From a virus: DNA of 64,000 bases. Positions 1 to 64,000 of the stretch are shown in pieces (the stretch's first letter is position 1; every line of letters begins with the position of its first letter). A model generated the notes under the pieces. The model made no database searches, was not told where the DNA came from, and saw nothing but the letters and a program-made list of their open reading frames with translations. Location: IMG/VR virus record IMGVR_UViG_3300020221_002917, positions 1 through 64,000 of that record; one strand, 5' to 3'. Position numbers and translations under genes: made by a program.

Positions 1-993
1 AAAACTGTCTCTTTAACTGCAGATAGACAGTTTACTACATCGAGACTTGCAATACAAGATGTATCGTTTATTGAAACGTTTGAAAATGGTGATCTAATAA
101 AATCAGTTCTTCTTACAGCTAGCGGTTCAGACACAACTAATGCACTATTAATGACATTAACACCTGAAGGAGTTTTAAATAATACTACTAGAGTTAATGT
201 ACAAGGCAATTATCAATTTGCAGATGCTACTAATCATAGATTTAATTACAATTATCTAGTTAATAGGCATGGTAATGGTAATTACACATTTAAAACCAGA
301 TTGTATAATCCATTCAATAATGAGGATATAGTTATACCTTCAACCACTGTGGACGCATCTGACTTAGATAATGGCCCACATCATTTTTCCTTGGTGATGA
401 ATGCTCCGGAAGGATATATGAAATGTTATCTTGATGGAGAGCTTTATTCAACCTCTACTTTTCCTGCTAATAAATTTAATCTCACCCCTTTAATAACAAA
501 TAATATATTTGCAGGTGCAACACCATTTTATAACGGCCTTCTCTTAAGTGATCTTTTAGATAAAAATAAAACTAGAAAGACTAGTTACTTTGTTAAAGAT
601 TTTAAAATTCAGAACCTTTATTTACATTCTACGGATTTAAGATATTTTGATATAGGTATGTTGTATAAAGAAAAGTTTATTCCTAATTCATTAACTTTTG
701 ATATACCCAGTGGTCGCCGAAATTATTTTGACGTTGTTTCGAGATATTTCAAACAGAGCGTACCGGGGGCTAAGAGCCCATTATACAACATATATATCAA
801 TGATAATGTTTTAAGTCCTGAAAGTAGATCTAAGTTAGGTGTGGCAATAATTAATACAATCAAAAACATTACACCCGCATACTCAAAACTTAATTCTTTA
901 AACTGGGTTACAACCCTACCGAGCCAGAGTGCAGAGTACATTCAACCGTATTTCCCAGGTAATACTTTAACCAATACAACCCAAAAATCATGA
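1..993 (+). CDS. LamG-like virion/adsorption protein, 5' end outside window
   Basis: The reading frame is open from base 1 to a TGA at 991-993, so the gene starts before the window; an internal ATG at 151 is unlikely to be the real start. The middle part (a DNGPHHFSL stretch followed by a MKCYLDGEL stretch) looks like a concanavalin-A/LamG-type jelly roll, a fold common in phage fibre and appendage proteins. It overlaps the next gene by ATGA, indicating translational coupling in a structural operon. The family call rests on motif resemblance only; a role in adsorption is inferred from the neighbours. Confidence 0.6.
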   Translation, partial: KTVSLTADRQFTTSRLAIQDVSFIETFENGDLIKSVLLTASGSDTTNALLMTLTPEGVLNNTTRVNVQGNYQFADATNHRFNYNYLVNRHGNGNYTFKTRLYNPFNNEDIVIPSTTVDASDLDNGPHHFSLVMNAPEGYMKCYLDGELYSTSTFPANKFNLTPLITNNIFAGATPFYNGLLLSDLLDKNKTRKTSYFVKDFKIQNLYLHSTDLRYFDIGMLYKEKFIPNSLTFDIPSGRRNYFDVVSRYFKQSVPGAKSPLYNIYINDNVLSPESRSKLGVAIINTIKNITPAYSKLNSLNWVTTLPSQSAEYIQPYFPGNTLTNTTQKS

Positions 994-2834
994 ATACTAT
1001 AAGTACAGAGTTTTCTAAGTTTAATTTAATATACGATAGAGCTGTAACAGATGTATATCAGTTGCCATACTCTTATGAACAAATAGAAATACAGCCAAAT
1101 GAACTCGCTGTAGCAAATACACTTAATATAAAGCTTAGATATTTGTATGAAAACTTTCTTTATCTTTACGGTTTGTGTAACGTCGCAAATTTTGATATAC
1201 CTACTACTTACTCTGGCTGGTTTGGTATTTCTGGAAATTATTCTTTGTCTGCAGAATGGTTAGAATTTAAATTATTTTCTAATACAACCCCTGTATCTAC
1301 AGGTCAAACATTTGTAAGCGGTGGAGACGGATTTAAAGGTATGGCAAATAGCTATTTAGGTATAGGGTATATATCACCCAGATTTGGTTACCCTATTCTA
1401 GCAACAGCAAACAAAAACATAATAACTATATTTGGTTTTGATAAAGGCAGCTATAATATAAGTGTCAACGTAAGAGAGGCTACTCTCACACAGTCTATCA
1501 TTGACCCTCTATCTGGCTCATTACCGTTTCTTAACATTACAGATATAGAGTTAAATAAACAAAATGACGTTTTATACGTTGCTGATGGCACTCTTAACAA
1601 TATATATAGTTACGATTTAAGCGATACTTTACTTCTTAGAACTGGAAAAATGTTTTTATTAGACTTTGTGGGCGGCAAAGGCAATATAACAGATAATAGT
1701 AAATTTGATGGTCTTAATAAAATCGCATTCGGTGATAACGTATTGTTTGCTGAAGACACTAACAATAAGTGTATTAAATGCTTTGATAAAGATTTTAACT
1801 GGATCAGTACAACATCCCTAGCAACTTTATTTAACGAAGTTACCAGCTTTAATGCTCTTAACTATAATGAGCGGACAAATCAACTTTTCGCGTGTGGTAA
1901 GAGAAAAGTATATGTACTTGATTTGGTAGATAATCAGCCCAAACTTACTAACGCCTACAGCCTATCCGGTCTTATTATTAATCCAGATGAAATTGTAGAT
2001 ATAAAATTTGCAGATTACAACAAAGATATCGTTTATATTTTAACAAAAAACCTTCTTATAAAGAAATGGGCGACTAAACTCAATGAAACAATTGGTGTAT
2101 ATCCGTCTTCTAAGTTAAGCAATACAACAGAATTTAAATGGATTGCAAATATTGCTAATAAAAGTCTTTCAGCTGATAACCTATTAGTGTATAATACCTC
2201 GTTAAATAGACCATCAGTTTTATCTGGTAGCAACATTGCTTTTTTTGAAGATAATTTAGATTTAGTCTCTTTACTTAGAAATACTGATTTTCAAATTTAC
2301 GACTTTAATGATATTGTCTTAAATAAAAATGAATATAATCAAGCATGGATTTATAATAAATCATTTAAAAAGCTTTTTTATAATTTATCGCTGTTAAAAA
2401 CCAATATTGGTTACAGATTTTACGAAGGTAGAACTGTAGAACAACTATTATCATATGTTGAAAGGCAGTACAATAATGCCTTTATTGATGATCCAGATCT
2501 CGATACGAACACTTTTGCTAATGTCTGTATAAACGAAAACTTTCAATCGTCTACTATTAATAGAAACTTAAGAAAACTCTACGACCTAGAATACTATCTA
2601 TTAACTTCTGTTGTTAATCAAGATAACATTAGAACTAATTTGTTGCCAAGAACAAGACCCGGGAATAATGCTATATTTGACTTTATTATCTATAATCAGG
2701 GATTTGGGGTGTCTGTTGTACCTGATAATATTAAGATGTATAGTAATACGGACGGATTTATATCACCAGACAATTCTGTTAATATAGACAACTTATCACC
2801 TTATCTCAGTGGAGCAGGCATAATTATTATATAA
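990..2834 (+). CDS. Beta-propeller-like virion structural protein
   Basis: A 614-residue protein. The central part (about residues 170-400) has repeated segments of the type DVLYVADGTLNNIYSYD, NVLFAEDTNNKCIKCFD and NQLFACGKRKVYVLD, the spacing and hydrophobic pattern of NHL/WD-type propeller blades. The C-terminal third is Asn/Tyr rich without a recognisable domain. It starts by ATGA overlap with the upstream LamG-like gene and is followed after 6 nt by the next structural gene, so it belongs to the same operon. A tail or appendage role is inferred; no catalytic motif is seen. Confidence 0.55.
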   Translation: MNTISTEFSKFNLIYDRAVTDVYQLPYSYEQIEIQPNELAVANTLNIKLRYLYENFLYLYGLCNVANFDIPTTYSGWFGISGNYSLSAEWLEFKLFSNTTPVSTGQTFVSGGDGFKGMANSYLGIGYISPRFGYPILATANKNIITIFGFDKGSYNISVNVREATLTQSIIDPLSGSLPFLNITDIELNKQNDVLYVADGTLNNIYSYDLSDTLLLRTGKMFLLDFVGGKGNITDNSKFDGLNKIAFGDNVLFAEDTNNKCIKCFDKDFNWISTTSLATLFNEVTSFNALNYNERTNQLFACGKRKVYVLDLVDNQPKLTNAYSLSGLIINPDEIVDIKFADYNKDIVYILTKNLLIKKWATKLNETIGVYPSSKLSNTTEFKWIANIANKSLSADNLLVYNTSLNRPSVLSGSNIAFFEDNLDLVSLLRNTDFQIYDFNDIVLNKNEYNQAWIYNKSFKKLFYNLSLLKTNIGYRFYEGRTVEQLLSYVERQYNNAFIDDPDLDTNTFANVCINENFQSSTINRNLRKLYDLEYYLLTSVVNQDNIRTNLLPRTRPGNNAIFDFIIYNQGFGVSVVPDNIKMYSNTDGFISPDNSVNIDNLSPYLSGAGIIII

Positions 2835-2840
2835 GGATAT

Positions 2841-3596
2841 ATGGCAGGAACCTTTAAATTTCATAGTAAACTACATAGAGATAGTCACCATACTTCAAAT
2901 GCGGGCGGTTCGCCTGATGCCGCATTAGATCCTATTGCATCGCAAAATTTACCTTTTGCTGGTATATTTTATAATGAGTTAACAGATAATACAAGATCTT
3001 TTAGTATAAAGACAAATAGCCTTGGGGGGTGGTCGACCTACATTACGGTGCGGTCCTTATCTTCAAATTGGAATAATACTGCCTCTCTTTATTCAACAGT
3101 AAACTCCCTATCTAATGATTGGAACGATGGAGCAAGAGGAGCTACATCATTTAGACCTAATAGCGCAGGGTATGCCTCAGTATACACTACTGTAGCTACT
3201 TACAGTGCTGAATGGAATGCGCCTTTTATTATGTTTAGAAATTTAGTTCAAGAATATACCGCTTCAAAGACGTTTAGCGGTACTGTAATTACTAATACCC
3301 CGGGCTTAAGTACCGTCCCATGGGATTTGGATTATAATCAATCAACTTTCTTGACATTAATTCAAGACCTACAATTAGAAAATCCAATTAATATGAAACG
3401 AGGCGGTACATATTGTGTGACCGTAATACAAAACAATGTAGGTGGGTGGGATTTGAAATTTGGAACATCTTACAGATTTAATGGTACGCCAGAACGACAA
3501 TTTTTAATAGACACAGGCCCCCGTCGCCGCTCAGTTATTACATTTGTAAGTGATGGTACGCTAATGTACGGTGACATAACAAAATTTAATGAATGA
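2841..3596 (+). CDS. Structural protein, short paralogue of the next gene
   Basis: A 251-residue protein preceded by a good ribosome site (AAGGATAT). Residues 1-50 contain an FHSKLHRDSHHT / DPIA / PFAGIFYNE signature. Residues 60-135 carry tryptophan modules of the kind S-x-x-W-N/D-x-x-x-x-Y-x-x-V found in the fibre proteins at 12.9-24 kb. The C-terminal part starts with NMKRGGTY and ends with ITKF. The same N- and C-terminal blocks occur in the next gene, where a large extra domain lies between them. Probably a small fibre, collar or whisker component; the exact role is unknown. Confidence 0.6.
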   Translation: MAGTFKFHSKLHRDSHHTSNAGGSPDAALDPIASQNLPFAGIFYNELTDNTRSFSIKTNSLGGWSTYITVRSLSSNWNNTASLYSTVNSLSNDWNDGARGATSFRPNSAGYASVYTTVATYSAEWNAPFIMFRNLVQEYTASKTFSGTVITNTPGLSTVPWDLDYNQSTFLTLIQDLQLENPINMKRGGTYCVTVIQNNVGGWDLKFGTSYRFNGTPERQFLIDTGPRRRSVITFVSDGTLMYGDITKFNE

Positions 3597-5788
3597 GCAA
3601 TACTTTATTTCACAACAAACTTCATTCTACAAACCATCATACTCTATCTACACCTGGATATCCTGATAGCGGTATTGATCCTATTGCAGGGGAATCATCT
3701 CCGTTTTTAGGAACATTTTACAATAGATTTACTTTTAATAACACCACAATTGATACACACAGCTTTGATTGGAAATCTACTTATACTGCGCTTTGTGCTA
3801 ATAGTGCTGTAAATGAATACAATAATTTTCCATATGTAAATAATACGGTTGTTAGTTTAAGTGCCGGGTGGAGTAGGGGATATTCTTTTTACACAACTTA
3901 CAAGCCTATATCTGCTAACTTAAACGAAATGTATAGTATTGTAAATACTAATAGTGCAAACTGGCCGTATTTAGATTTAACATTAAGGCTTAAAACCCCT
4001 CAAGAAAATACTGGCCAGAAAAATTTTGCTTCAAAAAGCTGTCTTGCTCCTTCAATATTGTCTTCTACATTTAATCTAGATTTTATTTCAATCTTTGCCC
4101 CGGACGGTAAATTTCCTGTTACTGATTTAAACCGCGCGACTTTTGTTAGAAACTCTTCCGGCACATTTACAGATGCTGCGGGGACTTTGTGGTATAGTGG
4201 CCCTCACGAGATGAGACTTGATCATAAATTAGATGCAGAAACAGGTAGCTGGATACCTCAGGGTCTACTTATAGAAGAAAGTCGTACTAATATAGTAGAA
4301 CAGTCTAATGATATAATAGATGTTGCTTGGGAAAAGCGTAATGGAACCGGGCTTAGCTATTACTGGTGGCCAGATGGTCCTGTAGAATACATTGCCCCTG
4401 ATTATGTTTCTTTTGCAGACAGGGTTAGTGCCCTTGGTACCGGGGTTGATTCACTATATACCGCTGGTAACGGTATTGCTGGTGATAGATATGAACCTAG
4501 TTTTTACATTAAAAAGAATACTTTTACTGGTGACGGCTTATTAATGTTAGAAAACCTTGAAGGTAGTACATATGGTCAATGGGTTGTAAATTTTACAAAT
4601 CTTTCTCAATATAATTGGGAGAGAGTAACAAGAGATCACCCCGCTGTTACAATTGTAAATGAGTTTGCAGTGGCGCCTACCCCAGATATTACCCTTTCGT
4701 TTTATCAATCAGGTGCAACTAATTTAGATTTTTACTTGTGGGGTGTGCAATTAGAAAAAGGAGAATTTCCTACTTCTTTTATGCCTACTGACGGGTCTCC
4801 CTATACCCGTGAAACTGAGTATTTTATGCTATCAGGAGATATATTGAATAATGCTGAAGGTACTTTTTTAGTTGAAACAAAAACATTAGGATATTCTGCT
4901 GCCAATAGTATGACAGTATTTAGGTGCTTTGATTCCATACGTACCAGGGAAATTGCTTTACGTTATAACCCAAACAATTTTACTGCAACCACATACGGTT
5001 TGATAAACGATAGCCCTCTACTAGGTTTTTTGCTAGAGTCTCCCCTTAATACAAAAACTTACAACAGAACATTTGGTGTTAGCTATGCCAGAAACAATGT
5101 ATTGTTTGCAGATTCCGGGCGTATTGTAGGCACGGACGCTTCCTCGCTTGTAGTACAGGGATTAAGCACTATTTACATTGGAGTATCTTCAGAAAGCGGT
5201 GGAAACGCTTACAACGGTTATATAAGGCAAATAGGGTTTTTCCCACAACTTCTTTCACAGAACCAGCTCAAGCTACTAACCTTATCCGCTTTTTTTTACA
5301 ATCAATACGATAGAATTGAAACTTATGATTGGGCTCTATCTTCCGATCAAGTCGCATTTATACCTCTTTCTACTACCAGCTTATTGGTTAATATTGCATC
5401 AAAATCTAATATGAAAAGAGGGGGGGAATACACATTAATTACTAGCCAAGACTATTTAGGACAAAAAAGGCTTTTGTTTGATACTGATTATATTTTACCA
5501 GGTGACTTCGAGCCTTCAGATATCATTTCACTGTCAGCTTATAGTATTACCTCTATTAGATTTACAACAAACGGCAATAAATTGTTTGGTAAGCCAAGCA
5601 AATTTTATTATTCGTTAGAAGAACCATTTACATACTATGGAGGAGCAGGTATTAACTTATTTCCTAACCCTAGAGGTATGTTTGAAGGAGAAGTAATAGC
5701 CCCAGATGCAAGTGCCGGTCTAATAACATTTGGAAATGTGCCCTATTTTACCGGCACGGGCATAATTATTATATATGATGGTGTGTAG
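3593..5788 (+). CDS. Structural protein with inserted LamG-like domain
   Basis: A 731-residue paralogue of the upstream 251-residue protein, joined to it by ATGA overlap. The N-terminal 160 residues (FHNKLHSTNHHT, DPIAG, tryptophan modules) and a C-terminal block beginning NMKRGGEY match the short paralogue. Between them, at about residues 165-590, lies an extra region containing GLLIEESRTN and FYLWGVQLEKGEFPTSF motifs, typical of concanavalin-A-like domains in phage tail proteins. The end adds a glycine-rich tail (GSGIIII type). Likely a receptor-facing adhesin that gained a carbohydrate-binding module; binding is inferred from fold resemblance. Confidence 0.6.
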   Translation: MSNTLFHNKLHSTNHHTLSTPGYPDSGIDPIAGESSPFLGTFYNRFTFNNTTIDTHSFDWKSTYTALCANSAVNEYNNFPYVNNTVVSLSAGWSRGYSFYTTYKPISANLNEMYSIVNTNSANWPYLDLTLRLKTPQENTGQKNFASKSCLAPSILSSTFNLDFISIFAPDGKFPVTDLNRATFVRNSSGTFTDAAGTLWYSGPHEMRLDHKLDAETGSWIPQGLLIEESRTNIVEQSNDIIDVAWEKRNGTGLSYYWWPDGPVEYIAPDYVSFADRVSALGTGVDSLYTAGNGIAGDRYEPSFYIKKNTFTGDGLLMLENLEGSTYGQWVVNFTNLSQYNWERVTRDHPAVTIVNEFAVAPTPDITLSFYQSGATNLDFYLWGVQLEKGEFPTSFMPTDGSPYTRETEYFMLSGDILNNAEGTFLVETKTLGYSAANSMTVFRCFDSIRTREIALRYNPNNFTATTYGLINDSPLLGFLLESPLNTKTYNRTFGVSYARNNVLFADSGRIVGTDASSLVVQGLSTIYIGVSSESGGNAYNGYIRQIGFFPQLLSQNQLKLLTLSAFFYNQYDRIETYDWALSSDQVAFIPLSTTSLLVNIASKSNMKRGGEYTLITSQDYLGQKRLLFDTDYILPGDFEPSDIISLSAYSITSIRFTTNGNKLFGKPSKFYYSLEEPFTYYGGAGINLFPNPRGMFEGEVIAPDASAGLITFGNVPYFTGTGIIIIYDGV

Positions 5789-6767
5789 TAATGTAGAGCC
5801 AGTAAGCTCTTTTTATAGTACTAATCTTCAATCTAAGATTGAGAGTTATGAGCGCTTAGGTCAAAGAATTTGCCGAGCTCTAGGTGCACCTCTGATCAAT
5901 TTAGAAGTGCATGCAGATCAATTAAATGAATTTATCGGTATTGCGTGTGAAATGTTTACTAAGTTTGCCGGGTATACTCAAGAATATCTTATTTTTGATA
6001 GTAAATTATATGAGAAGGGTGCAGGGTTACGCTTAGATGTACTGTTTAGCTTGACAAAAGATTTTAATTTTCGCGCTAAAATTAAAAACGTATCCACAGA
6101 CATCCAAGCATTATACAATTTAGGAAAAATGGTGATTGGTGACCCTGCAAATCCTTACATATTTCAGGTATTTAATGAAAATAATCCAGAAGAATTTCAG
6201 CTTTTAAACAGTTATGATTATTTAATAGGTGACTATCGACATGTAATGGAAGTAACTGACTTTGAGGAAGGTAGCAGTAACGGTATAAACACACTGTTTA
6301 CCATCGAACAAACTTTGGCCCAGCAAACATATTTTAGTTATTCTCTTGGAAACTATGGATTCGATTTAGTTAGTTGGAATATTTTAAAGAATTGGCTTGA
6401 TACCCGTGAAAAGGTACTAGCGTTAAAAAGAGATTTTAGGTTTGACAGCAGAACACAGTATATGCAATTGTTTCCGGAACCAAAAGACTCTGAATTTTAC
6501 GGGGTAGTGACCACATATGTGGAGAGGCCTCTTATTGATATTATAAAAGAACCTTGGGTATATCAGTATGCACTTGCACTTACTAAGGTAGCCATCGGGT
6601 CTGTACGTGGAAAATACACAAACACACAAATGTTTGGAGGCGGATCTATCAATTACAACGATATGTTAAGCAGTGGTCGTGAGGAAAAAGCAGAACTTGA
6701 GAAAAAACTATACGAGCGCGCAGCTGGCTTTGGGGATGCTGCACCTCCAGAGTTCTTTGTTGGATGA
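5775..6767 (+). CDS. gp13: Neck protein gp13-like
   Basis: Residues 32-45 (RALGAPLINLEVHA) and the following helical region resemble the start of T4 gp13 (RRLGAPIINVEL...). The C-terminal region (WVYQYALALTKVAIG, then GGGSINYNDML, an Ala/Glu/Lys helix and terminal FFVG) follows the T4 gp13 ending (WVKDYATALAKE, a GGV region, a helix, and LVG). T4 gp13 is about 309 residues; this is 330. gp13 closes the filled head and, with gp14, forms the tail-joining site. It overlaps the previous gene by 14 nt and gp4 by ATGA. No gp14 is adjacent, a departure from T4 order. Confidence 0.8.
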   Translation: MMVCSNVEPVSSFYSTNLQSKIESYERLGQRICRALGAPLINLEVHADQLNEFIGIACEMFTKFAGYTQEYLIFDSKLYEKGAGLRLDVLFSLTKDFNFRAKIKNVSTDIQALYNLGKMVIGDPANPYIFQVFNENNPEEFQLLNSYDYLIGDYRHVMEVTDFEEGSSNGINTLFTIEQTLAQQTYFSYSLGNYGFDLVSWNILKNWLDTREKVLALKRDFRFDSRTQYMQLFPEPKDSEFYGVVTTYVERPLIDIIKEPWVYQYALALTKVAIGSVRGKYTNTQMFGGGSINYNDMLSSGREEKAELEKKLYERAAGFGDAAPPEFFVG

Positions 6768-7219
6768 AGTTTACATCAAAAAACAATAAGTACGTTCAAG
6801 GTATCTTTAAACCCACACATACTGAAAAATATAAAGGGCATGACCTACCAAGATACCTCAGTAGCTGGGAATTAAAGCTGTTCAGATGGTGTGATACCAA
6901 TCCAAATGTACTAGAATGGGGGAGTGAGAGTATTATTATACCGTATGAAAACCCTATTGATCATAAAATTCACAGGTATGTTGTAGATGCTATTGTAAAG
7001 TTAAAGACAGCTGATGGTATAAAAAAGTTTTTGGTTGAAGTCAAACCTTTTAAACAGACAGTTCAACCAGAAAACACACCAGGTAAGCATCAAAAAACCC
7101 TTTTGTATGAACAATTAACCTTTATTCAAAACAAAGCCAAGTGGGAAGCGGCCAAAAAATGGTGTAAAGATAGAGGTTATGAATTTACAATATTAACTGA
7201 AAAAGAATTAAGAAAATAG
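6764..7219 (+). CDS. gp4: Head-completion nuclease gp4 (TnsA-like)
   Basis: A 151-residue protein, the usual gp4 length (T4 gp4 is 150). It has the family features: an early GIFKPTHTEKY segment, an RYLSSWELKLFRWCD block with the first acidic residue, ESIIIPY, then VVDAIVKLK...FLVEVKP, the D...E-x-K pattern of TnsA/PD-(D/E)XK nucleases. In T4, gp4 acts on the packaged DNA end and stabilises the filled head before tail addition. It starts inside the gp13 stop (ATGA), so the two are co-translated. The call is strong because motif order, length and context all agree. Confidence 0.85.
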   Translation: MKFTSKNNKYVQGIFKPTHTEKYKGHDLPRYLSSWELKLFRWCDTNPNVLEWGSESIIIPYENPIDHKIHRYVVDAIVKLKTADGIKKFLVEVKPFKQTVQPENTPGKHQKTLLYEQLTFIQNKAKWEAAKKWCKDRGYEFTILTEKELRK

Positions 7220-7230
7220 GCAGAAAAACC

Positions 7231-7238
7231 AATAAATA
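7231..7238 (+). promoter_or_regulatory. Late promoter box (AATAAATA) before gp21
   Basis: One mismatch to the T4 late box TATAAATA, ending 5 nt before the gp21 ATG at 7244. If transcription starts at the T4 distance, the first transcribed base falls at the start codon. Confidence 0.55.
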
Positions 7239-7243
7239 TTAAT

Positions 7244-7918
7244 ATGCCTTTAAGACTATTGGTAGAGACTCCTGCACCATACGATCAGTATGAATACGTA
7301 GTTGAGGAGAAAAACGGTAATCAACCTAGCACGATGTATATAAAAGGACCATACATGCAATGTGAAGAGGTAAACAAAAATAAGCGAGTGTATGATTCAC
7401 ATGAAATGGATACAGAGGTAAGAAGATACATCAGTGAAATGGTTACCACCAATAGAAGTATGGGGGAATTAAATCACCCTACTGCTGCTGAGGTAAATCT
7501 AGAAAGAGCCTGTCACTTAGTAACAGAATTAAACCGTAACGGTAATGTCTATTTTGGTAAATCAAAAGTTTTAACAACTCCTATGGGGCAAATTTTAAGA
7601 AGTCTTGTTAATGATGGTGTAAAAGTAGGAATGAGTTCCAGAGCCTTAGGCACATTGCAGGAAATGAGCAATGGGGTTAACAAGGTAAAGGATTTTCGAC
7701 TTGTAGCTGTTGATTGTGTAGCTGATCCATCGTTTCCTAAAGCGTTTGTAAATGGTATTTTGGAGTCTAAGCAGTTTGTTGTCACACAAGATGGAAGGTT
7801 TGAAGAATATTATGATTCCTTTAGTGATAGCCTGAGAAATTTACCTCGCCGTGAGATAGAGAACTACTTGAAGGAGCAAGTACTAGACTTTATTTCAAAA
7901 ATTAGTAAAATTCTGTAA
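7244..7918 (+). CDS. gp21: Prohead core protease gp21
   Basis: A 224-residue serine protease of the T4 gp21/U9 type that cleaves scaffold and capsid proteins during head maturation. Visible signatures are GELNHP with the catalytic His at about residue 78, GMSSRALG with the nucleophilic Ser at 131/132, and DCVADPSFP further on. The length matches the T4 enzyme (212). It is followed by a small core protein, then gp22 and gp23, the conserved T4 order. A late promoter box lies directly before the ATG. Gene 20, which precedes 21 in T4, is absent here. Confidence 0.92.
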   Translation: MPLRLLVETPAPYDQYEYVVEEKNGNQPSTMYIKGPYMQCEEVNKNKRVYDSHEMDTEVRRYISEMVTTNRSMGELNHPTAAEVNLERACHLVTELNRNGNVYFGKSKVLTTPMGQILRSLVNDGVKVGMSSRALGTLQEMSNGVNKVKDFRLVAVDCVADPSFPKAFVNGILESKQFVVTQDGRFEEYYDSFSDSLRNLPRREIENYLKEQVLDFISKISKIL

Positions 7919-7973
7919 AGTCGACAAAAAAAACAAGGATTTTACACTCCTAGAGAATAAATACTTAATAGAC

Positions 7974-8117
7974 ATGAAAGAGCGTGTTGAAATAGTCAAG
8001 TTTCTAAAGCGTTTAAATGAAAAAAATTATGCTGAGGCCCATAAATATTTAAAGAAGATTATGGAAGCTAAAATTAAGCATAAAATTGCTGCTAACAAGA
8101 GCATAAAGGTTTTTTAA
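7974..8117 (+). CDS. Small basic prohead-core-like protein (47 aa)
   Basis: A short ORF starting MKERVEIVKFLKRLNEKNYA and ending just before gp22 (stop 8115-8117, gp22 ATG 8119). It is very Lys rich and predicted all-helical. T4 has small core/internal proteins (gp67, gp68) near gp21; the position between gp21 and gp22 suggests a similar role, but no clear sequence match can be claimed. The compact fit between neighbours and the lack of rare codons argue that it is real. Confidence 0.65.
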   Translation: MKERVEIVKFLKRLNEKNYAEAHKYLKKIMEAKIKHKIAANKSIKVF

Positions 8118-8118
8118 T

Positions 8119-8991
8119 ATGAGCAACATCAAAACAGCCCTTAAAGATGCAACAAATAGCCTCCTCTCCGAGGAAGTTTTAAACGAAATTGAACAAGCAT
8201 TTCACAAGAGTGTAGACGAAAAAGTTCAACTTCATGTTACAAAAGCTCTTACAGAGCAAGATGAAGAATATGCTAAGAAATTAGAGCATCTTTTAGAAGC
8301 TATTGACGCCGATCATACATTAAAGCTACAAAAAGTAGTTGATGCTATTGACTCCAATCATGCTGAAAAATTAAAGTCCGTTGTTGAGAAGTATGCTAAG
8401 GTAATTAAAGAAGAAGCTGCTAAGTTTAAGGAAGAAACAGTAAACAACATTAGCACATACCTAGAAGCTTATCTTGATGAAACCGTACCTACAAATGATA
8501 TCAAGGATGCAGTCAAAAATACCCGTGCACTTGAGATTCTAGGTCAAATTAGAAATATTTTGGGCGTTGATGCTGCCCTTGCGAAAGAATCAATTCGTGA
8601 AGCCGTCGTTGACGGAAAGAATCAAATTAATGAAGCTTCTAAGAAGCTTGAAGCCGTTATTAAAGAGCTAGCCGCTGCAAAGGCACAATTAGCCGCCCGC
8701 GAAGCTGAGTTGACTCTAGAGAAGAAAACAGCTGGTCTGCCTTCTCGTAAGCGTGATTACGTCAATAAGGTAATGAGTGGTAAAACCTCTCAATTTATTA
8801 CCGAAAATATTGACTATGCTCTTAGTCTGTTTGATAAAACAGAAAAAGAACGGCTTCAAAATATCAAGGAAGAGGCTGCTGGCGAGGTCGCCGCAACTCA
8901 AGTTGATCGCCCTGTTGTAGAAGAGAGCGTTCAACCTGCTGGGGAAGTACCTCAGATGAACCCTTACCTTGCTGAACTTTCCAAATACTAA
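8119..8991 (+). CDS. gp22: Prohead scaffold protein gp22
   Basis: A 290-residue, highly charged, almost entirely helical protein with long Glu/Lys/Ala heptad stretches (about residues 25-115 and 165-205) and the family motif GLPSRKRDYVNKVMSG at about residues 213-228. gp22 forms the inner core around which gp23 assembles and is degraded by gp21. It lies directly between the protease and the capsid gene. GC content and codon choice rise from here into gp23, as expected for very highly expressed late proteins. The C-terminal segment after residue 255 is Val/Glu/Pro rich. Confidence 0.9.
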   Translation: MSNIKTALKDATNSLLSEEVLNEIEQAFHKSVDEKVQLHVTKALTEQDEEYAKKLEHLLEAIDADHTLKLQKVVDAIDSNHAEKLKSVVEKYAKVIKEEAAKFKEETVNNISTYLEAYLDETVPTNDIKDAVKNTRALEILGQIRNILGVDAALAKESIREAVVDGKNQINEASKKLEAVIKELAAAKAQLAAREAELTLEKKTAGLPSRKRDYVNKVMSGKTSQFITENIDYALSLFDKTEKERLQNIKEEAAGEVAATQVDRPVVEESVQPAGEVPQMNPYLAELSKY

Positions 8992-9047
8992 TTTTGGTTG
9001 AGGCTTAGGCCTGATTAATATTGTAGATTTATCTACAGGTCGAATAT

Positions 9048-9055
9048 AAAGGAGA
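9048..9055 (+). promoter_or_regulatory. Strong ribosome binding site of gp23
   Basis: AAAGGAGA lies 10 nt before the gp23 ATG, much stronger than at most genes in the window. A small hairpin (TGTAGAT/ATCTACA, 9022-9037) stands just upstream. Confidence 0.6.
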
Positions 9056-9065
9056 ACAAATTACT

Positions 9066-9893
9066 ATGAAATCAATAAGACCTACAACGGCTTATATTGA
9101 TGAGTCTCGCGCTAAGGCGCTATTGGAAAAGTGGAAGCCAGTTCTGGATTACACATCCGATAACGTCAAGCCCATTGGTGATGATCACACTCGTTTGAAC
9201 ACAGCCATGCTCTTGGAAAACCAAGAAGCTTGGTGCATCAACGAGGGTAACGTCGCCGGTGGTGTAGGCTCGGTTTTCGGTGGTGCATATTCCCCCGCTG
9301 GTTTGGGTGGTCAAGGTGGTGCCTTTGGCAACGCTTCCCCCCAAGGCGATTGGTATGCAACTGGCGATGCCCGCTTGCCTAAGATCCTCATCCCTATGAT
9401 TCGTAGAACGTTCCCCGAGCTAATCACCAATGAAATTGTAGGCGTACAGCCAATGGGTGGTCCAGTAGGACTAGCCTTTGCTCTACGCTACAAGTATCTC
9501 GCCAAGCAACTGGGTAATGACGGTGTTGACGGTACTCTCACCGGTAACGGTGCTGATTCCGATCTCACCAATCCTCAAGCTCAAGCTGCTGGCAAGGAAC
9601 TTGGTTACCAGTACCTCGATACCCGTTATACGGGTACATCGAGTGCTAAGCTTTCTGGCGGCGATGGACTTGCTGCTTCCCTCTTTGACTTCAAAGGAGT
9701 CGATCAGGGTGTTGCACAAGTTCTCAAGAACTTTGAGCTGACGGGCAAAATCCCTCAGATCGAAGTTTCCTTTGAGAAAACAGCCGTAGAAGCCGGTACC
9801 CGTAGACTTGCTGCTCGCTGGTCGGTAGAACTCGAACAGGATCTTAAGAACATGAACGGTATCGATATCGATACTGAGCTCACAAACGCTTAA
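9066..9893 (+). CDS. gp23: Major capsid protein gp23, N-terminal part, ends at in-frame TAA
   Basis: 275 residues of a T4-type major capsid protein (HK97 fold). The order of features follows gp23: N-terminal helix, GGVGSVFGG/LGGQGGAFG loops, then RLPKILIPMIRRTFPELITNEIVGVQPM, a conserved gp23 block, and RRLAARWSVELEQDLKNMNG. Translation stops at TAA 9891-9893, where relatives continue with N-(I/A)-L-S-x-E. The next codons in the same frame encode the expected continuation. Strong SD, high GC and optimal codons mark this as a highly expressed gene. The stop may be a real mutation, a read-through site or an assembly error. Confidence 0.9.
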   Translation: MKSIRPTTAYIDESRAKALLEKWKPVLDYTSDNVKPIGDDHTRLNTAMLLENQEAWCINEGNVAGGVGSVFGGAYSPAGLGGQGGAFGNASPQGDWYATGDARLPKILIPMIRRTFPELITNEIVGVQPMGGPVGLAFALRYKYLAKQLGNDGVDGTLTGNGADSDLTNPQAQAAGKELGYQYLDTRYTGTSSAKLSGGDGLAASLFDFKGVDQGVAQVLKNFELTGKIPQIEVSFEKTAVEAGTRRLAARWSVELEQDLKNMNGIDIDTELTNA

Positions 9894-9926
9894 TCGTATG
9901 AGCTACAGGCCGAAATCGACCGTGAA

Positions 9927-10541
9927 ATGATTGTTCGTATGATCCAGGTTTCGCTGAACGCCGGTCATGGCACAGGCTACTCTGTCTGGTCCCCCGCTTC
10001 CGCGGATGGTCGCTGGCTGGTAGAGCGCAATCGCGACTTCTATCAGAGGCTGATCATCGAGGCCAACAGAATTGCTGTTCGTAATCGTCGTGGTGCTGCC
10101 AACTTTATCGTTGCAACACCTCGCGTTTGCGCAATCCTCGAGATGCTTCCCGAGTTTCAATGGGTACCAGTCCAAGGCAATGTCAACACTCAACCTGTTG
10201 GCGTAGCTAAGGTTGGTAACCTAGGTGGTCGTTTCAACGTATACCGTGATACACGTACAGAAGCCCAATTTGAGGGCGGAATACGTAATGCGCGTGTAGA
10301 GTATGCCCTATTGGGCTACAAGGGACCAGAGTTTTATGACACTGGTATCATCTACTGCCCATACATCCCGGTTATGGTACAACGTACAATTGGCCCCAAT
10401 GACTTCAGCCCCCGTGTTGGTCTCTTGACCCGCTACGGTGTTGTTGACAACATCTTTGGCGCTAACCTGTACTACCACACCATTCTGTTGAGCGGTCTCG
10501 GAACAGCGTTCACGCCTGGCACACAGTCTGTGTACTTCTAA
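9927..10541 (+). CDS. gp23: Major capsid protein gp23, C-terminal part (same frame)
   Basis: This frame is identical to the upstream gp23 ORF (the ATGs are 861 nt apart), and is open from 9894, right after the TAA. Residues encoded from 9894 (SYELQAEIDREM...) align with the gp23 region after the conserved NILS-type motif. The rest (FIVATPRVCAILEMLPEF, VYRDTRTEAQF, YCPYIPVMVQRT, SPRVGLLTRYG) is typical gp23 P-domain and C-terminus. The ATG at 9927 has no ribosome binding site, so independent translation seems weak. Joined, both parts give about 490 residues, close to T4 gp23 (521). Confidence 0.88.
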   Translation: MIVRMIQVSLNAGHGTGYSVWSPASADGRWLVERNRDFYQRLIIEANRIAVRNRRGAANFIVATPRVCAILEMLPEFQWVPVQGNVNTQPVGVAKVGNLGGRFNVYRDTRTEAQFEGGIRNARVEYALLGYKGPEFYDTGIIYCPYIPVMVQRTIGPNDFSPRVGLLTRYGVVDNIFGANLYYHTILLSGLGTAFTPGTQSVYF

Positions 10542-10587
10542 TCCGAATCTCGGTAGACGAAAAAAAATTTCCAGTATGTCCTGGTTT

Positions 10588-10617
10588 AAAAGAGGCCCGA
10601 AAGGGCCTCTTTTTTTT
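10588..10617 (+). terminator. Rho-independent terminator after gp23
   Basis: An 8-bp GC-rich stem AGAGGCCC/GGGCCTCT with a GAAA tetraloop (10591-10610), preceded by A residues and followed by seven T. It ends the head operon. Confidence 0.95.
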
Positions 10618-10690
10618 ATTTCCAATAATTATATTAAACATAAAAATAAATGTTGATTATGCGTTTTTACAAATTAGTATATATATCATA

Positions 10691-11473
10691 GTGAAAGAAA
10701 TATATTTTATCAATGGCATGCCTCGTTCAGGAAGTACGTTGCTTTGCAATATTTTAGCACAAAACCCTGATTTTCATGTTACCCCCACTAGTGGGTTAAG
10801 TGAATTAGTACGGGGTGTTCATCAATTCTGGAAACAAAACCCGGTTATTAAAGCATCGGAAACTTCCGAAAAGCAGTTACAGATTATTAAAGATCTATTT
10901 CAGAGTTACCATTCTGATACAGACAGGCCTATAGTATTTAATAAAAGCAGAGGGTGGAGTACTTTGATTGAATTAATAGAGAATGCCTTTGGTTATCCTA
11001 TTAAAATTTTAACCACCACCCGCAAAATTACCTGTATTCTTTCTTCTTTGGAAAAACTATACCGTAAAGAAATTAAACTCATCAACAGTCCTATGGAAAC
11101 GGGGCCAAATTTAGGCACGTTAGAAGGTCGTATTAACACCTGGACCAGTCAAGAGGGATTGGTGGGCGGTACATTTAATACCATCCGAGATGCGGTCATG
11201 AGAGGGCACCGGGATAAATTTTATTTTGTAGATTTTGATGAATTGACTCAAACTCCCAAACGTATCATACAAGGAATATACAAATTTTTAGATAAAAATT
11301 ATTATGAACATAATTTTAACAATATACAACAATACACAAAAGAAAATGATGCCGAACACGGGTTTACTGATCTTCATACTATCCGTCCAGAAATAAAGCC
11401 TGTAAAAGATGATAGTAAAGAAATATTAGGTCACTTACACGATCAGTTTGCAAATTTCCACTTTAATTTTTGA
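10691..11473 (+). CDS. Sulfotransferase (PAPS-dependent family)
   Basis: A 260-residue protein starting with GTG. The N-terminal motif INGMPRSGSTLL (residues 7-18) is the 5'-phosphosulfate-binding P-loop-like element of sulfotransferases. A later Arg/Ser region (FNKSRGW, about 78-84, and TTTRKITCILSS, about 117-128) fits the 3'-phosphate-binding site. The family transfers sulfate from PAPS to sugars, peptides or small molecules. It sits directly after the capsid terminator in a small AT-rich cassette with a GT9-like gene, so modification of a virion or envelope glycan is a reasonable inference; the substrate is unknown. Confidence 0.8.
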   Translation: MKEIYFINGMPRSGSTLLCNILAQNPDFHVTPTSGLSELVRGVHQFWKQNPVIKASETSEKQLQIIKDLFQSYHSDTDRPIVFNKSRGWSTLIELIENAFGYPIKILTTTRKITCILSSLEKLYRKEIKLINSPMETGPNLGTLEGRINTWTSQEGLVGGTFNTIRDAVMRGHRDKFYFVDFDELTQTPKRIIQGIYKFLDKNYYEHNFNNIQQYTKENDAEHGFTDLHTIRPEIKPVKDDSKEILGHLHDQFANFHFNF

Positions 11474-11494
11474 TTAAAGATAGTATATATTATT

Positions 11495-11743
11495 ATGAGT
11501 AAAAGAACTAAAGTAGAAGTATTATTTGACAGTGTTTATGCTATAAATCAAGCTTTGCAAAAAGAGGATAATCTTGGTAGAAGGGTTCTTCAAGCAAACG
11601 TAGATCATATTAAACAGTGCTTAGAGAAAGAAGAGTATACCAGTGTGTTGACTGAAGAGCAAACAACCACTCTTAATACTGCAGTTTCTAGTGCCAAAGA
11701 CAGGATTAACTCCCTCCCTGCACCAGAAAAAGATGATGTATAG
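11495..11743 (+). CDS. Small helical protein of unknown function (82 aa)
   Basis: Begins MSKRTKVEVLFDSVYAINQA, is rich in Glu/Gln/Ala/Leu, and is predicted helical with possible coiled-coil character. It follows the sulfotransferase by 21 nt and its stop overlaps the start of the GT9-like gene, so the three form one transcription unit. The unit lies between the gp23 terminator and a gp23 relic, so it may have entered as a block. No function is assigned. Confidence 0.6.
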   Translation: MSKRTKVEVLFDSVYAINQALQKEDNLGRRVLQANVDHIKQCLEKEEYTSVLTEEQTTTLNTAVSSAKDRINSLPAPEKDDV

Positions 11744-12638
11744 TATATTTCATATTGAAGGCGGAATAGGTAAGAATATTGTGGCCACAAATGTGGTCCG
11801 CAATATCAAGAAAACATTTCCAGATAGAAAATTAATTGTAGTATCTCCTTACCCAGAAGTTTTTCTTCATAATCCCCATATTTACCGGGTGTATAAAACC
11901 GGGATGTGTCCATATTTTTATGAAGATTTTATTCATGACAAAGATAGTTTAGTATTCAAACATGAACCATACAACAGTAATGATGTTATTAACAGAAAAT
12001 GTAGTCTGGCTCAAGCATGGTGCAACAGTTTGGATTTAGAATTTGATAAGAATAGTCCTGAACTTTATTTTAATAATATTGAAAAGCAAAACAGTCAAGT
12101 TATTTTTAATACTGTAAATAATAACAAACCGGTAATTGCCATTCAAATTAATGGTGGAATAGGAGACAAGAAGAACCATATTAATTTTAATTGGTTTAGA
12201 GATTTGCCCCCTATGTATGCTCAAGAACTGGTGAACAAATATTCTGAAAAATTTAATTTTGTACAGATTAAGAACCCTGGTCAAATTGCCTTGGAAAATG
12301 TACAACAAGTTGATTTGTCTTTAAGAGAGATATTGTTGTTGTTGTCTCAGTGCAAAGGAGCTGTTGGCATTGATTCCTTTGTCCAACATGCTATGGCAGC
12401 TTATGGTAAGAAAAGCCTGGTATTCTGGATTGGTAATAGTTCAGTTGTATATGGTTATGAATTGCATTCCAACCTCAAAGCAAATGTACCCTGTTCAGAT
12501 AACATTGAAAGTTATCTGGATCCTTACCCTTTGCTTACCCAAGGTCATCAGTGTCCGGCAGACTATAAGATGGTAAATCTATTTAATAATTCTGAAATAA
12601 TTACTCAGTTTGAACAATTAAATATATTAAATATATAA
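11736..12638 (+). CDS. GT9/heptosyltransferase-like glycosyltransferase
   Basis: The frame is open from 11691, but the natural start is one of two adjacent ATGs at 11733/11736 (MYSIFHIEGGIGKNIVATN). The layout resembles GT-B heptosyltransferases (GT9): a glycine-rich N-terminal GGIGKNI, VSPYPEVF, then a second Rossmann-like half with KPVIAIQINGG, a D-L-S-L-R-E-I-L-L-L-L segment and CKGAVGIDSFVQHAMAAYGKKSLVFWIG, which matches the acceptor/donor region D-S-x-x-x-H-x-A-A-A. GT9 enzymes add heptose or related sugars to LPS core. It overlaps the upstream small gene by 8 nt. The donor sugar cannot be stated. Confidence 0.7.
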   Translation: MYSIFHIEGGIGKNIVATNVVRNIKKTFPDRKLIVVSPYPEVFLHNPHIYRVYKTGMCPYFYEDFIHDKDSLVFKHEPYNSNDVINRKCSLAQAWCNSLDLEFDKNSPELYFNNIEKQNSQVIFNTVNNNKPVIAIQINGGIGDKKNHINFNWFRDLPPMYAQELVNKYSEKFNFVQIKNPGQIALENVQQVDLSLREILLLLSQCKGAVGIDSFVQHAMAAYGKKSLVFWIGNSSVVYGYELHSNLKANVPCSDNIESYLDPYPLLTQGHQCPADYKMVNLFNNSEIITQFEQLNILNI

Positions 12639-12644
12639 TAATTC

Positions 12645-12673
12645 ACCGGTATCATCTATTGCCCGTACATCCT
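12645..12673 (+). pseudogene. 29-bp relic of a gp23 gene
   Basis: 26 of 29 bases match gp23 positions 10340-10368 (encoding TGIIYCPYI). The three differences all fall at third codon positions and are silent. This suggests a remnant of a diverged functional gp23 copy rather than chance similarity. No other gp23 similarity is visible around it. Confidence 0.7.
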
Positions 12674-12698
12674 TACCTCTTTATATTTAATATATTCA

Positions 12699-12706
12699 TA
12701 TAAATA
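12699..12706 (+). promoter_or_regulatory. Consensus late promoter box (TATAAATA) without a following gene
   Basis: A perfect T4 late box inside the non-coding stretch. The next 240 bases on this strand hold hairpins and end in a terminator, with no ORF. Confidence 0.5.
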
Positions 12707-12943
12707 TAATTGCATCTAGGGAGAAGCCTATAGGCCTATTTCTAGGTGGCTACATAGAGAAGTATGTAGAAATATCACTATTAGTACTAGAGTAAATAGT
12801 TGATATTGTCTAGTGCCTTCGGGTCAGACCCGGGGTCATGCTTGCTCTCGGGTGTTAAATTCTCCCCAGTGTAGCAGATTTTTAAGCGAAAGCTTTAAAG
12901 TCATGCAGGCTCTGAGGCGCAAGCCTCAGGGCTTGTATTTTTT
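12707..12943 (+). ncRNA. Candidate structured non-coding RNA
   Basis: About 237 nt between a perfect late box and a terminator, without an ORF. Visible stems in order are: 12713-12719 with 12742-12748; TACATA/TATGTA (12751-12768); AATATCA/TGATATT (12771-12807); an 8-bp CTTCGGGT/ACCCGGGG stem with a CAG loop (12817-12835); TTTAAGC/GCTTTAAA with a GAAA tetraloop (12881-12899); and the terminator stem with a GCAA tetraloop. It matches no RNA family I recognise, and group I intron core motifs were not found. It could also be only a complex 3' untranslated region of the GT9-like gene. Confidence 0.45.
12909..12943 (+). terminator. Terminator at end of the structured non-coding stretch
   Basis: A fully paired 10-bp stem (12909-12918 with 12923-12932, one G-U) closed by a GCAA tetraloop and followed by TTGTATTTTTT. 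It ends plus-strand transcription before the convergent fibre gene. Confidence 0.85.
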
Positions 12944-12946
12944 ATA

Positions 12947-14056
12947 TTAATTTAAGAAATATAAACGAACATAACCATCACCACCGTTACCACCGTTACC
13001 ACTTGAAAAAGTAGTTGATGCTGTACCACAGGCTCCCCCACCGCCACCTCCTCCACCAGGCTGTGCACCTGTACCCCCATTACCCCCGTTAATAGCAGTA
13101 TTAGATGCACTTCCTCCACCACCACCTCCACCTCCTAACAACATCATGGAAGGTTGCGAGACTGCAGAAGCATTATTAGCATTTCCCCCTGACCCTGTAC
13201 CGCCTGTGGCACGAGAAACATGAGTTCCGGCTATAGCAAAACCTCCTATACCACCTGCTCCGCCTGAACTTCTAGTTGCAAACCCAGGACCTGTAGTGAC
13301 TCCACCTCCTCCTGCCCCTCCTGCAGCTCCAATAGCAGAATTAAAAGCATCATCGGCACCGGATGAACCAGTAGAACCTGCAATACCATTTGAGCTAGCT
13401 CCTACAGTACCAGGAAAACCAGCAGTATTTGTAGTATTGCCACCACCGGCACCTCCAGCTTGTGAATCTGAACTTGTACCTCCGCCTCTACCTGCATTAC
13501 CACCTGCAGCAAATGCAATGGTAACAGCATTAACTGTTACAGAAGAGGAACCTCCGGATGAACCATCACTACCATTTGCACTAGAAGAGACTCCGGTTGC
13601 ACCAGAACCGCCAGTCCCTACTACAACTGTTGCGTTAAGACTACCAAGAATAGATATAGGGTAAGTGATATCAATATAACCTCCTCCGCCTCCTCCACCT
13701 CCTCCAATAGATGCAGTACTACCTAATGATCTTCTACCTGACCCGCCGCCTCCGCCTCCGCCGAATGCTTGAATCTTTAAAAATCTAAAATTAGATGGTA
13801 ATGGAATATTATAGGTACCAGGGGTATTAAGGTTTCTAGAAGAGACCTGTATAAAGTTAGTAGTTTGTGTAAAATTGGTAGCAGTAATACCTTCCGTAAT
13901 TGATGTACCACTAAATGCACTAACACTTGTATATGCATTATTCCAACTACTGCTACTCGATCTTACTAAATTGTATGTATCATTCCAGTTTTGATCAAAC
14001 TCAAAATTGGTCAATGTAACTGATACAGGAAAGAACAATGTAGAGAAATTACTCAT
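12947..14056 (-). CDS. Glycine-rich tail adhesin
   Basis: A 369-residue protein. Residues 20-55 contain two copies of the tryptophan module (NWNDTYNLV..., SWNNAYTSVSAFSG). From about residue 95 to the end it is a glycine-rich domain with six or more runs of 6-9 Gly separated by short hydrophobic or Asn/Thr segments, a pattern known from T-even gp38-type adhesins and other phage receptor-binding tips that form polyglycine-II sandwiches. It ends with YVRLYFLN. Its ATG overlaps the end of the upstream 17-residue-repeat gene. Most likely the distal receptor-binding tip of a fibre encoded by this operon; direct function is inferred. Confidence 0.7.
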   Translation of the reverse strand: MSNFSTLFFPVSVTLTNFEFDQNWNDTYNLVRSSSSSWNNAYTSVSAFSGTSITEGITATNFTQTTNFIQVSSRNLNTPGTYNIPLPSNFRFLKIQAFGGGGGGGSGRRSLGSTASIGGGGGGGGGYIDITYPISILGSLNATVVVGTGGSGATGVSSSANGSDGSSGGSSSVTVNAVTIAFAAGGNAGRGGGTSSDSQAGGAGGGNTTNTAGFPGTVGASSNGIAGSTGSSGADDAFNSAIGAAGGAGGGGVTTGPGFATRSSGGAGGIGGFAIAGTHVSRATGGTGSGGNANNASAVSQPSMMLLGGGGGGGGSASNTAINGGNGGTGAQPGGGGGGGGACGTASTTFSSGNGGNGGDGYVRLYFLN

Positions 14057-17000
14057 TAGTCAACTCTCCACTCTATTGGATGGCCTACATACGTGAGAGC
14101 GAAGGTAACTCCAGCCCTATCACATACTAAATCTTCGGCCAAACCTTGAATCATCATGCTATTTCTATTTAATATTAGATTATTGGTGTTCCACCCAGAA
14201 TTTAACGTTAAAAGCCTATCTGAGAAGTGTATAACTGTGCCTATCTGCGGATTTAGAGGTAATGTTGCTATAACTGCACTAGAAGTGGTGTCTACAAGGT
14301 AATGATGGTATGGTTCAGCATCAAAGTTAACTGTTTTTAGCTCTCTATTACCAGACCAATTAGTACTATCGGCATACCTAGATGCACTTAAGTAATCTGT
14401 TACAGTTAAGTTACCATATAATATACTGTTACCGGTTAACGGGGTAGACAAAGAACCGATTACTAATTGATTAGATTGAGTGGCAACAGCACCAGTACCG
14501 AATACTACTACCCCACTTAAGCTGTTTGTGGCCACATTAGCATTATTGCCAATGATGGTATTGTTGGAGCCAATGGTGTTAGTGCATCCTGCAAGTCTAC
14601 CCAAGAAATTGTTGTTACAACCTGTGCAGTTGCTAAAGCCAGCCTGGAATCCCAAGAAATTGTTGTGATTGCCTGTGCAGTTGCTAAAGCCAGCCTCTTG
14701 TCCCAAGAAATTGTTGTAACTGCCTGTGGTGTTGCTAAGACCAGCATTTAATCCAAAGAAATTGTTGCGACTGCCTGTGCAGTTAAAACGGCCAGCTTGG
14801 TATCCCAAGAAATTGTTGTGATTGCCTATGGTGTTGCAAAAGCCAGCTTCTCTCCCAAAGAAATTGTTGTTATTGCCTGTGGTGTTGTAAAACCCAGAAA
14901 ATTTTCCTAAAAATATATTGTGTATAGCGGCGCCATATGAATTATCGGTGGTGCTATTGTAACCGGCTTTTTCACCAATGAATATGTTGTGTTGGGTGGC
15001 ATAGTGATAATTGGTATTGTAGGTATGGGCTTTTAATTTGAATCCAGCCCGGTAACCAATGGCCACGTTATTGTTAACAAAAACATTAGTTGGTGTATAG
15101 CTAGAATCATATTCACCTCTGCCAGCTTCTTGGCCTATGAATACATTGCGGCTGGCTGCACCATACCTGCCTATGTTATAACCAGCAGCTAATCCAAAGA
15201 AATTGTTGTTACCGCCTGTGCAGTTGAAACGGCCAGCTCCATATCCCAAGAAATTGTTGTTACCGCCTGTGGTGTTGCAACGGCCAGCACTATATCCAAA
15301 GAAATTGTTGAAACTGCCTGTGCAGTTGAAACGGCCAGCATTTGGTCCAATGAAATTGTTGCTATTGCCTGTGCAGTTGCAAAGGCCAGCATTTAATCCC
15401 AAGAAATTGTTGTTACTGCCTGTGCAGTTGCCATAGCCAGCCTCTTGTCCCAAGAAATTGTTGCAACTGCCTATGGTGTTGTTACGGCCAGCATTAAATC
15501 CTAAGAAATTGTTGCTACAGCCTGTGGTGTTGCAACGGCCAGCATTGTATCCCAAGAAATTGTTGCGACTGCCTGTGGTGTTGCAACGGCCAGCATTTAA
15601 TCCCAAGAAATTGTTGTTACTGCCTGTGCAGTTGCAACGGCCAGCTTCTCTCCCAATGAAATTGTTGAAACTGCCTGAGGTGTTGTTACGACCAGCATTA
15701 TTTCCTAAGAAATTGTTATAACCGCCGGTGGTCAATGCATTGCCTGCACTCAATCCAAATGCAAAATTATGATTGCCTGTGGCATTATCATTTCCTGTAG
15801 TACTATTGCCAATGAAGACGTTGGGACCGGCATTGGTACCTCTCAAAGTTCTTATGGAAATATCAGCACTGGAAAGTATGATTTGATTAGATTGAGTGGC
15901 AACAGCACCAGTACCCAAAACTATAACACCAGACAGTGTACCAGTGCTAACATTGGCAAATGAGCCAACTATAATGTTGTTTGTACCAGACACGCTGGCC
16001 ACGCCAGCACTTAACCCAATTATAGTGTTATTGAAACCTACTTTATCATTAAATCCTGCAGCATTACCAACAAAAATATTATTATTACCACTTAAATGAC
16101 AGAAACCAGTAGCTCCTCCTAAGAATAAATTGAAGCAACCAGTTTCATTATTGAAACCAGCAACCGGTCCTAAAGCAATGTTGCCACAACCAGTGGTGTT
16201 GTTATAAAGTCCAAAGCTCCCTAAAACTTGGTTAGCGCACCCAGTGGTGTTGCGACGACCAGCATTACGTCCCAAGAAATTGTTGTAACTGCCTGTGGTG
16301 TTGTTACGGCCAGCATTAAATCCTAAGAAATTGTTGTCATTGCCTGTGCAGTTGCAATAGCCAGCCTGGAATCCCAAGAAATTGTTGCCACTGCCTGTGG
16401 TGTTGCAAAAGCCAGCATTTGGTCCCAAGAAATTGTTGAAACTGCCTGTGCAGTTGCAACGGCCAGCATTATTTCCCAAGAAATTGTTAAAATTGCCTGT
16501 GGTGTTAACTCTACCTGCACAACTGCCAATAAATACATTACTGGTCCCCGACGTTAATGCATTGCCTGCACTCAATCCAAATGCAAAATTATGATTGCCT
16601 GTGGCATTATCATTTCCGGTGGTATTATTGCCAATGAAGACGTTGGGTCCCGCAGCAGTACCTCTTAAGGTTCTTATGGAAATATCAGCACTGGAAAGTA
16701 TGATTTGATTGGTTTGAGTGGCAATAGCCCCAGTACCCAAAACTATAACACCACTTAAGCTGTTTGTGGCCACATTAGCATTATTGCCAATGATGGTATT
16801 GTTGGAGCCAATGGTGTTAGTGAATCCTGCAAGTCTACCAAAGAAATTGTTGAAACGGCCTGTGGTGTTGCAACGGCCAGCTTGGTATCCCAAGAAATTG
16901 TTGTAACGGCCTGTGATGTTGCAAAAACCAGCTCCATATCCAATGAAATTGTTGAAAGTGCCTGTGGTGTTGCTACGGCCAGCTTCTCTCCCAAAGAAAT

Positions 17001-17691
17001 TGTTGTCATTGCCTGTGCAGTTGCAACGGCCAGCTTGGTACCCCAAGAAATTGTTGCTACCGCCGATGGTCAATGCATTGCCTGCACTTAACCCAAATGC
17101 AAAATTATGATTGCCTTCGGCATTATCATTTCCTGTAGTACTATTGCCAATGAAGACGTTAGTTTGATTATTGGTTCTTATTAAAGTGCGATTAATGTAA
17201 AACAAGTCTCTTGCGCTTAATGAATCCATTATGGTAGCAGATAACATTAATACATTGTTAGTGGAAAGATAATTTGTTACAGTGGGTATTATCTCTGCAG
17301 ATTCCTCCCAAGAAGCACTATTTGCTTTTACGGTAGTATATGCGCTGCTCCATTCCTGGCTATTACCCTCAACCGCGGTTATACTGCCTATGGTTACAAG
17401 GTCACCATTATCTAAAAACTCTACTATAGGAAAACCAGTAACATCTCTAAGTTGAAATAAAGCACCGGAAACAGCATCTGTTACAGTAAAAAGAGTACCC
17501 AGTCTACCTTCAACGGCAAATTTCTCCATTGAAGAGACTTTACTGGTAATTGTTAGTCCACCGCCTGCTGTATAAACAATACGTGCAGAACTAGAAAGCG
17601 AAGGCAAATTAGAACTACCAGTTGGATCATTACTAAAAGAAATTAAACCAGAATTAGGCGCTATTAATGTGTTAAATGTAGGGTTTGCCAT
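14056..17691 (-). CDS. Long fibre of 17-residue beta-roll repeats
   Basis: A 1211-residue protein. After an N-terminal region (about 1-170) with one tryptophan module, it consists mostly of dozens of 17-residue units of the form NNFLGxxAGxxNTTGxx, many with Cys at position 11 or 13. These resemble left-handed beta-roll repeats of trimeric adhesins and phage fibres. Three super-blocks each open with a VFIGNxTTGND...FAFGLSAGNALT segment and two or three close with NNTIIG...VIVLGTGAVATQ...QIILSSADISIRTLRG. The C-terminal about 110 residues (after SLSTPLTGNSILYG) form a separate cap-like domain. Likely the shaft of a tail fibre. Confidence 0.75.
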   Translation of the reverse strand: MANPTFNTLIAPNSGLISFSNDPTGSSNLPSLSSSARIVYTAGGGLTITSKVSSMEKFAVEGRLGTLFTVTDAVSGALFQLRDVTGFPIVEFLDNGDLVTIGSITAVEGNSQEWSSAYTTVKANSASWEESAEIIPTVTNYLSTNNVLMLSATIMDSLSARDLFYINRTLIRTNNQTNVFIGNSTTGNDNAEGNHNFAFGLSAGNALTIGGSNNFLGYQAGRCNCTGNDNNFFGREAGRSNTTGTFNNFIGYGAGFCNITGRYNNFLGYQAGRCNTTGRFNNFFGRLAGFTNTIGSNNTIIGNNANVATNSLSGVIVLGTGAIATQTNQIILSSADISIRTLRGTAAGPNVFIGNNTTGNDNATGNHNFAFGLSAGNALTSGTSNVFIGSCAGRVNTTGNFNNFLGNNAGRCNCTGSFNNFLGPNAGFCNTTGSGNNFLGFQAGYCNCTGNDNNFLGFNAGRNNTTGSYNNFLGRNAGRRNTTGCANQVLGSFGLYNNTTGCGNIALGPVAGFNNETGCFNLFLGGATGFCHLSGNNNIFVGNAAGFNDKVGFNNTIIGLSAGVASVSGTNNIIVGSFANVSTGTLSGVIVLGTGAVATQSNQIILSSADISIRTLRGTNAGPNVFIGNSTTGNDNATGNHNFAFGLSAGNALTTGGYNNFLGNNAGRNNTSGSFNNFIGREAGRCNCTGSNNNFLGLNAGRCNTTGSRNNFLGYNAGRCNTTGCSNNFLGFNAGRNNTIGSCNNFLGQEAGYGNCTGSNNNFLGLNAGLCNCTGNSNNFIGPNAGRFNCTGSFNNFFGYSAGRCNTTGGNNNFLGYGAGRFNCTGGNNNFFGLAAGYNIGRYGAASRNVFIGQEAGRGEYDSSYTPTNVFVNNNVAIGYRAGFKLKAHTYNTNYHYATQHNIFIGEKAGYNSTTDNSYGAAIHNIFLGKFSGFYNTTGNNNNFFGREAGFCNTIGNHNNFLGYQAGRFNCTGSRNNFFGLNAGLSNTTGSYNNFLGQEAGFSNCTGNHNNFLGFQAGFSNCTGCNNNFLGRLAGCTNTIGSNNTIIGNNANVATNSLSGVVVFGTGAVATQSNQLVIGSLSTPLTGNSILYGNLTVTDYLSASRYADSTNWSGNRELKTVNFDAEPYHHYLVDTTSSAVIATLPLNPQIGTVIHFSDRLLTLNSGWNTNNLILNRNSMMIQGLAEDLVCDRAGVTFALTYVGHPIEWRVD
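14545..17110 (-). repeat. 51-bp coding repeats
   Basis: The DNA of the 17-residue units, 51 bp each, repeated several dozen times in blocks (about 14.55-14.9, 15.2-15.7, 16.1-16.5 and 16.8-17.1 kb). Units differ mainly at a few variable codons. The repeats create long spurious ORFs on the other strand. Confidence 0.85.
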
Positions 17692-17692
17692 A

Positions 17693-18322
17693 TTATAAAT
17701 TAAACCTTCCCTTAAAAGCTAAGAAATTATCAATCACTTCATCTTCTGAAAGAGGGCGATTGTAGCAGGTAATTAAAGAAGAAGCAAAAGATCTACTATT
17801 TTTATTGTTTGAATCAAAATAAAATCTTAAAGTAGTACAAACACAAGGGTTTTTTCTTATTAGCGTAATATTCTTCCATTCGTTGACTCCAAACAATATA
17901 GTTGAAGATAGAATTCTAGTATCTCCTACAAAAATACCGTTATAATAAGAAGAAGTATTATCCCACCCTCTGCCGAAATTACCAGAAAATATAAAACCGT
18001 TAACCACAGAAGGTCTAGTATCAATAAATGTTGGATTAATACCGTTTTGACCATCCAAGGCTTTGCACCATATTGAGATGGTATGTAGTTTTATACTGTT
18101 TGGTTGTATTATGCCCGAACCTCTGCTTTGATTAGACTTTGTTATAACACATCTAACACCGTCTACTGTATCTAGATGATAATCGCCTATTAACTCACAA
18201 TTTTTTTTATTTCTAGATAAATCTTTTACTATATTTCCAGAAATATATGACTTTGGGTTTGTAGGGTCTATACAAAATTCTAACCCACTAGTAATAAGCC
18301 TTGGATTAAAGCCCGCACTCAT
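17693..18322 (-). CDS. LamG/concanavalin-A-like fibre protein
   Basis: A 209-residue protein. The opening (LITSGLEFCIDPTNPKSY, then VKDLSRNKKNCELIG) and later segments (HTISIWCKAL, WKNITLIRK, LRFYFDSNN, ITCYNRPLSEDEVIDNF) follow the order of single-domain LamG/concanavalin-like proteins found in T4-like phages, where they are linked to carbohydrate binding. It overlaps the start of the upstream fibre gene's stop by one base and precedes the 17-residue-repeat fibre by 1 nt, so it is co-expressed with fibres. Lectin function is inferred from fold resemblance. Confidence 0.7.
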   Translation of the reverse strand: MSAGFNPRLITSGLEFCIDPTNPKSYISGNIVKDLSRNKKNCELIGDYHLDTVDGVRCVITKSNQSRGSGIIQPNSIKLHTISIWCKALDGQNGINPTFIDTRPSVVNGFIFSGNFGRGWDNTSSYYNGIFVGDTRILSSTILFGVNEWKNITLIRKNPCVCTTLRFYFDSNNKNSRSFASSLITCYNRPLSEDEVIDNFLAFKGRFNL

Positions 18323-21297
18323 TACACCTCTACTACTAGGGGTGGAATATCCTTTCGAATGGCAGTGAAGGACCAGAAGAACTTATAAGCTTTATTGCTA
18401 AACAGATCTTTAGAGGTCTTAACTACAAAGTAACTTTCTTTTGTATTAGTATCTATTACGATATCGTCCACCCAGAGTTGTTTTTTGTGTTTGAAGTTCG
18501 TCAATTGAACATTGAGATTACTATCATGTACTAAAGCATAGACATAAGAAGGTAGAACGATTTTTGCAGTAGAGCCAGTAATTTCTGCTTCACCAGTCAG
18601 TCTTATACCGTGATAAGGAGACTCCAATGATCCGTATTGTAGATGTTTGTTGCTATCAATAGGGTGTTTGATATAGAATGACTTTGTGCCGGCTGCAATA
18701 TGTGTAAAGTAACCAATAGATCCTTCGATATCTCCATTAACGTGTAGAGCGCGATCAGGTGTTGAATTTAGTATACCTACTCTTTGAAGTGACTTATCAA
18801 CAAACAATACATGATTAGTTGGATCGACAGTCAAATCATTTGTTATGACTAACGAGCCACCTTCACCACCAACCTCTATAATAGTACCACCAGATACCTT
18901 TAAGAATTCTGTACTAGCTTCAGATATATCGAGCCAATAACTACTATTAAGTGACATCGATGTATAGACACTATCCCAATCGGCAGATGTTTGTGAAACT
19001 GATGTATAGGTTGAATCCCAGTCAGCTGATGTTTCGCTTACTGATGTGTATGTACTGTCCCAATCGGCGCTATTTAAGCTTACAGAAGTATAAGTCGAAT
19101 CCCAATCGGCGCTGGTCTCACTTACTGATGTGTATGTACTGTCCCAATCGGCGCTATTTAAGCTTACAGAAGTATAAGTCGAATCCCAATCGGCGCTGGT
19201 CTCACTTACTGATGTATAGGTTGAATCCCAGTCAGCACTGGTCTCACTTACTGAGGTGTAAGTGCTATCCCAATCAGCACTGGTTTCACTAACAGAAGTG
19301 TAGGTTGAATCCCAATCAGCCGATGTTTCGCTTACAGATGTGTATGTGCTATCCCAATCGGCGCTGGTCTCGCTAACGGAAGTATAAGTTGAATCCCAGT
19401 CAGCTGATGTTTCACTTACTGATGTATAGGTACTATCCCAATCAGCTGAAGTCTCACTTACAGAAGTATAGGTACTATCCCAATCAGCAGATGTTTGTGA
19501 AACCGATGTATAGGTACTATCCCAGTCAGCCGATGTTTCGGAGACCGATGTGTAAGTTGAATCCCAGTCAGCGCTAGTCTCACTTACTGATGTATAAACG
19601 CTGTTCCAGTTTGCACTATTTTCTGTAACTACTGTATAAAGGCTTCCTCCTCCGCTCCAACCAGCTGAATTTGCTTGAACATTAGCATATACACTATCCC
19701 AGTCAAATGAAGACCCGCCACCAGGTACTAACACTGTACCAGATAGGTTAGCTCTTAGAGTGTCTATTGTAAAATAATAATCATCCCAATTAATATTTGC
19801 AGCAGATGCAGGTTCTGTTGTAAGCCCAGAGAATAATGTCCATGTACCAGGGCGGCCTTGGCCTGCTCTTCTAATCAAACCTGTATGTTGGTACCCAGCA
19901 TCATCGCCAATTTCTGTAAATGCGCCAACCCATCCGATATCTAAAACATTTGCTGGGTTATCTTCTGCAAAATAAATTATATTATCTTTAACTACTAAGT
20001 GATCTACATCTATTTGTGCGGCAGATCCAGAGATTGTTAGGTTACCTGCTATACTAACACTACCTGGGAAAAATACACTTGTCGGGAAACTTAAAGTAAC
20101 GCTATTATCTCTGTTATTTGTACCTGCTGTTACAACGGTTATTTGGTGTGTTGTACCATAAATGTCGTAAATTGAACTGTCCCAATCGGCACTTACTAGG
20201 CTAACTGAACTATATGTACTATCCCAATCAGCAGATGTTTCTGAAACAGAAGTATATGTACTATCCCAATCGGCGCTATTTAAGCTTACGGAAGTATAAG
20301 TCGAATCCCAATCAGCTGATGTTTCTGAAACAGAAGTATATGTACTATCCCAATCGGCGCTATTTAAGCTTACGGAAGTATAAGTCGAATCCCAATCAGC
20401 TGATGTTTCAGATACCGATGTATAGGTACTATCCCAATCAGCAGATGTTTCTGAAACAGAAGTATACGTACTATCCCAGTCAGCCGATGTTTCTGAAACA
20501 GAAGTATACGTACTATCCCAGTCAGCTGATGTTTCGCTTACAGAAGTATATGTAATATCCCAATCAGCACTGGTTTCACTAACGGAGGTATAAGTTGAAT
20601 CCCAGTCAGCCGATGTTTCTGAAACAGAAGTATATGTACTGTCCCAGTCAGCTGATGTTTCACTAACGGAGGTATAAGTTGAATCCCAGTCAGCACTCGT
20701 CTCTGAAACTGAAGTGTAAGTACTATCCCAATCAGCCGATGTTTCAGATACCGATGTATATGTACTATCCCAGTCAGCTGATGTTTCGGAGACCGATGTA
20801 TACGTTGAATCCCAATCAGCGCTTGTCTCTGAAACCGATGTATATGTACTATCCCAGTCAGCCGATGTTTCGGAGACCGATGTGTAAGTTGAATCCCAGT
20901 CAGCACTAGTTTCACTTACAGAAGTATAAACGCTGTTCCAGTTTGCACTATTTTCTGTAACTACTGTATAAAGGCTTCCGCCTCCATTCCAATCAGATGA
21001 ATTTGTTTGAACTGAAGAATAAACTGATGCCCAGTCATCACTATTTGTATTTAAGTGATTCTCAAAAATGGTAAACCCGGTAATATTTCTATTAGCTACG
21101 ATATTTCCACCACTTATAGAAACTGTTGAATTGTTAGTAGCAGGTGTACTAAACTCTAACCCACCAAGATCATTATATTGGATTTGTACGCTAAGATCGG
21201 CAGAAACCCCTGCATATTTTGTCGAAGAGCCAGTATTGCTCCTATCGAAAAATATATAACCTTCACCCGGAGATATTAATACATTACGGTCAGCCAC
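18322..21297 (-). CDS. Long tail fibre with two arrays of 14-residue tryptophan repeats
   Basis: A 991-residue protein with a GTG start. Residues about 95-360 hold roughly 18 copies, and about 560-790 roughly 16 copies, of SADWDSTYTSVSET-type units. A middle domain (about 365-555, AQIDVDHLVVKDNIIYFAEDN) separates them. The C-terminal about 190 residues (SFYIKHPIDSNKHLQYGSLES, HGIRLTG, FFWSFTAIRKDIPPLVVEV) form a conserved domain that recurs in the neighbouring 893-residue protein. The repeats are probably a trimeric shaft. A late promoter box lies 4 nt before the GTG. Confidence 0.75.
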   Translation of the reverse strand: MADRNVLISPGEGYIFFDRSNTGSSTKYAGVSADLSVQIQYNDLGGLEFSTPATNNSTVSISGGNIVANRNITGFTIFENHLNTNSDDWASVYSSVQTNSSDWNGGGSLYTVVTENSANWNSVYTSVSETSADWDSTYTSVSETSADWDSTYTSVSETSADWDSTYTSVSETSADWDSTYTSVSETSADWDSTYTSVSETSADWDSTYTSVSETSADWDSTYTSVSETSADWDSTYTSVSETSADWDITYTSVSETSADWDSTYTSVSETSADWDSTYTSVSETSADWDSTYTSVSETSADWDSTYTSVSLNSADWDSTYTSVSETSADWDSTYTSVSLNSADWDSTYTSVSETSADWDSTYSSVSLVSADWDSSIYDIYGTTHQITVVTAGTNNRDNSVTLSFPTSVFFPGSVSIAGNLTISGSAAQIDVDHLVVKDNIIYFAEDNPANVLDIGWVGAFTEIGDDAGYQHTGLIRRAGQGRPGTWTLFSGLTTEPASAANINWDDYYFTIDTLRANLSGTVLVPGGGSSFDWDSVYANVQANSAGWSGGGSLYTVVTENSANWNSVYTSVSETSADWDSTYTSVSETSADWDSTYTSVSQTSADWDSTYTSVSETSADWDSTYTSVSETSADWDSTYTSVSETSADWDSTYTSVSETSADWDSTYTSVSETSADWDSTYTSVSETSADWDSTYTSVSETSADWDSTYTSVSLNSADWDSTYTSVSETSADWDSTYTSVSLNSADWDSTYTSVSETSADWDSTYTSVSQTSADWDSVYTSMSLNSSYWLDISEASTEFLKVSGGTIIEVGGEGGSLVITNDLTVDPTNHVLFVDKSLQRVGILNSTPDRALHVNGDIEGSIGYFTHIAAGTKSFYIKHPIDSNKHLQYGSLESPYHGIRLTGEAEITGSTAKIVLPSYVYALVHDSNLNVQLTNFKHKKQLWVDDIVIDTNTKESYFVVKTSKDLFSNKAYKFFWSFTAIRKDIPPLVVEV
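18945..19610 (-). repeat. 42-bp coding repeats, C-terminal array
   Basis: About 16 tandem 42-bp units encoding 14 residues each. An 84-bp double unit is perfectly duplicated (19037-19120 and 19121-19204), a sign of recent expansion. Confidence 0.9.
20180..20950 (-). repeat. 42-bp coding repeats, N-terminal array
   Basis: About 18 tandem 42-bp units. An 84-bp double unit is perfectly duplicated (20234-20317 and 20318-20401). Other units differ by silent changes. Confidence 0.9.
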
Positions 21298-21301
21298 GTA
21301 A

Positions 21302-21309
21302 TATTTATT
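21302..21309 (-). promoter_or_regulatory. Late promoter box before the 991-residue fibre gene
   Basis: AATAAATA on the minus strand, 4 nt before the GTG at 21297. Confidence 0.55.
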
Positions 21310-21338
21310 ATTTTTACGGCAATTTGATGCTATTTATT

Positions 21339-24020
21339 CTATATTTCTATTTGCAAAGCGGGTATATCTTTTCTAATAGCGGTAAAAGACCAATAAAAGC
21401 TAAATTCTTTATTCTTATCGAATAACCCATGGTTTCTCTTCACTATAAAGTAGTTTTCCTCTGTATTAATTTCGGACACATACAAAGGTTTTGTATGGTT
21501 TATATTGGTCAACTGTACATTTGTATCGGATTTATGTACTAAATCTTTGATATAATCCGGTAATTTAATTGCACATTGTGTTTTAATAGTGGCTTTACCG
21601 GTTAATCTTACCCCATGGTAAGGTGACTCCAATGATCCATATTGTAAGTGTAAACCTTGCTTGGAAGGATGTGGAATATAGAATGACTTGGAGGCAGCTG
21701 CCACATGATTAAAGTAACCGGTACCTCCAACATTAATATCGTCGATAACTGTAGCTGCGCTTAACAATACATTGTTGGTAGAAAGATAATGAGTAGTGAC
21801 ATAAATCCCACTTAACGTATTCCATGAATTATAAACCGAATCCCACTCTGCGCTTGTTGTATTAACACTGGAGTAAACTGAATCCCAATTCGCAGAGTTT
21901 GGAGTAACTGAATTATAAACACTATTCCATAAATTACTATTACCACCGGGAGCGGTAATAAGTTGATTAGAACTTATTGCACCATTTACAGTAAGCTCGG
22001 CTGTGGGGTAACTGGTATTAATACCAATACTACCGCGTCCATCAGGCTCTGCATTCCCAACATGCAATACTTCTACACCATCACCGTCAAAAAAGCTTGC
22101 AATATCATAAGGGCCCTTTGCCTGATAAACATATAAGGCTGGACCCTTACCGACATTAATAACAGACAACGCACTCGTTGTAGTAAAAATAGTATCTACA
22201 AAATAAGAATTACCCAGGGCGGTTAAATTACCATTTACCGTTAAATCTTGAAATATATTTAAACTTCCAGTAATACTACCACCAGATAATGAAAGAAAAT
22301 TATCCCCTGTATATTGTTGAATGTCATTTTTAATGGACAATAACGATACCGTGTTACCACTTGTTATCGATAAATTGTAGGGCACTGGGTCCCAAATTAA
22401 TGACTGAACACCTGCTGAAGTCTGTGCAAATATATCTAGAAGATCTACCCCGGCTGAAAGTATACTAGTGGAAACATTTAAATCACCATCATTTATAGTA
22501 TCTCCAATAATAAGTGTATTTTCTGGTACTACAAATGTATTTCCTACTGCAGAAAGTGTGACACTGCCTAGATAGATTGAACTATCGCTTACATATAAGT
22601 CTTTCCATCTCTTGGTTGGTGATCCTAAGCTATGAACATCAGTTTCACACGGTAAAACATCCCCACAAAACTCTACTTCGCCTTTTACTGTTAACCCATT
22701 TACTGTGAGATGACCATCCATTACACCGCCTTCGGCGTATTGTACTGCTACAGAGCCTCCACCGCCCCCACCCATGTTAACTGCATATTTTTTCGCCTCT
22801 CTTAATGCAGCTTCCACTGCCCTGTCTACATATTTCTTAATACCGTCTTTAACTTTTGCCGTGCTTTCATTTTGTTCCACTATTTCTCTAAGTTTGGTAT
22901 CTATTTCATGGGTGGTCTCCAGATCTTTCTTTAGTTTTTCAATAACATACTCATCTAAATTTTTTCTGGAGTCTTTTTTAAATTCATCAGCAAACTCTTT
23001 CTTAAATGAATTAAGTTTTGTTTGTATATTTTCCCAGATTAATTTTTCTACCTCATCTGCGGCCTCTACAACAACTGCTTTTTTCTGAATTTCTTTTTGT
23101 TTTTCCAGTAATATCTTATTTTGTTCTTCTAGTTGTAATTCTAGATTACGAGCCTTCTCAATAGCCTTGGTATACTCCTGTTTTTGTTGTACAAGTTCTT
23201 TATCTTCGGTAATAACCAGTTCAGGTACTTTAATATCTTCTACCAGCTGGGGCGGTCTTTCCTTGGGACCTGTAAATTCCACGTACGATTTTGAATTTGG
23301 ATCCAATGTTTTTAAATTAAACATGGAAATAGGAGTCTCCTGATCTTCTACTACAATAATTTTAAATTTTACCTTGGTATATAAATCTCCATTTTCAAAT
23401 AAAAGATCTACAAATACAAATTTTTCCCTATTTTTTTCAAAATATTCACAAATAAGTTCGGCATCCTGGGTTTTAAATATGCCAATATTAAACAGTTGAT
23501 CGGTAAACGAACTACAAAAGAAAATATTCTCAGCTTCCCCGCTTTCAATTAAGGTCATCGGGACTGTCGTATTGACAGCAACCTCATATATACTACCCTT
23601 CTGTAAAGGTTGATATAATTTCATTGGTTCTTGTTCAATTACTGGGGTAGAAGGAACAATTACCTCTTTAATAGGTTCTTCTACTTCCTCTACAATCTGT
23701 ATTTTTGGTTTTTCCTTAACAATTACCGGTTTTACATAAGAGGGATTAAAGATTGATTCTAATTTAGAATTATCAGTCAATACAACACGAAAGATAGACT
23801 TTTTATAGAGTTTATTGCCAATTTTTACATCAATATTGACATATTTTTCGCTATTTTCTTCATTATATTCTAATATTAACGGTTTGTGTTTGGTATCAAA
23901 TATAGCAACATTGAAAAGATGTTCATTTATATTAGTACAATACAAAATATTTTCCGAATCATTAGAAATGACTAATGTAAACGGTATTTTGTTGTTTAGT
24001 GTAACAGATTGTAAACTCAC
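21339..24020 (-). CDS. Tail fibre protein with duplicated N-terminal domain and coiled coil
   Basis: An 893-residue protein with a GTG start. Two related domains of about 105 residues occupy residues 1-105 and 140-250 (KIPFTLVISNDSENILYC / TVPMTLIESGEAENIFFC; SIFNPSYVKP / SMFNLKTLDP). A long coiled coil follows (about 270-410, Glu/Lys rich), then a glycine run, beta-rich modules (SLGSPTKRWKDLYVSDS), three tryptophan modules near residues 690-745, and the conserved C-terminal domain (SFYIPHPSKQGLHLQYGSLES ... FYWSFTAIRKDIP). The N-terminus probably attaches to the baseplate and the C-terminus presents or trimerises the tip. These roles are inferred. Confidence 0.75.
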   Translation of the reverse strand: MSLQSVTLNNKIPFTLVISNDSENILYCTNINEHLFNVAIFDTKHKPLILEYNEENSEKYVNIDVKIGNKLYKKSIFRVVLTDNSKLESIFNPSYVKPVIVKEKPKIQIVEEVEEPIKEVIVPSTPVIEQEPMKLYQPLQKGSIYEVAVNTTVPMTLIESGEAENIFFCSSFTDQLFNIGIFKTQDAELICEYFEKNREKFVFVDLLFENGDLYTKVKFKIIVVEDQETPISMFNLKTLDPNSKSYVEFTGPKERPPQLVEDIKVPELVITEDKELVQQKQEYTKAIEKARNLELQLEEQNKILLEKQKEIQKKAVVVEAADEVEKLIWENIQTKLNSFKKEFADEFKKDSRKNLDEYVIEKLKKDLETTHEIDTKLREIVEQNESTAKVKDGIKKYVDRAVEAALREAKKYAVNMGGGGGGSVAVQYAEGGVMDGHLTVNGLTVKGEVEFCGDVLPCETDVHSLGSPTKRWKDLYVSDSSIYLGSVTLSAVGNTFVVPENTLIIGDTINDGDLNVSTSILSAGVDLLDIFAQTSAGVQSLIWDPVPYNLSITSGNTVSLLSIKNDIQQYTGDNFLSLSGGSITGSLNIFQDLTVNGNLTALGNSYFVDTIFTTTSALSVINVGKGPALYVYQAKGPYDIASFFDGDGVEVLHVGNAEPDGRGSIGINTSYPTAELTVNGAISSNQLITAPGGNSNLWNSVYNSVTPNSANWDSVYSSVNTTSAEWDSVYNSWNTLSGIYVTTHYLSTNNVLLSAATVIDDINVGGTGYFNHVAAASKSFYIPHPSKQGLHLQYGSLESPYHGVRLTGKATIKTQCAIKLPDYIKDLVHKSDTNVQLTNINHTKPLYVSEINTEENYFIVKRNHGLFDKNKEFSFYWSFTAIRKDIPALQIEI

Positions 24021-24024
24021 ACGT

Positions 24025-24032
24025 TATTTAGT
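24025..24032 (-). promoter_or_regulatory. Late-type promoter box before the 893-residue fibre gene
   Basis: ACTAAATA on the minus strand, 4 nt before the GTG at 24020; two differences from TATAAATA. Confidence 0.4.
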
Positions 24033-24098
24033 GAATTTTTAAAAAGTATCAATATTAACTCTCTGAGAAGCTATTTAAAGTCCACTTGGTATCAGAGT

Positions 24099-24230
24099 TT
24101 ACAGAAAAACTGGACCGGTAGCAGAAGCAGATGCATATACTGCTTCCATAATGCTTTTATGTTCTTTAGCGGTCTTAATTTTATCTGCTAAATCACCTAG
24201 AAAATTTGCTAATAGATCTTGTTGAGACAT
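24099..24230 (-). CDS. Small hypothetical protein (43 aa)
   Basis: A short ORF beginning MSQQDLLANFLGDLADKIKT, predicted as one or two helices, ending GPVFL. It lies between the fibre gene and the divergent DUF5856-like gene and fills most of an otherwise empty gap. No family is recognised. The amphipathic helix and codon pattern support coding, but it is too short for certainty. Confidence 0.5.
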   Translation of the reverse strand: MSQQDLLANFLGDLADKIKTAKEHKSIMEAVYASASATGPVFL

Positions 24231-24250
24231 AGATTATTTAATATAAACTA

Positions 24251-24258
24251 AATAAATA
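24251..24258 (+). promoter_or_regulatory. Late promoter box (AATAAATA)
   Basis: Ends 5 nt before the ATG of the gene at 24264; no Shine-Dalgarno sequence can fit between them. Confidence 0.55.
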
Positions 24259-24263
24259 ACAAT

Positions 24264-24629
24264 ATGCAGTCAGTTGTTAAAGATTTGCTTCAAATGCAAA
24301 ATCAACTAAGGGTTTTTCATTGGCAGACAAAAAGTTACAGTGCACATAAAGCTTTAGGCAAAGCTTATGAATCTTTAGATGAATTAATTGATACTTTTGT
24401 TGAAACGGCACTGGGTAGGGATAGTGTAGAGTTAGCCAATGGGGAAATGAATATAGAACTCTTTGACATAAAAAGTGTTAGTGTTTGTGATGCGCTAGAT
24501 ACGTACAAGCTCTTTTTATCGGAAATATCTCAAAGATTAAACCCTGAAAAGGACACGGACTTATTAAACATACGAGATGAAATGCTTGGGGTATTGAATC
24601 AGACTAGTTATTTGTTAAAGCTGTCTTAA
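24264..24629 (+). CDS. Dps/ferritin-like helical protein (DUF5856 type)
   Basis: A 121-residue all-helical protein. The first helix pair (QNQLRVFHWQTKSYSAHKALG, then YESLDELIDTFVETALG) has the W-x-T-K-S...H...D-E-L-I-D pattern of Dps-like four-helix proteins, in which His, Asp and Glu bind metal. Similar short proteins (DUF5856) occur in large DNA viruses and phages with unknown role. It stands alone on the plus strand between minus-strand operons, with its own late promoter box immediately upstream. An iron-binding or DNA-protecting function is only an inference from the fold. Confidence 0.6.
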   Translation: MQSVVKDLLQMQNQLRVFHWQTKSYSAHKALGKAYESLDELIDTFVETALGRDSVELANGEMNIELFDIKSVSVCDALDTYKLFLSEISQRLNPEKDTDLLNIRDEMLGVLNQTSYLLKLS

Positions 24630-24630
24630 G

Positions 24631-25548
24631 TTACTGTCTGACCGTTTTTGTAAAATATTTAAACTCGTCAATTAACGATTTGTCTAAAAGACTATGATTA
24701 CTCGACCTTGTTGGATTGATATCAATACCACCACGTCTTACATATAAACAGCTAACAACTAGCTCTTCGGGAAAAAACTTTCGAAAAATTCTCATATAAA
24801 TAGTTTCACAAATCTCTTCGTGAAAATGACATTCATCTCTAAAAGAAACAATATATTGTAAAAGAGAAGTTGGATTAATTTCATATTTACCCTTGTAGTG
24901 AATGTAAACATCTCCCCAATCAGGTTGAGAAGTAACTCTGCAATTACTTTTTAATAATGCGGAGTGGAATCTTTGTACTTTAGATTCATTAATTTTTTCA
25001 GCACTCAAAATATCGGGATTTTCTGTGTAAAAAGGCGCTTTAATAGTAGTTACATCAATAAAATTCTCTAACGTCGGGTAGTCTTTATTTGAAAAGACCG
25101 GTGGATAATACAAACCATCATCTACTGATTTGGTAGATCTTACATATACCTTGACGTCAGTTTCTAAAAGCTTAGAAAGATCAGATGCAATCGTATCTTG
25201 AAGTTGCATTAAAATAGAAATAATATTTCCTTCAAACTTTTGCATATTAAACGAATTCATATACAGCTTTATCGACTTTGACTCTACGATGTATTTGTTT
25301 TTAGCCGGGTAAACAATCTTAGCTATAGCAGCAATAGGCATACCCTCTTTTGTTAAGCAGGAAACTTCATAAGCATTCCAAATATCATAACCACCAAACG
25401 GAACATCCTCATCTGTAATTCCTAAATGCTTTCTATTGTTAATTCTAGGCTCTCTTACCAACAACGTCGGGTCATATGTTGATTTATAACCGGTTATTTT
25501 ACCGAGATGCTTTGAAATATTGCTATTATCTAAAATGGTATTGCTCAT
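24631..25548 (-). CDS. queF: NADPH-dependent 7-cyano-7-deazaguanine (preQ0) reductase QueF
   Basis: A 305-residue two-module (proteobacterial-type) QueF that reduces preQ0 to preQ1 with two NADPH. It shows the diagnostic E-S-K-S-x-K-L-Y-x-N-S-F motif at about 89-100, SNCRVTSQPDWG with the catalytic Cys203 and Asp210 (the 7-residue spacing matches E. coli Cys190/Asp197), FRDECHFHEE at about 236-245, and YVRRGGIDINPTRS near the C-terminus. All key residues are present. It is the last gene of a minus-strand cluster that includes a DpdA-like transglycosylase, so its preQ1 probably goes into phage DNA rather than only into tRNA queuosine. Confidence 0.93.
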   Translation of the reverse strand: MSNTILDNSNISKHLGKITGYKSTYDPTLLVREPRINNRKHLGITDEDVPFGGYDIWNAYEVSCLTKEGMPIAAIAKIVYPAKNKYIVESKSIKLYMNSFNMQKFEGNIISILMQLQDTIASDLSKLLETDVKVYVRSTKSVDDGLYYPPVFSNKDYPTLENFIDVTTIKAPFYTENPDILSAEKINESKVQRFHSALLKSNCRVTSQPDWGDVYIHYKGKYEINPTSLLQYIVSFRDECHFHEEICETIYMRIFRKFFPEELVVSCLYVRRGGIDINPTRSSNHSLLDKSLIDEFKYFTKTVRQ

Positions 25549-25563
25549 TGAATATATTTTATA

Positions 25564-26148
25564 CTACTTTGTATAAAAATCTATAATACTTTTAATCATC
25601 CCTATTCTCTCTTCTACTGTTCCTTTCAGTCTTACAACTTTATCTTTCCATTGAAATTGATCTAGATAGTAATTCTCATACTTGTCTATAATATTATTTC
25701 TAAAATCTACGTCAACACTTCTCTCACCGTCATCGACTAATTTTATTTCATGGGGATCGGGATAAAATATAATATCGTATTTATGATAAAAACGATTCCA
25801 ATAGTTTAACGCTTGTGACCAGATTTGCTGACTTACAAGTTTTTTATCATAAAAATATTCTGTAAATACCAAACCATCTAGTAGGCATCTATCATGTACA
25901 TTACCTTTACATCCCGGCCAAAGTTCATAATCGTATTTAAATAAATTCTCTAGTTCCTTATTTAAAATTAACAATTGAGTTATATCGTTTGCACCTTCTT
26001 CATTTATCCTAACATTAAACTCCCTCTTTACTAATCTAGTAACTTCTTCAATATAAAAAAACTGATCCATAATACCTCTAGTCTGCTTCATTTGCTTGAG
26101 CAAAGTAGTCTTACCCGAACACTGCGGCCCAGTAAAAGTAATATTCAC
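25564..26148 (-). CDS. P-loop nucleoside/nucleotide-kinase-like ATPase
   Basis: A 194-residue protein with Walker A GPQCSGKTT (residues 7-15), an HDRCLLDGLVFTEYF motif like the DRx substrate-binding segment of deoxynucleoside and NadR-type kinases, and Asp/Arg-rich C-terminal helices that may form a lid. This domain type (AAA_28/NadR-like) often phosphorylates nucleosides or small cofactors. It lies between queF and a DUF1599-type gene, so a role in nucleotide supply or base modification is plausible but not shown. The start is the ATG 24 nt after the previous stop. Confidence 0.7.
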   Translation of the reverse strand: MNITFTGPQCSGKTTLLKQMKQTRGIMDQFFYIEEVTRLVKREFNVRINEEGANDITQLLILNKELENLFKYDYELWPGCKGNVHDRCLLDGLVFTEYFYDKKLVSQQIWSQALNYWNRFYHKYDIIFYPDPHEIKLVDDGERSVDVDFRNNIIDKYENYYLDQFQWKDKVVRLKGTVEERIGMIKSIIDFYTK

Positions 26149-26171
26149 TTACTCTATTATAACTACAACTA

Positions 26172-26516
26172 CTACTTACACCACTTTTTTCTTTTAACTA
26201 TTTCTGCAATAATACAATATACAGAGGTATCGCTAAAAGCATCAAAAATTGGCTCATTTGCCGCTTCAAATGTTTTTTTTCTTAAAACCATATTAATAAG
26301 CCGTTGAATTTTGTCGTTTAACCTTACTACAATTGCTGATATAGACGCTATTATGTCTTCTTTTTTGTGAAGATCTGAGCCAAGACTAATATTGTGGGGC
26401 CCATAATCAAACTGCTTCTTACAAAAAACTTCATATTGCTCTTTCTGTATTTTTTTAAACTCTTCACACGTCTCTGGATACGTGGACTCTACAATTTTAA
26501 TATAATCTTCTCCCAT
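26172..26516 (-). CDS. DUF1599 / nucleotide-modification-associated domain protein
   Basis: A 114-residue helical protein. The central motif DYGPHNISLG, followed by a long segment ending VVRLNDKIQRLINMV and a final CIIAEIVKRKKW, follows the arrangement of PF07659 (DUF1599), described as a nucleotide-modification-associated domain in phages with altered bases. The N-terminal C-E-E-F...FCKKQFDYG part also recalls MazG-like helices. It overlaps the GMP reductase start by one base (26516). Placement in a deazaguanine cluster supports the assignment; the biochemical activity is unknown. Confidence 0.6.
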   Translation of the reverse strand: MGEDYIKIVESTYPETCEEFKKIQKEQYEVFCKKQFDYGPHNISLGSDLHKKEDIIASISAIVVRLNDKIQRLINMVLRKKTFEAANEPIFDAFSDTSVYCIIAEIVKRKKWCK

Positions 26517-27481
26517 TACATTCTTACCCCGTAAGATACATTATGTAGGTTAAGAGCTTTAAGATTGCAACCACCTGCGTAGCTTATTGCACTCTGTAAA
26601 TCTTGTTCAATTTCCTCTAGCTTCTCTAAATAGGTTGTTGTATCAGCTTCCATAAGCTTCATTGTACCTTCAATATTTCTTTTTTCAATTTTATTGTGAA
26701 TACTTGCTGAGCCGTAGTATTGTTTGTATCTATGCCCGGAGGAATCCTTAACTATTGGGGCTGGGCTATCTGAACATGCAGCAAATATAGAACCACACAT
26801 TACCATTGTAGCTCCTGCAACAATAGCTTTAGAAATATCACCGTTATTGCGTATACCACCATCGGCGATAACAGGTAAATTGTTGTCTTGGGCACATTCC
26901 ATTATACAACTAAACATAGGATGGGTAAATCCTGTTTTATCCTTAGTAGTACACGCATAACCACCACCAATACCTACCTTTACGGCGTCTGCTCCAGAGT
27001 CTCTTAAATATTCTACCCCCTTATACGATGCTACATTACCCGCAATTACTCTAACTGCTGGGAGTCTATCTTTAATAAACTTAATTTGACCACAAACCTT
27101 AGAGTGATGACCGTGGGCAACGTCAATAGTTATGAAATCTAACCTACCAAGCTGAGAAATATGTGATAATTCGTTAATAATGTGCCTATCTTTATCCTGT
27201 ATACCGATACTAATTGAAACATTATGAAAGTTCTGCAAATTTGCATACTTAACAAAGTTTAAAATGTCTATATCAAATCTATGCATTATATAAAAGTAGT
27301 TGTTTTTATCTAACATCTGACAAGTTTCATAGTCTACACAACATTTCATGTTAGCGGGTATAACAGGTAACCTGAAAACCCGATCACAAAACTGTACATG
27401 TGTGTCAATTTCTTTTCTCGACTTAACAGAATTGAAATTAGGCTTTAAAAAAACATTTTTATAATGTAAAGAAACGTCCAT
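26516..27481 (-). CDS. guaC: GMP reductase (GuaC/IMPDH family)
   Basis: A 321-residue TIM-barrel enzyme. Visible motifs are NMKCCVD, DVAHGHH, VIAGNVAS, GADAVKVGIGGGYACTTKDKTG with the catalytic Cys at about 177, DGGIRNNGDI and CGSIFA. The CTT-x-x-x-TG loop fits GMP reductase, and no CBS domains are present. GMP reductase converts GMP to IMP with NADPH and release of ammonia. In this cluster it could reprocess guanine released when DpdA swaps the base in DNA, or lower the guanine nucleotide pool (inference). It follows the formyltransferase by 1 nt. Confidence 0.88.
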   Translation of the reverse strand: MDVSLHYKNVFLKPNFNSVKSRKEIDTHVQFCDRVFRLPVIPANMKCCVDYETCQMLDKNNYFYIMHRFDIDILNFVKYANLQNFHNVSISIGIQDKDRHIINELSHISQLGRLDFITIDVAHGHHSKVCGQIKFIKDRLPAVRVIAGNVASYKGVEYLRDSGADAVKVGIGGGYACTTKDKTGFTHPMFSCIMECAQDNNLPVIADGGIRNNGDISKAIVAGATMVMCGSIFAACSDSPAPIVKDSSGHRYKQYYGSASIHNKIEKRNIEGTMKLMEADTTTYLEKLEEIEQDLQSAISYAGGCNLKALNLHNVSYGVRM

Positions 27482-27482
27482 A

Positions 27483-28052
27483 TTAGCCCTTTAAAACATT
27501 ATAAGCGGAAAAAAAACTTTTCCACAGATCAAAAGCCGTATCGTGTAATTTTTCATAGACCTCATTAAGAGTTAACCCCTCTATACTAATGCCTTGGCTC
27601 ATTAAAATCTCTCCTTCATCAACTTCTGGTGTTACTTTGTGAATAACACAACCGGCTAGCTTGTAGTTATCCCTGTAGGCACGCTCTTGAGGGTTAAACC
27701 CTTTCAACTCTGGATATTTGTCTATTAATCCCGGGTGTAGATTGTAAGTTTCATACTTTTCACAAATTTGTTTTGGTATAATTCTTAAATAACCGTGTAA
27801 AGTTAGTATAGGGTTCTTAAATTTACTTAAAATATTTTCATATTCTTCTACTGTTGGCTTAGAAGTAAGTGTGTGCAATATTTCTCGATTTAGTTTATTG
27901 GTTCTAAACTCTGTTACATATCTTAAAGCAGAATTAATCTTAGATATAGTAGGATTATTTGTAATGATAGCATCAGGATACACCCCTATTTCATTGCTTA
28001 AATTATGAATCTCTGTTCCTGTTTGAGAGAAAAATGCTACCCAGGGTCTCAT
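27483..28052 (-). CDS. dpdN: Formyltransferase, likely preQ1-in-DNA formyltransferase (DpdN-like)
   Basis: A 189-residue PurN/Fmt-fold enzyme. The catalytic triad is visible: Asn104 and His106 in YNLHPGLI, and Asp145 in TPEVDEGEIL, equal to the N-H-D triad of glycinamide ribonucleotide formyltransferase. The fold uses 10-formyl-tetrahydrofolate. It overlaps the DpdA-like gene by ATGA and shares its operon with queF. A formyltransferase named DpdN has been proposed to make 7-(formylamino)methyl-7-deazaguanine in phage DNA. The context fits that role well; a PurN role in purine synthesis is the main alternative. Confidence 0.7.
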   Translation of the reverse strand: MRPWVAFFSQTGTEIHNLSNEIGVYPDAIITNNPTISKINSALRYVTEFRTNKLNREILHTLTSKPTVEEYENILSKFKNPILTLHGYLRIIPKQICEKYETYNLHPGLIDKYPELKGFNPQERAYRDNYKLAGCVIHKVTPEVDEGEILMSQGISIEGLTLNEVYEKLHDTAFDLWKSFFSAYNVLKG

Positions 28053-28855
28053 CTACGAATAATTTTCTTAAACATTGTAGTATTGTACTTAACCATCTCT
28101 AATTGTTCAGGTGTAAATTCATGACTAATCAGATCTGCAAGCTTAGTAGAAGGTTTAGTGTCTAGCCCATAATCCGCATCATACTTTATTTCATGAATAG
28201 CGGCAACAATTGGATTGCTAGTATCACAAGACACAATATTGTGAATACCTCTATCGACATAGTAACGAAATTCTTTTGCTAGTGAGCATCCCAACAAATG
28301 ATGAGGCTTATCCCACCTCCATAGACCATTATTTATTAAATCTTGAATAAAGCGCTGACGACCCGAACACCAACGCTCTAAATGGTGCCAACCGCGACCT
28401 GTTACCTGGTAATAACTAAAATCAAAACTTATTGCAACCATATCTGCGTTATCAGATATAAACTTATAACACTCGGTTAACTCTTGCCAGTTTTTACCCT
28501 GCACAGCACCAATGGCCTTGGTTAGAAAGGTGTTTTTTAAATCTTGCATTTTGTTTGTAAAGCTTTTAAAGCTTTGTATCGTACCGGTCATATCTTCCAG
28601 TTCATCTGGAACTATGAACATATTAGGTTCTAGTTCTAAAGCTGCTTTATAGAAAGCCTCTGCGTCAAATGCTTTGCCTAATTCAAATATAGAATTGTCT
28701 AGAAGTACTTCTCGATTGTAAATAGGTCTTGCTGTCTTATAAAACTCCTTGTAATCAGGGTGTTTATCTAATAAATGTACTAAACAATAGTCAAAATCAT
28801 TGTAATCTCTAGAATAATCTAACAGTGAAATAGGGGTCTCATGAGAAACTTTCAT
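28049..28855 (-). CDS. dpdA: DpdA-like 7-deazaguanine DNA transglycosylase
   Basis: A 268-residue TGT-like barrel protein. Features typical of the DpdA family are EVLLDNSIFELG with Asp53 as probable acid/base, MFIVPDEL (about 79-86), GAVQGKNWQEL, HLLGCSLAKEFRYY, and NIVSCDTSNPI with Asp211 as the probable nucleophile. The zinc motif of bacterial tRNA-guanine transglycosylases is absent. DpdA enzymes exchange guanine in DNA for a deazaguanine base after replication, protecting phage DNA from restriction. Overlap with the formyltransferase and proximity to queF support this. The subfamily cannot be decided by eye. Confidence 0.75.
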   Translation of the reverse strand: MKVSHETPISLLDYSRDYNDFDYCLVHLLDKHPDYKEFYKTARPIYNREVLLDNSIFELGKAFDAEAFYKAALELEPNMFIVPDELEDMTGTIQSFKSFTNKMQDLKNTFLTKAIGAVQGKNWQELTECYKFISDNADMVAISFDFSYYQVTGRGWHHLERWCSGRQRFIQDLINNGLWRWDKPHHLLGCSLAKEFRYYVDRGIHNIVSCDTSNPIVAAIHEIKYDADYGLDTKPSTKLADLISHEFTPEQLEMVKYNTTMFKKIIRR

Positions 28856-28889
28856 TCTATATAATATAACTTGTTAAACAGTATAATCA

Positions 28890-28897
28890 ATTAAATA
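28890..28897 (+). promoter_or_regulatory. Late-type promoter box (ATTAAATA)
   Basis: Ends 5 nt before the GTG start at 28903; a weak match to TATAAATA but the same spacing as at other late genes. Confidence 0.35.
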
Positions 28898-28902
28898 ATT
28901 TT

Positions 28903-29946
28903 GTGTTTTATTCATCACCAGACACAATATCAGATCTTTTAGCCAAGATACAGGATAAAAATACTGTATCCACCTCAATTCCTTCTTTTGATGGGTTTGA
29001 TAACACACTAGCCTCTTACTTGCCTGATAATTTTATCACCTACTCTGATGATCAACCTCAATCTATTAATCAGACTAATATGGAAAATGTTTTTCAACAA
29101 AATGCTACTGCAATCAGGCCTACTTTAGATTCATCTGCCACTTCTTACTTGAATTCAGTTCAAGGCCAAAACTCAATTAATGTACAGAACTCTATTGCTA
29201 TAAGTCAGCTAGAAAGTGCAAATTCACAACTTACTAAAACTCTAGAAAGCTACTCAAAAGGAATTTCAATGCAAACTATCGGTACACTCAAGGGTAATGA
29301 TCAAGCTTTTCAGTTGGGAAATCTTAACCAATCAGTACAATCCTCATACCCTAGTTTTACACCCAAAGGTATTAGAGATTTAAGTAACCCAGATATTTTT
29401 AACGCAAAAAAACAAGAGACTGTAACTACTGCATTAGATAATCTTAAGAATAATTCTAAAGAAATGACACTTTCAGAAGTTCAAAATAATGATTTCAATA
29501 ACTCTGCACAACAAAATCTACAACAAATAAGTTCACCCCAGTATAGCGGTGATAATAAAAATGGATTTGATCTATATGTTAGAAGAACAGTATATTGGGC
29601 GTATGGGTCCGGTACAGATTCAGATTCTGCAGCTCTACGGAGTTCTACTGGTCGACAGCTTCAACAAGGTATAAGCGCTGCGGTTGACCCGGCTATTATT
29701 CCTTACTTAAGTAGAATACAATTCCCCGATATTGGTGTTAGATTTGCCACGGACACAGGAGGTGCAGTTAAAGCAAGAACTGCAAGTGGAGGTAAAACAC
29801 CTGTAGTCGATGTATTCTTTTTTAAAAAAGAAGATGCAATAGCATTTGCCAATTCTACACCTGAGTATATAAGTGTAAAGGTGTTTCCTCCTACAAGTAA
29901 TTATAGATATGCTAAAAATTCTCCCCCAACCTACGGTATAGCATGA
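28903..29946 (+). CDS. Tail-associated 3D-domain (MltA-like) protein
   Basis: A 347-residue protein with a GTG start. Residues 1-220 are Ser/Gln/Asn rich and low in complexity. Residues about 225-335 form a 3D domain (double-psi beta barrel) with VRRTVYWAYGSGTDSD, STGRQL, AVDPAIIPY and FATDTGGAVKAR...PVVDVFF, the conserved Asp being at about 283. Such domains occur in murein-cleaving lytic transglycosylases. It overlaps the baseplate hub gene by ATGA, so it probably provides cell-wall opening at the tail tip. A paralogous domain is found in the anchored protein at 40868-41431. Confidence 0.7.
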   Translation: MFYSSPDTISDLLAKIQDKNTVSTSIPSFDGFDNTLASYLPDNFITYSDDQPQSINQTNMENVFQQNATAIRPTLDSSATSYLNSVQGQNSINVQNSIAISQLESANSQLTKTLESYSKGISMQTIGTLKGNDQAFQLGNLNQSVQSSYPSFTPKGIRDLSNPDIFNAKKQETVTTALDNLKNNSKEMTLSEVQNNDFNNSAQQNLQQISSPQYSGDNKNGFDLYVRRTVYWAYGSGTDSDSAALRSSTGRQLQQGISAAVDPAIIPYLSRIQFPDIGVRFATDTGGAVKARTASGGKTPVVDVFFFKKEDAIAFANSTPEYISVKVFPPTSNYRYAKNSPPTYGIA

Positions 29947-32216
29947 AGGCTGAAGGTAAATTTTACGGTAATTACCTCGGCATAGTAGTTGCTAACAATG
30001 ATCCTGCAAAAAGCGGCAGGGTTAAGGTCTACATACCCAGTATTTCTCCGGGGGTATATAACAATTGGGGTAAAACATTAACAGATAAAAAATTTAAATT
30101 TCTTGGTTCTAATATAGAGAGCAATCTTACTGATATTGTGGATGAGTTAAAGGATATCTTACCATGGGCGGAGTGTGCTTCGCCTTTAGTGGGGGAGGAC
30201 TCTTCTGGTCGTTATAACAGTTTTAATAGAAGCGCAACTATTAGTGATAGCAGTGATTATAAGAGCTCTACACCGGTAAAAGATTTCAAAACAACAGAAT
30301 TTAGTCAAAATAAAGACGGGACAGGAGAAAAGCCGGCCAATATATATGAAAAGTATAATTTCTCACTTAAAGATGCGTTTGTAAGCCCAGGTTCTTCTGG
30401 TACCAATAAAGCTAATATATATGGTAACAATTATCGGCCTTCCTCTTATTCAAATAAAGCAAAAGGTTCTTTTGCTATTCCTTCGGTAGGTTCTCATTTA
30501 TGGGTATTTTTTATTGACGGTAATCCTATGTATCCTGTTTACTTTGCTGCAAGCCATGGTGCACAAGAATGGCAGAATGTTTATGAGTTATCAGATTACC
30601 CCGATTCTTATGAAAACAAGAAACCAAATACATCAAACACAGATCATAATGTGGAAACATATAGAAACAAATATTTGATCAATCAAAAAGGCGGTACAAT
30701 AGAATTTGTAAATACAGATAACAGGGAAGCTGTAAATATTACCCATTATAGTGGAAGTTTTATTAGTTTAACAAATCCATCGAGTATATATCTTGCTACA
30801 TCCAATGAACAACACTTAATTTTAGGTGATAAGTTTGAAACTGTTCGTGGTACAGACAATTATTATGTAGATGGTGATAATGATAGTACTGTTAGAGGGG
30901 ATTTGTATAGAAAAATAGGTAGTTTAGATGCAAGCGCTGTACAAAGATGGAAAGATTTGATGCAAGATATTGCTGATATAAAACAAAGATTTGAAACGCA
31001 AAGAGTAAAGGAAAAGCAGTTTTTTAATAGTGTTGAGCAGTCTCAAGCTGGAAGCTATGGACCATGTCCTGTTTGTAATGGTGGGAGAAAGTATGATACA
31101 TTAAAAAATAGTCCATTTACTTCGGTTGCTACCTCTACAGTAGATAGTACTAAGGATGAAGTAGCAGATTACATTAATGTTAACAATAAGGGGGTGCAGC
31201 CCCCTGGTAGTCCTCAGAATCTTGCATTCCCGCCTACCTATCAATGCCCCAGCTGCGGTGGAACTGGTCAAAGTAAGAGCTCGATGGGAGGTAACTGGAC
31301 ACCTGACCCAGCAAAACAACAGTTAAAATCTTTAATTAGCTCTAAAATTGTCAATTTAAGTAAAGCAGAGGCTAGCTTAGGCTTGGGCGGGCATGAAATA
31401 GTAGACGTTACTAAGCATAAAATCGAAACAATCGGACTGGTGATGAATGATTTTGGTAGTATACGTGTTGATAGTCAGGGTAAAATATACAATGCTGGTG
31501 TTTCAGTAGGAACTGATGGTGTTTTCGAGAATCAAGAAGCTAGTCCTTTAATAGAATATGTTCATGTCGATGATTTACCGGGGGGCAATTACACCCTTAA
31601 TGTATGTAACAGGTATACCCTTCAGGTAGGGGCAGGAGGTATAAGCATGAAATCGTTTGGTCCAGTTCAAATAGGTGGTACTATTGTTAATATGTCTGGA
31701 GAACAAATTAATATTGCCAGTGGTAACGAGGTCAATATAGATGGTGGTAAGAGACTTACAATTACTGCTGATATTATTGCTCTCAAGCAAAGACAAATGA
31801 AGCAAGTGTTGATTGATAGTAGTCTTGGTGTTAGTCGTAACTTAGTAGTAGGTGGAGGTGCACATATTGAGGGAGAATTAACGCTAAATCATGTAACTGC
31901 CCCTGTAGAGATACAAGAAACTGAAGATACTACTGTATTTGGCACTACTAATACGGGGGTGAATAAAAGAATAGGATGGGTTCTAATAGCTCAAGGCCCA
32001 GGTACGCCTAGTTGGGTTCCAGTGATGAATAATAATACACTCGGTGCGTGGGGAGAAGACGATTGTGTAAGGCTGGTGCCACATAGTCATCATTTCCGCA
32101 ATTTACCATTAAAACTGGTTAAAAGTAATAGTGATTTGAGAGACGCCGCTAAAAGCAGTAACGGTGTAGAGAGAAATGTTGCAGCACCACAAGATAACGC
32201 TAAGAAGGGTCCTTAG
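29943..32216 (+). CDS. gp5: gp5-like baseplate hub/needle protein
   Basis: A 757-residue protein. The N-terminal OB-like domain (KFYGNYLGIVVANNDPAKSGRVKVYIPSI) and GSFAIPSVGSHLWVFFIDGNPMYPVYFA at about 175-205 follow the gp5/VgrG hub pattern. The C-terminal part has repeated short beta segments (IGGTIVNMSGEQINIASGNEVNID), like a triple beta-helix needle. The T4 lysozyme domain is missing; instead, two DnaJ-like CxxC half sites (CPVCNGG about 375, CPSCGGTG about 435) form a likely zinc-binding insertion. The murein-cleaving role may be taken by the overlapping upstream 3D-domain protein. Confidence 0.8.
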   Translation: MKAEGKFYGNYLGIVVANNDPAKSGRVKVYIPSISPGVYNNWGKTLTDKKFKFLGSNIESNLTDIVDELKDILPWAECASPLVGEDSSGRYNSFNRSATISDSSDYKSSTPVKDFKTTEFSQNKDGTGEKPANIYEKYNFSLKDAFVSPGSSGTNKANIYGNNYRPSSYSNKAKGSFAIPSVGSHLWVFFIDGNPMYPVYFAASHGAQEWQNVYELSDYPDSYENKKPNTSNTDHNVETYRNKYLINQKGGTIEFVNTDNREAVNITHYSGSFISLTNPSSIYLATSNEQHLILGDKFETVRGTDNYYVDGDNDSTVRGDLYRKIGSLDASAVQRWKDLMQDIADIKQRFETQRVKEKQFFNSVEQSQAGSYGPCPVCNGGRKYDTLKNSPFTSVATSTVDSTKDEVADYINVNNKGVQPPGSPQNLAFPPTYQCPSCGGTGQSKSSMGGNWTPDPAKQQLKSLISSKIVNLSKAEASLGLGGHEIVDVTKHKIETIGLVMNDFGSIRVDSQGKIYNAGVSVGTDGVFENQEASPLIEYVHVDDLPGGNYTLNVCNRYTLQVGAGGISMKSFGPVQIGGTIVNMSGEQINIASGNEVNIDGGKRLTITADIIALKQRQMKQVLIDSSLGVSRNLVVGGGAHIEGELTLNHVTAPVEIQETEDTTVFGTTNTGVNKRIGWVLIAQGPGTPSWVPVMNNNTLGAWGEDDCVRLVPHSHHFRNLPLKLVKSNSDLRDAAKSSNGVERNVAAPQDNAKKGP

Positions 32217-32397
32217 TTTTATCCCACGCTTGCTTAAATTTAACATTCCAATCAAGTAAAGCATATTCAAACCCAACATCAAAACCAGATCTTTCACTTT
32301 CATACCATTTATGCTTTAAGATTTCATCACGCATTAACATAAAATGCCTATACAGCCTGGTAGTTGATAACTCCGGAACAGCAGTACCGCTACTCAC
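32200..32397 (-). CDS. Conserved small phage protein (65 aa)
   Basis: Starts with GTG and reads MSSGTAVPELSTTRLYRHF, with a core HKWYESERSGFDVGFEYALLDWNVKF like short proteins seen in many phages (a W-x-E-S/E-K-A-G-x-D-I-G-F-E-x-A pattern). Its function is unknown. It ends 17 nt inside the convergent hub gene. A late promoter box lies 4 nt before the GTG, itself partly inside the arm of a long hairpin. Confidence 0.7.
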   Translation of the reverse strand: MSSGTAVPELSTTRLYRHFMLMRDEILKHKWYESERSGFDVGFEYALLDWNVKFKQAWDKTKDPS

Positions 32398-32401
32398 ATA
32401 T

Positions 32402-32409
32402 TATTTATT
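32402..32409 (-). promoter_or_regulatory. Late promoter box (AATAAATA) inside a hairpin arm
   Basis: On the minus strand, 4 nt before the GTG at 32397. Its upstream edge overlaps the 11-bp stem 32406-32416/32450-32460. Confidence 0.5.
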
Positions 32410-32460
32410 CAAATAGTCCCGATATTGCTATCGAGCCCACCTCCCACCCCTATTTGAATA
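32406..32460 (-). other. Long hairpin with G-rich loop between genes
   Basis: A perfect 11-bp stem (32406-32416 with 32450-32460). The loop holds an inner CGATA/TATCG hairpin (32420-32433). On the minus strand it also has a G-rich run, GGGGTGGGAGGTGGG (32436-32450). No T-run follows, so it is not a standard terminator. The rest of the gap to 32497 shows nothing else. Confidence 0.6.
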
Positions 32461-32497
32461 CGCCTTCAATAGTACTTAGTTCTAGACGGCCCAAAAA

Positions 32498-33697
32498 TTA
32501 ATGTTTTGTATAATTTTGGTAGGGGTGAAATATTTGCTCTATTGCTTGAGGATTTTTTTCTGATTTTATTTCAGAATCATATTTTTTAAAAAATATTTTG
32601 TTCTTTTCTTCTTCTTTTATTTCAACTATTTCAGATTTACGAGTACCTCTTATCATAAAAACAATAACTATGTCAACCATTTCTAAGAGAACTGCTAGCA
32701 AAAAGCAAACTAATGCAGTAATATCACCACGCAATAAAGCACTAAATGAAAGCTGTATTACATCATCTGTAGAATAAGAGACAAACTTAGGCTCAAGACC
32801 CATCTTAGAGCTTATATTAGATATACTATTATTAACTGTAATTGTAACTTTAGATAAATCTGAAAAGTTAGTTACATTATTGACTTGATATAGAAGTCCT
32901 TTTGCTTTATTATCACTAGAAACTAATGTATCTATCTCTTTTAAACCGGCATCACACTGATCTATTAGGGCCTGATACTTATTATTAATAGTTTCTGCGT
33001 CTATTTCTTGCTCCTGAAGAATTTTTCTTTCTTCTAGTTCGTTAGAAGCTTGTGTCTTTCTTATTTCTGCTTGATATTCCTTTGCTCTTGGTCCGCTACC
33101 GATTTTACCAGTTGTATATTGCCCCTTAACTCCTTCAGTTTCATCTATAAAAGTCTGCTTTGCGTTGGTCAACCTAGCCTCAAGTTGTGTTAATTTTTGA
33201 GCTGACTTGGATTTAATATCAGCGAGTTCTTTATCTCTTTTTTGTAGTAGAGAAATCTTCTCCTGTTCTAATTTTTCACGAGCTTCAGTGTTAAAGTAAC
33301 TTATTTTCTCTACAATTTCAAATTTTGTCTGGGTTAATGTCTGCTTAATGCTTGTTTCACTATAAAACCCTATAAAATCGAAAATAGCAGGCAAAACGCT
33401 TATAGCCAAACACAGATAGGCGTGTTTTGCTTCAAATCTTTCGTTACCAAACAAAACAATCTTAACACAATAAGGCAACCCTACAACAGCTAAACTAGCA
33501 AGAAAAACAAATATCTTATTCCAGTCGGATAATATGAGACTTAGTGCATGGAATGCAAATGCCATTGCGACCACCATCACAACCCCGTAAACATAGTTTA
33601 AAAGATTAGCAGCTACTTTATTTCTAGTAGAAAACCCAAATAAAGTAGGATATAAATGGTTGGCCTCCAACCTCTTTGTATTAAAAACAGGAATCAT
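32498..33697 (-). CDS. Membrane protein with long coiled coil
   Basis: The frame is open from 33784, but the better start is the ATG at 33697 (MIPVFNTKRLEANHLYPTLF): it lies 8 nt after a perfect TATAAATA box and avoids a long overlap with nrdB. The 399-residue product has three N-terminal membrane segments (about 33-55, 61-83, 92-112), a coiled coil rich in Glu/Lys/Gln (about 120-255), a fourth membrane segment near 325-349 and a charged cytoplasmic tail. The layout recalls DUF4407-type proteins. Function unknown; effects on the host envelope or superinfection are possible. Confidence 0.65.
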   Translation of the reverse strand: MIPVFNTKRLEANHLYPTLFGFSTRNKVAANLLNYVYGVVMVVAMAFAFHALSLILSDWNKIFVFLASLAVVGLPYCVKIVLFGNERFEAKHAYLCLAISVLPAIFDFIGFYSETSIKQTLTQTKFEIVEKISYFNTEAREKLEQEKISLLQKRDKELADIKSKSAQKLTQLEARLTNAKQTFIDETEGVKGQYTTGKIGSGPRAKEYQAEIRKTQASNELEERKILQEQEIDAETINNKYQALIDQCDAGLKEIDTLVSSDNKAKGLLYQVNNVTNFSDLSKVTITVNNSISNISSKMGLEPKFVSYSTDDVIQLSFSALLRGDITALVCFLLAVLLEMVDIVIVFMIRGTRKSEIVEIKEEEKNKIFFKKYDSEIKSEKNPQAIEQIFHPYQNYTKH

Positions 33698-33705
33698 CTG
33701 TTTAA

Positions 33706-33713
33706 TATTTATA
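33706..33713 (-). promoter_or_regulatory. Consensus late promoter box (TATAAATA)
   Basis: A perfect box on the minus strand, 8 nt before the ATG at 33697, located within the 3' non-coding tip of nrdB. Confidence 0.6.
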
Positions 33714-33716
33714 AGA

Positions 33717-34781
33717 TTACAACTTAATGTCGTCGAAAACGTCTTCTGTAATCGTTGTATCGCGCGCCGCAATTTTGTATGCACCTATTTCTGCCTCCTG
33801 TGGGGCTACTTGGACTTTACTGCTGTCTAGATAACTGTCCAACCAACCTGCAATTGGATTTTCTTTTTGATTAAAGACTTTTTTGTAACCGAGAGACCGT
33901 AGTCTATTATCACAAAGCCATTTTGCATATGACCCTAAGACCTCAGCATTTAAACCTAATAATGAACTTTTACTAAAAAGATATTGTGCCCATTCGATTT
34001 CATTTTTTGTTGCTTGTTCATATATAGCATAAATCTTATCTTCATTCTTTTTTACGGTTGATGTAAACCCTTCTTTGTCTTCATCTCGAAGAATTTTAAT
34101 AAGATTTTGAGTTATAGCAAAGTGTTGAGCTTCATCTCTTTGAATAAACTTAATAATTTTAGCATTTCCTTCCATTTTACCTCTGTACCCAAAGTAAAAT
34201 GAACAGGCAAAACTAACATAGAACACTAGTCCTTCCATTACATTGACTGCTAGAATGCAGTCAAAAATCTTTTCCTTAACATCTTTTTTATCTTCCCCAC
34301 CTAAGATTTTATCGTAATTTTTACGAATTAGTTCTGCTCTACTTACTATTTCTTTATCATCCATTATACTATCAAAAAATTTAGATGCATCTGGATGTAC
34401 GTTGTTGAGAAGATAGCTATAGCTGTAGCTATGGATCCCTTCAAACCTTTGCCAGGTGTTCATACATATTTCTAGTTCCGGGCTAGAAACATAGTCTTTT
34501 AACGAGTGTATAGATCTAGATAGCATACTATCACCTAATGTTTGAAACTTTAAATTTGTATCAAACACAAATCTTTCTTCCGGTGTTAGATCTTTATAAT
34601 CAGCTCTATCTTTTTGCAGGGAAATTTCATGAGGCCACCAAAAAAATTCTTCTTGTCTTTTGAATAACTCAAAAAATACCGGATACTTAAATCTATCATA
34701 ACGTTGTAAATTTAAGTCTTCCCCAAAAAATAAAGGCTGCTTAGTGTGATCGATGTTTTTTAAATTTAATACAGATTTCAT
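33717..34781 (-). CDS. nrdB: Ribonucleotide reductase small subunit (class Ia)
   Basis: A 354-residue R2 protein that generates the tyrosyl radical for dNTP synthesis. The di-iron ligands are present: Asp84 (LGDSML), Glu114 and His117 (FEGIHSYSY), a Glu in NVMEGLVFYVSF, and Glu/His in RDEAQHF. Tyr121 is the expected radical tyrosine four residues after the His. The C-terminus ends DDIKL, the tail that binds the large subunit. It overlaps nrdA by ATGA, giving coupled translation. All key residues are intact, so the enzyme should be active. Confidence 0.95.
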   Translation of the reverse strand: MKSVLNLKNIDHTKQPLFFGEDLNLQRYDRFKYPVFFELFKRQEEFFWWPHEISLQKDRADYKDLTPEERFVFDTNLKFQTLGDSMLSRSIHSLKDYVSSPELEICMNTWQRFEGIHSYSYSYLLNNVHPDASKFFDSIMDDKEIVSRAELIRKNYDKILGGEDKKDVKEKIFDCILAVNVMEGLVFYVSFACSFYFGYRGKMEGNAKIIKFIQRDEAQHFAITQNLIKILRDEDKEGFTSTVKKNEDKIYAIYEQATKNEIEWAQYLFSKSSLLGLNAEVLGSYAKWLCDNRLRSLGYKKVFNQKENPIAGWLDSYLDSSKVQVAPQEAEIGAYKIAARDTTITEDVFDDIKL

Positions 34782-37036
34782 AGTTTACATGCCCCACTAG
34801 AACAAGAGTCTTCTTTTGTAATTAACTGCTCCTTATCACCATCATCTGTATTGTTATAATACAAACTAATCAAACCCATGCTATATGCATACATAATTTC
34901 TTTCATTACTTTAGCATCTGGTAAAGTGTGGCCATCATAATGACTGTAATTATAGTATATGTTAGTAGAAATAGCCATGTCTATATATTTTTGCATTACG
35001 GCGTTAAGATTAATAAGACCTGTATTATCTGGTAGACTAAAAGCTAACTCATAATTTTGATCATATTTCCCTATGCCTGGAACCAGTACAGGCAATTTAC
35101 CCATCTTAGACATTTTGTAGGTAATGAGTGAGCGAATAGGCTCTACCCCATTAGTAGAATTTTGAATAACGGAACTAGATTCACAAGGCATTATGGCTGA
35201 AACTGTGCTGTGTCTTAAGCCGTGTTTTTTAATTTCCTCTCTTAATGTACCCCAATCTAGTGATAGTTTTCTCTTAACAATCTCTGTAGTGTTTTTCTTA
35301 AAAGTATCTATAGGTAGTATGCCCTTAGAATACTTTGTTCGATCAAATTTTTCACATTTACCTTTTTCTTTTGCAAGAGTCAAACTAGCTTTTAAAAGAT
35401 AGTATTGAAAATGCTCCATCCATTCATCAATTATTGGAAGAGCTTTACTAGAAGTGTATTTTACGTCGTTTTTAGCTAAAAACGCAGCCAAGTTTGTAAT
35501 ACCTATGCCTAGGCTACGTCGGTGCTTAGCAAAATTTTCTGCAGCTTTATTAAAATAATCTTGTACATCTATAATTTCATCTAAAAATCTAACTATTAAC
35601 TCACACACCTTTTCTAATTCATTCCAATTCTTAATTTCTAACATATTCACTGCTGATAAAATACACATTCCTATTTCCGCTTCCTGATCATGAAAATCTT
35701 TTAAAGGAATATAAGGGTGAATAATTTCTGTGCACAGATTTGACATGGTGACTTGATCTAGCCATGCAACGTGTTCGTTTGCCGTATCGACGTTTAAAAT
35801 ATATATTCTACCGGTTTCTACTCTTTCTTTAATTATAAGTGAAAATAGCTTTCTTGCAGAAATCTTCTTTTTAAATTTAATTTTCTTATCTTGCTCACAT
35901 TCTGCATATATTTTATCAAAACCAGGTGTTCCCCATGCTCCCCAAAGGTGAGGAACTTCGTTGGGTGAAAATAATGTTACGTTTTCATTTTTTATAACCC
36001 TGTCATAAAATAGTTTTGACATTCCGACAGTATAGTCTAATTTTCTGACTCTGTTATCATCAGTACCAGCATTATTCTTTAATACAACTACATCCTCAAT
36101 CTCGTAATGCCACCACTGTATATTAACAGTAGCGGAACCTCCTCTTATAGAATTTTGCTGCCACGCTTTAACCGATGCTTCGAATATCTTTAAAAAGGGG
36201 ATAACCCCTGTATGCACAACTGAACCACCATTAACCGGGGTGCCCATTGCCCGGACACGAGAAATATCTATACCAATACCACACCTACTAGCCGTGGCTA
36301 AAGATACTGCAGTACCGGAAGCAGTAATAGATTCTTTTGTATCATCTACACCAATTAAGCAGCAGCTCGCGTACCCTCTTGATACTGTTCTAACCCCGGC
36401 CATAATTGGTGTTGGTAGATTAATTTTATGCTTAGAAATAGCATCGTAAAATCTTTTAATGTATATTAACCTATCCTCAGGATTATAATTAACAAAAGCA
36501 TATGCAGCAATTAGAATATAAGCAAATTGAGGAGTTTCAAAAATAGTACCTGATATTCTATTTTTAATTAAATATTTGTCACACAGCTGCTTAATACCTG
36601 CATATGTAAAAATAAAATCTCTATCATGATCAATAAACTCACCCATTTTATTAATTTCGTCTTCTGTATATTTTTCTATAATAGAAGGGTCATAAATCTT
36701 TCTTCTAATTCCACCATAAATCATATCTAACAATCTTGGAGCGTGTTTGCCTCCCCAAACGTCTTTTCGTAACTGATAGTTTAATAGTCTAGAAGCAACA
36801 TACTGATAGTTAGGTGATTCTACTGAAATAAGGTTAGAAGCTGCTTCAATAAGACTTTGATGAATTTCTTTAGTGGTAACATTTTGCACCATATTGAGCT
36901 TGGCGTTTATTTCTATATCCGATAGGCTTACCCCGTCTAACCCTTCAATTGACCATCTGATTACTCTGTGAATTTTTTCAATATCAAATTTTTCTGCATT
37001 TCCATTACGTTTTTTTACAAAGATCTGATTATTCAT
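34778..37036 (-). CDS. nrdA: Ribonucleotide reductase large subunit (class Ia)
   Basis: A 752-residue R1 protein. It has an N-terminal ATP-cone (residues 1-90), a substrate-site Cys in ASCCLIGVDDT, the NLCTEI motif (Asn, Cys, Glu of the active site), a second redox Cys in GMCILSAVN, PCESSS, and a C-terminal CSSGAC pair that accepts electrons from thioredoxin or glutaredoxin. It makes dNDPs for phage replication, together with nrdB and the dCMP deaminase at 59.8 kb. A minus-strand AATAAATA box stands further upstream (about 37.05 kb), so this gene may keep an untranslated leader. Confidence 0.95.
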   Translation of the reverse strand: MNNQIFVKKRNGNAEKFDIEKIHRVIRWSIEGLDGVSLSDIEINAKLNMVQNVTTKEIHQSLIEAASNLISVESPNYQYVASRLLNYQLRKDVWGGKHAPRLLDMIYGGIRRKIYDPSIIEKYTEDEINKMGEFIDHDRDFIFTYAGIKQLCDKYLIKNRISGTIFETPQFAYILIAAYAFVNYNPEDRLIYIKRFYDAISKHKINLPTPIMAGVRTVSRGYASCCLIGVDDTKESITASGTAVSLATASRCGIGIDISRVRAMGTPVNGGSVVHTGVIPFLKIFEASVKAWQQNSIRGGSATVNIQWWHYEIEDVVVLKNNAGTDDNRVRKLDYTVGMSKLFYDRVIKNENVTLFSPNEVPHLWGAWGTPGFDKIYAECEQDKKIKFKKKISARKLFSLIIKERVETGRIYILNVDTANEHVAWLDQVTMSNLCTEIIHPYIPLKDFHDQEAEIGMCILSAVNMLEIKNWNELEKVCELIVRFLDEIIDVQDYFNKAAENFAKHRRSLGIGITNLAAFLAKNDVKYTSSKALPIIDEWMEHFQYYLLKASLTLAKEKGKCEKFDRTKYSKGILPIDTFKKNTTEIVKRKLSLDWGTLREEIKKHGLRHSTVSAIMPCESSSVIQNSTNGVEPIRSLITYKMSKMGKLPVLVPGIGKYDQNYELAFSLPDNTGLINLNAVMQKYIDMAISTNIYYNYSHYDGHTLPDAKVMKEIMYAYSMGLISLYYNNTDDGDKEQLITKEDSCSSGACKL

Positions 37037-37099
37037 ATCACAAAAATTATTTTATATTTATTACAAGCAAGTTCCTTCTTTTTTCAAGAAAAAAAAAAA

Positions 37100-37588
37100 T
37101 TAATTTTTATGATGATTTATGAGAGCAAAAATATAAATATTTCCCACCTGCTGAAAAGATGGTATATTATTTTTTGTTTCTTGAAAAGTGTCGTCTATCT
37201 CAGGAAAGAAATGAGATGAAAAGTTATTATCAACAGGATACAGGCCAGGGGAAAAGTGTAAGAAGCAAGAAAGACAAGATAATCCACAAGCATTTAATAG
37301 GCCACTATATTCCCCAATAGTAATGGTTTTTCTAGAGTTTAAACTAGAAACTAGTTTATGGTTTGGAGAAAAATGCTTTAATAACCCGTAAAGTTTATAA
37401 GTCCCGTTATTAGTGGCAAATGAAAATCTTTCTGTGTTATAAGTTTTTGTTATGTTAAGTCTTTCCTCATCATAACGATTTTTTATAATATATCCTGCAA
37501 AAAACGAATCTGGAAAATCAGATTTAATTAATGGATAATCTAGTTGCGGCTGCTGTTCCGCTAACGTTACATCTAGCATATTCTCCAT
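37100..37588 (-). CDS. Hypothetical protein (162 aa)
   Basis: Begins MENMLDVTLAEQQPQLDYPL. The central part (GYIIKNRYDEERLNITKTY, TIGEYSGLLNACGLSCLSC) contains three Cys in a short stretch, then FLHFSPGLYPVDNNFSSHFF. The composition is mixed alpha/beta; no family is recognised. It lies upstream of nrdA with a 63-nt gap rich in A and T. A virion or tail-linked role is possible because PGLYPVDNN-like segments occur in phage structural proteins, but this is weak. Confidence 0.5.
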   Translation of the reverse strand: MENMLDVTLAEQQPQLDYPLIKSDFPDSFFAGYIIKNRYDEERLNITKTYNTERFSFATNNGTYKLYGLLKHFSPNHKLVSSLNSRKTITIGEYSGLLNACGLSCLSCFLHFSPGLYPVDNNFSSHFFPEIDDTFQETKNNIPSFQQVGNIYIFALINHHKN

Positions 37589-37626
37589 GCTTAGATAATA
37601 ACATTAGTTAATTAGATATCAACGTA

Positions 37627-37863
37627 TTATCCGCGAAAAGTTGATGTAAGCATGAAAGAAGGAAGCTTAAGTACTTCGCCAAAATTTGTATTAGATCTTC
37701 TTACAACTATAGTAACTCTATCCCCTGTTACAACTGGGCCAGATATTAACGTGCCGTTAATTCTATAAGTGTTAAATTGTGTACCGGTATTAGCATCGAT
37801 ACACCTTAATACAGTACCATCACTAACAACTGTAAAATTTTTATCTTTCTGAGGACTCAGCAT
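37627..37863 (-). CDS. Small beta-rich protein (78 aa)
   Basis: Reads MLSPQKDKNFTVVSDGTVLR, then CIDANTGTQFNTYRI...VTGDRVTIVV, like a single blade of a PQQ/WD-type propeller. It may be a small virion decoration protein; no firm family. It overlaps the upstream gene by 23 nt and has a perfect late box 6 nt before its ATG, so it is likely expressed late. Confidence 0.6.
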   Translation of the reverse strand: MLSPQKDKNFTVVSDGTVLRCIDANTGTQFNTYRINGTLISGPVVTGDRVTIVVRRSNTNFGEVLKLPSFMLTSTFRG

Positions 37864-38203
37864 ATATCTTATTTATAAAATCTTTTACCTCAGGATCCGT
37901 TTCTTGATGGGTAAAAGTAGATATATTAGAAAACAATGTACTCTTCTTTAAGCCAAATTCATTAGTGGTAATATCTTTAATAACATCATCTGGTATAACA
38001 GTTTGAACATCTTCAGCATTTAATTGTTTTCTTATATCTTTTACACTAAATCCTTTTTCAAGCAAATCTCTCGCCTCTTTACAAATATATGTTCTCTTCA
38101 GGTTTTCCTCTGATCCAGCTTTTTCTAATTTTTTTGAATAGTAATCTCCAGTAGCAGCAAGAACTCTACCAGTAATAATACAAGTTAATTTCTTAGTCCT
38201 CAT
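37841..38203 (-). CDS. Hypothetical protein, paralogue of the next gene (120 aa)
   Basis: The N-terminal half (LTCIITGRVLAATGDYYSKKL, SEENLKRTYICKEARDLLEKG, VKDIRKQLN) matches the first half of the 176-residue protein encoded just upstream in order and spacing. The C-terminal half is acidic. A helix-turn-helix-like arrangement is possible but not certain. It starts within the stop of its paralogue (4-nt overlap), indicating an old tandem duplication. No known family is recognised. Confidence 0.6.
   Translation of the reverse strand: MRTKKLTCIITGRVLAATGDYYSKKLEKAGSEENLKRTYICKEARDLLEKGFSVKDIRKQLNAEDVQTVIPDDVIKDITTNEFGLKKSTLFSNISTFTHQETDPEVKDFINKIYAESSER
37870..37877 (-). promoter_or_regulatory. 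Consensus late promoter box (TATAAATA)
   Basis: A perfect box, 6 nt before the ATG at 37863 and located inside the upstream coding sequence. Confidence 0.6.
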
Positions 38204-38730
38204 ACTACTTCCTTATTAGTACAAAGACAATATTCATGATAAGGGCAAGGTTTGCATCTCCCTTGCTTGCTTCCTTCATTATCATAGTAAATATCAGGTC
38301 TAATACATGTACCCCCGTACGGAATTTGTACTCTATTAGGTCCACCGGTCATTTCCTCTACCCACGTCTTTGAGCAAGTTTTCATTTTTTCTTGATGATT
38401 ATACCACACCTTCTCGTTATGTTCTGTCTGTTCTCTTAACTGCCTAGCCTCTTCCGGTGATACTTGCTTTTTTCTTTTTTTACCGGTTTTTAACAACTTT
38501 AATTTATATAGAATCTCTATATCAACTTGCTTTTGGTAAGAGCTGTTAAGTTTATTTCTAACCTGGTCAATAGTTAACCCAGATTTTAACAATTTTGCAG
38601 CAGGTTTAGATACATAATACTTTCTTAAATTGTCTTCTGACCCAAACTTATTAAGTTTGTTCCTTAAAACGGTGCTATTGAAATATTTCTCCTCGTTAGT
38701 AATAATACAGTTTACTCTTATACCCTTCAT
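38200..38730 (-). CDS. Hypothetical protein with C-terminal Cys cluster (176 aa)
   Basis: The N-terminal half is paralogous to the downstream 120-residue protein (VNCIITNEEKYFNSTVLRNKL, SEDNLRKYYVSKPAAKLL, IDQVRNKLN). The C-terminal half adds basic helices and a Cys cluster, GGTCIRPDIYY...GRCKPCPYHEYCLC, which looks like a small zinc- or iron-sulfur-binding knot. A nucleic-acid-binding or late regulatory role is conceivable; nothing more can be supported. Confidence 0.6.
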   Translation of the reverse strand: MKGIRVNCIITNEEKYFNSTVLRNKLNKFGSEDNLRKYYVSKPAAKLLKSGLTIDQVRNKLNSSYQKQVDIEILYKLKLLKTGKKRKKQVSPEEARQLREQTEHNEKVWYNHQEKMKTCSKTWVEEMTGGPNRVQIPYGGTCIRPDIYYDNEGSKQGRCKPCPYHEYCLCTNKEVV

Positions 38731-38769
38731 TATTGATATTATAAAAGCACTTCTAAATAAATCAATTAC

Positions 38770-38777
38770 AATAAATA
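38770..38777 (+). promoter_or_regulatory. Late promoter box (AATAAATA)
   Basis: Ends 9 nt before the ATG at 38787, in the 56-nt divergent gap. Confidence 0.5.
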
Positions 38778-38786
38778 TATAATATT

Positions 38787-40175
38787 ATGCCTGACCCAAT
38801 TACACGAATAGTCTTTAGAAAAGGCAACTTTAGTGAAAAGACCAACCTAGTATTACTTCAAGGTGAGCCAGGATACACAATTGATGCTAAAAGATTGTTT
38901 ATAGGTGACGGTACCACAGCGGGTGGTGTTGCTGTAGGGATGAAAAACCTGGGTGTTGCTACTTTTGGGGAAACAACAACCAACCTTTCATTTGATCAGA
39001 TTAATATGAGAGGTCAAATCGGGGATATAATTTACGATACAATTACTTCTAGTATTTTTGCATTAACCGGTTCAAATCCTGGTTTAGTAGCAGATTATGC
39101 TAGGTTTGGAGTTACGCTAGCGCCCGATAACGTGACTATTACCAAAGTTGGTAATACATTTAGTGTAAAGCAAAATAGTTTAGACGGGACTTACTTCACC
39201 GGTACTGCTATTGGGCGTGGATTGGAGAGGATTTCTTCAGATCAAATAGTTCAAATCCCAGACCCAACAGGTGGATTGACTTTTGTTGGTAATAGTTTAA
39301 GTGTTGCGATTGCCGGGATAGATAATACAAAGCTGGCCAACATGCCAGCAAACACGGTAAAGGCAAGATTTAATACAGTTGGTATGCCCACAGATGTTCC
39401 AATGGCGCTATTGGCACAATCTTTAGCCCCTATAGTAAACGCAAATGTAGCAGCAGTACCAACAGGCACTATTTTAGATTTTGCAGGCACAATCGCACCG
39501 GTAGGTTATTTACTGTGTGATGGTACAGCGGTAAGCCGTGCAGCTTTTTCAACTCTATTTAATGTAATTGGTACACTATGGGGTGCAGGGAATGGTACTT
39601 CAACATTTAATGTACCTGATCTAAGGCGCCGAGTAACAGTTGGATCTGGTGGTGTTGGTTCTCTGACATTAGGAAGTGCTGTAGGACAGACAGGTGGTTT
39701 AGAATCAGTTCTTCTTACAGCAAACCAAAGCGGTTTAAGATCGCACGCACATAATTTCTCCGTAACCACTACCTTGCAGAATACGGTTAATATTCCCCTT
39801 AACCACCAACATTACTTTGGTTATGGCGGGGGCGGAGATGATGGTGCGTTTGCAGTAAGAGCTGGACCCGGGGCTAATGTAAATAGGGTAACAACAGTCC
39901 CTGCTGGACTGTGGAAAGATGCAGAAAGACAGCAAAACATCAACGGAGATGGTGGTGGAGGCTATATTAATCGAAACTGGAACGCCGGTGTATCTTTTGC
40001 AAGAATGTATGTAACATCTGAAGTTATTACCGATGGCCATAGTGCAACACCTTTTACTATTACGTTCCCTCTTGATTACACAACGACAACCAGTAATGTG
40101 GGTGAGTCTAATGCCGCACAAGCACACACTAATATTCAACCTTCTGCTATTGTTACAAAGATTATTAAGACATAA
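38787..40175 (+). CDS. Tail fibre with phage tail-collar domain
   Basis: A 462-residue protein. The N-terminus (ITRIVFRKGNFSEK, LLQGEPGYTIDAKRLFIGDGT) resembles the N-terminal attachment domain of Mtd-type and other fibre proteins. Residues about 230-290 (GTILDFAGTIAPVGYLLCDGTAVSR..., TSTFNVPDLRRRVTVG) are a clear phage tail-collar domain (PF07484). The remainder is Gly/Asn/Thr rich with His clusters (HQHYFG, RSHAHNF), like metal-bound fibre tips. It overlaps the next small gene by one base. Probably a short tail fibre or gp12-like protein. Confidence 0.8.
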   Translation: MPDPITRIVFRKGNFSEKTNLVLLQGEPGYTIDAKRLFIGDGTTAGGVAVGMKNLGVATFGETTTNLSFDQINMRGQIGDIIYDTITSSIFALTGSNPGLVADYARFGVTLAPDNVTITKVGNTFSVKQNSLDGTYFTGTAIGRGLERISSDQIVQIPDPTGGLTFVGNSLSVAIAGIDNTKLANMPANTVKARFNTVGMPTDVPMALLAQSLAPIVNANVAAVPTGTILDFAGTIAPVGYLLCDGTAVSRAAFSTLFNVIGTLWGAGNGTSTFNVPDLRRRVTVGSGGVGSLTLGSAVGQTGGLESVLLTANQSGLRSHAHNFSVTTTLQNTVNIPLNHQHYFGYGGGGDDGAFAVRAGPGANVNRVTTVPAGLWKDAERQQNINGDGGGGYINRNWNAGVSFARMYVTSEVITDGHSATPFTITFPLDYTTTTSNVGESNAAQAHTNIQPSAIVTKIIKT

Positions 40176-40399
40176 TGAAATTTGACGACTCTATTAAAAA
40201 AATTTACGAAGGATTAGGCAACGGTAGTTTTGATAGACCGGGTCAAGGCACAGGTCCAAATATAGATGATCGTGGCTTGCTTCCTCAAGGGTTTAAAGGC
40301 GCCAATCTCCCCGGTATTGCCCCTAGCTCAGGTACAGGTATTTTAATTAAAGTAAATAAAAAGAAAGTAAATCAACGCACTCCAGAAAAGAAGGTGTGA
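40175..40399 (+). CDS. Small hypothetical protein (74 aa)
   Basis: Begins MKFDDSIKKIYEGLGNGSFD, is rich in Gly, Pro and Asn, and ends in a basic tail (KVNKKKVNQRTPEKKV). It starts at the last base of the collar fibre stop (TAATG), so it is translationally coupled to it. Its last 28 nt overlap the convergent hydrolase gene. A small tail or internal virion component is plausible; no family is recognised. Confidence 0.6.
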   Translation: MKFDDSIKKIYEGLGNGSFDRPGQGTGPNIDDRGLLPQGFKGANLPGIAPSSGTGILIKVNKKKVNQRTPEKKV

Positions 40400-40860
40400 C
40401 TCCCGATTGTTGTTGTTGGTTTTGCTAATGGGTTTTTACCACCGTATTGTGGGCTAGTCCAACTTGGAGTTACTGTACTGGGGCCTTTAGTTACGTGATA
40501 GTGTTTGGCTTGACCTATTAAATTAGGTAAAGTACCTCTAGAAGCAGATACAACCATTTCTTTTGCGGCATTAAATCTAGGATGAGTCTTTGTCTGTGTA
40601 ACAACATTGACCAAATCTTGCTGGCTTTTAATATTATTAAAAGCACTAAACTGTTTTGGTTGTAACGCAACCTTTATAAAATTAGAAGGATTATTATTAG
40701 CTCTGGCAGCTATAGTGTTCATTACCCCTGCCATACCTGCAACATAATCTTTTTCTCCTCCCGCCTCTTTAACAAGTAGTGCGGCTAATACATCTATATC
40801 AAAAGGAGATAAAGGTTTAACCTGCTCTAGAATACTATAGACTAGCCTATTAAAAGTCAC
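40372..40860 (-). CDS. SleB-type cell-wall hydrolase (probable endolysin)
   Basis: A 162-residue protein with a GTG start. Residues about 22-50 (DIDVLAALLVKEAGGEKDYVAGM with Glu32 as likely catalytic acid, then MNTIAARANNNP) and AKHYHV...PSWTSPQYGG further on match the Hydrolase_2/SleB fold, which cleaves glycan strands. The length suits a bare catalytic domain. It lies 7 nt after an anchored 3D-domain protein, so the two may form a lysis cassette. No signal peptide is seen; release would need a holin, for which the small membrane proteins nearby are candidates. Confidence 0.8.
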   Translation of the reverse strand: MTFNRLVYSILEQVKPLSPFDIDVLAALLVKEAGGEKDYVAGMAGVMNTIAARANNNPSNFIKVALQPKQFSAFNNIKSQQDLVNVVTQTKTHPRFNAAKEMVVSASRGTLPNLIGQAKHYHVTKGPSTVTPSWTSPQYGGKNPLAKPTTTIGSHTFFSGVR

Positions 40861-40864
40861 ATAT

Positions 40865-40872
40865 TATTTAGT
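40865..40872 (-). promoter_or_regulatory. Late-type promoter box (ACTAAATA)
   Basis: On the minus strand, 4 nt before the GTG of the hydrolase gene. Confidence 0.4.
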
Positions 40873-41431
40873 TTATTATAGCAACCTTAACAACTTTAGG
40901 GTATCTATTAGCAAAGAGTATTGCATCTTTCTTATTTTCAAAAAACACATCTATAACTGGAAGCTTTCCATTGGAGGCCTTCTTAGCAACAACAGCAGAC
41001 CCAGTATCTACAGCTTTAACCAAACCAATATTAGGGATAATAACTTCTTTTTTATAAGGAATTATCCTTGGATCAACAGCAATTGACTCCCCTTGCTTTA
41101 AAGTATATCCTGTAGAGCTTTTTTTCTTAGAACTGTAATAATCAGTATGTCCACCTTTTGCCCAGTAGACTGTTAAGCGGACAGTCAATACTTTGAACCC
41201 GCTATTATTAGTCCTAGGTATAAATTCATCTTTGTAAAATATGCCATCTGGTTTAACTTTAATTTGCTTTGCTATAGCCCTTTCTTCTTGCAAAGGGGCT
41301 GCCTTTAATTCAGCCTTAACATCCTTAATGGTCTTCTTTATTTTATAGTCAGTAAAGCATACTGACACAGTAGTCATAAAGAATATGAGGGTCAGTAGGC
41401 CTAGCTTGTATGTTTTTTTGTTTGTTTTCAT
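40868..41431 (-). CDS. Membrane-anchored 3D-domain (double-psi barrel) protein
   Basis: A 187-residue protein with an N-terminal membrane segment (about 9-27, LGLLTLIFFMTTVSVCF) and a Lys/Glu-rich linker. A 3D domain follows at about residues 80-187: VRLTVYWAKGGHTDYY, AVDPRIIPY, KAVDTGSAVVAKKA and LPVIDVFF, with conserved Asp142. The domain is clearly related to that of the tail protein at 28903-29946. It is probably exported and acts on murein or as a spanin-like lysis factor. It precedes the SleB-type hydrolase by 7 nt. Confidence 0.75.
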   Translation of the reverse strand: MKTNKKTYKLGLLTLIFFMTTVSVCFTDYKIKKTIKDVKAELKAAPLQEERAIAKQIKVKPDGIFYKDEFIPRTNNSGFKVLTVRLTVYWAKGGHTDYYSSKKKSSTGYTLKQGESIAVDPRIIPYKKEVIIPNIGLVKAVDTGSAVVAKKASNGKLPVIDVFFENKKDAILFANRYPKVVKVAIIN

Positions 41432-41453
41432 AAAGAATTAATGGCAAATTTGC

Positions 41454-41930
41454 CTAAGAAAAACTATGTTCTTTAGTAGTGTAATATTTAGTCTCTTCCC
41501 AAGGAAAAACAACCCATCTCTTGTCAAAGAGTTCTTTACCAAAATAATTTGGCTTATACAATTCATTCTGCCTATATATTAGTGTAATTGAAACCATCTT
41601 AATAGGCAACAAATAATTTTCAATAAATTTTAAGGTACCCCCTGTATCACAAATATCATCAACAACATACACAATCTCCTTATTTCTTAATTCCTGTTTA
41701 TCTGGGTATTGAAACATTATTTCCGTTGACTTGTTGTGCTCAGAGTAGCTCTTAATGCCACAGCTATAAAAGCAGCTAATGTTTTTGAGGTGCGATATTA
41801 TAACCGCTGGTACTAAACCGCCTCTAGACAGGCCTATGACTGCGGAATTACTATCTAGATGCTTTGTTTGATTGTGAATAATTTTTAATTGATCTGTAAC
41901 TTCATTCCAAGTTAAATACAGTTTATCCAT
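41454..41930 (-). CDS. Purine-type phosphoribosyltransferase
   Basis: A 158-residue type I phosphoribosyltransferase. The PRPP-binding loop IVYVVDDICDTGGTL is at about 86-100, with an upstream VIGLSRGGLVPAVIIS segment that fits the pyrophosphate loop. Size and the LSRGG pattern point to hypoxanthine/xanthine/guanine salvage enzymes of the Gpt/Hpt type. In this phage it could salvage guanine set free by DNA transglycosylation and feed GMP to the phage GMP reductase; the base specificity is not proven by sequence. Confidence 0.78.
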   Translation of the reverse strand: MDKLYLTWNEVTDQLKIIHNQTKHLDSNSAVIGLSRGGLVPAVIISHLKNISCFYSCGIKSYSEHNKSTEIMFQYPDKQELRNKEIVYVVDDICDTGGTLKFIENYLLPIKMVSITLIYRQNELYKPNYFGKELFDKRWVVFPWEETKYYTTKEHSFS

Positions 41931-41958
41931 TACTCATTTTAAAGGAGGGCAGAGAAAA

Positions 41959-42135
41959 TCAAGCCTTCTTTTTAAGGCTATTAGACACGACCAACCATTC
42001 ATTTAAATGTTTGGAAAGTGTTTTAGCGGTTTGTAGTAGTTCTTCTGAAGCTTTGCCTTTTGTCTTTTTACTTTTTTCGTATATATCTAAAACAAAATCT
42101 GCTGTAATCTTTGTTTTTGCTTTACCCTCTTCCAT
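41959..42135 (-). CDS. Small basic helical protein (58 aa)
   Basis: Reads MEEGKAKTKITADFVLDIYE, then a Lys/Ser/Leu-rich helix pair, and ends SLKKKA. It starts directly after the stop of the 109-residue gene (42137) and fills the gap before the phosphoribosyltransferase gene. The helical pattern and tight packing suggest that it is real; function unknown. Confidence 0.55.
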   Translation of the reverse strand: MEEGKAKTKITADFVLDIYEKSKKTKGKASEELLQTAKTLSKHLNEWLVVSNSLKKKA

Positions 42136-42136
42136 A

Positions 42137-42466
42137 TCATACCTTATTGGCCCTAAAATTACGAAGGGCCTCTATATATTGTTTAATTGTATTACTTAAA
42201 TCTGGAGATGAAATAACAGTTTGCTCTAGTTTTTCTAAATCTGCTAAATCGTCCGATCTAGCTAACGCTGAAGCATCATCAAGCATGTCAACAATTTGCT
42301 GTTTTAGTTGCTTTAAGCTTACTTGTCCATGGCCTGAAACAAATACTTTATTTTTTTCTTCCCCTTCATTAGGTGCATACTGATAGCTTATAGGAAAAGA
42401 TGGGGTATTGTTAATATTAACATTCTCTAACCACTTATCTATCTTTGGTTGCCAGTAATTTGACAT
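42137..42466 (-). CDS. Hypothetical protein (109 aa)
   Basis: An N-terminal part MSNYWQPKIDKWLENVNINN is followed by a C-terminal two-helix region (LKQLKQQIVDMLDDASALARSD, LSNTIKQYIEALRNFR). It could be a small chaperone or head/tail assembly factor; no family is recognised. A late box 6 nt upstream of the ATG suggests late expression. Confidence 0.6.
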   Translation of the reverse strand: MSNYWQPKIDKWLENVNINNTPSFPISYQYAPNEGEEKNKVFVSGHGQVSLKQLKQQIVDMLDDASALARSDDLADLEKLEQTVISSPDLSNTIKQYIEALRNFRANKV

Positions 42467-42471
42467 ACATA

Positions 42472-42798
42472 TTATTTATTATCTATAAACTTCTTATACA
42501 GATAAGCTATAGACGGGTATGTAAACCATGCCAAAAAAATAAATTTGTAGTTTATTCCAAAAAGAAGAGTGAAAAGACTGCCGATTAACAAAGAGAGCCA
42601 GAATGAAGAGCATATATAACAGCTTTGTAGTTTGCCTAAAATAGGAAATTTAAACATTATTGCAACATCAAAATCTTCCGCACTATTTATACACTTACCA
42701 AACAAAAGTTGACCAATAGTAATTTTAATAGGACTATAAAACCAAATTAAAAGACCAGTAAGAGTTACTCCGAGCCCTATAAAATAATAACTATACAT
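42472..42798 (-). CDS. Small membrane protein with Cys motif (108 aa)
   Basis: Three hydrophobic segments (about 4-22, 62-80 and 84-100). Between them, KLQSCYICSSFWLSLLIG resembles the C-x-x-C-x-x-F-W motif of DUF1360-type membrane proteins. It overlaps the dehydrogenase gene by 8 nt. It could be a holin because lysis-type genes are near, but cysteine-bearing DUF1360-like proteins are not known holins. Function open. Confidence 0.6.
   Translation of the reverse strand: MYSYYFIGLGVTLTGLLIWFYSPIKITIGQLLFGKCINSAEDFDVAIMFKFPILGKLQSCYICSSFWLSLLIGSLFTLLFGINYKFIFLAWFTYPSIAYLYKKFIDNK
42473..42480 (-). promoter_or_regulatory. Late promoter box (AATAAATA)
   Basis: On the minus strand, 6 nt before the ATG at 42466; it overlaps the end of the upstream membrane-protein gene. 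Confidence 0.5.
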
Positions 42799-43564
42799 AA
42801 AGTTTTCTGTGTTGTTTGTTTAGATTAAAAATATATTTTAACAACTTGCTATTAGAAAATCTATATAAATGTAAAATATCTTTATTAAAACAATGCCCAC
42901 CCCATCCAAATCTACCGTCTGTACCTGGTACAACTGTATGTGATTTGCCTATTCTGTTATCATTTAATAAAATCTCTACAAAAGTACTAAAGGTAGATTT
43001 GATTTTGCTCTTTTTAAAAATTTTATAAAGCTCATTAAAAAAAGTTATCTTTGATGCCAAAAACGAATTACTAGCATACTTGACCAATGAAGCTGTTTTA
43101 ATATCGGTGTAAATGACTTTTTTAACCTTTTTAAGTCGGCTCTTAAGCAAGCTGCTTACCACTATACAGCTAGATTTTGAACCGCCTAAGATAATAAATT
43201 TCTGGGTCTTAAAATCTTTTATATTAGTGCGGTGCGAGAGAAATTCTGGATAATGTATTACAGAAATGTTCTTGTTGACCCGTTCTATTTTTTCATAAAT
43301 TAAAGGAAGCGCGGTTGATTTACAGCAAACAATATTACCAGGTAATAGTTTGTTTATTTTCTTAACAACAGATTGAAGTAAGTAAAAATTGTCTTCTTTA
43401 GGAGTGTCCAGCGAAACAAAAATTGTTTTAAATTTTTGACCTTTTAAATCTTCTAGTTTTATTCTACTATATCTTGGGTCTACTATTACACATTCATCTT
43501 TTTTAAATATAGATACAACAGCAGAGCCCACATATCCCTTGCCTACAATTAGAATCTTATTCAT
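42791..43564 (-). CDS. Short UDP-glucose/GDP-mannose dehydrogenase-like protein
   Basis: A 257-residue protein with the NAD-binding start GKGYVG (8-13), the family block PEFLSHRTNIKDF, the central dimerisation helix KYASNSFLASKITFFNEL and the catalytic-Cys segment GWGGHCFNKD (Cys at about 225; the canonical form is GFGGSCFPKD). Full-length enzymes have 390-430 residues; the whole C-terminal UDP-sugar-binding domain is missing here. It could still oxidise a sugar nucleotide in a dimer, or be a regulatory remnant. It opens the sugar-related island and overlaps both neighbours by 8 nt. Confidence 0.75.
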   Translation of the reverse strand: MNKILIVGKGYVGSAVVSIFKKDECVIVDPRYSRIKLEDLKGQKFKTIFVSLDTPKEDNFYLLQSVVKKINKLLPGNIVCCKSTALPLIYEKIERVNKNISVIHYPEFLSHRTNIKDFKTQKFIILGGSKSSCIVVSSLLKSRLKKVKKVIYTDIKTASLVKYASNSFLASKITFFNELYKIFKKSKIKSTFSTFVEILLNDNRIGKSHTVVPGTDGRFGWGGHCFNKDILHLYRFSNSKLLKYIFNLNKQHRKLYV

Positions 43565-43745
43565 TTTGAGAAATAATTTTAATATACTTGTCTCTCAAGG
43601 ATACTAAAGTACAATGTTCACATTTTTTGTTTAAAAGGCCATTGTACTCTTTAAAGTAAGCATCTCTAAGAGATCTACAATTTTTAATGTTTTCTGGGCA
43701 TAAAGCATCTTCATTAAAAAACGCTAATATATCATCTAGTTCCAT
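43557..43745 (-). CDS. Small Cys-containing protein (62 aa)
   Basis: Reads MELDDILAFFNEDALCPENI, with four Cys in LCPENIKNC and KKCEHCTLV, so a small zinc knot is possible. It is coupled to the dehydrogenase gene (8-nt overlap) and follows the GT8 gene by 3 nt. No family is recognised. Confidence 0.55.
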   Translation of the reverse strand: MELDDILAFFNEDALCPENIKNCRSLRDAYFKEYNGLLNKKCEHCTLVSLRDKYIKIISQNE

Positions 43746-43748
43746 ATA

Positions 43749-44549
43749 TTAAGTATACTTTTTATATAAATTAACAAGCTTTTTAGACGTAAGAACTGCA
43801 AAGAACTGTCCGTATTTTGATGCTAATTTGTTAGTGGCGTAACTATCTATAGAATTATTCCACGGCTTACGTTTACCAATATAATGTATATTATAGTCTA
43901 GTAAATTAATTTTTGGCTTTATATCATCTATACACAAGTTATATTTTTTTGGTAATTTGGTAAATGTTTTAAAGAAATTGTTTAGAATGGGCTCATTTCC
44001 TATCCATAATTGTTTTTTTACACGGATATCCAAAATAGCTGGCTGCTTAGAAAGCTTTATTAAACTATCCCGGGTTTCTTTATTTAAAAACTTCTTCCCA
44101 ATAATCATTAAGCCGGCATTAAACCCCGGTCTTTTTCCTATCTGAACATTAGTCCCTCTAGACCTTGGAACAGCACCAAAATTACATTTTATCTTAGCCA
44201 ATTTGGATATATCTATATTAAAAATTATATCAGAATCAAAGAAAATTATCCTATCAAATTTATCGAGTAAAAATATATCATATCTATAGTTAAAATTATA
44301 ATTCCAAACTCTATTTTCACCGGATTGATACTCAGGGTAGTTATTAGAGTCTACATGTTTAAAAGAAATATTTTTATATATTTTCTTAAGTAAGCTTTTA
44401 TTATAATCAGATAAGCCTCCCCACTCTAAGATTATTATAGGGTAGCTAAATGTAGGGGTATTTTTAATGAGGCTTTTAATTGCTGCAACCGCTCCAGGCA
44501 AAAAATCATCGCTTAACGTAGTTACAAACGCTATATTACAAGAGTTCAT
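43749..44549 (-). CDS. Glycosyltransferase family 8-like
   Basis: A 266-residue GT-A enzyme. The metal-binding DxD is in IIFFDSDIIF (Asp105-Ser-Asp107). The N-terminal FVTTLSDDFLPGAVAAIKSL, FNAGLMIIGKKF and the C-terminal HYIGKRKPWNN follow GT8 (glycogenin/LgtC) enzymes, which use UDP-Glc or UDP-Gal. It is a paralogue of the plus-strand gene at 55156-55977, with the same DSD position. Very AT rich. Acceptor unknown. Confidence 0.8.
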   Translation of the reverse strand: MNSCNIAFVTTLSDDFLPGAVAAIKSLIKNTPTFSYPIIILEWGGLSDYNKSLLKKIYKNISFKHVDSNNYPEYQSGENRVWNYNFNYRYDIFLLDKFDRIIFFDSDIIFNIDISKLAKIKCNFGAVPRSRGTNVQIGKRPGFNAGLMIIGKKFLNKETRDSLIKLSKQPAILDIRVKKQLWIGNEPILNNFFKTFTKLPKKYNLCIDDIKPKINLLDYNIHYIGKRKPWNNSIDSYATNKLASKYGQFFAVLTSKKLVNLYKKYT

Positions 44550-45282
44550 GTTTTTTTAATAGGTTATAAAATAGAGTAGTAGGCAATGGTTTATTAAAAT
44601 CTCGCTTTATAGAATAGTCCCAGCGACCAGTAGAAATTGCCTCATTACACCAATGAATAGCATACTTAGGTAAATTAATATATTTGGTGAATACTCCTAT
44701 GTTTAACATTTTTCTTATCTCCTCAATATCATCATTACCAAACCAATCTTTTTGAACAATAAACTTATCAATACCGTGCTTGTATACGCAATCTCTTAAT
44801 ATCTCTAATGGTTTAATCCATCTATCGTTATCCTTATCGACAAGTCTTTCGGTTTCAGCTATACAATCTTCTAGAAAACTATTATTGTTAGGGGTCTTAA
44901 GGATATTACCAACAATTTTAGTATTTTTATGAGGTCTTATAACATACTCCTGATTAATATTATTGAAAGGGGCTAGACAGGTAACATCCATATCACAATA
45001 CCACCCGCCAACTTTATTCAAAAGATAATATCTAAATAAGTCAGAAAACCCACCGATACTATTTACACGACAATCGCCGTTACCGGTATATTTAAATATT
45101 CGATCTTCGGAAAGTATTTCATTAGCATTATTAACCCCGACACCTGAAGGCACCCCGTGGCATTTGATATTGTAAGCCCATAGAATTGTTTTATGTCCAT
45201 GGTCTAAAAATGACTTCAATGATAGCTGCTCTAATAATCCAAGCTTGTCTCCTAACCAGAAGAAGTTAATTGTTTCACTCAT
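44536..45282 (-). CDS. GT32/capsular-polysaccharide-type glycosyltransferase
   Basis: A 248-residue protein of the Och1/GT32 sugar-transferase group: NFFWLGDKLGLLEQLSLKSF at the N-terminus, then GGFSDLFRYYLLNKVGGWYCDMDV with the DxD at residues 97-99, and AIHWCNEAISTGRWD near the end. GT32 enzymes add mannose, galactose or other hexoses and occur in capsule loci. Its ATG lies 8 nt inside the previous gene, and its own end overlaps the GT8 gene by 14 nt. A role in glycan building is clear; the sugar is not. Confidence 0.78.
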   Translation of the reverse strand: MSETINFFWLGDKLGLLEQLSLKSFLDHGHKTILWAYNIKCHGVPSGVGVNNANEILSEDRIFKYTGNGDCRVNSIGGFSDLFRYYLLNKVGGWYCDMDVTCLAPFNNINQEYVIRPHKNTKIVGNILKTPNNNSFLEDCIAETERLVDKDNDRWIKPLEILRDCVYKHGIDKFIVQKDWFGNDDIEEIRKMLNIGVFTKYINLPKYAIHWCNEAISTGRWDYSIKRDFNKPLPTTLFYNLLKKHELL

Positions 45283-46144
45283 TGTCTATGTAATATGGTT
45301 CAGGTTGAAGATAGCTGGGCCAGGTTTTAATAATTTCACTGATAGAATTACAACCTAATAGAACAGTTTTATCTATTTGTTTGATCATTAATTCAAGTAT
45401 ATCACATTGCTGTAAAAAATCCTCTTTATCAACACCCTCGGCTTTTAGAATATTTTGTTTGGCCGTATCCAACTGTAAGAGTTGCTCTTCTTTTTGTTCT
45501 TCTATAAGGCTATACCATATATTCTTAAACGCATTAATATAATCTGGATCGTTTATTTGCTCTGCAGCGTTTGTAATACCAAGCCTTCTAAAAGCTCCTT
45601 TTATTTTTCTATTATCAGAATCCTTAATAAGAAAGTACTTTTTAATAATATCTTCTTTAATTTTATCATAAACAATTTCTCTTGAAATATTATCTCGCTT
45701 TTCAGGGTAAAACTTCATATAATAATAATCATCTAGCAAATCATTAGAAAATCGGTTGCAAGGTTCTAGTTGTTCGGAAGAGTACATTATAAATCTGGCC
45801 CGCTCTTCTTGAATTTTTTTAGTTGTAGTTTCGATATAATGTTTACTCTTTATAAGAAAATCTTCCCCAAATAAATTTGTATATTCGGTATTTTTTTCAA
45901 AATCATCTAAAAAAATATGCTTAGGAACATAAAGATACTCTAGACATGTAACAGAGTTTTCATCGAACTCTACGGGCTGCTCTGTAATAATATCTGTAAA
46001 TTCAGAATCTGAACCTTTCAACCCAAATAAGTCTGCATGCTTACTATTACAAACAGTTCTAAAGATAGCAATACCATTATTAATAAAACTAATTTTTATA
46101 ATAATTCCCCTTAAGGATAGTTTTTGTGCCAACTTGTAGAGCAT
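45275..46144 (-). CDS. Hypothetical protein with C-terminal WP-x-L-x-P-x-P motif (289 aa)
   Basis: The central region is helical and charged (about 140-260). The end SISEIIKTWPSYLQPEPYYI resembles the ending of the protein at 57335-58273 (SIQELIMFWPEELSPGPQITI), so the two may share a C-terminal domain and flank the sugar/radical-SAM island. No known family is recognised. It starts near 46144 with ATATATGC and no clear Shine-Dalgarno sequence, and overlaps the GT32 gene by 8 nt. Confidence 0.55.
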   Translation of the reverse strand: MLYKLAQKLSLRGIIIKISFINNGIAIFRTVCNSKHADLFGLKGSDSEFTDIITEQPVEFDENSVTCLEYLYVPKHIFLDDFEKNTEYTNLFGEDFLIKSKHYIETTTKKIQEERARFIMYSSEQLEPCNRFSNDLLDDYYYMKFYPEKRDNISREIVYDKIKEDIIKKYFLIKDSDNRKIKGAFRRLGITNAAEQINDPDYINAFKNIWYSLIEEQKEEQLLQLDTAKQNILKAEGVDKEDFLQQCDILELMIKQIDKTVLLGCNSISEIIKTWPSYLQPEPYYIDNE

Positions 46145-46151
46145 ATATTAA

Positions 46152-47246
46152 TTAGAAATAATTTTCTAATTTGCCCTTTCTTCTTATATCCAGTGTGAGA
46201 CAATGATGTCCTCCACCAAATAATCGACTATGTCTTAATCTGTTTGGTGTTACCTCTACTTTAAATGGTTTTAGCCTTTTAGATAAAATATCATAATATT
46301 CTGGCTGACATATGACTTCGTTCGGTGAAAGAGAGAGCAGGTTACAAAATATTTTCTCTGATGCAATAGGCATATAATCAGGGGTTTTGTGCGGCTCTAG
46401 TAAAGAAGGAACATAGACAATATCCCATTTTCTTAGTGGCTCAGGCAATTTGTGCTTTATGGGGAGGGTTAAGATTGCTAACCCCGGGCGAATAGGAAGA
46501 AATAAAGAATCTATATGGTTATCAAATATATTAACGGTCCATACTTTATATTTTTTACCTAGATGTCTCTGTAGCCACTCTGCGCCCAATCTCTCATGTT
46601 CAGTTGGCGCGTTAAACATTATTGTGTTGCCCATTCTAATACAATTTGCTGCATCAAACATTATCTCTACCCCACAATCTAGATTACTATGTTCTTGTTG
46701 TTTAAGAGTATCATAATACTTTTTTATTTCTGGTGTTTGCTCTACTCTAGAATAATCTATAGACTTATCAGTACTTAAGGGCCTTGGGGCAGCCGTCCAT
46801 TTAGCCCCTCTCTTAAAGTAGTCTAAGAATAAATGCTTAAGATAATCGTTTTCAAATTGACGCCACCGTGCCAATACAGATGTTTCTATTATTTCATTAC
46901 CTACTACTAGTGTAAGATCTCGAACATTGAGAGCAGGATAGTTGCTTGATGACCAACAAAGCGTTTTCACTTCATGAGGTCCTGCAGGTTCCTTAGGCCT
47001 TCTTACAGTAATATTTCTTTGTTTTAAAATATTGACAAATGACTCTAAATCCTCTCTTAATTCTTCAATATATCTCTTTTCTAAATACCATCTTCCTGCA
47101 TATAATGCGCCATCTGGTCCTAAAAGATTATCATGAAAAAAGAATTTAAACCCCAGATCATCTGAAGGAAGATCTGCTGGAAATCCATTACCAACAATAA
47201 TCTCCTCTAAAGGATCCCATTCATTATAGCTATTAACACATTTCAT
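46152..47246 (-). CDS. Glycine/inosamine-type amidinotransferase
   Basis: A 364-residue protein of the arginine:glycine amidinotransferase family (pentein fold), which moves an amidino group from arginine to an amine. Family signatures are visible: N-terminal NSYNEWDPLEEIIVG, MFDAANCIRMG with the Asp, FDNHIDSLFLPIRPG with the His, and LFGGGHHCLTLDIRR with Cys349 as nucleophile. All three catalytic residues are in place. Relatives make guanidinoacetate or the guanidino groups of aminocyclitols. Between glycosyltransferase and radical-SAM genes, it may modify an amino sugar or a peptide (inference). Confidence 0.85.
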   Translation of the reverse strand: MKCVNSYNEWDPLEEIIVGNGFPADLPSDDLGFKFFFHDNLLGPDGALYAGRWYLEKRYIEELREDLESFVNILKQRNITVRRPKEPAGPHEVKTLCWSSSNYPALNVRDLTLVVGNEIIETSVLARWRQFENDYLKHLFLDYFKRGAKWTAAPRPLSTDKSIDYSRVEQTPEIKKYYDTLKQQEHSNLDCGVEIMFDAANCIRMGNTIMFNAPTEHERLGAEWLQRHLGKKYKVWTVNIFDNHIDSLFLPIRPGLAILTLPIKHKLPEPLRKWDIVYVPSLLEPHKTPDYMPIASEKIFCNLLSLSPNEVICQPEYYDILSKRLKPFKVEVTPNRLRHSRLFGGGHHCLTLDIRRKGKLENYF

Positions 47247-48085
47247 ACTTTATCGAGTAATTTTTCTAATTTATTTTTAAAGGCTAGCGGATCTATATTT
47301 ACTACATTTTTTAATTCTTTTTCTGTAACGCTCCAATACAGTGCAATTGTATTGTTTTTATAGACACCGAAGTAACAAGGTAAGAGGTCGTGGTCTTGGG
47401 TAAAGTATTCTACACAGTCTTTAATTAAAGTATGATGAAAAAAAGTTTTTTGAATATTAGAGTAAGCAGCCTCGTTTTTATATGAATATACTACTATTAT
47501 TTTTTGATCACCGTTATCAAATTCTGTAAATTCTATATGATCAATACACCCCCCGTCTAATGTTAGATTATATTTTTGCTTAAAATACTCTATGTCATCA
47601 CTTTCCGTAAAGTAAAAATAGTATTTCTTTTTAACAGAAGAACCAGTATACTCAAATGAAATGCCCGTTCTCTTAAAAGTTGGCCTTTCCTTATAAATTT
47701 TACACTCTGTAAATTCTTTTATTACACGGTTTAATTTAATATGAAAATATTGAGTGGGTAGATGGTCTTTGTCTACTTTTATACCAAAGCAAAGGCTAGA
47801 TGAAAGGGTGTTGTCCCAATAACTAAAATAGTAGTTAAAGTCTTTGTCTGTTGGTAAGAACTTTAAGATTTCGTACTTTTTAAATTTTCTAAATATTTCA
47901 CAATAGATCTTAAAATTTAGTAATTTATTTTCTTTAAAGTTAAAAGATATTAGTGTAGAAAGCTTAGAGGGAAACCCTGTTTGATTAATATCTTTAACCC
48001 CCCTACCAATATTATTAATATTCTTAATAAACTTTTGTATGGGTAAAGAATTATAAAAATTTAAAAATATTTCTTTGAAATGCAT
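47243..48085 (-). CDS. Hypothetical protein linked to radical-SAM gene (280 aa)
   Basis: No known family. It is rich in Phe, Tyr and Lys with mixed alpha/beta pattern (YFSYWDNTLSSSLCFGIKVD, GGCIDHIEFTEFDNGDQKIIVV). It overlaps the radical-SAM gene by 25 nt and the amidinotransferase gene by ATGA, so it is co-translated with both. It could bind the shared substrate or act as an accessory subunit. Aromatic prenyltransferase-like beta patterns were considered but cannot be supported. Confidence 0.55.
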   Translation of the reverse strand: MHFKEIFLNFYNSLPIQKFIKNINNIGRGVKDINQTGFPSKLSTLISFNFKENKLLNFKIYCEIFRKFKKYEILKFLPTDKDFNYYFSYWDNTLSSSLCFGIKVDKDHLPTQYFHIKLNRVIKEFTECKIYKERPTFKRTGISFEYTGSSVKKKYYFYFTESDDIEYFKQKYNLTLDGGCIDHIEFTEFDNGDQKIIVVYSYKNEAAYSNIQKTFFHHTLIKDCVEYFTQDHDLLPCYFGVYKNNTIALYWSVTEKELKNVVNIDPLAFKNKLEKLLDKV

Positions 48086-49323
48086 TTGATATCTCCATAT
48101 TCATTAAAAACATTATTAAAAGCAAGCCCGGTCTTTTTATCATTTTCATCTATAAAAGTAAAAAAATGCTGTAGCTCTAAATTATCTTTTGGTACGCTTA
48201 TATGGTTTATAAGTGTGTCAATAAAGTTAACGGGGTTACATCTGTTAGGGTATGTATCTACCTTATCAGTTAAGTTGTCCTTTATCCATTGTTGATAGCC
48301 GCGCCATTTTTCTAAAAGTTTGTTTTTATATTTTAAAGGCAAAATGTTGGCTTGAAGATATGAAGGAGAATCTAATACATAATATCTTACTTCGTCAGCC
48401 CCTATAAGACCTCGATTATACCAATCTCTATGAAAATCTGGAAAAGAGAAAATATTAAATATACTAATTACAGGTTGCAAGTAAAACTTAATACTAGGAT
48501 ATTTTAAAAGCTCTATTCTATTTTCTAATATCTTACTGTAAGAACTTCCAAACCTTATGTATTCAAGTCTAGATTCCCTATCATCTATACTTCCAAATAT
48601 TACTGCATTTTTAAATTTGCTCAGTATTTCAAAAATATTTCTACCTTTATAATTTACAACACTCATATTAGTGATAAAAAACAATCTTATATCTGTACGG
48701 TTTCTTGTAATAAGTTCTTCTAGAATATCATAATAGCTGTCTTGTATGGCTGACTCCCCAGATGCTAGCCAAAGTTCTTCTATATTATCAAGATATGGAA
48801 ATATCTTATCCTTCATGGCCTCTGTATCTGAGAACGTCTCTAATTTTTCACCAAATCGATTAGAGTATTTTACATTGCAATAACTACATTTAAAATTGCA
48901 TTTGTTTGATTCTATAATATTCCACGCAATAAAGTTTATAGGGTCGACACTTCCATCAGGCTTGGTATTTAGAATGGCTGAGGATGCCTTGTCTATGAGC
49001 TCTAATCCAAAATGTCTTTTGCACGAGTTTATAGAATCATTACAGTTTCTATTACAAAAAGGTATTGCTTCGTTGTTAAGCATCTTGCGTCTTATCTCTT
49101 TAAGATGCTCACTATTCCATAATTTTTCTATATCATCAGAAGTGTTGCCTAATGAGTTGACTCCCCATGCACCCATAACAGGGCATGGATATACTTTTTT
49201 ATCAGTAAAATGATATAAATGTACCCACGGTAAAATACAAAAATGCTTTTGATTTACAATTTGTTCTATGTTATTTTTTAATGATTTCTCTTGCACAAAA
49301 ATATCCTTCAGCGTATTTAACAC
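48061..49323 (-). CDS. Radical-SAM protein with N-terminal twitch-like domain (1)
   Basis: A 420-residue protein. The radical-SAM cluster motif CNFKCSYC is at residues 142-149. Before it lies a Cys-rich N-terminal block (FCILPWVHLYHFTDKKVYPC, residues 28-47, and Cys90, Cys94, Cys101) resembling the twitch/SPASM auxiliary cluster segment but placed upstream of the core. LWLASGESAIQD follows as the usual GGE-type strand. Such enzymes perform radical reactions on peptides, sugars or aminocyclitols. It overlaps the deacetylase gene by 53 nt; a later start is possible but no good ATG is seen. Confidence 0.82.
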   Translation of the reverse strand: MLNTLKDIFVQEKSLKNNIEQIVNQKHFCILPWVHLYHFTDKKVYPCPVMGAWGVNSLGNTSDDIEKLWNSEHLKEIRRKMLNNEAIPFCNRNCNDSINSCKRHFGLELIDKASSAILNTKPDGSVDPINFIAWNIIESNKCNFKCSYCNVKYSNRFGEKLETFSDTEAMKDKIFPYLDNIEELWLASGESAIQDSYYDILEELITRNRTDIRLFFITNMSVVNYKGRNIFEILSKFKNAVIFGSIDDRESRLEYIRFGSSYSKILENRIELLKYPSIKFYLQPVISIFNIFSFPDFHRDWYNRGLIGADEVRYYVLDSPSYLQANILPLKYKNKLLEKWRGYQQWIKDNLTDKVDTYPNRCNPVNFIDTLINHISVPKDNLELQHFFTFIDENDKKTGLAFNNVFNEYGDIKCISKKYF

Positions 49324-49939
49324 CTGCTTGTATACCTCTAAAGCTAGCTACCGCTTTTAGCCCCCACTCAGATCTAGGGTGAGGGGTTTGCATATATTCA
49401 TATTCATACATTTTCAAAAGATTAATCTTTTCCTCTATTTCTTGTTCGGACAATTCCAAAAATATATTAGGGATAAAGCTATGTGCTTCTGTTTGCGGGG
49501 CTTGATCTGTAGAGGATATAATCTCCCCTGTAATTAGTCTCGATGCTTTACATGGCCCTATAGGTCTTATGGCTGCAACAACCGCTTCATAGCATAATTT
49601 ATGTGTTTGATGGTTGTCACCCCAGTGGGTGGTGTAAACGATATCTATATGATTATTAGATACAAGTTCTTCTATTCTTGTGATGAGCTCGAGCTTATTT
49701 GAATGAATATTGTGTTCGTTAAAAATATCTAGATAAAACACCTCGTTATAACCTAACTTATCTTTAACTTTTTCTATAGTGTGAAATTGATGAGTGTTCC
49801 TTTCGTTAGTTAGGTTCTTAGGCCCCATAATAAACGCAACACTAACATGATTGTTCTGCTCTAAATTTCTTTTTATAGCCCCATAAAAGCCTAATATTTC
49901 ATCATCTCCATGAGGAACTATAACCATAGTTTTGACCAT
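49271..49939 (-). CDS. PIG-L/LmbE-type deacetylase
   Basis: A 222-residue protein with the zinc motif VPHGDDEILG (His10, Asp12/Asp13), a later THWGDNHQTHK segment with metal-binding His, and the C-terminal NLLKMYEYEYMQTPHP helix typical of the family. PIG-L enzymes remove N-acetyl groups from amino sugars, as in GPI anchors, mycothiol and aminoglycosides. It is first in the operon that continues with the radical-SAM and amidinotransferase genes. Freeing an amine that the amidinotransferase then uses would be a logical order (inference). Confidence 0.82.
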   Translation of the reverse strand: MVKTMVIVPHGDDEILGFYGAIKRNLEQNNHVSVAFIMGPKNLTNERNTHQFHTIEKVKDKLGYNEVFYLDIFNEHNIHSNKLELITRIEELVSNNHIDIVYTTHWGDNHQTHKLCYEAVVAAIRPIGPCKASRLITGEIISSTDQAPQTEAHSFIPNIFLELSEQEIEEKINLLKMYEYEYMQTPHPRSEWGLKAVASFRGIQAGVKYAEGYFCAREIIKK

Positions 49940-49995
49940 AAATTAATTATAATATAAACCTAGTTGTAATCAATGATATACATCTAAATACGTTT

Positions 49996-50241
49996 ATGGT
50001 ATTTAAGACAAGAGATGAGATAATAAATTTAAATGATAATGGTACTTTTTTAGCCGAACAAATAAGCACAAAACAAAAAATTAGCGGCAATTTCTACAAA
50101 AGTGTTCTAGGTAAAAATATCTTTGCAATTAATTACACCACTGAAGATAAAGAATTTATAGCCTATTATAATTTTAATCAAAAAAAGTTTTTTGGAAGTA
50201 TTTTTTCTTATTCCAAAAATTATGGCGATATTTTAGAGTAA
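49996..50241 (+). CDS. Small hypothetical protein (81 aa)
   Basis: Reads MVFKTRDEIINLNDNGTFLA, with a beta-rich middle (GKNIFAINYTTEDKEFIAYYNF). It stands alone on the plus strand between two minus-strand operons and its last 9 nt overlap the next radical-SAM gene tail to tail. No family is recognised. Possible small regulator or decoration protein; coding is likely because of length and codon pattern. Confidence 0.5.
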   Translation: MVFKTRDEIINLNDNGTFLAEQISTKQKISGNFYKSVLGKNIFAINYTTEDKEFIAYYNFNQKKFFGSIFSYSKNYGDILE

Positions 50242-51387
50242 TCTGTCAAAGTGTTTTTTAATAGTATCTATAGATACAAATTTAGACAAATTGTCTATAT
50301 AATTATTATTACCTAGTTTTTTAAATAAAAATTTTATTATATTGTCTGCAGCCTGAGAAGGCTTGTTATTGTTTGGATATAAATCTATATTATTAGATAA
50401 ATTTTCATTTTCTTTTAAAAAATTAATGTAGCTAATAAGATACTCTTTAAGTTCTTTTTTCTTATTAAACGAAAGCGACTGTATACAAAGTTCTTCTGGA
50501 CCAGTCAAATTAATATATCGAATACCGTCAATGCCTATTATCTTCATATTAATTAAAGTTTCGTGAAATTCTTTTAAGTAGAAAGCACTTAATAAAGATA
50601 TAACACTATTAAAATATATTCTTACTTTATAGTTTTTAAGTTTATTTAAATTGGTTTTTACGGTATTCCAATTTGAGTTGATTCTAATAAAATCGTGTCG
50701 AGTTTCTGAGCTGTCTACACTACAAAAAACTTTAGTATTATTAAATTTTTCTAATAAACTAAAAAACTCTTCATATAGTTCAAAATTATAAGTTAAATTC
50801 GTTGCCATTCCTAATTCTATATTTGGATTATGGTTAATTAAATGTTGTAAGAGTTTTTTATTGTATTTGTTAATAACCGGTTCACCGCCAGATAAAAATA
50901 ATTCTCTAAGATTGTTTGTTATAGGTAGCACTTTTAAATCATAAACAGTATCACTAATTTTCATTATATTGGTTTTATTTTTTCGCTCCCAGCTAGAGCT
51001 ACTAACATCACAACAATATAAACATTGAAGATTACAAAGATTGGATCTTTCTAAAAATAATGCTTTTATATCAACTTTATAACTTCCGTCTGACTTTGTT
51101 TCGTTTTTGTAATTTTTATATACGTCTTCATAAAGAGAATGATTTATAAGGTACATGCAAGAATTTTTCTCTTCATTAGACAGTTCGCATGTAGAATTGG
51201 TAATAACTTTAAGCCGAAGCTTCTTCATCATATCGTGGTTCCAAGCTTCCTCTAGTGTTGTTGTGTTTAGATTACCAAGTAAGTAGTCGTCTCCTTGCCA
51301 GGCTACACTTTCACAGGGATAAATATTGCCGTCCGCTCTTATATAAAGCGAAATCCATGGCAAAATACATAAATTTTTATCAAGCAT
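50233..51387 (-). CDS. Radical-SAM protein with N-terminal twitch-like domain (2)
   Basis: A 384-residue protein with CNLQCLYC at residues 118-125. The N-terminus (NLCILPWISLYIRADGNIYPC, Cys7 and Cys25, then Cys67 and Cys77) parallels that of the 48061-49323 protein, and LFLSGGEPVINK is the GGE strand. Thus the two are paralogues of one subfamily with the auxiliary-cluster region first. It is transcribed separately, divergent from the asparagine-synthetase-like gene with a 50-nt gap. Substrate unknown. Confidence 0.82.
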   Translation of the reverse strand: MLDKNLCILPWISLYIRADGNIYPCESVAWQGDDYLLGNLNTTTLEEAWNHDMMKKLRLKVITNSTCELSNEEKNSCMYLINHSLYEDVYKNYKNETKSDGSYKVDIKALFLERSNLCNLQCLYCCDVSSSSWERKNKTNIMKISDTVYDLKVLPITNNLRELFLSGGEPVINKYNKKLLQHLINHNPNIELGMATNLTYNFELYEEFFSLLEKFNNTKVFCSVDSSETRHDFIRINSNWNTVKTNLNKLKNYKVRIYFNSVISLLSAFYLKEFHETLINMKIIGIDGIRYINLTGPEELCIQSLSFNKKKELKEYLISYINFLKENENLSNNIDLYPNNNKPSQAADNIIKFLFKKLGNNNYIDNLSKFVSIDTIKKHFDRLL

Positions 51388-51425
51388 GCTTTATTTACCT
51401 GTAGTTTTTATTTTTTATACTACTG

Positions 51426-51433
51426 TATAAATA
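51426..51433 (+). promoter_or_regulatory. Consensus late promoter box (TATAAATA)
   Basis: A perfect box ending 4 nt before the ATG at 51438. No room remains for a ribosome binding site. Confidence 0.6.
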
Positions 51434-51437
51434 TTTT

Positions 51438-52826
51438 ATGTGTAGTTTTTTGGTCACAAATAAAGATACATCCGAAGAAGTTTTAAATGCCGCCAATTTC
51501 TATCAAAAATTTAGAGGACCAGATTTAACTTCTTATAAAAACGAAAGCGGCTTTCACTTTATACATAATTTACTAAGTATTACCGGAGACTTGACCCCTC
51601 AACCACTTATTTCTAAATGTGGTGACATCATAATGGTTTTCAATGGTGAAATATATAATTATAAAGACATTACCCCTGATAGTCTATCAGATGGAGAAAG
51701 TATAATCAAAGCATATGAAGAGTATGGAGCAGAATTTTTTAAATATCTTGATGGTGAATTTACTATCGTTTTGTTAGATAAGAAAAAAAAGAAATTAATT
51801 TTTGGCTCTGACACTTTCGGTACTAAGCCTATATTTTTTAGTATTCATAATAATACAATAGGTATAGCTTCATATAAGAGCGCACTGTCTGTATTAGGGT
51901 ATAAAGAAATTTTTCACGTATATGGAAATTATTATTACACATACGATATAAGCAATGATAATATAAAATTAAATAAAATAACAGCTTTTGATTTAGATAA
52001 TGAACACAAAGTTAATTTAGATGATTGGAAAATGGCGTTTGATGAAAGTATATTGAAAAGAACTGTTGCTGCTTCTAAAAAAATTTTTATGGGTGTTAGT
52101 GAGGGGTATGATAGCGGAGCTATTTGCAGCGCCCTGTTAAAGTATAACCTTCCTTTTAAAGCTTATTCCGTCAATGTATTAGAAAAGCCGTCTAATGTTT
52201 TATTATGGCGCCATGGATTGAGTACTAAAAATCCACCTATCATAGAAGGAAAACAGATTTTAATACCTAATATTGTCAATAAAGAGCTTATCGACCCTAC
52301 AGATAGTATGCATGAGATTACTCGAGATGAAATTTTTAAAAATGTCGAGGACTATGCCTATACTCACTTTGATTTTTATAAAAATAAATTTGTAGGATAT
52401 GTATGTAGAGAGACTTATGGGTTTATAGGGGCCGGTCTTATTTTTTTAAAAGCAAAAAAAGAAGGATATAAGATTTGTTTATCCGGCTTAGGTGGAGATG
52501 CCATTGGCTTTAAGGGTATTAATAAGCTATTTAAAAGGCTTAAGGATATTAATGGTGTTATAGATTATGATGATAATAATCCTTATTCTTGTGAGTATTG
52601 CTGTGGAGTCCATGGTATAGAGGTAAGATATCCCTATCTCGATAAAAAGTTATGGCAGGAAACGCTTTGGCTAGATAAATCAAAATACAATAATTTTAAA
52701 GAGCCTCAAAGACAATATATGTTAGAGCGGCAATTTCCTTTTGTGGACGTGGATACGGCGGGTAAAGAAATTTATGAAAAAGTAGGCTTTTGTAAGAAGC
52801 TACCGGAAGATTTTTTCAAGGTTTAA
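51438..52826 (+). CDS. Asparagine-synthetase-like glutamine amidotransferase
   Basis: A 462-residue AsnB-family protein. The N-terminal Ntn glutaminase domain has Cys2 as nucleophile (MCSF, requiring Met removal), FNGEIYN (about 68-74) and FGSDTFGTKPIFF. The C-terminal synthetase domain shows a degenerate PP-loop, SEGYDSG at 221-227 (usual SGGxDS), and LSGLGGDAIGF. It would amidate a carboxylate using glutamine and ATP; relatives make asparagine, lasso peptides or modified sugars. The altered PP-loop leaves activity open. Its last 11 nt overlap the convergent GT31-like gene. Confidence 0.8.
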   Translation: MCSFLVTNKDTSEEVLNAANFYQKFRGPDLTSYKNESGFHFIHNLLSITGDLTPQPLISKCGDIIMVFNGEIYNYKDITPDSLSDGESIIKAYEEYGAEFFKYLDGEFTIVLLDKKKKKLIFGSDTFGTKPIFFSIHNNTIGIASYKSALSVLGYKEIFHVYGNYYYTYDISNDNIKLNKITAFDLDNEHKVNLDDWKMAFDESILKRTVAASKKIFMGVSEGYDSGAICSALLKYNLPFKAYSVNVLEKPSNVLLWRHGLSTKNPPIIEGKQILIPNIVNKELIDPTDSMHEITRDEIFKNVEDYAYTHFDFYKNKFVGYVCRETYGFIGAGLIFLKAKKEGYKICLSGLGGDAIGFKGINKLFKRLKDINGVIDYDDNNPYSCEYCCGVHGIEVRYPYLDKKLWQETLWLDKSKYNNFKEPQRQYMLERQFPFVDVDTAGKEIYEKVGFCKKLPEDFFKV

Positions 52827-53571
52827 GATTTGCCAAGAATTTATCTCTAATATTATATTCGTTTAGAAGTTGATTTTGTTGTAAGATTTTTAATTGAGAA
52901 TTAAAGGTTTTTTTGTATAGCTGTTTGAATATGCTAGTATCTACAGGGTGAAGAGAGAACAAAGTTAGATCCATATTAAATTTTTCTGAGTTGTTATTTT
53001 TAATGTCTAATGATTTTACTTTATTCTTTAGTATGCTACCCACTAAAACATCCTCCCCCTTATAGGATGTAGGTTTATTGACGAATGTACTTTCTTTTTG
53101 AGCACAAATATAGTTTAGTGCTTTTTTGCTTAAAATATAAAAACCCCCCTCTGCATAAGAAAATTTAGATATACGTTTGGGAATTTTAAAAGAATCATTA
53201 CATTTAAAATAATGAATTTTTGAAGAAGCTGAAGTTTGCTTGTTAAACTTACCTATGTAGTCAAAATTTGATAAGCTGTTTAGCTCTTTTAAAAACGAAA
53301 TAACGTTAAAAAATGTATCGTCATCTGTCTTAATAAAGTGGGTATAATTTAAATCTTTTACTCTATTAAAAGTAATATATGTTTTTTGTGGAAGTTGTTC
53401 ATAGCTTTCTTTAAAATCTATATTTAGATATGGCTCTATATCGAGATTGTCACCACTAACAAAAAAGTAATCTATATTATTTTTTTTAAGGTCATGGCCC
53501 CAAGTTTCTTGTATATCTTTACACCTATAAATATATTTTTTACAGGTAAATATCAATACTAGCGGTCTCAT
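52816..53571 (-). CDS. GT31/Fringe-like glycosyltransferase
   Basis: A 251-residue GT-A protein. It has IQETWGHDL, FFVSGD, a KTDDDTFF motif (DDD at 83-85), YAEGGFYILSKKALNYI and EDVLVGSILK, the order found in beta-1,3-galactosyl/N-acetylglucosaminyltransferases (GT31 and Fringe). This family is typical of eukaryotes but also occurs in large viruses and some phages. No membrane anchor is visible. It starts one base from the divergent plus-strand gene at 53573. Confidence 0.75.
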   Translation of the reverse strand: MRPLVLIFTCKKYIYRCKDIQETWGHDLKKNNIDYFFVSGDNLDIEPYLNIDFKESYEQLPQKTYITFNRVKDLNYTHFIKTDDDTFFNVISFLKELNSLSNFDYIGKFNKQTSASSKIHYFKCNDSFKIPKRISKFSYAEGGFYILSKKALNYICAQKESTFVNKPTSYKGEDVLVGSILKNKVKSLDIKNNNSEKFNMDLTLFSLHPVDTSIFKQLYKKTFNSQLKILQQNQLLNEYNIRDKFLANLKP

Positions 53572-53572
53572 A

Positions 53573-54262
53573 ATGAATTTATTAATTAAAAGACAAAACG
53601 CAATAAAGAGTGGTGATTACTATGAATTACTCAATAGTATAGACCCTAAGCCTTTACGTTCGACCAAAATATGGGACGAACCCTATAAAACCAAGCACGG
53701 CATTATTCTAATGCCAAACTTTTCAGATCCAGATTATGAAAAAATGAATAATGAAAAAATTTACATCAAGTGTGCTGCTATAAGATTTAATAAAAATAAT
53801 AAAATTTATATAACGTGCGGTAAGTCACACAAAGACTGCTTGGAAAATAGTGGAAAGTTCTTTAAGATAATAAGAAGTTACGAAAGAGGTTTTCTAACTA
53901 ATAATCTAGATTATATTCCCTCCATATATGCAAATAAAATTATAAGAAATTATAAATTTAATAACAATCATTATAATTTTTATTCCCATTATAATCTTAT
54001 ATTTGATAAAGAGTTAACAATATTAAATGAAGAGGGTAAACTGCTTGCTATAGCAAAATATAAAATAATTACAAAAACCAGACAGAAGAATGTATTTGAG
54101 GTCGATCTTCCTGCAGATCTAAATATTCAGTCTACGGTTAGAAAATGGTTAGTTAGCATCAATTTAAAACATAAGACTGTAGTTTTTTCCGAAAGAGATA
54201 AAGAATTTATATTTTCAAAATTGCAAAAGATTTATTGTGATTTAATAAAAGTAGAATTATAG
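53573..54262 (+). CDS. Hypothetical protein (229 aa)
   Basis: Starts one base after the divergent GT31-like start, so the pair shares a tiny control region. It is Asn/Lys/Tyr rich with KIWDEPYKTKHGIILMPNFSD in the N-terminal part and a basic C-terminal domain. No family is recognised. The 31-nt tail-to-tail overlap with the GT2 gene shows very compact packing. A role with the surrounding sugar enzymes is only by context. Confidence 0.5.
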   Translation: MNLLIKRQNAIKSGDYYELLNSIDPKPLRSTKIWDEPYKTKHGIILMPNFSDPDYEKMNNEKIYIKCAAIRFNKNNKIYITCGKSHKDCLENSGKFFKIIRSYERGFLTNNLDYIPSIYANKIIRNYKFNNNHYNFYSHYNLIFDKELTILNEEGKLLAIAKYKIITKTRQKNVFEVDLPADLNIQSTVRKWLVSINLKHKTVVFSERDKEFIFSKLQKIYCDLIKVEL

Positions 54263-55116
54263 GCTTTGTAATATGTTTCGTCTACTGCATTTTTCTCTAT
54301 ATCAGAAGAACAAAAAAGACTTTTAAATCTTTCAAGTATAGTCTTTGTCATCGATAAAAAGAGTGTCTCGCTAGTATGTACAGGCTTCTTATGTTCTAAG
54401 AAAAAGTTACGCATATCTTTTACTTTACAGAGAGGTGGATTAAGGCCTAAAAAATGCCTAATATTTTCTTGAGATGTTAAAAGAGAGAAATAAACTTGTT
54501 TTGACCGGTGATTATTAAAAATAGAATTGTTATGCTTTCTATACGTATAGATCGGTTTTTCAATCAAATAAAAATCTTTAAAATTCTCTCTTAAAATACT
54601 ACTACAGAGTTCATAATCTTGACAATATTTAAATTGTGAATTATAAAACTGTTTATTAAAGAATAACTGCCCATGGGCTCCAAAATTATAGAAAAATAAA
54701 AAATTAAACAAATTTACAACGTGAAGATTAGATTTTTTTTGTAAAGTTAATTGATTGTCTACTTTAATAAAAAAATTACTAGTAGTAAGATGAGTTTTTT
54801 GATTTTCGTCAAAAAATATTTTTAGTCTATCTAAAGAAGAAATGTCATCTGCATCCTGTCTGGCTATTATATTAGACGATGCATTAGATATAAGAAAGTT
54901 TAACGAGTCTGTAATGCCCTTTATGCTAGGGTTAGAAATGATTTTAACTCTACTGTCTTTGTATTGAGAGAGTTTAAATAGTGTTACTTCATTACATCTA
55001 TCGGCAAATATTAAAAATTCATAGTCCTTTTCTGTCTGATTTAGAATACTCTGTATTGATTCATCTAAATACTGTTCGTTATTGCGAACTGGCATTACTA
55101 TAGATATTTTAGGCAT
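54232..55116 (-). CDS. GT2 family glycosyltransferase
   Basis: A 294-residue inverting GT-A enzyme. The start KISIVMPVRNNEQYLDESIQS, the ISNPSIKGITDSLNFLI segment and ARQDADDISSLDRL with the DxDD motif (88-91) are standard GT2. The second half (YCQDYELCSSILRE, IYTYRKHNNSI) contains the general-base D-Y-E-L region. It builds polysaccharide or modifies a protein or lipid sugar; donor and acceptor cannot be told. Starts at an ATG 39 nt from the divergent GT8 gene. Confidence 0.85.
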   Translation of the reverse strand: MPKISIVMPVRNNEQYLDESIQSILNQTEKDYEFLIFADRCNEVTLFKLSQYKDSRVKIISNPSIKGITDSLNFLISNASSNIIARQDADDISSLDRLKIFFDENQKTHLTTSNFFIKVDNQLTLQKKSNLHVVNLFNFLFFYNFGAHGQLFFNKQFYNSQFKYCQDYELCSSILRENFKDFYLIEKPIYTYRKHNNSIFNNHRSKQVYFSLLTSQENIRHFLGLNPPLCKVKDMRNFFLEHKKPVHTSETLFLSMTKTILERFKSLFCSSDIEKNAVDETYYKAYNSTFIKSQ

Positions 55117-55155
55117 ACATTGAAATAAAATTGTTTTTGACTAAATTATTTATTA

Positions 55156-55977
55156 ATGAATAAAAAGATTGCTATGTTATTGGCTCTTAACGATAGTTTT
55201 GTGCTTAGTATGAAAGTTTTTTTGATTAGTTTAAAAGAAAGTAATCCATGGTTCGATGGTGATATAATATTGTTATCAGATGGTAGTTTATCAGAAAAAA
55301 ATATTTTAACACTTAAAAAAATTTATAAAAACATTATTGTTATTAATGCTAAGAATAATGATTATAGTGGGTGCCTACCTACTACCCAAAAATGGGGATA
55401 TAATTTATACTACAGATTTGATGTATTTGAGATGGGGAATTTAGGGTATGATCGTATTATTATATTTGATAGTGATATGGTATTTCTTAATGATATTAAG
55501 GAGCTATGGGAAGATAAACATTTGTTTTCTGCGTGTGAAAAATATTTAGGCATTCCTGAGATTGAGCCAAACAGCCCAATAGAACAAAATCGCAAAAGAT
55601 TTAATTGTGGTTTAATGTCATTTTCTAAAAAATTCTTAAAGCCTAAGTACAAGCAATCTTTAATAAAATTAGCATCCGAAAAATCATGGTCGAGTGATCA
55701 GCCTGTATTTAATGTGTGTTTCGCCGGTGATGTATTCTACCTTCCGCAAAAATATAATGTGGTTTCATCTATAGCCTCTGTACAATCCTTAAAAGATGCA
55801 CATATTATTCAATATCATGGTTTTGTTAAGCCGTGGCATTCAGATAAAGCAGAAGAGTGTTTTGAAGAATTTGTAAAGGATGAAATAACAAAAAATGCAA
55901 CATCTAGTAAACTAATAATTAACAAGCTAAAATACATTTTTGATAGTTACGTAGAAAAAAGTAAGATATATGTCTAA
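55156..55977 (+). CDS. Glycosyltransferase family 8-like (paralogue)
   Basis: A 273-residue protein with IIIFDSDMVF (DSD at 105-107, the same position as in the 43749-44549 protein), RFNCGLMSFSKKF, and IIQYHGFVKPW at the end of the catalytic domain, all GT8 features. It overlaps the third radical-SAM gene by 8 nt, so a sugar-transfer and a radical-SAM enzyme are co-translated. Late-type AT-rich upstream region, no clear ribosome site. Confidence 0.8.
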   Translation: MNKKIAMLLALNDSFVLSMKVFLISLKESNPWFDGDIILLSDGSLSEKNILTLKKIYKNIIVINAKNNDYSGCLPTTQKWGYNLYYRFDVFEMGNLGYDRIIIFDSDMVFLNDIKELWEDKHLFSACEKYLGIPEIEPNSPIEQNRKRFNCGLMSFSKKFLKPKYKQSLIKLASEKSWSSDQPVFNVCFAGDVFYLPQKYNVVSSIASVQSLKDAHIIQYHGFVKPWHSDKAEECFEEFVKDEITKNATSSKLIINKLKYIFDSYVEKSKIYV

Positions 55978-57349
55978 ATTTCCAGAAAAAATAATTGATT
56001 TGTTTTTAGCAATAAAACAAGAAAGACAAGCACCTTTTTCTACAGAGCAATTTAAAGCAATGTCGGTAAGAATTAACCCGCACGACGGTAGTCTTGATGA
56101 GGTGGATAATCCTATTGAGACTGTTGTGTGGTTGTGTGACACTTATGGCTATAAGGAGTTTGTAGATACAGCAATAGATAATCTCTATAGAGAATCTGAA
56201 AGGGAAAAACTACTAACCAACATACAAGTGTTAAAAGAAGAAAACATTATACATAGAGAGCCTCCTATTTGCTGTGCACCATATACATCGCTTAATTTTG
56301 ATTCTACAGGAAATGTCAATGTATGCTGTTATAATAGACAGCATGTCTTAGGTAGCTACCCCAACAAAACTATAAAAGAAATGTGGAATAGCACAGAGAG
56401 AAAAGATTTAATAGCTGCATTATCTAAGTTAGATTTTACAAAAGGCTGTGATTTGTGTTATAAAGGCATTCTTGCATTAAACAAAAATATATTAATTAAG
56501 AAGTTTAATTCATGGCGTTCTAGTATATACAATGATATGCCGGTAAATATGGATTTTGAATTTGGAACAGTTTGTAATTACGAATGCATTATGTGTGGTG
56601 GAAAGTGGTCATCTTCTATAAGAAAAAATAGGGAAAAACTACCACAACTAATATCACCCCCCGATGATGCTTTTGTCAATCAACTTAAAGAATTTATACC
56701 TCATTTAACAACGACAAATTTTCTAGGCGGTGAGCCGTTTTTAACACCTTTATATTATAAAATATGGGATAGTATAGCAGAAATTAATCCAAATATATCT
56801 GTTCTTGTAACTACAAATGGTTCTATTTTAAACAAAAGAATAGAAGATTTATTTGCAAAACTTCCCAATATGGGTATATTGCTATCTATAGATTCTTTAA
56901 CAGAATCTAATTATAATTTTATTAGAAAAAATGGTAATTTTAACATGGTACAAAAAAATATAGAAAAATTGCTTTCGCTTAATAGATTATATTCGCTTCT
57001 GTTTTGCCCGCTAATTCAAAATATTTATGAAACCCATAGAATAGTCGATTTTTGTGTTAAAAACAAATTACGTTTATATATTAATACTGTACATGGCCCC
57101 CTGGGGAGTCGAATTAAAGGGATTCATGAAAACGGTAAAGAAGAATATGTATGGAATGGTCTATCAATGGAAAAAATTAATCATACTAATGATGTACTCA
57201 TACCTGAGTTTTGTATAGAAACATTATCAAAGCAAGAATTAAAGAAAATTATCGAATATTTAAAGTGTTTATTGTTTTACCCTGAGCCTTATAAAACTAT
57301 GCTGGAAGGATTAATTAATATAATTAAGGGCTATTTATCTAAAGACTAA
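55970..57349 (+). CDS. Radical-SAM/SPASM-like protein (3)
   Basis: A 459-residue protein. The radical-SAM motif CNYECIMC is at residues 202-209. An upstream Cys-rich block (PPICCAPYTSLNFDSTGNVNVCC, about 98-120, and Cys160, Cys163) is again before the core, as in the other two. FLGGEPFL is the GGE strand. The N-terminal 90 residues are an extra helical domain. All motifs needed for [4Fe-4S]-SAM chemistry are present. Three members of one unusual subfamily within 10 kb suggest sequential steps in one pathway. Confidence 0.82.
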   Translation: MSKFPEKIIDLFLAIKQERQAPFSTEQFKAMSVRINPHDGSLDEVDNPIETVVWLCDTYGYKEFVDTAIDNLYRESEREKLLTNIQVLKEENIIHREPPICCAPYTSLNFDSTGNVNVCCYNRQHVLGSYPNKTIKEMWNSTERKDLIAALSKLDFTKGCDLCYKGILALNKNILIKKFNSWRSSIYNDMPVNMDFEFGTVCNYECIMCGGKWSSSIRKNREKLPQLISPPDDAFVNQLKEFIPHLTTTNFLGGEPFLTPLYYKIWDSIAEINPNISVLVTTNGSILNKRIEDLFAKLPNMGILLSIDSLTESNYNFIRKNGNFNMVQKNIEKLLSLNRLYSLLFCPLIQNIYETHRIVDFCVKNKLRLYINTVHGPLGSRIKGIHENGKEEYVWNGLSMEKINHTNDVLIPEFCIETLSKQELKKIIEYLKCLLFYPEPYKTMLEGLINIIKGYLSKD

Positions 57350-58273
57350 AGACCGGCCAACTGGGTCAATAGTAATTTGAGGCCCGGGTGAAAGCTCTTC
57401 TGGCCAAAACATAATTAATTCTTGAATACTTTTTACTGAATCAAACCTTAAAGCCTCAACAACAGTCTTAAGCTTCTCTCTTAATAAATTTATTTCTAAA
57501 ATCGTTTCCTGGTCGTCAATTTCCTTGGCTTCTGCTTCCTCTTCAGATAAAAGCTTAATAGCTGTTTCGTATTTGCTTCTAATAAGACCTCTCCATATAT
57601 CTTTAGCCTCATCAAATTTAATACCACTACCTATATTAAGATAGGCATACTCTAAATTTAAAGGTAAAAGTGTTTGCATAATATTTTGCGCCCATATAAG
57701 CTCTTTATCATATAATTCAATAAAAGGAAGACAACCGGGGTAAAAATAGGAATAAAGCCATTTGCGAATTCTGTCTAATACAATAACTCTTTTCTTACCA
57801 TTCTTATATTCACTGTCATACGGAAGATATTGAAGTAATATGGAAAAATCACTAATATTACTAACAGTCTTTTTAATTCTCTTTAAATCTTGCTCTTCTA
57901 CATAATACTGCTTCAAAAACGAAATGTATATTTTATAAAAGCTTTTTACTATTTTATCCTTATCTTTTTCCAAGATTTTTGCTATTGGTAGTTTTAATGC
58001 ACGTGCAATATAAAAGTGATCGAGCTTATCATTAAGTTCGAGATAGTCGTTCTTTTTTTTATTTTTTAAATAATATTTTAATTCATCTATATTAGGGCTT
58101 ACACTATAACACATTATACTTTCATAATCTTTAACGTTGTATTCTTTTCCGGAAAGAAGGCTTTTGTTATTCTTAACAAAGTCAATAATTACATGCGATC
58201 TTGATGAACCTGTTCTTTTGACTCTTAAGATATTGTTTGGATTTGACTTAAAAAAGGTTAAGTCTACGCTCAT
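57335..58273 (-). CDS. Hypothetical helical protein with C-terminal WP-x-x-L-x-P-x-P motif (312 aa)
   Basis: Mostly helical and charged, with an N-terminal KRTGSSRSHVIIDF segment and a C-terminal coiled region (about 225-285) ending SIQELIMFWPEELSPGPQITI, like the end of the protein at 45275-46144. It overlaps the third radical-SAM gene by 15 nt tail to tail and borders the island on its right side. A virion or assembly role is possible since the next genes are structural; no family is recognised. Confidence 0.55.
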   Translation of the reverse strand: MSVDLTFFKSNPNNILRVKRTGSSRSHVIIDFVKNNKSLLSGKEYNVKDYESIMCYSVSPNIDELKYYLKNKKKNDYLELNDKLDHFYIARALKLPIAKILEKDKDKIVKSFYKIYISFLKQYYVEEQDLKRIKKTVSNISDFSILLQYLPYDSEYKNGKKRVIVLDRIRKWLYSYFYPGCLPFIELYDKELIWAQNIMQTLLPLNLEYAYLNIGSGIKFDEAKDIWRGLIRSKYETAIKLLSEEEAEAKEIDDQETILEINLLREKLKTVVEALRFDSVKSIQELIMFWPEELSPGPQITIDPVGRSLVFR

Positions 58274-58307
58274 ATATTATATTAGCTTAATAACAAAATA
58301 ATCCAGA

Positions 58308-59069
58308 TTAAATGTATGCTGGGGTGGTGACGTTTTGTGTACTGCTATTACAGCTATAAGAGTTTTGCACGTACAGCGAATATAACGTGTTACCGCAAAG
58401 ATTGGTATAGGTGAACCCACCTCCTCCGTTAGACCCGGCAAACCCACCATTAATATAGTAGTTTACAGAACCACCGGCAACACCTTGCCAATTACCTGCT
58501 GTACTACTAACAGAAATAGATGCTCCTCGACATAAGCCTCCACAACCGCCGCCTGTGTTACAAGGTCGAGGGGGTTGTGTTTTCCCTGTAACAGAGAAAG
58601 AAGGTGCTGGGGGCGAATAAAGTGTTATGTTACCGGTTACTAATGTAGCATTATAATTTGTTGCATCATCATTAAACCCATCATTAAATCTTAATGTAAC
58701 AGTTCTTACCGCTGAGGAAGAACATGATGTGCCGCCTGGGTTATAAGCGTTGTTAAACGTTCTTTGAAAGCCTGCTGTTGAAACCACTGATGATCCTGCA
58801 GGTGTAGTTCCCCAGGTAAAATTTGCATCTCTTGAACTTATTCTACCAAATCTTGATCCTGCTCCTGAAAAATTACCGGACGCGGTAAAATTGCCGCCAT
58901 AAGCTACAGTAGCTACATTCCAGGTAGGGGTTGTAACACCGGTGATCGTAAAATGTGATATATTTATATTTGGGCCTGTTCCACCAGCGGCATTAGAAAG
59001 ACCTTTAACCGCTTGCCCTGTAGCAGCTGCTAGCTGATTTAATGACAGATTATTGCCGGTTGTCGGCAT
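58308..59069 (-). CDS. Gly/Asn/Ser-rich putative virion protein (253 aa)
   Basis: Begins MPTTGNNLSLNQLAAATGQA. It is strongly beta, with low-complexity Thr/Ser/Asn/Gly stretches and a Cys-rich turn (PRPCNTGGGCGGLCRG, about 163-178). Composition and place after an S74 fibre suggest a fibre tip or adhesin co-assembled with it. The Ser-Leu-Asn-Gln-Leu start resembles small virion proteins of T4-like phages. It follows the S74 fibre by 1 nt. Confidence 0.6.
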   Translation of the reverse strand: MPTTGNNLSLNQLAAATGQAVKGLSNAAGGTGPNINISHFTITGVTTPTWNVATVAYGGNFTASGNFSGAGSRFGRISSRDANFTWGTTPAGSSVVSTAGFQRTFNNAYNPGGTSCSSSAVRTVTLRFNDGFNDDATNYNATLVTGNITLYSPPAPSFSVTGKTQPPRPCNTGGGCGGLCRGASISVSSTAGNWQGVAGGSVNYYINGGFAGSNGGGGFTYTNLCGNTLYSLYVQNSYSCNSSTQNVTTPAYI

Positions 59070-59070
59070 G

Positions 59071-59814
59071 TTACTTCTCCAACGTCTTAGATGCTTCTAA
59101 ATCTTTAACTTTTGCTGTAAGCTCTTTTATTGCTTCAACAAGTAAAGGAACAATCTTATCATACTGAACAGTTAAATAATTTTGACCGGAAATACTCTTA
59201 CTATTTCCGTCTGAATCAAACGGAGCTAGTTTTACGGATTCTGGTAAAACTTCTTTCACCTCTTGAGCTATTAAACCGACTTTGTTTTCTGTATCATTAT
59301 AGCCAAAAGAGTTTGCCACATCATTATTAGTATAATATATGCCGTTTAGCTTGTTTACTTTTTCTAGAGCACCAGAAATATTACCGCTAATGTTTTTTAA
59401 TCTTTTATCAGAATAATATGCAATGATATCTTGGGTGGCTTGAATATTACCTGTTACCGAGAGGGTACCAGCATATCCGTTAGAAGCAAAAATACTACCT
59501 GTGACCGTTAAATTACCGTTCCACCCTTGAGTAGCAGAAATATTACCGGTAACTCCAAGATTACCAGCCCAGCCTGTGCCTGATATTGTTCCAGAAGCAA
59601 CAAAATTACCTGCATATCCTGCAGAGGCATTTACCGTGCCATTAATTGTAACGTTACCGTTTGTTGTAATGCTCTTAACGCTAATATCGTACATGTTATT
59701 GGCGCTATTAAATAAATCTTTTAACTGCTTGGGATTGATACTTGTTACTGTACTAGTACCAGCGCGTGCGTCAGATAAAGTTGCGAAATTAACAGAAATT
59801 GTTGCTACGGCCAT
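59071..59814 (-). CDS. Fibre with S74 chaperone-of-endosialidase domain
   Basis: A 247-residue protein. Residues 40-125 are short repeated beta units (TGNISATQGWNGNLTVTGSI). From about 130 to the end it is an intramolecular chaperone (peptidase S74): AYYSDKRLKNISG with the cleavage Ser135 and Lys137 region, KVGLIAQEVKEVLPE, and a final coiled coil. Such domains trimerise the fibre, then cut themselves off. A CATAAATA box lies 6 nt before its ATG. Confidence 0.88.
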   Translation of the reverse strand: MAVATISVNFATLSDARAGTSTVTSINPKQLKDLFNSANNMYDISVKSITTNGNVTINGTVNASAGYAGNFVASGTISGTGWAGNLGVTGNISATQGWNGNLTVTGSIFASNGYAGTLSVTGNIQATQDIIAYYSDKRLKNISGNISGALEKVNKLNGIYYTNNDVANSFGYNDTENKVGLIAQEVKEVLPESVKLAPFDSDGNSKSISGQNYLTVQYDKIVPLLVEAIKELTAKVKDLEASKTLEK

Positions 59815-59820
59815 ATACCA

Positions 59821-59828
59821 TATTTATG
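59821..59828 (-). promoter_or_regulatory. Late promoter box (CATAAATA)
   Basis: On the minus strand, 6 nt before the ATG of the S74 fibre gene. Confidence 0.55.
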
Positions 59829-59837
59829 TCTAGAAAA

Positions 59838-60272
59838 CTATTTTCCAGTTAAACTAAGTTTTTTTAGTCTCGTATTGTAAAATTTAAATATTTCAATAGC
59901 ACCACTATCTCTATTATAATCGTCCAAATAACATACTAATGGTATTTCCCAACTACATATTAGTCGTGCACAATCAGAGCACGGTAATAATGTACAAGCT
60001 ATCATTCTTGCCTCGCCTCTTTTAAATAAACTCAATAGATTCTGTTCAGCATGAATAATATAAGGTAGCCTTTTATCTCTATTGCGCCAAAAGGAATTGC
60101 TTACTTTTTTACCGGATACAAGACCATTATAAGCAATACCTAAAACCCTATTATTATAGCCAAGGGCACATGCACCAACTTTTTTAAAAGGATCTTCACT
60201 TCTCTTAGAAGCCTCACGAGCTAACAATAATGCATACTCTTCCCACGAAATTCTATTCTTCAGCATCTTCAT
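59838..60272 (-). CDS. dCMP deaminase
   Basis: A 144-residue zinc enzyme of the cytidine/dCMP deaminase fold. The HAEQN motif (His74, Glu76) and PCSDCA (Cys98, Cys101) give the zinc site. The N-terminal helix and AYNG segment fit dCMP deaminases, which supply dUMP for dTTP. T4-like phages carry it with ribonucleotide reductase, as here. It overlaps the upstream nuclease gene by 20 nt. Confidence 0.88.
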   Translation of the reverse strand: MKMLKNRISWEEYALLLAREASKRSEDPFKKVGACALGYNNRVLGIAYNGLVSGKKVSNSFWRNRDKRLPYIIHAEQNLLSLFKRGEARMIACTLLPCSDCARLICSWEIPLVCYLDDYNRDSGAIEIFKFYNTRLKKLSLTGK

Positions 60273-60996
60273 GGTGTAAGCATTTTAATATTTCTTCTTC
60301 CATGTAAGGAATATTGATAATATGCCATTTTCCGGCTACTTTTTCATAATTTTCTGGCTCCTTGCGTTCATACCAAAAAATCTTTAATCTTAACGGTTCT
60401 AGACCAGACATTAGCTTATAGAGAAATGCGTACATGCTTAGCTGTAAGGAGTATGTATGGTACTCTGAGCACGGAAAATGCTCTAGCGGCTTTAACATTC
60501 GATGCCCAAACGGAGAAGTATATCTAAATTGCTTGTTGGTTTTAAAATCATAGACATTAAACGTTTTTTTATCTTTGTTTTGAACAATAATATCAGAGGT
60601 TCCAGCAATACCATACTTCCTGTTATATACCAAGTTTTCAAACATACTTCTCTTTGTATCAAGGGAAATATTTAACGCTTTAAAACCGTTAATTATTTCC
60701 TTGTAATGAGAGTCAATAATTTTGTTTTTACTAAGAAATACCTCTAAAACTTTATGTACTTTTGTTCCAAAATTTGCACTATCATCCCTCTTCCTCTTCC
60801 ATAGATCTAAAACGGTTTGAACTGTTACATCTTGACTTCTGGCTACCCTATAAGCAATATCCATTTCATCAAAAGGATATTTGAATTTTTCTACCCATCT
60901 TGTTACACTAGTATACTGAAATTTATCCTTAGGGTCAGTATATGTATGTTCTTTTGCATCAAAAACAGGTTTGTCCGCTAGCAGTATTTTAGGCAC
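60253..60996 (-). CDS. PD-(D/E)XK nuclease-like protein
   Basis: A 247-residue protein of the Cas4/RecB-like nuclease group: FGTKVHKVLEVFL (conserved His helix), GIAGTSDIIV with the Asp, NVYDFKTNK with D-x-K, and a Tyr/Gln helix (YSLQLSMYAFLYK) containing the Q-x-x-x-Y motif. All core residues are present. A role in recombination or DNA repair is likely. It overlaps the deaminase start by 20 nt. Confidence 0.82.
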   Translation of the reverse strand: MPKILLADKPVFDAKEHTYTDPKDKFQYTSVTRWVEKFKYPFDEMDIAYRVARSQDVTVQTVLDLWKRKRDDSANFGTKVHKVLEVFLSKNKIIDSHYKEIINGFKALNISLDTKRSMFENLVYNRKYGIAGTSDIIVQNKDKKTFNVYDFKTNKQFRYTSPFGHRMLKPLEHFPCSEYHTYSLQLSMYAFLYKLMSGLEPLRLKIFWYERKEPENYEKVAGKWHIINIPYMEEEILKCLHHEDAEE

Positions 60997-61024
60997 AACT
61001 AATTATAAACAAAAAAAAGAAATA

Positions 61025-61231
61025 TCAAGCCTTATAATACACACAGGTAAGTGTTTTTGGCATTTCCGTCATGTGAACTAATTTATATCCGAGCTTTTTT
61101 AACCCACCATCCATAATACTAAACCAATCATGCTCTACATTCACAAGAATGCTATGATGGGCCGTGTCTTCGTATACGTGTGAAGAAAATTCTTCACAGA
61201 ATCCTCGAACAGATGAATGTGTTTTTTTCAC
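61025..61231 (-). CDS. Hypothetical protein (68 aa)
   Basis: Reads MKKTHSSVRGFCEEFSSHVY, His and Tyr rich, ending TLTCVYYKA. Packed between other small genes in the same direction. No family is recognised. Confidence 0.5.
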   Translation of the reverse strand: MKKTHSSVRGFCEEFSSHVYEDTAHHSILVNVEHDWFSIMDGGLKKLGYKLVHMTEMPKTLTCVYYKA

Positions 61232-61239
61232 ACATATAT

Positions 61240-61473
61240 TTATTCTAGTTCGTCGTCGTCCTCAAGATCGTCGAGGGAAGAAATATCGAAAGGATTTTCT
61301 GTAGAAAAAGAAAGGTCATTTTCATAGCAATATGATTTGAGACCGCTACTGATAGCATCTAACTGTTCTTGAGACAAATAAAGAATGCCAGACTCTTTAG
61401 AGTCTATAATCAACTTTACATGAAGTGATCCGCTGGCGCTTTGATCTACAACTTGTAGATGAAAACTATTCAT
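61240..61473 (-). CDS. Acidic hypothetical protein (77 aa)
   Basis: Has a beta N-terminal half (FHLQVVDQSASGSLHVKLII) and a strongly acidic tail (ISSLDDLEDDDELE). Such tails in small phage proteins can mimic DNA or bind host polymerase, but nothing proves this here. Two overlapping AATAAATA-like boxes lie within 35 nt upstream of the ATG. Confidence 0.55.
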   Translation of the reverse strand: MNSFHLQVVDQSASGSLHVKLIIDSKESGILYLSQEQLDAISSGLKSYCYENDLSFSTENPFDISSLDDLEDDDELE

Positions 61474-61493
61474 TAATCACGCTCATGTATTTA

Positions 61494-61823
61494 TTATTTA
61501 TTCTTTCCAGTTACTGTGTCTACAAATAGAAATGCATTATTTTGGGCATCTTCTAAAGTATCATATTCTTTTGGTAATTCAATGACATCTAAATGGTCAC
61601 AGAGGAAGGCACCATTAACTGTTGGGCGGTATTTGCCTTGCTTATTTTTCATTATTGTTATATAACAACATTTATAGTCTCTAAGTGTAAATACATTTTG
61701 GTCAGGATCAGATTCCCATTCGCTATTATATTTAAATTTTTCTATCCGGTTTTTAGTGGGCTTGTAGCTGCGTCTAACCCCAAGCTGGTTATATTTCTTA
61801 AAAGTTTCTAAATTAGGATTCAA
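61494..61823 (-). CDS. Hypothetical protein (109 aa)
   Basis: Starts MNPNLETFKKYNQLGVRRSY, basic in the first half; the second half is alpha/beta (GAFLCDHLDVIELPKEYDTL). It overlaps the upstream gene by 11 nt. No family is recognised. Confidence 0.55.
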   Translation of the reverse strand: MNPNLETFKKYNQLGVRRSYKPTKNRIEKFKYNSEWESDPDQNVFTLRDYKCCYITIMKNKQGKYRPTVNGAFLCDHLDVIELPKEYDTLEDAQNNAFLFVDTVTGKNK

Positions 61824-62022
61824 AAATAAAGCCTTTTTCTAGATTGTAGACTTCATTGTTTTTGCTGTCTTTAATGGAGACAACATCTTCCCTAAGCTGA
61901 TTATAATAGTTATTTGCCTCTTTATGGGCCAACCAACTGTCTTCCGCTTTAATAGTTACAGATCTGCTTTTATCTGAACTATATACGTTTTTAATAACTA
62001 CTGTAAACTTTTCCATATCCAT
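61813..62022 (-). CDS. Hypothetical protein (69 aa)
   Basis: Reads MDMEKFTVVIKNVYSSDKSR, with a central SVTIKAEDSWLAHKEANNYY segment, a beta-beta-alpha pattern. It is the first gene of a short minus-strand row and is divergent from the flavoprotein gene. No family is recognised. Confidence 0.55.
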   Translation of the reverse strand: MDMEKFTVVIKNVYSSDKSRSVTIKAEDSWLAHKEANNYYNQLREDVVSIKDSKNNEVYNLEKGFIFES

Positions 62023-62050
62023 ATAATAAGAGGTATTCTAAAAAAATCAA

Positions 62051-62058
62051 TATAAATA
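62051..62058 (+). promoter_or_regulatory. Consensus late promoter box (TATAAATA)
   Basis: A perfect box 37 nt before the ATG at 62096, so this gene keeps an untranslated leader, unlike most others here. Confidence 0.6.
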
Positions 62059-62095
62059 ATTTGATTTTACATATATTTTCTTTTATACTCTATAA

Positions 62096-62698
62096 ATGAA
62101 GAACGTCCTAATAATCAATGGTGCCATAGGTGGGCGAACTGGCAATACTTCAATGTTGTTAAGAAAAATTAAGCGAATGCTTCTCAAAAAAAATGATTCT
62201 GTTCGTGTTAGAATTATTCATTTATCTCCTTCATTTTGTTGGAATAGCGTTAAACGTGCTATTAAAAAAGCAGACGCATTAATTTTTTCAACAGGTACAT
62301 ATTGGGATAGTTGGGGGTCAAGTATGCAGCAATTATTTGAAAAGATGACTGTATTAGAAGGATCTAAATATCTTGTCGGTAAACCGGCTTGTGCAATAGT
62401 TACAATGCACTCCGTTGGTGGTAAAGAAGTTTGTTCAAGAATTCTAGGAAATTTAGTTAGTTTGGGTTGTATGATTCCCCCTTTTGCAGGTTTTGCATAT
62501 TCCTATGCCGATCACGTTGCCCATAAAACACGTACATCCGGTAGAAGACTTTTAGATGATGTGTGGCATATTCAAGATTTAGAATCGTTGTTAGCAAACC
62601 TATTAAAAGCTGCAACAATAGAAATAAAACCAGATTATGAAGTCTGGGATTTCTTGAATACAACCGCATTCGACCCGACAACTGTTTGGTTGAAATGA
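62096..62698 (+). CDS. NADPH-dependent FMN-reductase/flavodoxin-fold protein
   Basis: A 200-residue protein. The start KNVLIINGAIGGRTGNTSMLLRKI holds the FMN phosphate loop (G-x-x-x-G-N-T/S), and SVKRAIKKADALIFSTGTYWDSWGSSMQQLFEKM is the classic segment between the second and third strands. This fits the FMN-dependent reductase family (PF03358). The redox partner is unknown; supplying electrons to ribonucleotide reductase or the radical-SAM enzymes is speculation. It is coupled to the next gene by ATGA. Confidence 0.8.
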   Translation: MKNVLIINGAIGGRTGNTSMLLRKIKRMLLKKNDSVRVRIIHLSPSFCWNSVKRAIKKADALIFSTGTYWDSWGSSMQQLFEKMTVLEGSKYLVGKPACAIVTMHSVGGKEVCSRILGNLVSLGCMIPPFAGFAYSYADHVAHKTRTSGRRLLDDVWHIQDLESLLANLLKAATIEIKPDYEVWDFLNTTAFDPTTVWLK

Positions 62699-63132
62699 AA
62701 ATTATTTTTTCAAGAAATTCCCATAAGTGGTTAAAGCGTTTTAATATTTGTTACAGATCACTTAAAGATGTAGTTTCCTATCTATGCTACAAGGAAGGCT
62801 ATCCCTCTAACAAGACCCTTCACATTCATATTAGAAGTAAAGGGTACAGTGATTTTGATATAAGCAGGAACGAAATTAACATTGGAATAGACTGTAAGTC
62901 TTTTAATAAAAAACTAAGAGTTAGAAGAATGATAAGAAACTTACTGCATGAATTAAGACATTTTATCCAATATAAAATTCAACACAAGCCAGTTAGTTTT
63001 GAATATTCATATAAAGATATGATCAATGTATCAGACAAATATTGGTATGCGCCAGAAGAAATAGATGCTCGTAGATACGAAATTCAAAAATTAGATTTTG
63101 TTGTTAAACGGTTAAAAAAACTTAACCGGTAG
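62695..63132 (+). CDS. HExxH putative metalloprotease (145 aa)
   Basis: The ATG at 62695 overlaps the preceding stop (ATGA), a better start than the TTG at 62686. The motif LLHELRHFIQY gives HExxH (His85, Glu86, His89), and APEEIDARRYE about 30 residues later supplies a third metal ligand. This is the short zincin pattern of SprT/ImmA-like proteins. The product could cut a host or phage protein. Its end overlaps the portal gene by 11 nt tail to tail. Confidence 0.68.
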   Translation: MKIIFSRNSHKWLKRFNICYRSLKDVVSYLCYKEGYPSNKTLHIHIRSKGYSDFDISRNEINIGIDCKSFNKKLRVRRMIRNLLHELRHFIQYKIQHKPVSFEYSYKDMINVSDKYWYAPEEIDARRYEIQKLDFVVKRLKKLNR

Positions 63133-64000
63133 GGGGTGGTGCCCCACCGGCCGCAGGGCCCGGTGCACCCTCTGCTGGAGCAGGCCCGCCTTCAGCAGGA
63201 ACTCCACCTTCTGGTCCACCAGCCGGGGTAGGTCCAAAAGCAGGCGGTAATGTACTTGCGGCTCCACCACCAACACTTGCACCACCAACTTCACCACCTT
63301 CTGCTGGAGCAACACCCGCTAAAGCATTTTCTTTCCAATTAGGGCCACCAGCTTTAATTTGCTCTAATTCCCAGCTAAATGCCATATCTTTTCTCATAAA
63401 TTCTCTATTTGCAAGAATTTCTACATCTGTCCCCCCCATGTATTTCTTTAATGCATATGTCTTACTAATATTATCAGCTGATTGAATTATGTCACCGAAT
63501 GTCTTTGATTTGATCTCCTGTTTTTGTGCCTCTCTCATCTCAAAGAAGTTAATTGGTACATTAAACTCAATATCAATGTTAGTTTCCTTAAGATCAAATT
63601 TTTCCCAAAGCTTTCTAAGCTTTAAATGCGTTACAAAACCATTCTTTAAGCCTTCAGCAAATTGCTGCTGCATTCTAACAATAAATTTAGCAAATTTTAA
63701 TTCCTCACGAAGAATGTTCATATCATCTTTGTAGCCAGTTTCAGCATTAAGTCTGGATACTGGTACCTTTAAGCTCTTATAAAGTTTCTTTAAGAAATAG
63801 TTCATTTCCTCTAGCCCCCAAGCTTGATTTGCACCTTCTAATTGTCTTACATCTGTACCTTCAGAACCAGCGCGCTTTGCAAACCAGAAATTATCTAAAA
63901 TACTTTGTGGGTTATATTTTTTAAGAGCCCCTCCGCCTTGCTGCGCATCAAAACTCTTAGATGACCAATATTGGTTCATTAATTTACGCATATACGCTTC
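63122..64000 (-). CDS. gp20: Portal vertex protein gp20, C-terminal part
   Basis: The frame is open to the right edge of the window, so the N-terminal half lies outside. Visible gp20 features are the NQYWSSKSFDA stretch, SILDNFWFAKRAGSEGTDVRQLEG, EEMNYFLKKLYKSLKVPVSRL and the helical KLRKLWEKFDL part. gp20 forms the dodecameric DNA gate. The last about 65 residues are an unusual Gly/Pro/Ala tail that is GC rich in an otherwise AT-rich region. In T4, gp20 precedes gp21; here it is on the other strand and far away. Confidence 0.88.
   Translation of the reverse strand, partial: EAYMRKLMNQYWSSKSFDAQQGGGALKKYNPQSILDNFWFAKRAGSEGTDVRQLEGANQAWGLEEMNYFLKKLYKSLKVPVSRLNAETGYKDDMNILREELKFAKFIVRMQQQFAEGLKNGFVTHLKLRKLWEKFDLKETNIDIEFNVPINFFEMREAQKQEIKSKTFGDIIQSADNISKTYALKKYMGGTDVEILANREFMRKDMAFSWELEQIKAGGPNWKENALAGVAPAEGGEVGGASVGGGAASTLPPAFGPTPAGGPEGGVPAEGGPAPAEGAPGPAAGGAPPPTG

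Follow-up and report, generated by a model that had tools for sequence, protein, structure and literature searches.

The DpdN/fdPreQ1 system brings together a formyltransferase, QueF and DpdA; the base fdPreQ1, the formyltransferase DpdN and the DpdA3 subfamily were reportedly published by Cui in 2023, and Crippen is said to have described dADG in Campylobacter firehammerviruses in 2019. Two viruses that have QueF-type proteins, Dp-1 and HVTV-1, were found to contain dPreQ1, and phage 7-deazaguanines lower the susceptibility of DNA to restriction (Hutinet 2019, PMC6884629), dG is reported to be completely replaced in firehammerviruses (PMC10273834), and substitution in Z-DNA phages takes place at the nucleotide level (PMC12783734). 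In the latter phages, nucleotide-metabolism genes are also tied to whole-base replacement, a likeness to the locus described here that holds as an analogy only, their key enzyme being PurZ and the one studied here having a TGT (tRNA-guanine transglycosylase) fold.

We analyzed a 64-kb stretch of viral DNA (hereafter the window), positions 1 to 64,000 of the IMG/VR record IMGVR_UViG_3300020221_002917. Like that system, it contains a formyltransferase, QueF and DpdA, with the same predicted fdPreQ1 route, and its core operon is a further example of this kind, which is reportedly published. Our additions concern a kinase-like protein (NK) that accompanies DpdA almost everywhere and a rare phosphoribosyltransferase found in DpdA phages.

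The operon and its relatives

The operon runs from 28855 to 24631 on the minus strand and comprises six genes in 4,225 bp. The features considered, including three outside the operon, are the following:

28049..28855, minus strand: predicted DpdA3-like DNA-guanine transglycosylase, 268 aa, operon gene 1 (TGT fold, homology, invariant Asp)
27483..28052, minus strand: formyltransferase (FT), predicted preQ1/dPreQ1 N-formyltransferase, DpdN-like, 189 aa (Formyl_trans_N, N-H-D triad)
26516..27481, minus strand: GMP reductase, GuaC type, 321 aa, Cys177 in GIGGGYACTT (PRK05458, 1ypf)
26172..26516, minus strand: small all-helical protein, 114 aa (phrog_1485, unknown function, 2.2e-12)
25564..26148, minus strand: P-loop nucleoside/nucleotide-kinase-like protein (NK), 194 aa, GTG start (AAA_28, phrog_2107)
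24631..25548, minus strand: QueF, two-domain preQ0 nitrile reductase, 305 aa, final operon gene (QueF_N and QueF Pfam)
41454..41930, minus strand: purine (xanthine/guanine-type) phosphoribosyltransferase, 158 aa, outside the operon (Pribosyltran, xanthine PRT model)
33717..34781, minus strand: class I ribonucleotide reductase beta subunit, context of dNTP supply (328.1 bits, cut-off 346)
34778..37036, minus strand: class Ia ribonucleotide reductase alpha subunit, context of dNTP supply (891.1 bits, above the cut-off of 813)

The first-pass annotation had described five of the operon ORFs as a compact cluster on one strand; all five lie where it placed them, and the ATGA overlap that it reported between DpdA and FT is real. 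It overlooked two genes, NK as the sixth of the operon and the phosphoribosyltransferase at 41.5 kb, and assigned no role to GMP reductase. Neither Rfam families nor tRNAs were found in the 64-kb window, and a 614-aa ORF at 990, for which terminase is only a guess, had no match in phages or PHROGs. The gene order of the operon was seen again in dozens of distinct contigs, so that the cluster is not due to chance.

The closest cultured relative is the Flavobacterium phage vB_FspM_immuto_2-6A (NC_055915), which carries DpdA, FT, kinase and QueF in the same order and on the same strand, with proteins 34-48% identical to those of the window. It also has the phosphoribosyltransferase, and FolE, QueD and QueE lie near its DpdA cluster. 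Unlike in the window, a PRA-PH protein precedes DpdA, and no GMP reductase or DUF1599-like gene was found in the fetched part of the cluster. In the Campylobacter firehammervirus CPt10, a homologue of DpdA (about 46% identity) is directly followed by a homologue of NK (about 36%), and FolE, QueD and QueC are located elsewhere in the genome, but neither QueF nor FT was matched.

The survey of DpdA relatives started from 283 loci, reduced to 201 by merging those with identical last 200 residues; 85 of these were dropped for having under 6 kb downstream, leaving 116 distinct loci, whose DpdA sequences are not phylogenetically independent. FT served as bait in one search, which inflates its frequency. 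QueF was present in 81 of the 82 loci bearing FT, the exception being L144 (in the stretch fetched), and occurred without FT in 27 loci. Both were absent from CPt10 (L003) and from two contigs whose DpdA shares 96-98% identity with that of CPt10, and none of the Campylobacter phage records matched either protein. NK was the most constant partner of DpdA, accompanying it in 114 of the 116 loci (all except L279 and L285).

DpdA, QueF and the predicted pathway

No Pfam family matched DpdA above its cut-off, and a search of solved structures with the sequence profile alone did not retrieve TGT, which was found by fold search only. The AlphaFold model (pLDDT 93.6) matched tRNA-guanine transglycosylase with Z 18.3, 229 residues superposing at 2.9 A, the best match being TGT with preQ0 (2pwv), tied with TGT with preQ1 (2z1x); Foldseek gave E 4.9e-9. 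The TGT-like character initially assigned to this protein is thus borne out by its predicted model. DpdA is 41.7% identical to its immuto homologue and 45.8-46.6% identical to those of Campylobacter phages (91-98% of the query); on the basis of this homology, we presume that it belongs to DpdA3. D53, D84 and D211 are unchanged in 35 of 35 aligned sequences, and D145 is kept in 33 sequences but not in CPt10. By motif order, these Asp residues would correspond to D102, D156 and D280 of TGT. Judging from the modeled fold, DpdA is most likely a transglycosylase, with a predicted role in DNA-guanine exchange.

QueF scored above the Pfam cut-offs for QueF_N (117.5 bits) and QueF (75.2 bits), and below that of TIGR03138 (266.1 bits, cut-off 293.45). 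All its catalytic residues had been reported intact, and the alignment with Vibrio QueF 3bp1 (E 1.3e-48) agrees: Cys203, the Asp seven residues on and ESKSxKLY all match, which we take to be the catalytic Cys and Asp and the NADPH motif. As the first-pass annotation had found for the window, FolE, QueD and QueC had no match, here in the whole 79.6-kb record containing it; QueE was not identified there either, the three radical-SAM matches corresponding to frames of 385-464 aa. That annotation had placed the source of preQ0 either in the host or elsewhere in the genome. A 229.7-kb contig with 99.9% identity to the window over 19.9 kb carries FolE, QueD, QueE and QueC, the first, second and last above their Pfam cut-offs (QueC also above TIGR00364); QueE reached 55.1 bits against a cut-off of 260.1, its five best models all being QueE. 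The phage therefore most likely makes its own preQ0, in line with the second option, and supply by the host is unlikely.

FT matched Formyl_trans_N (4.6e-15), and its N-H-D triad, already pointed out, is invariant (N104, H106, D145) in 30 aligned homologues. In a wider set of 130 frames, N was kept in 129, H in 129 and D in 128; the remainder are one gapped row and one row with Ala in place of the Asp, the latter counting against the formyl-preQ1 reading. We take FT to be a putative DpdN, as an N-H-D formyltransferase linked to QueF and DpdA.

From the computed folds and family assignments, together with residue conservation, gene order and the preQ0 genes of the near-identical contig, we infer that the operon probably swaps guanine in phage DNA for 7-(formylaminomethyl)-7-deazaguanine (fdPreQ1). 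FolE, QueD, QueE and QueC, whose genes the same phage carries at a distance of about 75-100 kb, would convert GTP to preQ0, which QueF would reduce to preQ1; DpdA would exchange guanine in DNA for the 7-deazaguanine, and FT, with a formyl-folate as donor, would formylate the aminomethyl group either ahead of insertion or once the base is in place. The formylated preQ1 proposed earlier is thereby supported by comparison, through the TGT fold, the QueF residues, the separation of FT from PurN, its association with QueF and the gene order of immuto; the dPreQ1 of viruses with QueF-type proteins, the near-constant NK and the phosphoribosyltransferase of DpdA phages fit it as well. That QueF, GMP reductase, the phosphoribosyltransferase and the QueE of the contig fall below curated NCBIfam cut-offs counts against it, as do the FT locus L144 with its missing QueF, the change at D145 in the DpdA of CPt10, and the gaps described below in the distribution of GMP reductase and the phosphoribosyltransferase.

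Accompanying enzymes and proposed guanine salvage

Each exchange would release one guanine, which the phosphoribosyltransferase at 41.5 kb may convert to GMP, and GMP reductase would turn GMP into IMP. The phosphoribosyltransferase was above the cut-off for Pribosyltran (PF00156, 43.3 bits). The xanthine PRT model NF006613 was the best of five families (67.4 bits, cut-off 138), and among solved structures purine PRT 1vdm (E 1.5e-15) and xanthine-guanine PRT chains (E 3.8e-6) matched. Of 50,697 phage records, only 13 had a homologue, and 11 of these belong to three host groups; in each group, the single record examined had a DpdA match (immuto 2.3e-114, phiST 1.2e-13 and, weakly, MaInes 2.6e-6). 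FolE lies beside the homologue in MaInes, with QueC-QueD-QueE 9-11 kb off; no QueC was found in phiST, and neither DpdA nor QueC in the uncultured record MT835497, which has the phosphoribosyltransferase. Among 23 DpdA records, which are not phylogenetically independent (the record of the window, G000, as well as G001 and G002 are near copies), the PF00156 search recovered a phosphoribosyltransferase in 20, and none in CPt10. We propose that guanine salvage is coupled to guanine replacement; titles and abstract starts in the literature yielded no link of deazaguanine with formyltransferase, phosphoribosyltransferase or GMP reductase.

The GMP reductase named in the first-pass annotation scored 330.9 bits with PRK05458, slightly below the cut-off of 344, and its nearest solved structure is GMP reductase 1ypf (E 9.3e-71). 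Its homologues are spread over 73 phage records from many groups, and just 32 of the 116 DpdA loci have it, so that it is neither specific nor constant. NK matched AAA_28 (5.9e-15) and phrog_2107 thymidylate kinase (1.8e-29), and its profile weakly matched solved thymidylate kinase, deoxynucleoside kinase, NadR and guanylate kinase. Given these weak matches to several kinase types we claim no substrate; it may phosphorylate a guanine-type mononucleotide. The top rows of its structure search were RecA fusions, which are P-loop repeats. The DUF1599-type label once given to 26172-26516 could not be upheld: PF07659 had no match in the record of the window and reached only sub-cut-off scores of 16.4 and 14.4 bits for the homologous protein in two of eight records. 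An alignment of this protein comprised 26 sequences. Its model is helical (pLDDT 85), and no fold match was significant: Foldseek gave E 1.6 at best, and the highest VIA-align score, Z 7.5 across 57 residues, is of a size common for helical models. A MazG-like fold was considered, and no MazG entry was among the fold-match rows listed.

Alternative readings and significance

The reading of FT as a PurN-type glycinamide ribonucleotide transformylase, boosting purine synthesis and lying in the operon by chance, is highly improbable. PurN is its top-scoring named family, shares Formyl_trans_N and the N-H-D triad with it and provides the best solved matches, 5cjj spanning profile positions 6-172. 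However, FT reached only 50.2 bits against the PurN cut-off of 150.1 (TIGR00639), the PurN model aligns to residues 75-172 only, and the two top solved matches span just positions 60-156 and 23-159. Together with the linkage to DpdA, NK and QueF, these scores led us to reject PurN as the main reading, as the initial proposal of a formylated base presupposed. The recurring position of FT between DpdA and NK/QueF, and its near-constant company with QueF, also speak against this reading. Somewhat less improbable, yet still doubtful, is that FT is active and the final base something other than fdPreQ1, either because it acts on another product or because later genes elaborate the formyl group. The N-terminal motif of FT has invariant G12 and E14 where PurN has a phosphate-binding Asn, sequence cannot reveal the substrate, and two relatives carry enzymes between DpdA and FT (a halogenase in both, an Asn-synthase-like protein in one). 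Against this, FT tracks QueF, and Pfam and PHROG profile searches recognized no extra modifying enzyme in the operon of the window itself.

A further possibility, to which we give a low but appreciable probability, is that replacement precedes replication: the minimal TGT-fold enzyme would act on dGMP or another guanine mononucleotide and exchange its base, NK would phosphorylate the 7-deaza-dNMP towards the triphosphate for incorporation by the polymerase, as in Z-DNA phages, and the phosphoribosyltransferase and GMP reductase would recycle the freed guanine while depleting the guanine pool. In favor of this, DpdA is a short protein of 268 aa with an acidic pI of 5.8, its most constant partner, NK, is also present in firehammervirus, whose dG is reported to be completely replaced (PMC10273834), and other nucleotide-pool enzymes accompany it, namely GMP reductase, a MazG-type gene at L279 and the PRA-PH protein of immuto. 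But known TGT-family enzymes act on polynucleotides, DpdA exchange is treated as occurring at the nucleic-acid level in PMC12783734, NK is missing from two loci, and it could equally be a GMP/dGMP kinase for salvage.

If a genome of 229.7 kb and 34.8% GC were fully exchanged on DNA, the preferred level of exchange, each copy would release about 80,000 guanines. At an assumed burst of 100, this amounts to roughly 13 mM for a cell volume of 1 fL, so that the phage would require some outlet for guanine. The presence of NK beside DpdA in nearly all loci, together with the otherwise rare phosphoribosyltransferase, points to handling of the freed guanine or to exchange at the nucleotide level. The latter, combined with a drain on the guanine pool, would, if true, explain the complete replacement of dG in relatives. 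The DpdA family described here thus makes testable how some phages replace every guanine.

Operon layout and enzyme assignments

Six minus-strand ORFs run from 28855 to 24631, with intergenic gaps, in gene order, of -4, 1, -1, 23 and 15 bases:

28049..28855 (-), DpdA-like protein (TGT-fold, predicted DNA-guanine transglycosylase)
27483..28052 (-), formyltransferase (FT)
26516..27481 (-), GMP reductase
26172..26516 (-), 114-aa protein
25564..26148 (-), P-loop kinase-like protein (NK)
24631..25548 (-), QueF

All five ORFs named in the first-pass annotation as a one-strand cluster were recovered, although NK had been omitted from its list, and DpdA and FT share the ATGA overlap described there. 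Two large ORFs lie at 18322-24020 of the window, one of 991 aa and one of 893 aa; many near-identical SVSETSADWDSTYT repeats make up the 991-aa ORF, and within them the alignment to near-identical contigs fragments.

Both Pfam domains of QueF scored above cut-off. QueF-type enzymes and their amidinotransferase relatives are described by Hutinet 2019 (PMC6884629) as hard to tell apart by sequence similarity alone. Because its catalytic Cys and Asp and its ESKSxKLY motif line up with those of the Vibrio enzyme QueF, and are thus intact as first proposed, the sequence favours an enzyme that would form preQ1 over an amidinotransferase relative.

FT is a member of Formyl_trans_N. The N-H-D triad ascribed to it (N104, H106, D145) was invariant in 30 homologues and nearly so in 130 sequences (N 129, H 129, D 128, the remainder being one gapped row and one Ala). 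Assignment to PurN is improbable, the score of 50.2 bits falling below the PurN cut-off of 150.1. The phage-record search returned FT matches in nine records, five with at least 80% coverage: four of Flavobacterium phage vB_FspM_immuto_2-6A (immuto; 47.8%) and one faecal record (26.2%).

No Pfam family scored above cut-off for DpdA. Its AlphaFold model, built from 33 sequences (mean pLDDT 93.6), agreed with the earlier TGT-like assignment: among the matches listed, tRNA-guanine transglycosylases were the best solved structures (Foldseek E 4.9e-9), and structural alignment to one gave Z 18.3 (229 residues, 2.9 A, 15% identity). D53, D84 and D211 were invariant in the 35 sequences aligned; D145 was invariant in 33 (without immuto and the Campylobacter firehammervirus CPt10) and not conserved in CPt10. 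Going by motif order, these residues would correspond to the TGT catalytic Asp residues. DpdA homologues occurred in 19 of 50,697 phage records: 14 from Campylobacter, four from Flavobacterium immuto, where the gene is annotated as DpdA, and a distant one (25%) from Weizmannia.

Supply of preQ0 and guanine handling

As anticipated from the window, FolE, QueD and QueC had no match in its 79,604-base record. The suggested search for preQ0 genes beyond it located them, with QueE, in G001, a 229,717-base contig 99.88% identical to the window over 19,885 bases:

~79 kb, DpdA
~155 kb, QueC
174 kb, FolE
176 kb, QueD
~178 kb, QueE (five best NCBIfam models all QueE; best 55.1 bits, below cut-off)

Among 23 DpdA records, some possibly fragments, QueC was present in 14, FolE in 16 and QueD in 17. 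Directly 3' of QueC, G001 carries a class-II glutamine amidotransferase (L067:6238-6927; GATase_6 32.6 bits, cut-off 27); the pair resembles split Gat-QueC, and the amidotransferase may supply ammonia to QueC. Near its preQ0 genes, G001 also has a second AAA_28 kinase-like gene (L068:14664-15359), which is distantly related to NK at 25% identity.

The window also encodes a candidate for guanine handling:

41454-41930, phosphoribosyltransferase (best named family xanthine phosphoribosyltransferase, 67.4 bits, cut-off 138)

The structures it matched were purine phosphoribosyltransferases. Only 13 of 50,697 phage records matched it (four immuto, five Cellulophaga, two Brevundimonas, two uncultured); GMP reductase was less specific (73 phage records, many groups). 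PF00156, a broad family, matched in 20 of the 23 DpdA records, several of them near copies, and was not found in CPt10. Among those of the 13 records that were examined for DpdA, phages phiST (E 1.2e-13) and MaInes (E 2.6e-6) each carry a distant homologue. In MaInes, the phosphoribosyltransferase has FolE as a neighbour; next to that comes a gene annotated as deoxynucleotide monophosphate kinase, and QueC, QueD and QueE lie 9-11 kb away. No QueC was found in phiST, and neither DpdA nor QueC in MT835497, an uncultured record with a phosphoribosyltransferase match. We infer a salvage route guanine -> GMP -> IMP.

At L279:6889-7989, hypoxanthine-phosphoribosyltransferase-like and MazG-type genes lie directly upstream of a DpdA relative without NK. 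Elsewhere in the window, a UDP-glucose/GDP-mannose dehydrogenase-type ORF (42791-43564) and three radical-SAM matches (about 48520-56983) may mark a gene block related to sugars or metabolites.

Linkage across DpdA loci and the role of NK

The locus set combined the window, two named phages and the hits of scans baited with DpdA or FT; three of the scans contributed the best 80 of 533, 584 and 587 relatives, respectively. The 283 loci with DpdA reduced to 201 distinct sequences, of which 116, each with at least 6 kb downstream, were counted. Within 9 kb, NK was present in 114/116, QueF in 108 and FT in 82, counts that are not independent trials because the sequences share ancestry, with FT over-represented because one scan used it as bait. 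GMP reductase (32/116) and the 114-aa protein (48/116) were scored anywhere in the fetched stretch.

QueF accompanied FT in 81 of 82 FT loci (sole exception L144) and occurred without it in 27/116. Seven loci had neither: CPt10, two contigs whose DpdA shares 96-98% identity with the CPt10 protein, L173, L268, L279 and L285. FT thus appears to need QueF and not vice versa, the pattern expected if FT acts on the QueF product.

Two distinct contigs carry a flavin-dependent tryptophan-halogenase-like gene (Trp_halogenase) between DpdA and FT (L010:10804-12387, 254.6 bits; L012:4008-5585, 266.7 bits), the latter with an asparagine-synthase-like gene there too; tblastn at E 1e-10 among 293 sequences returned no further contigs. 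The insert possibly represents a further base modification. One relative has a radical-SAM/SPASM protein between NK and QueF (L056:12703-13956).

NK matches AAA_28, and its matches to thymidylate, deoxynucleoside and NadR kinases are weak; its homologues in 23 phage records include, by accession, 18 of the 19 DpdA records. NK is also present in firehammervirus, where neither QueF nor FT was found, which links it to the exchange of the base and not to its formylation. It fits either a salvage guanine-nucleotide kinase or, if exchange occurred at the nucleotide level, a 7-deaza-dNMP kinase; PMC12783734 describes DpdA exchange as nucleic-acid-level. A literature search of titles and abstract starts, with the key DpdN/fdPreQ1 paper outside its scope, found no description of the kinase/salvage association. 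DpdN, DpdA3 and fdPreQ1, 7-(formylaminomethyl)-7-deazaguanine, are reportedly published under these names and with their roles. The operon core is predicted to make fdPreQ1, as an already known kind of system.
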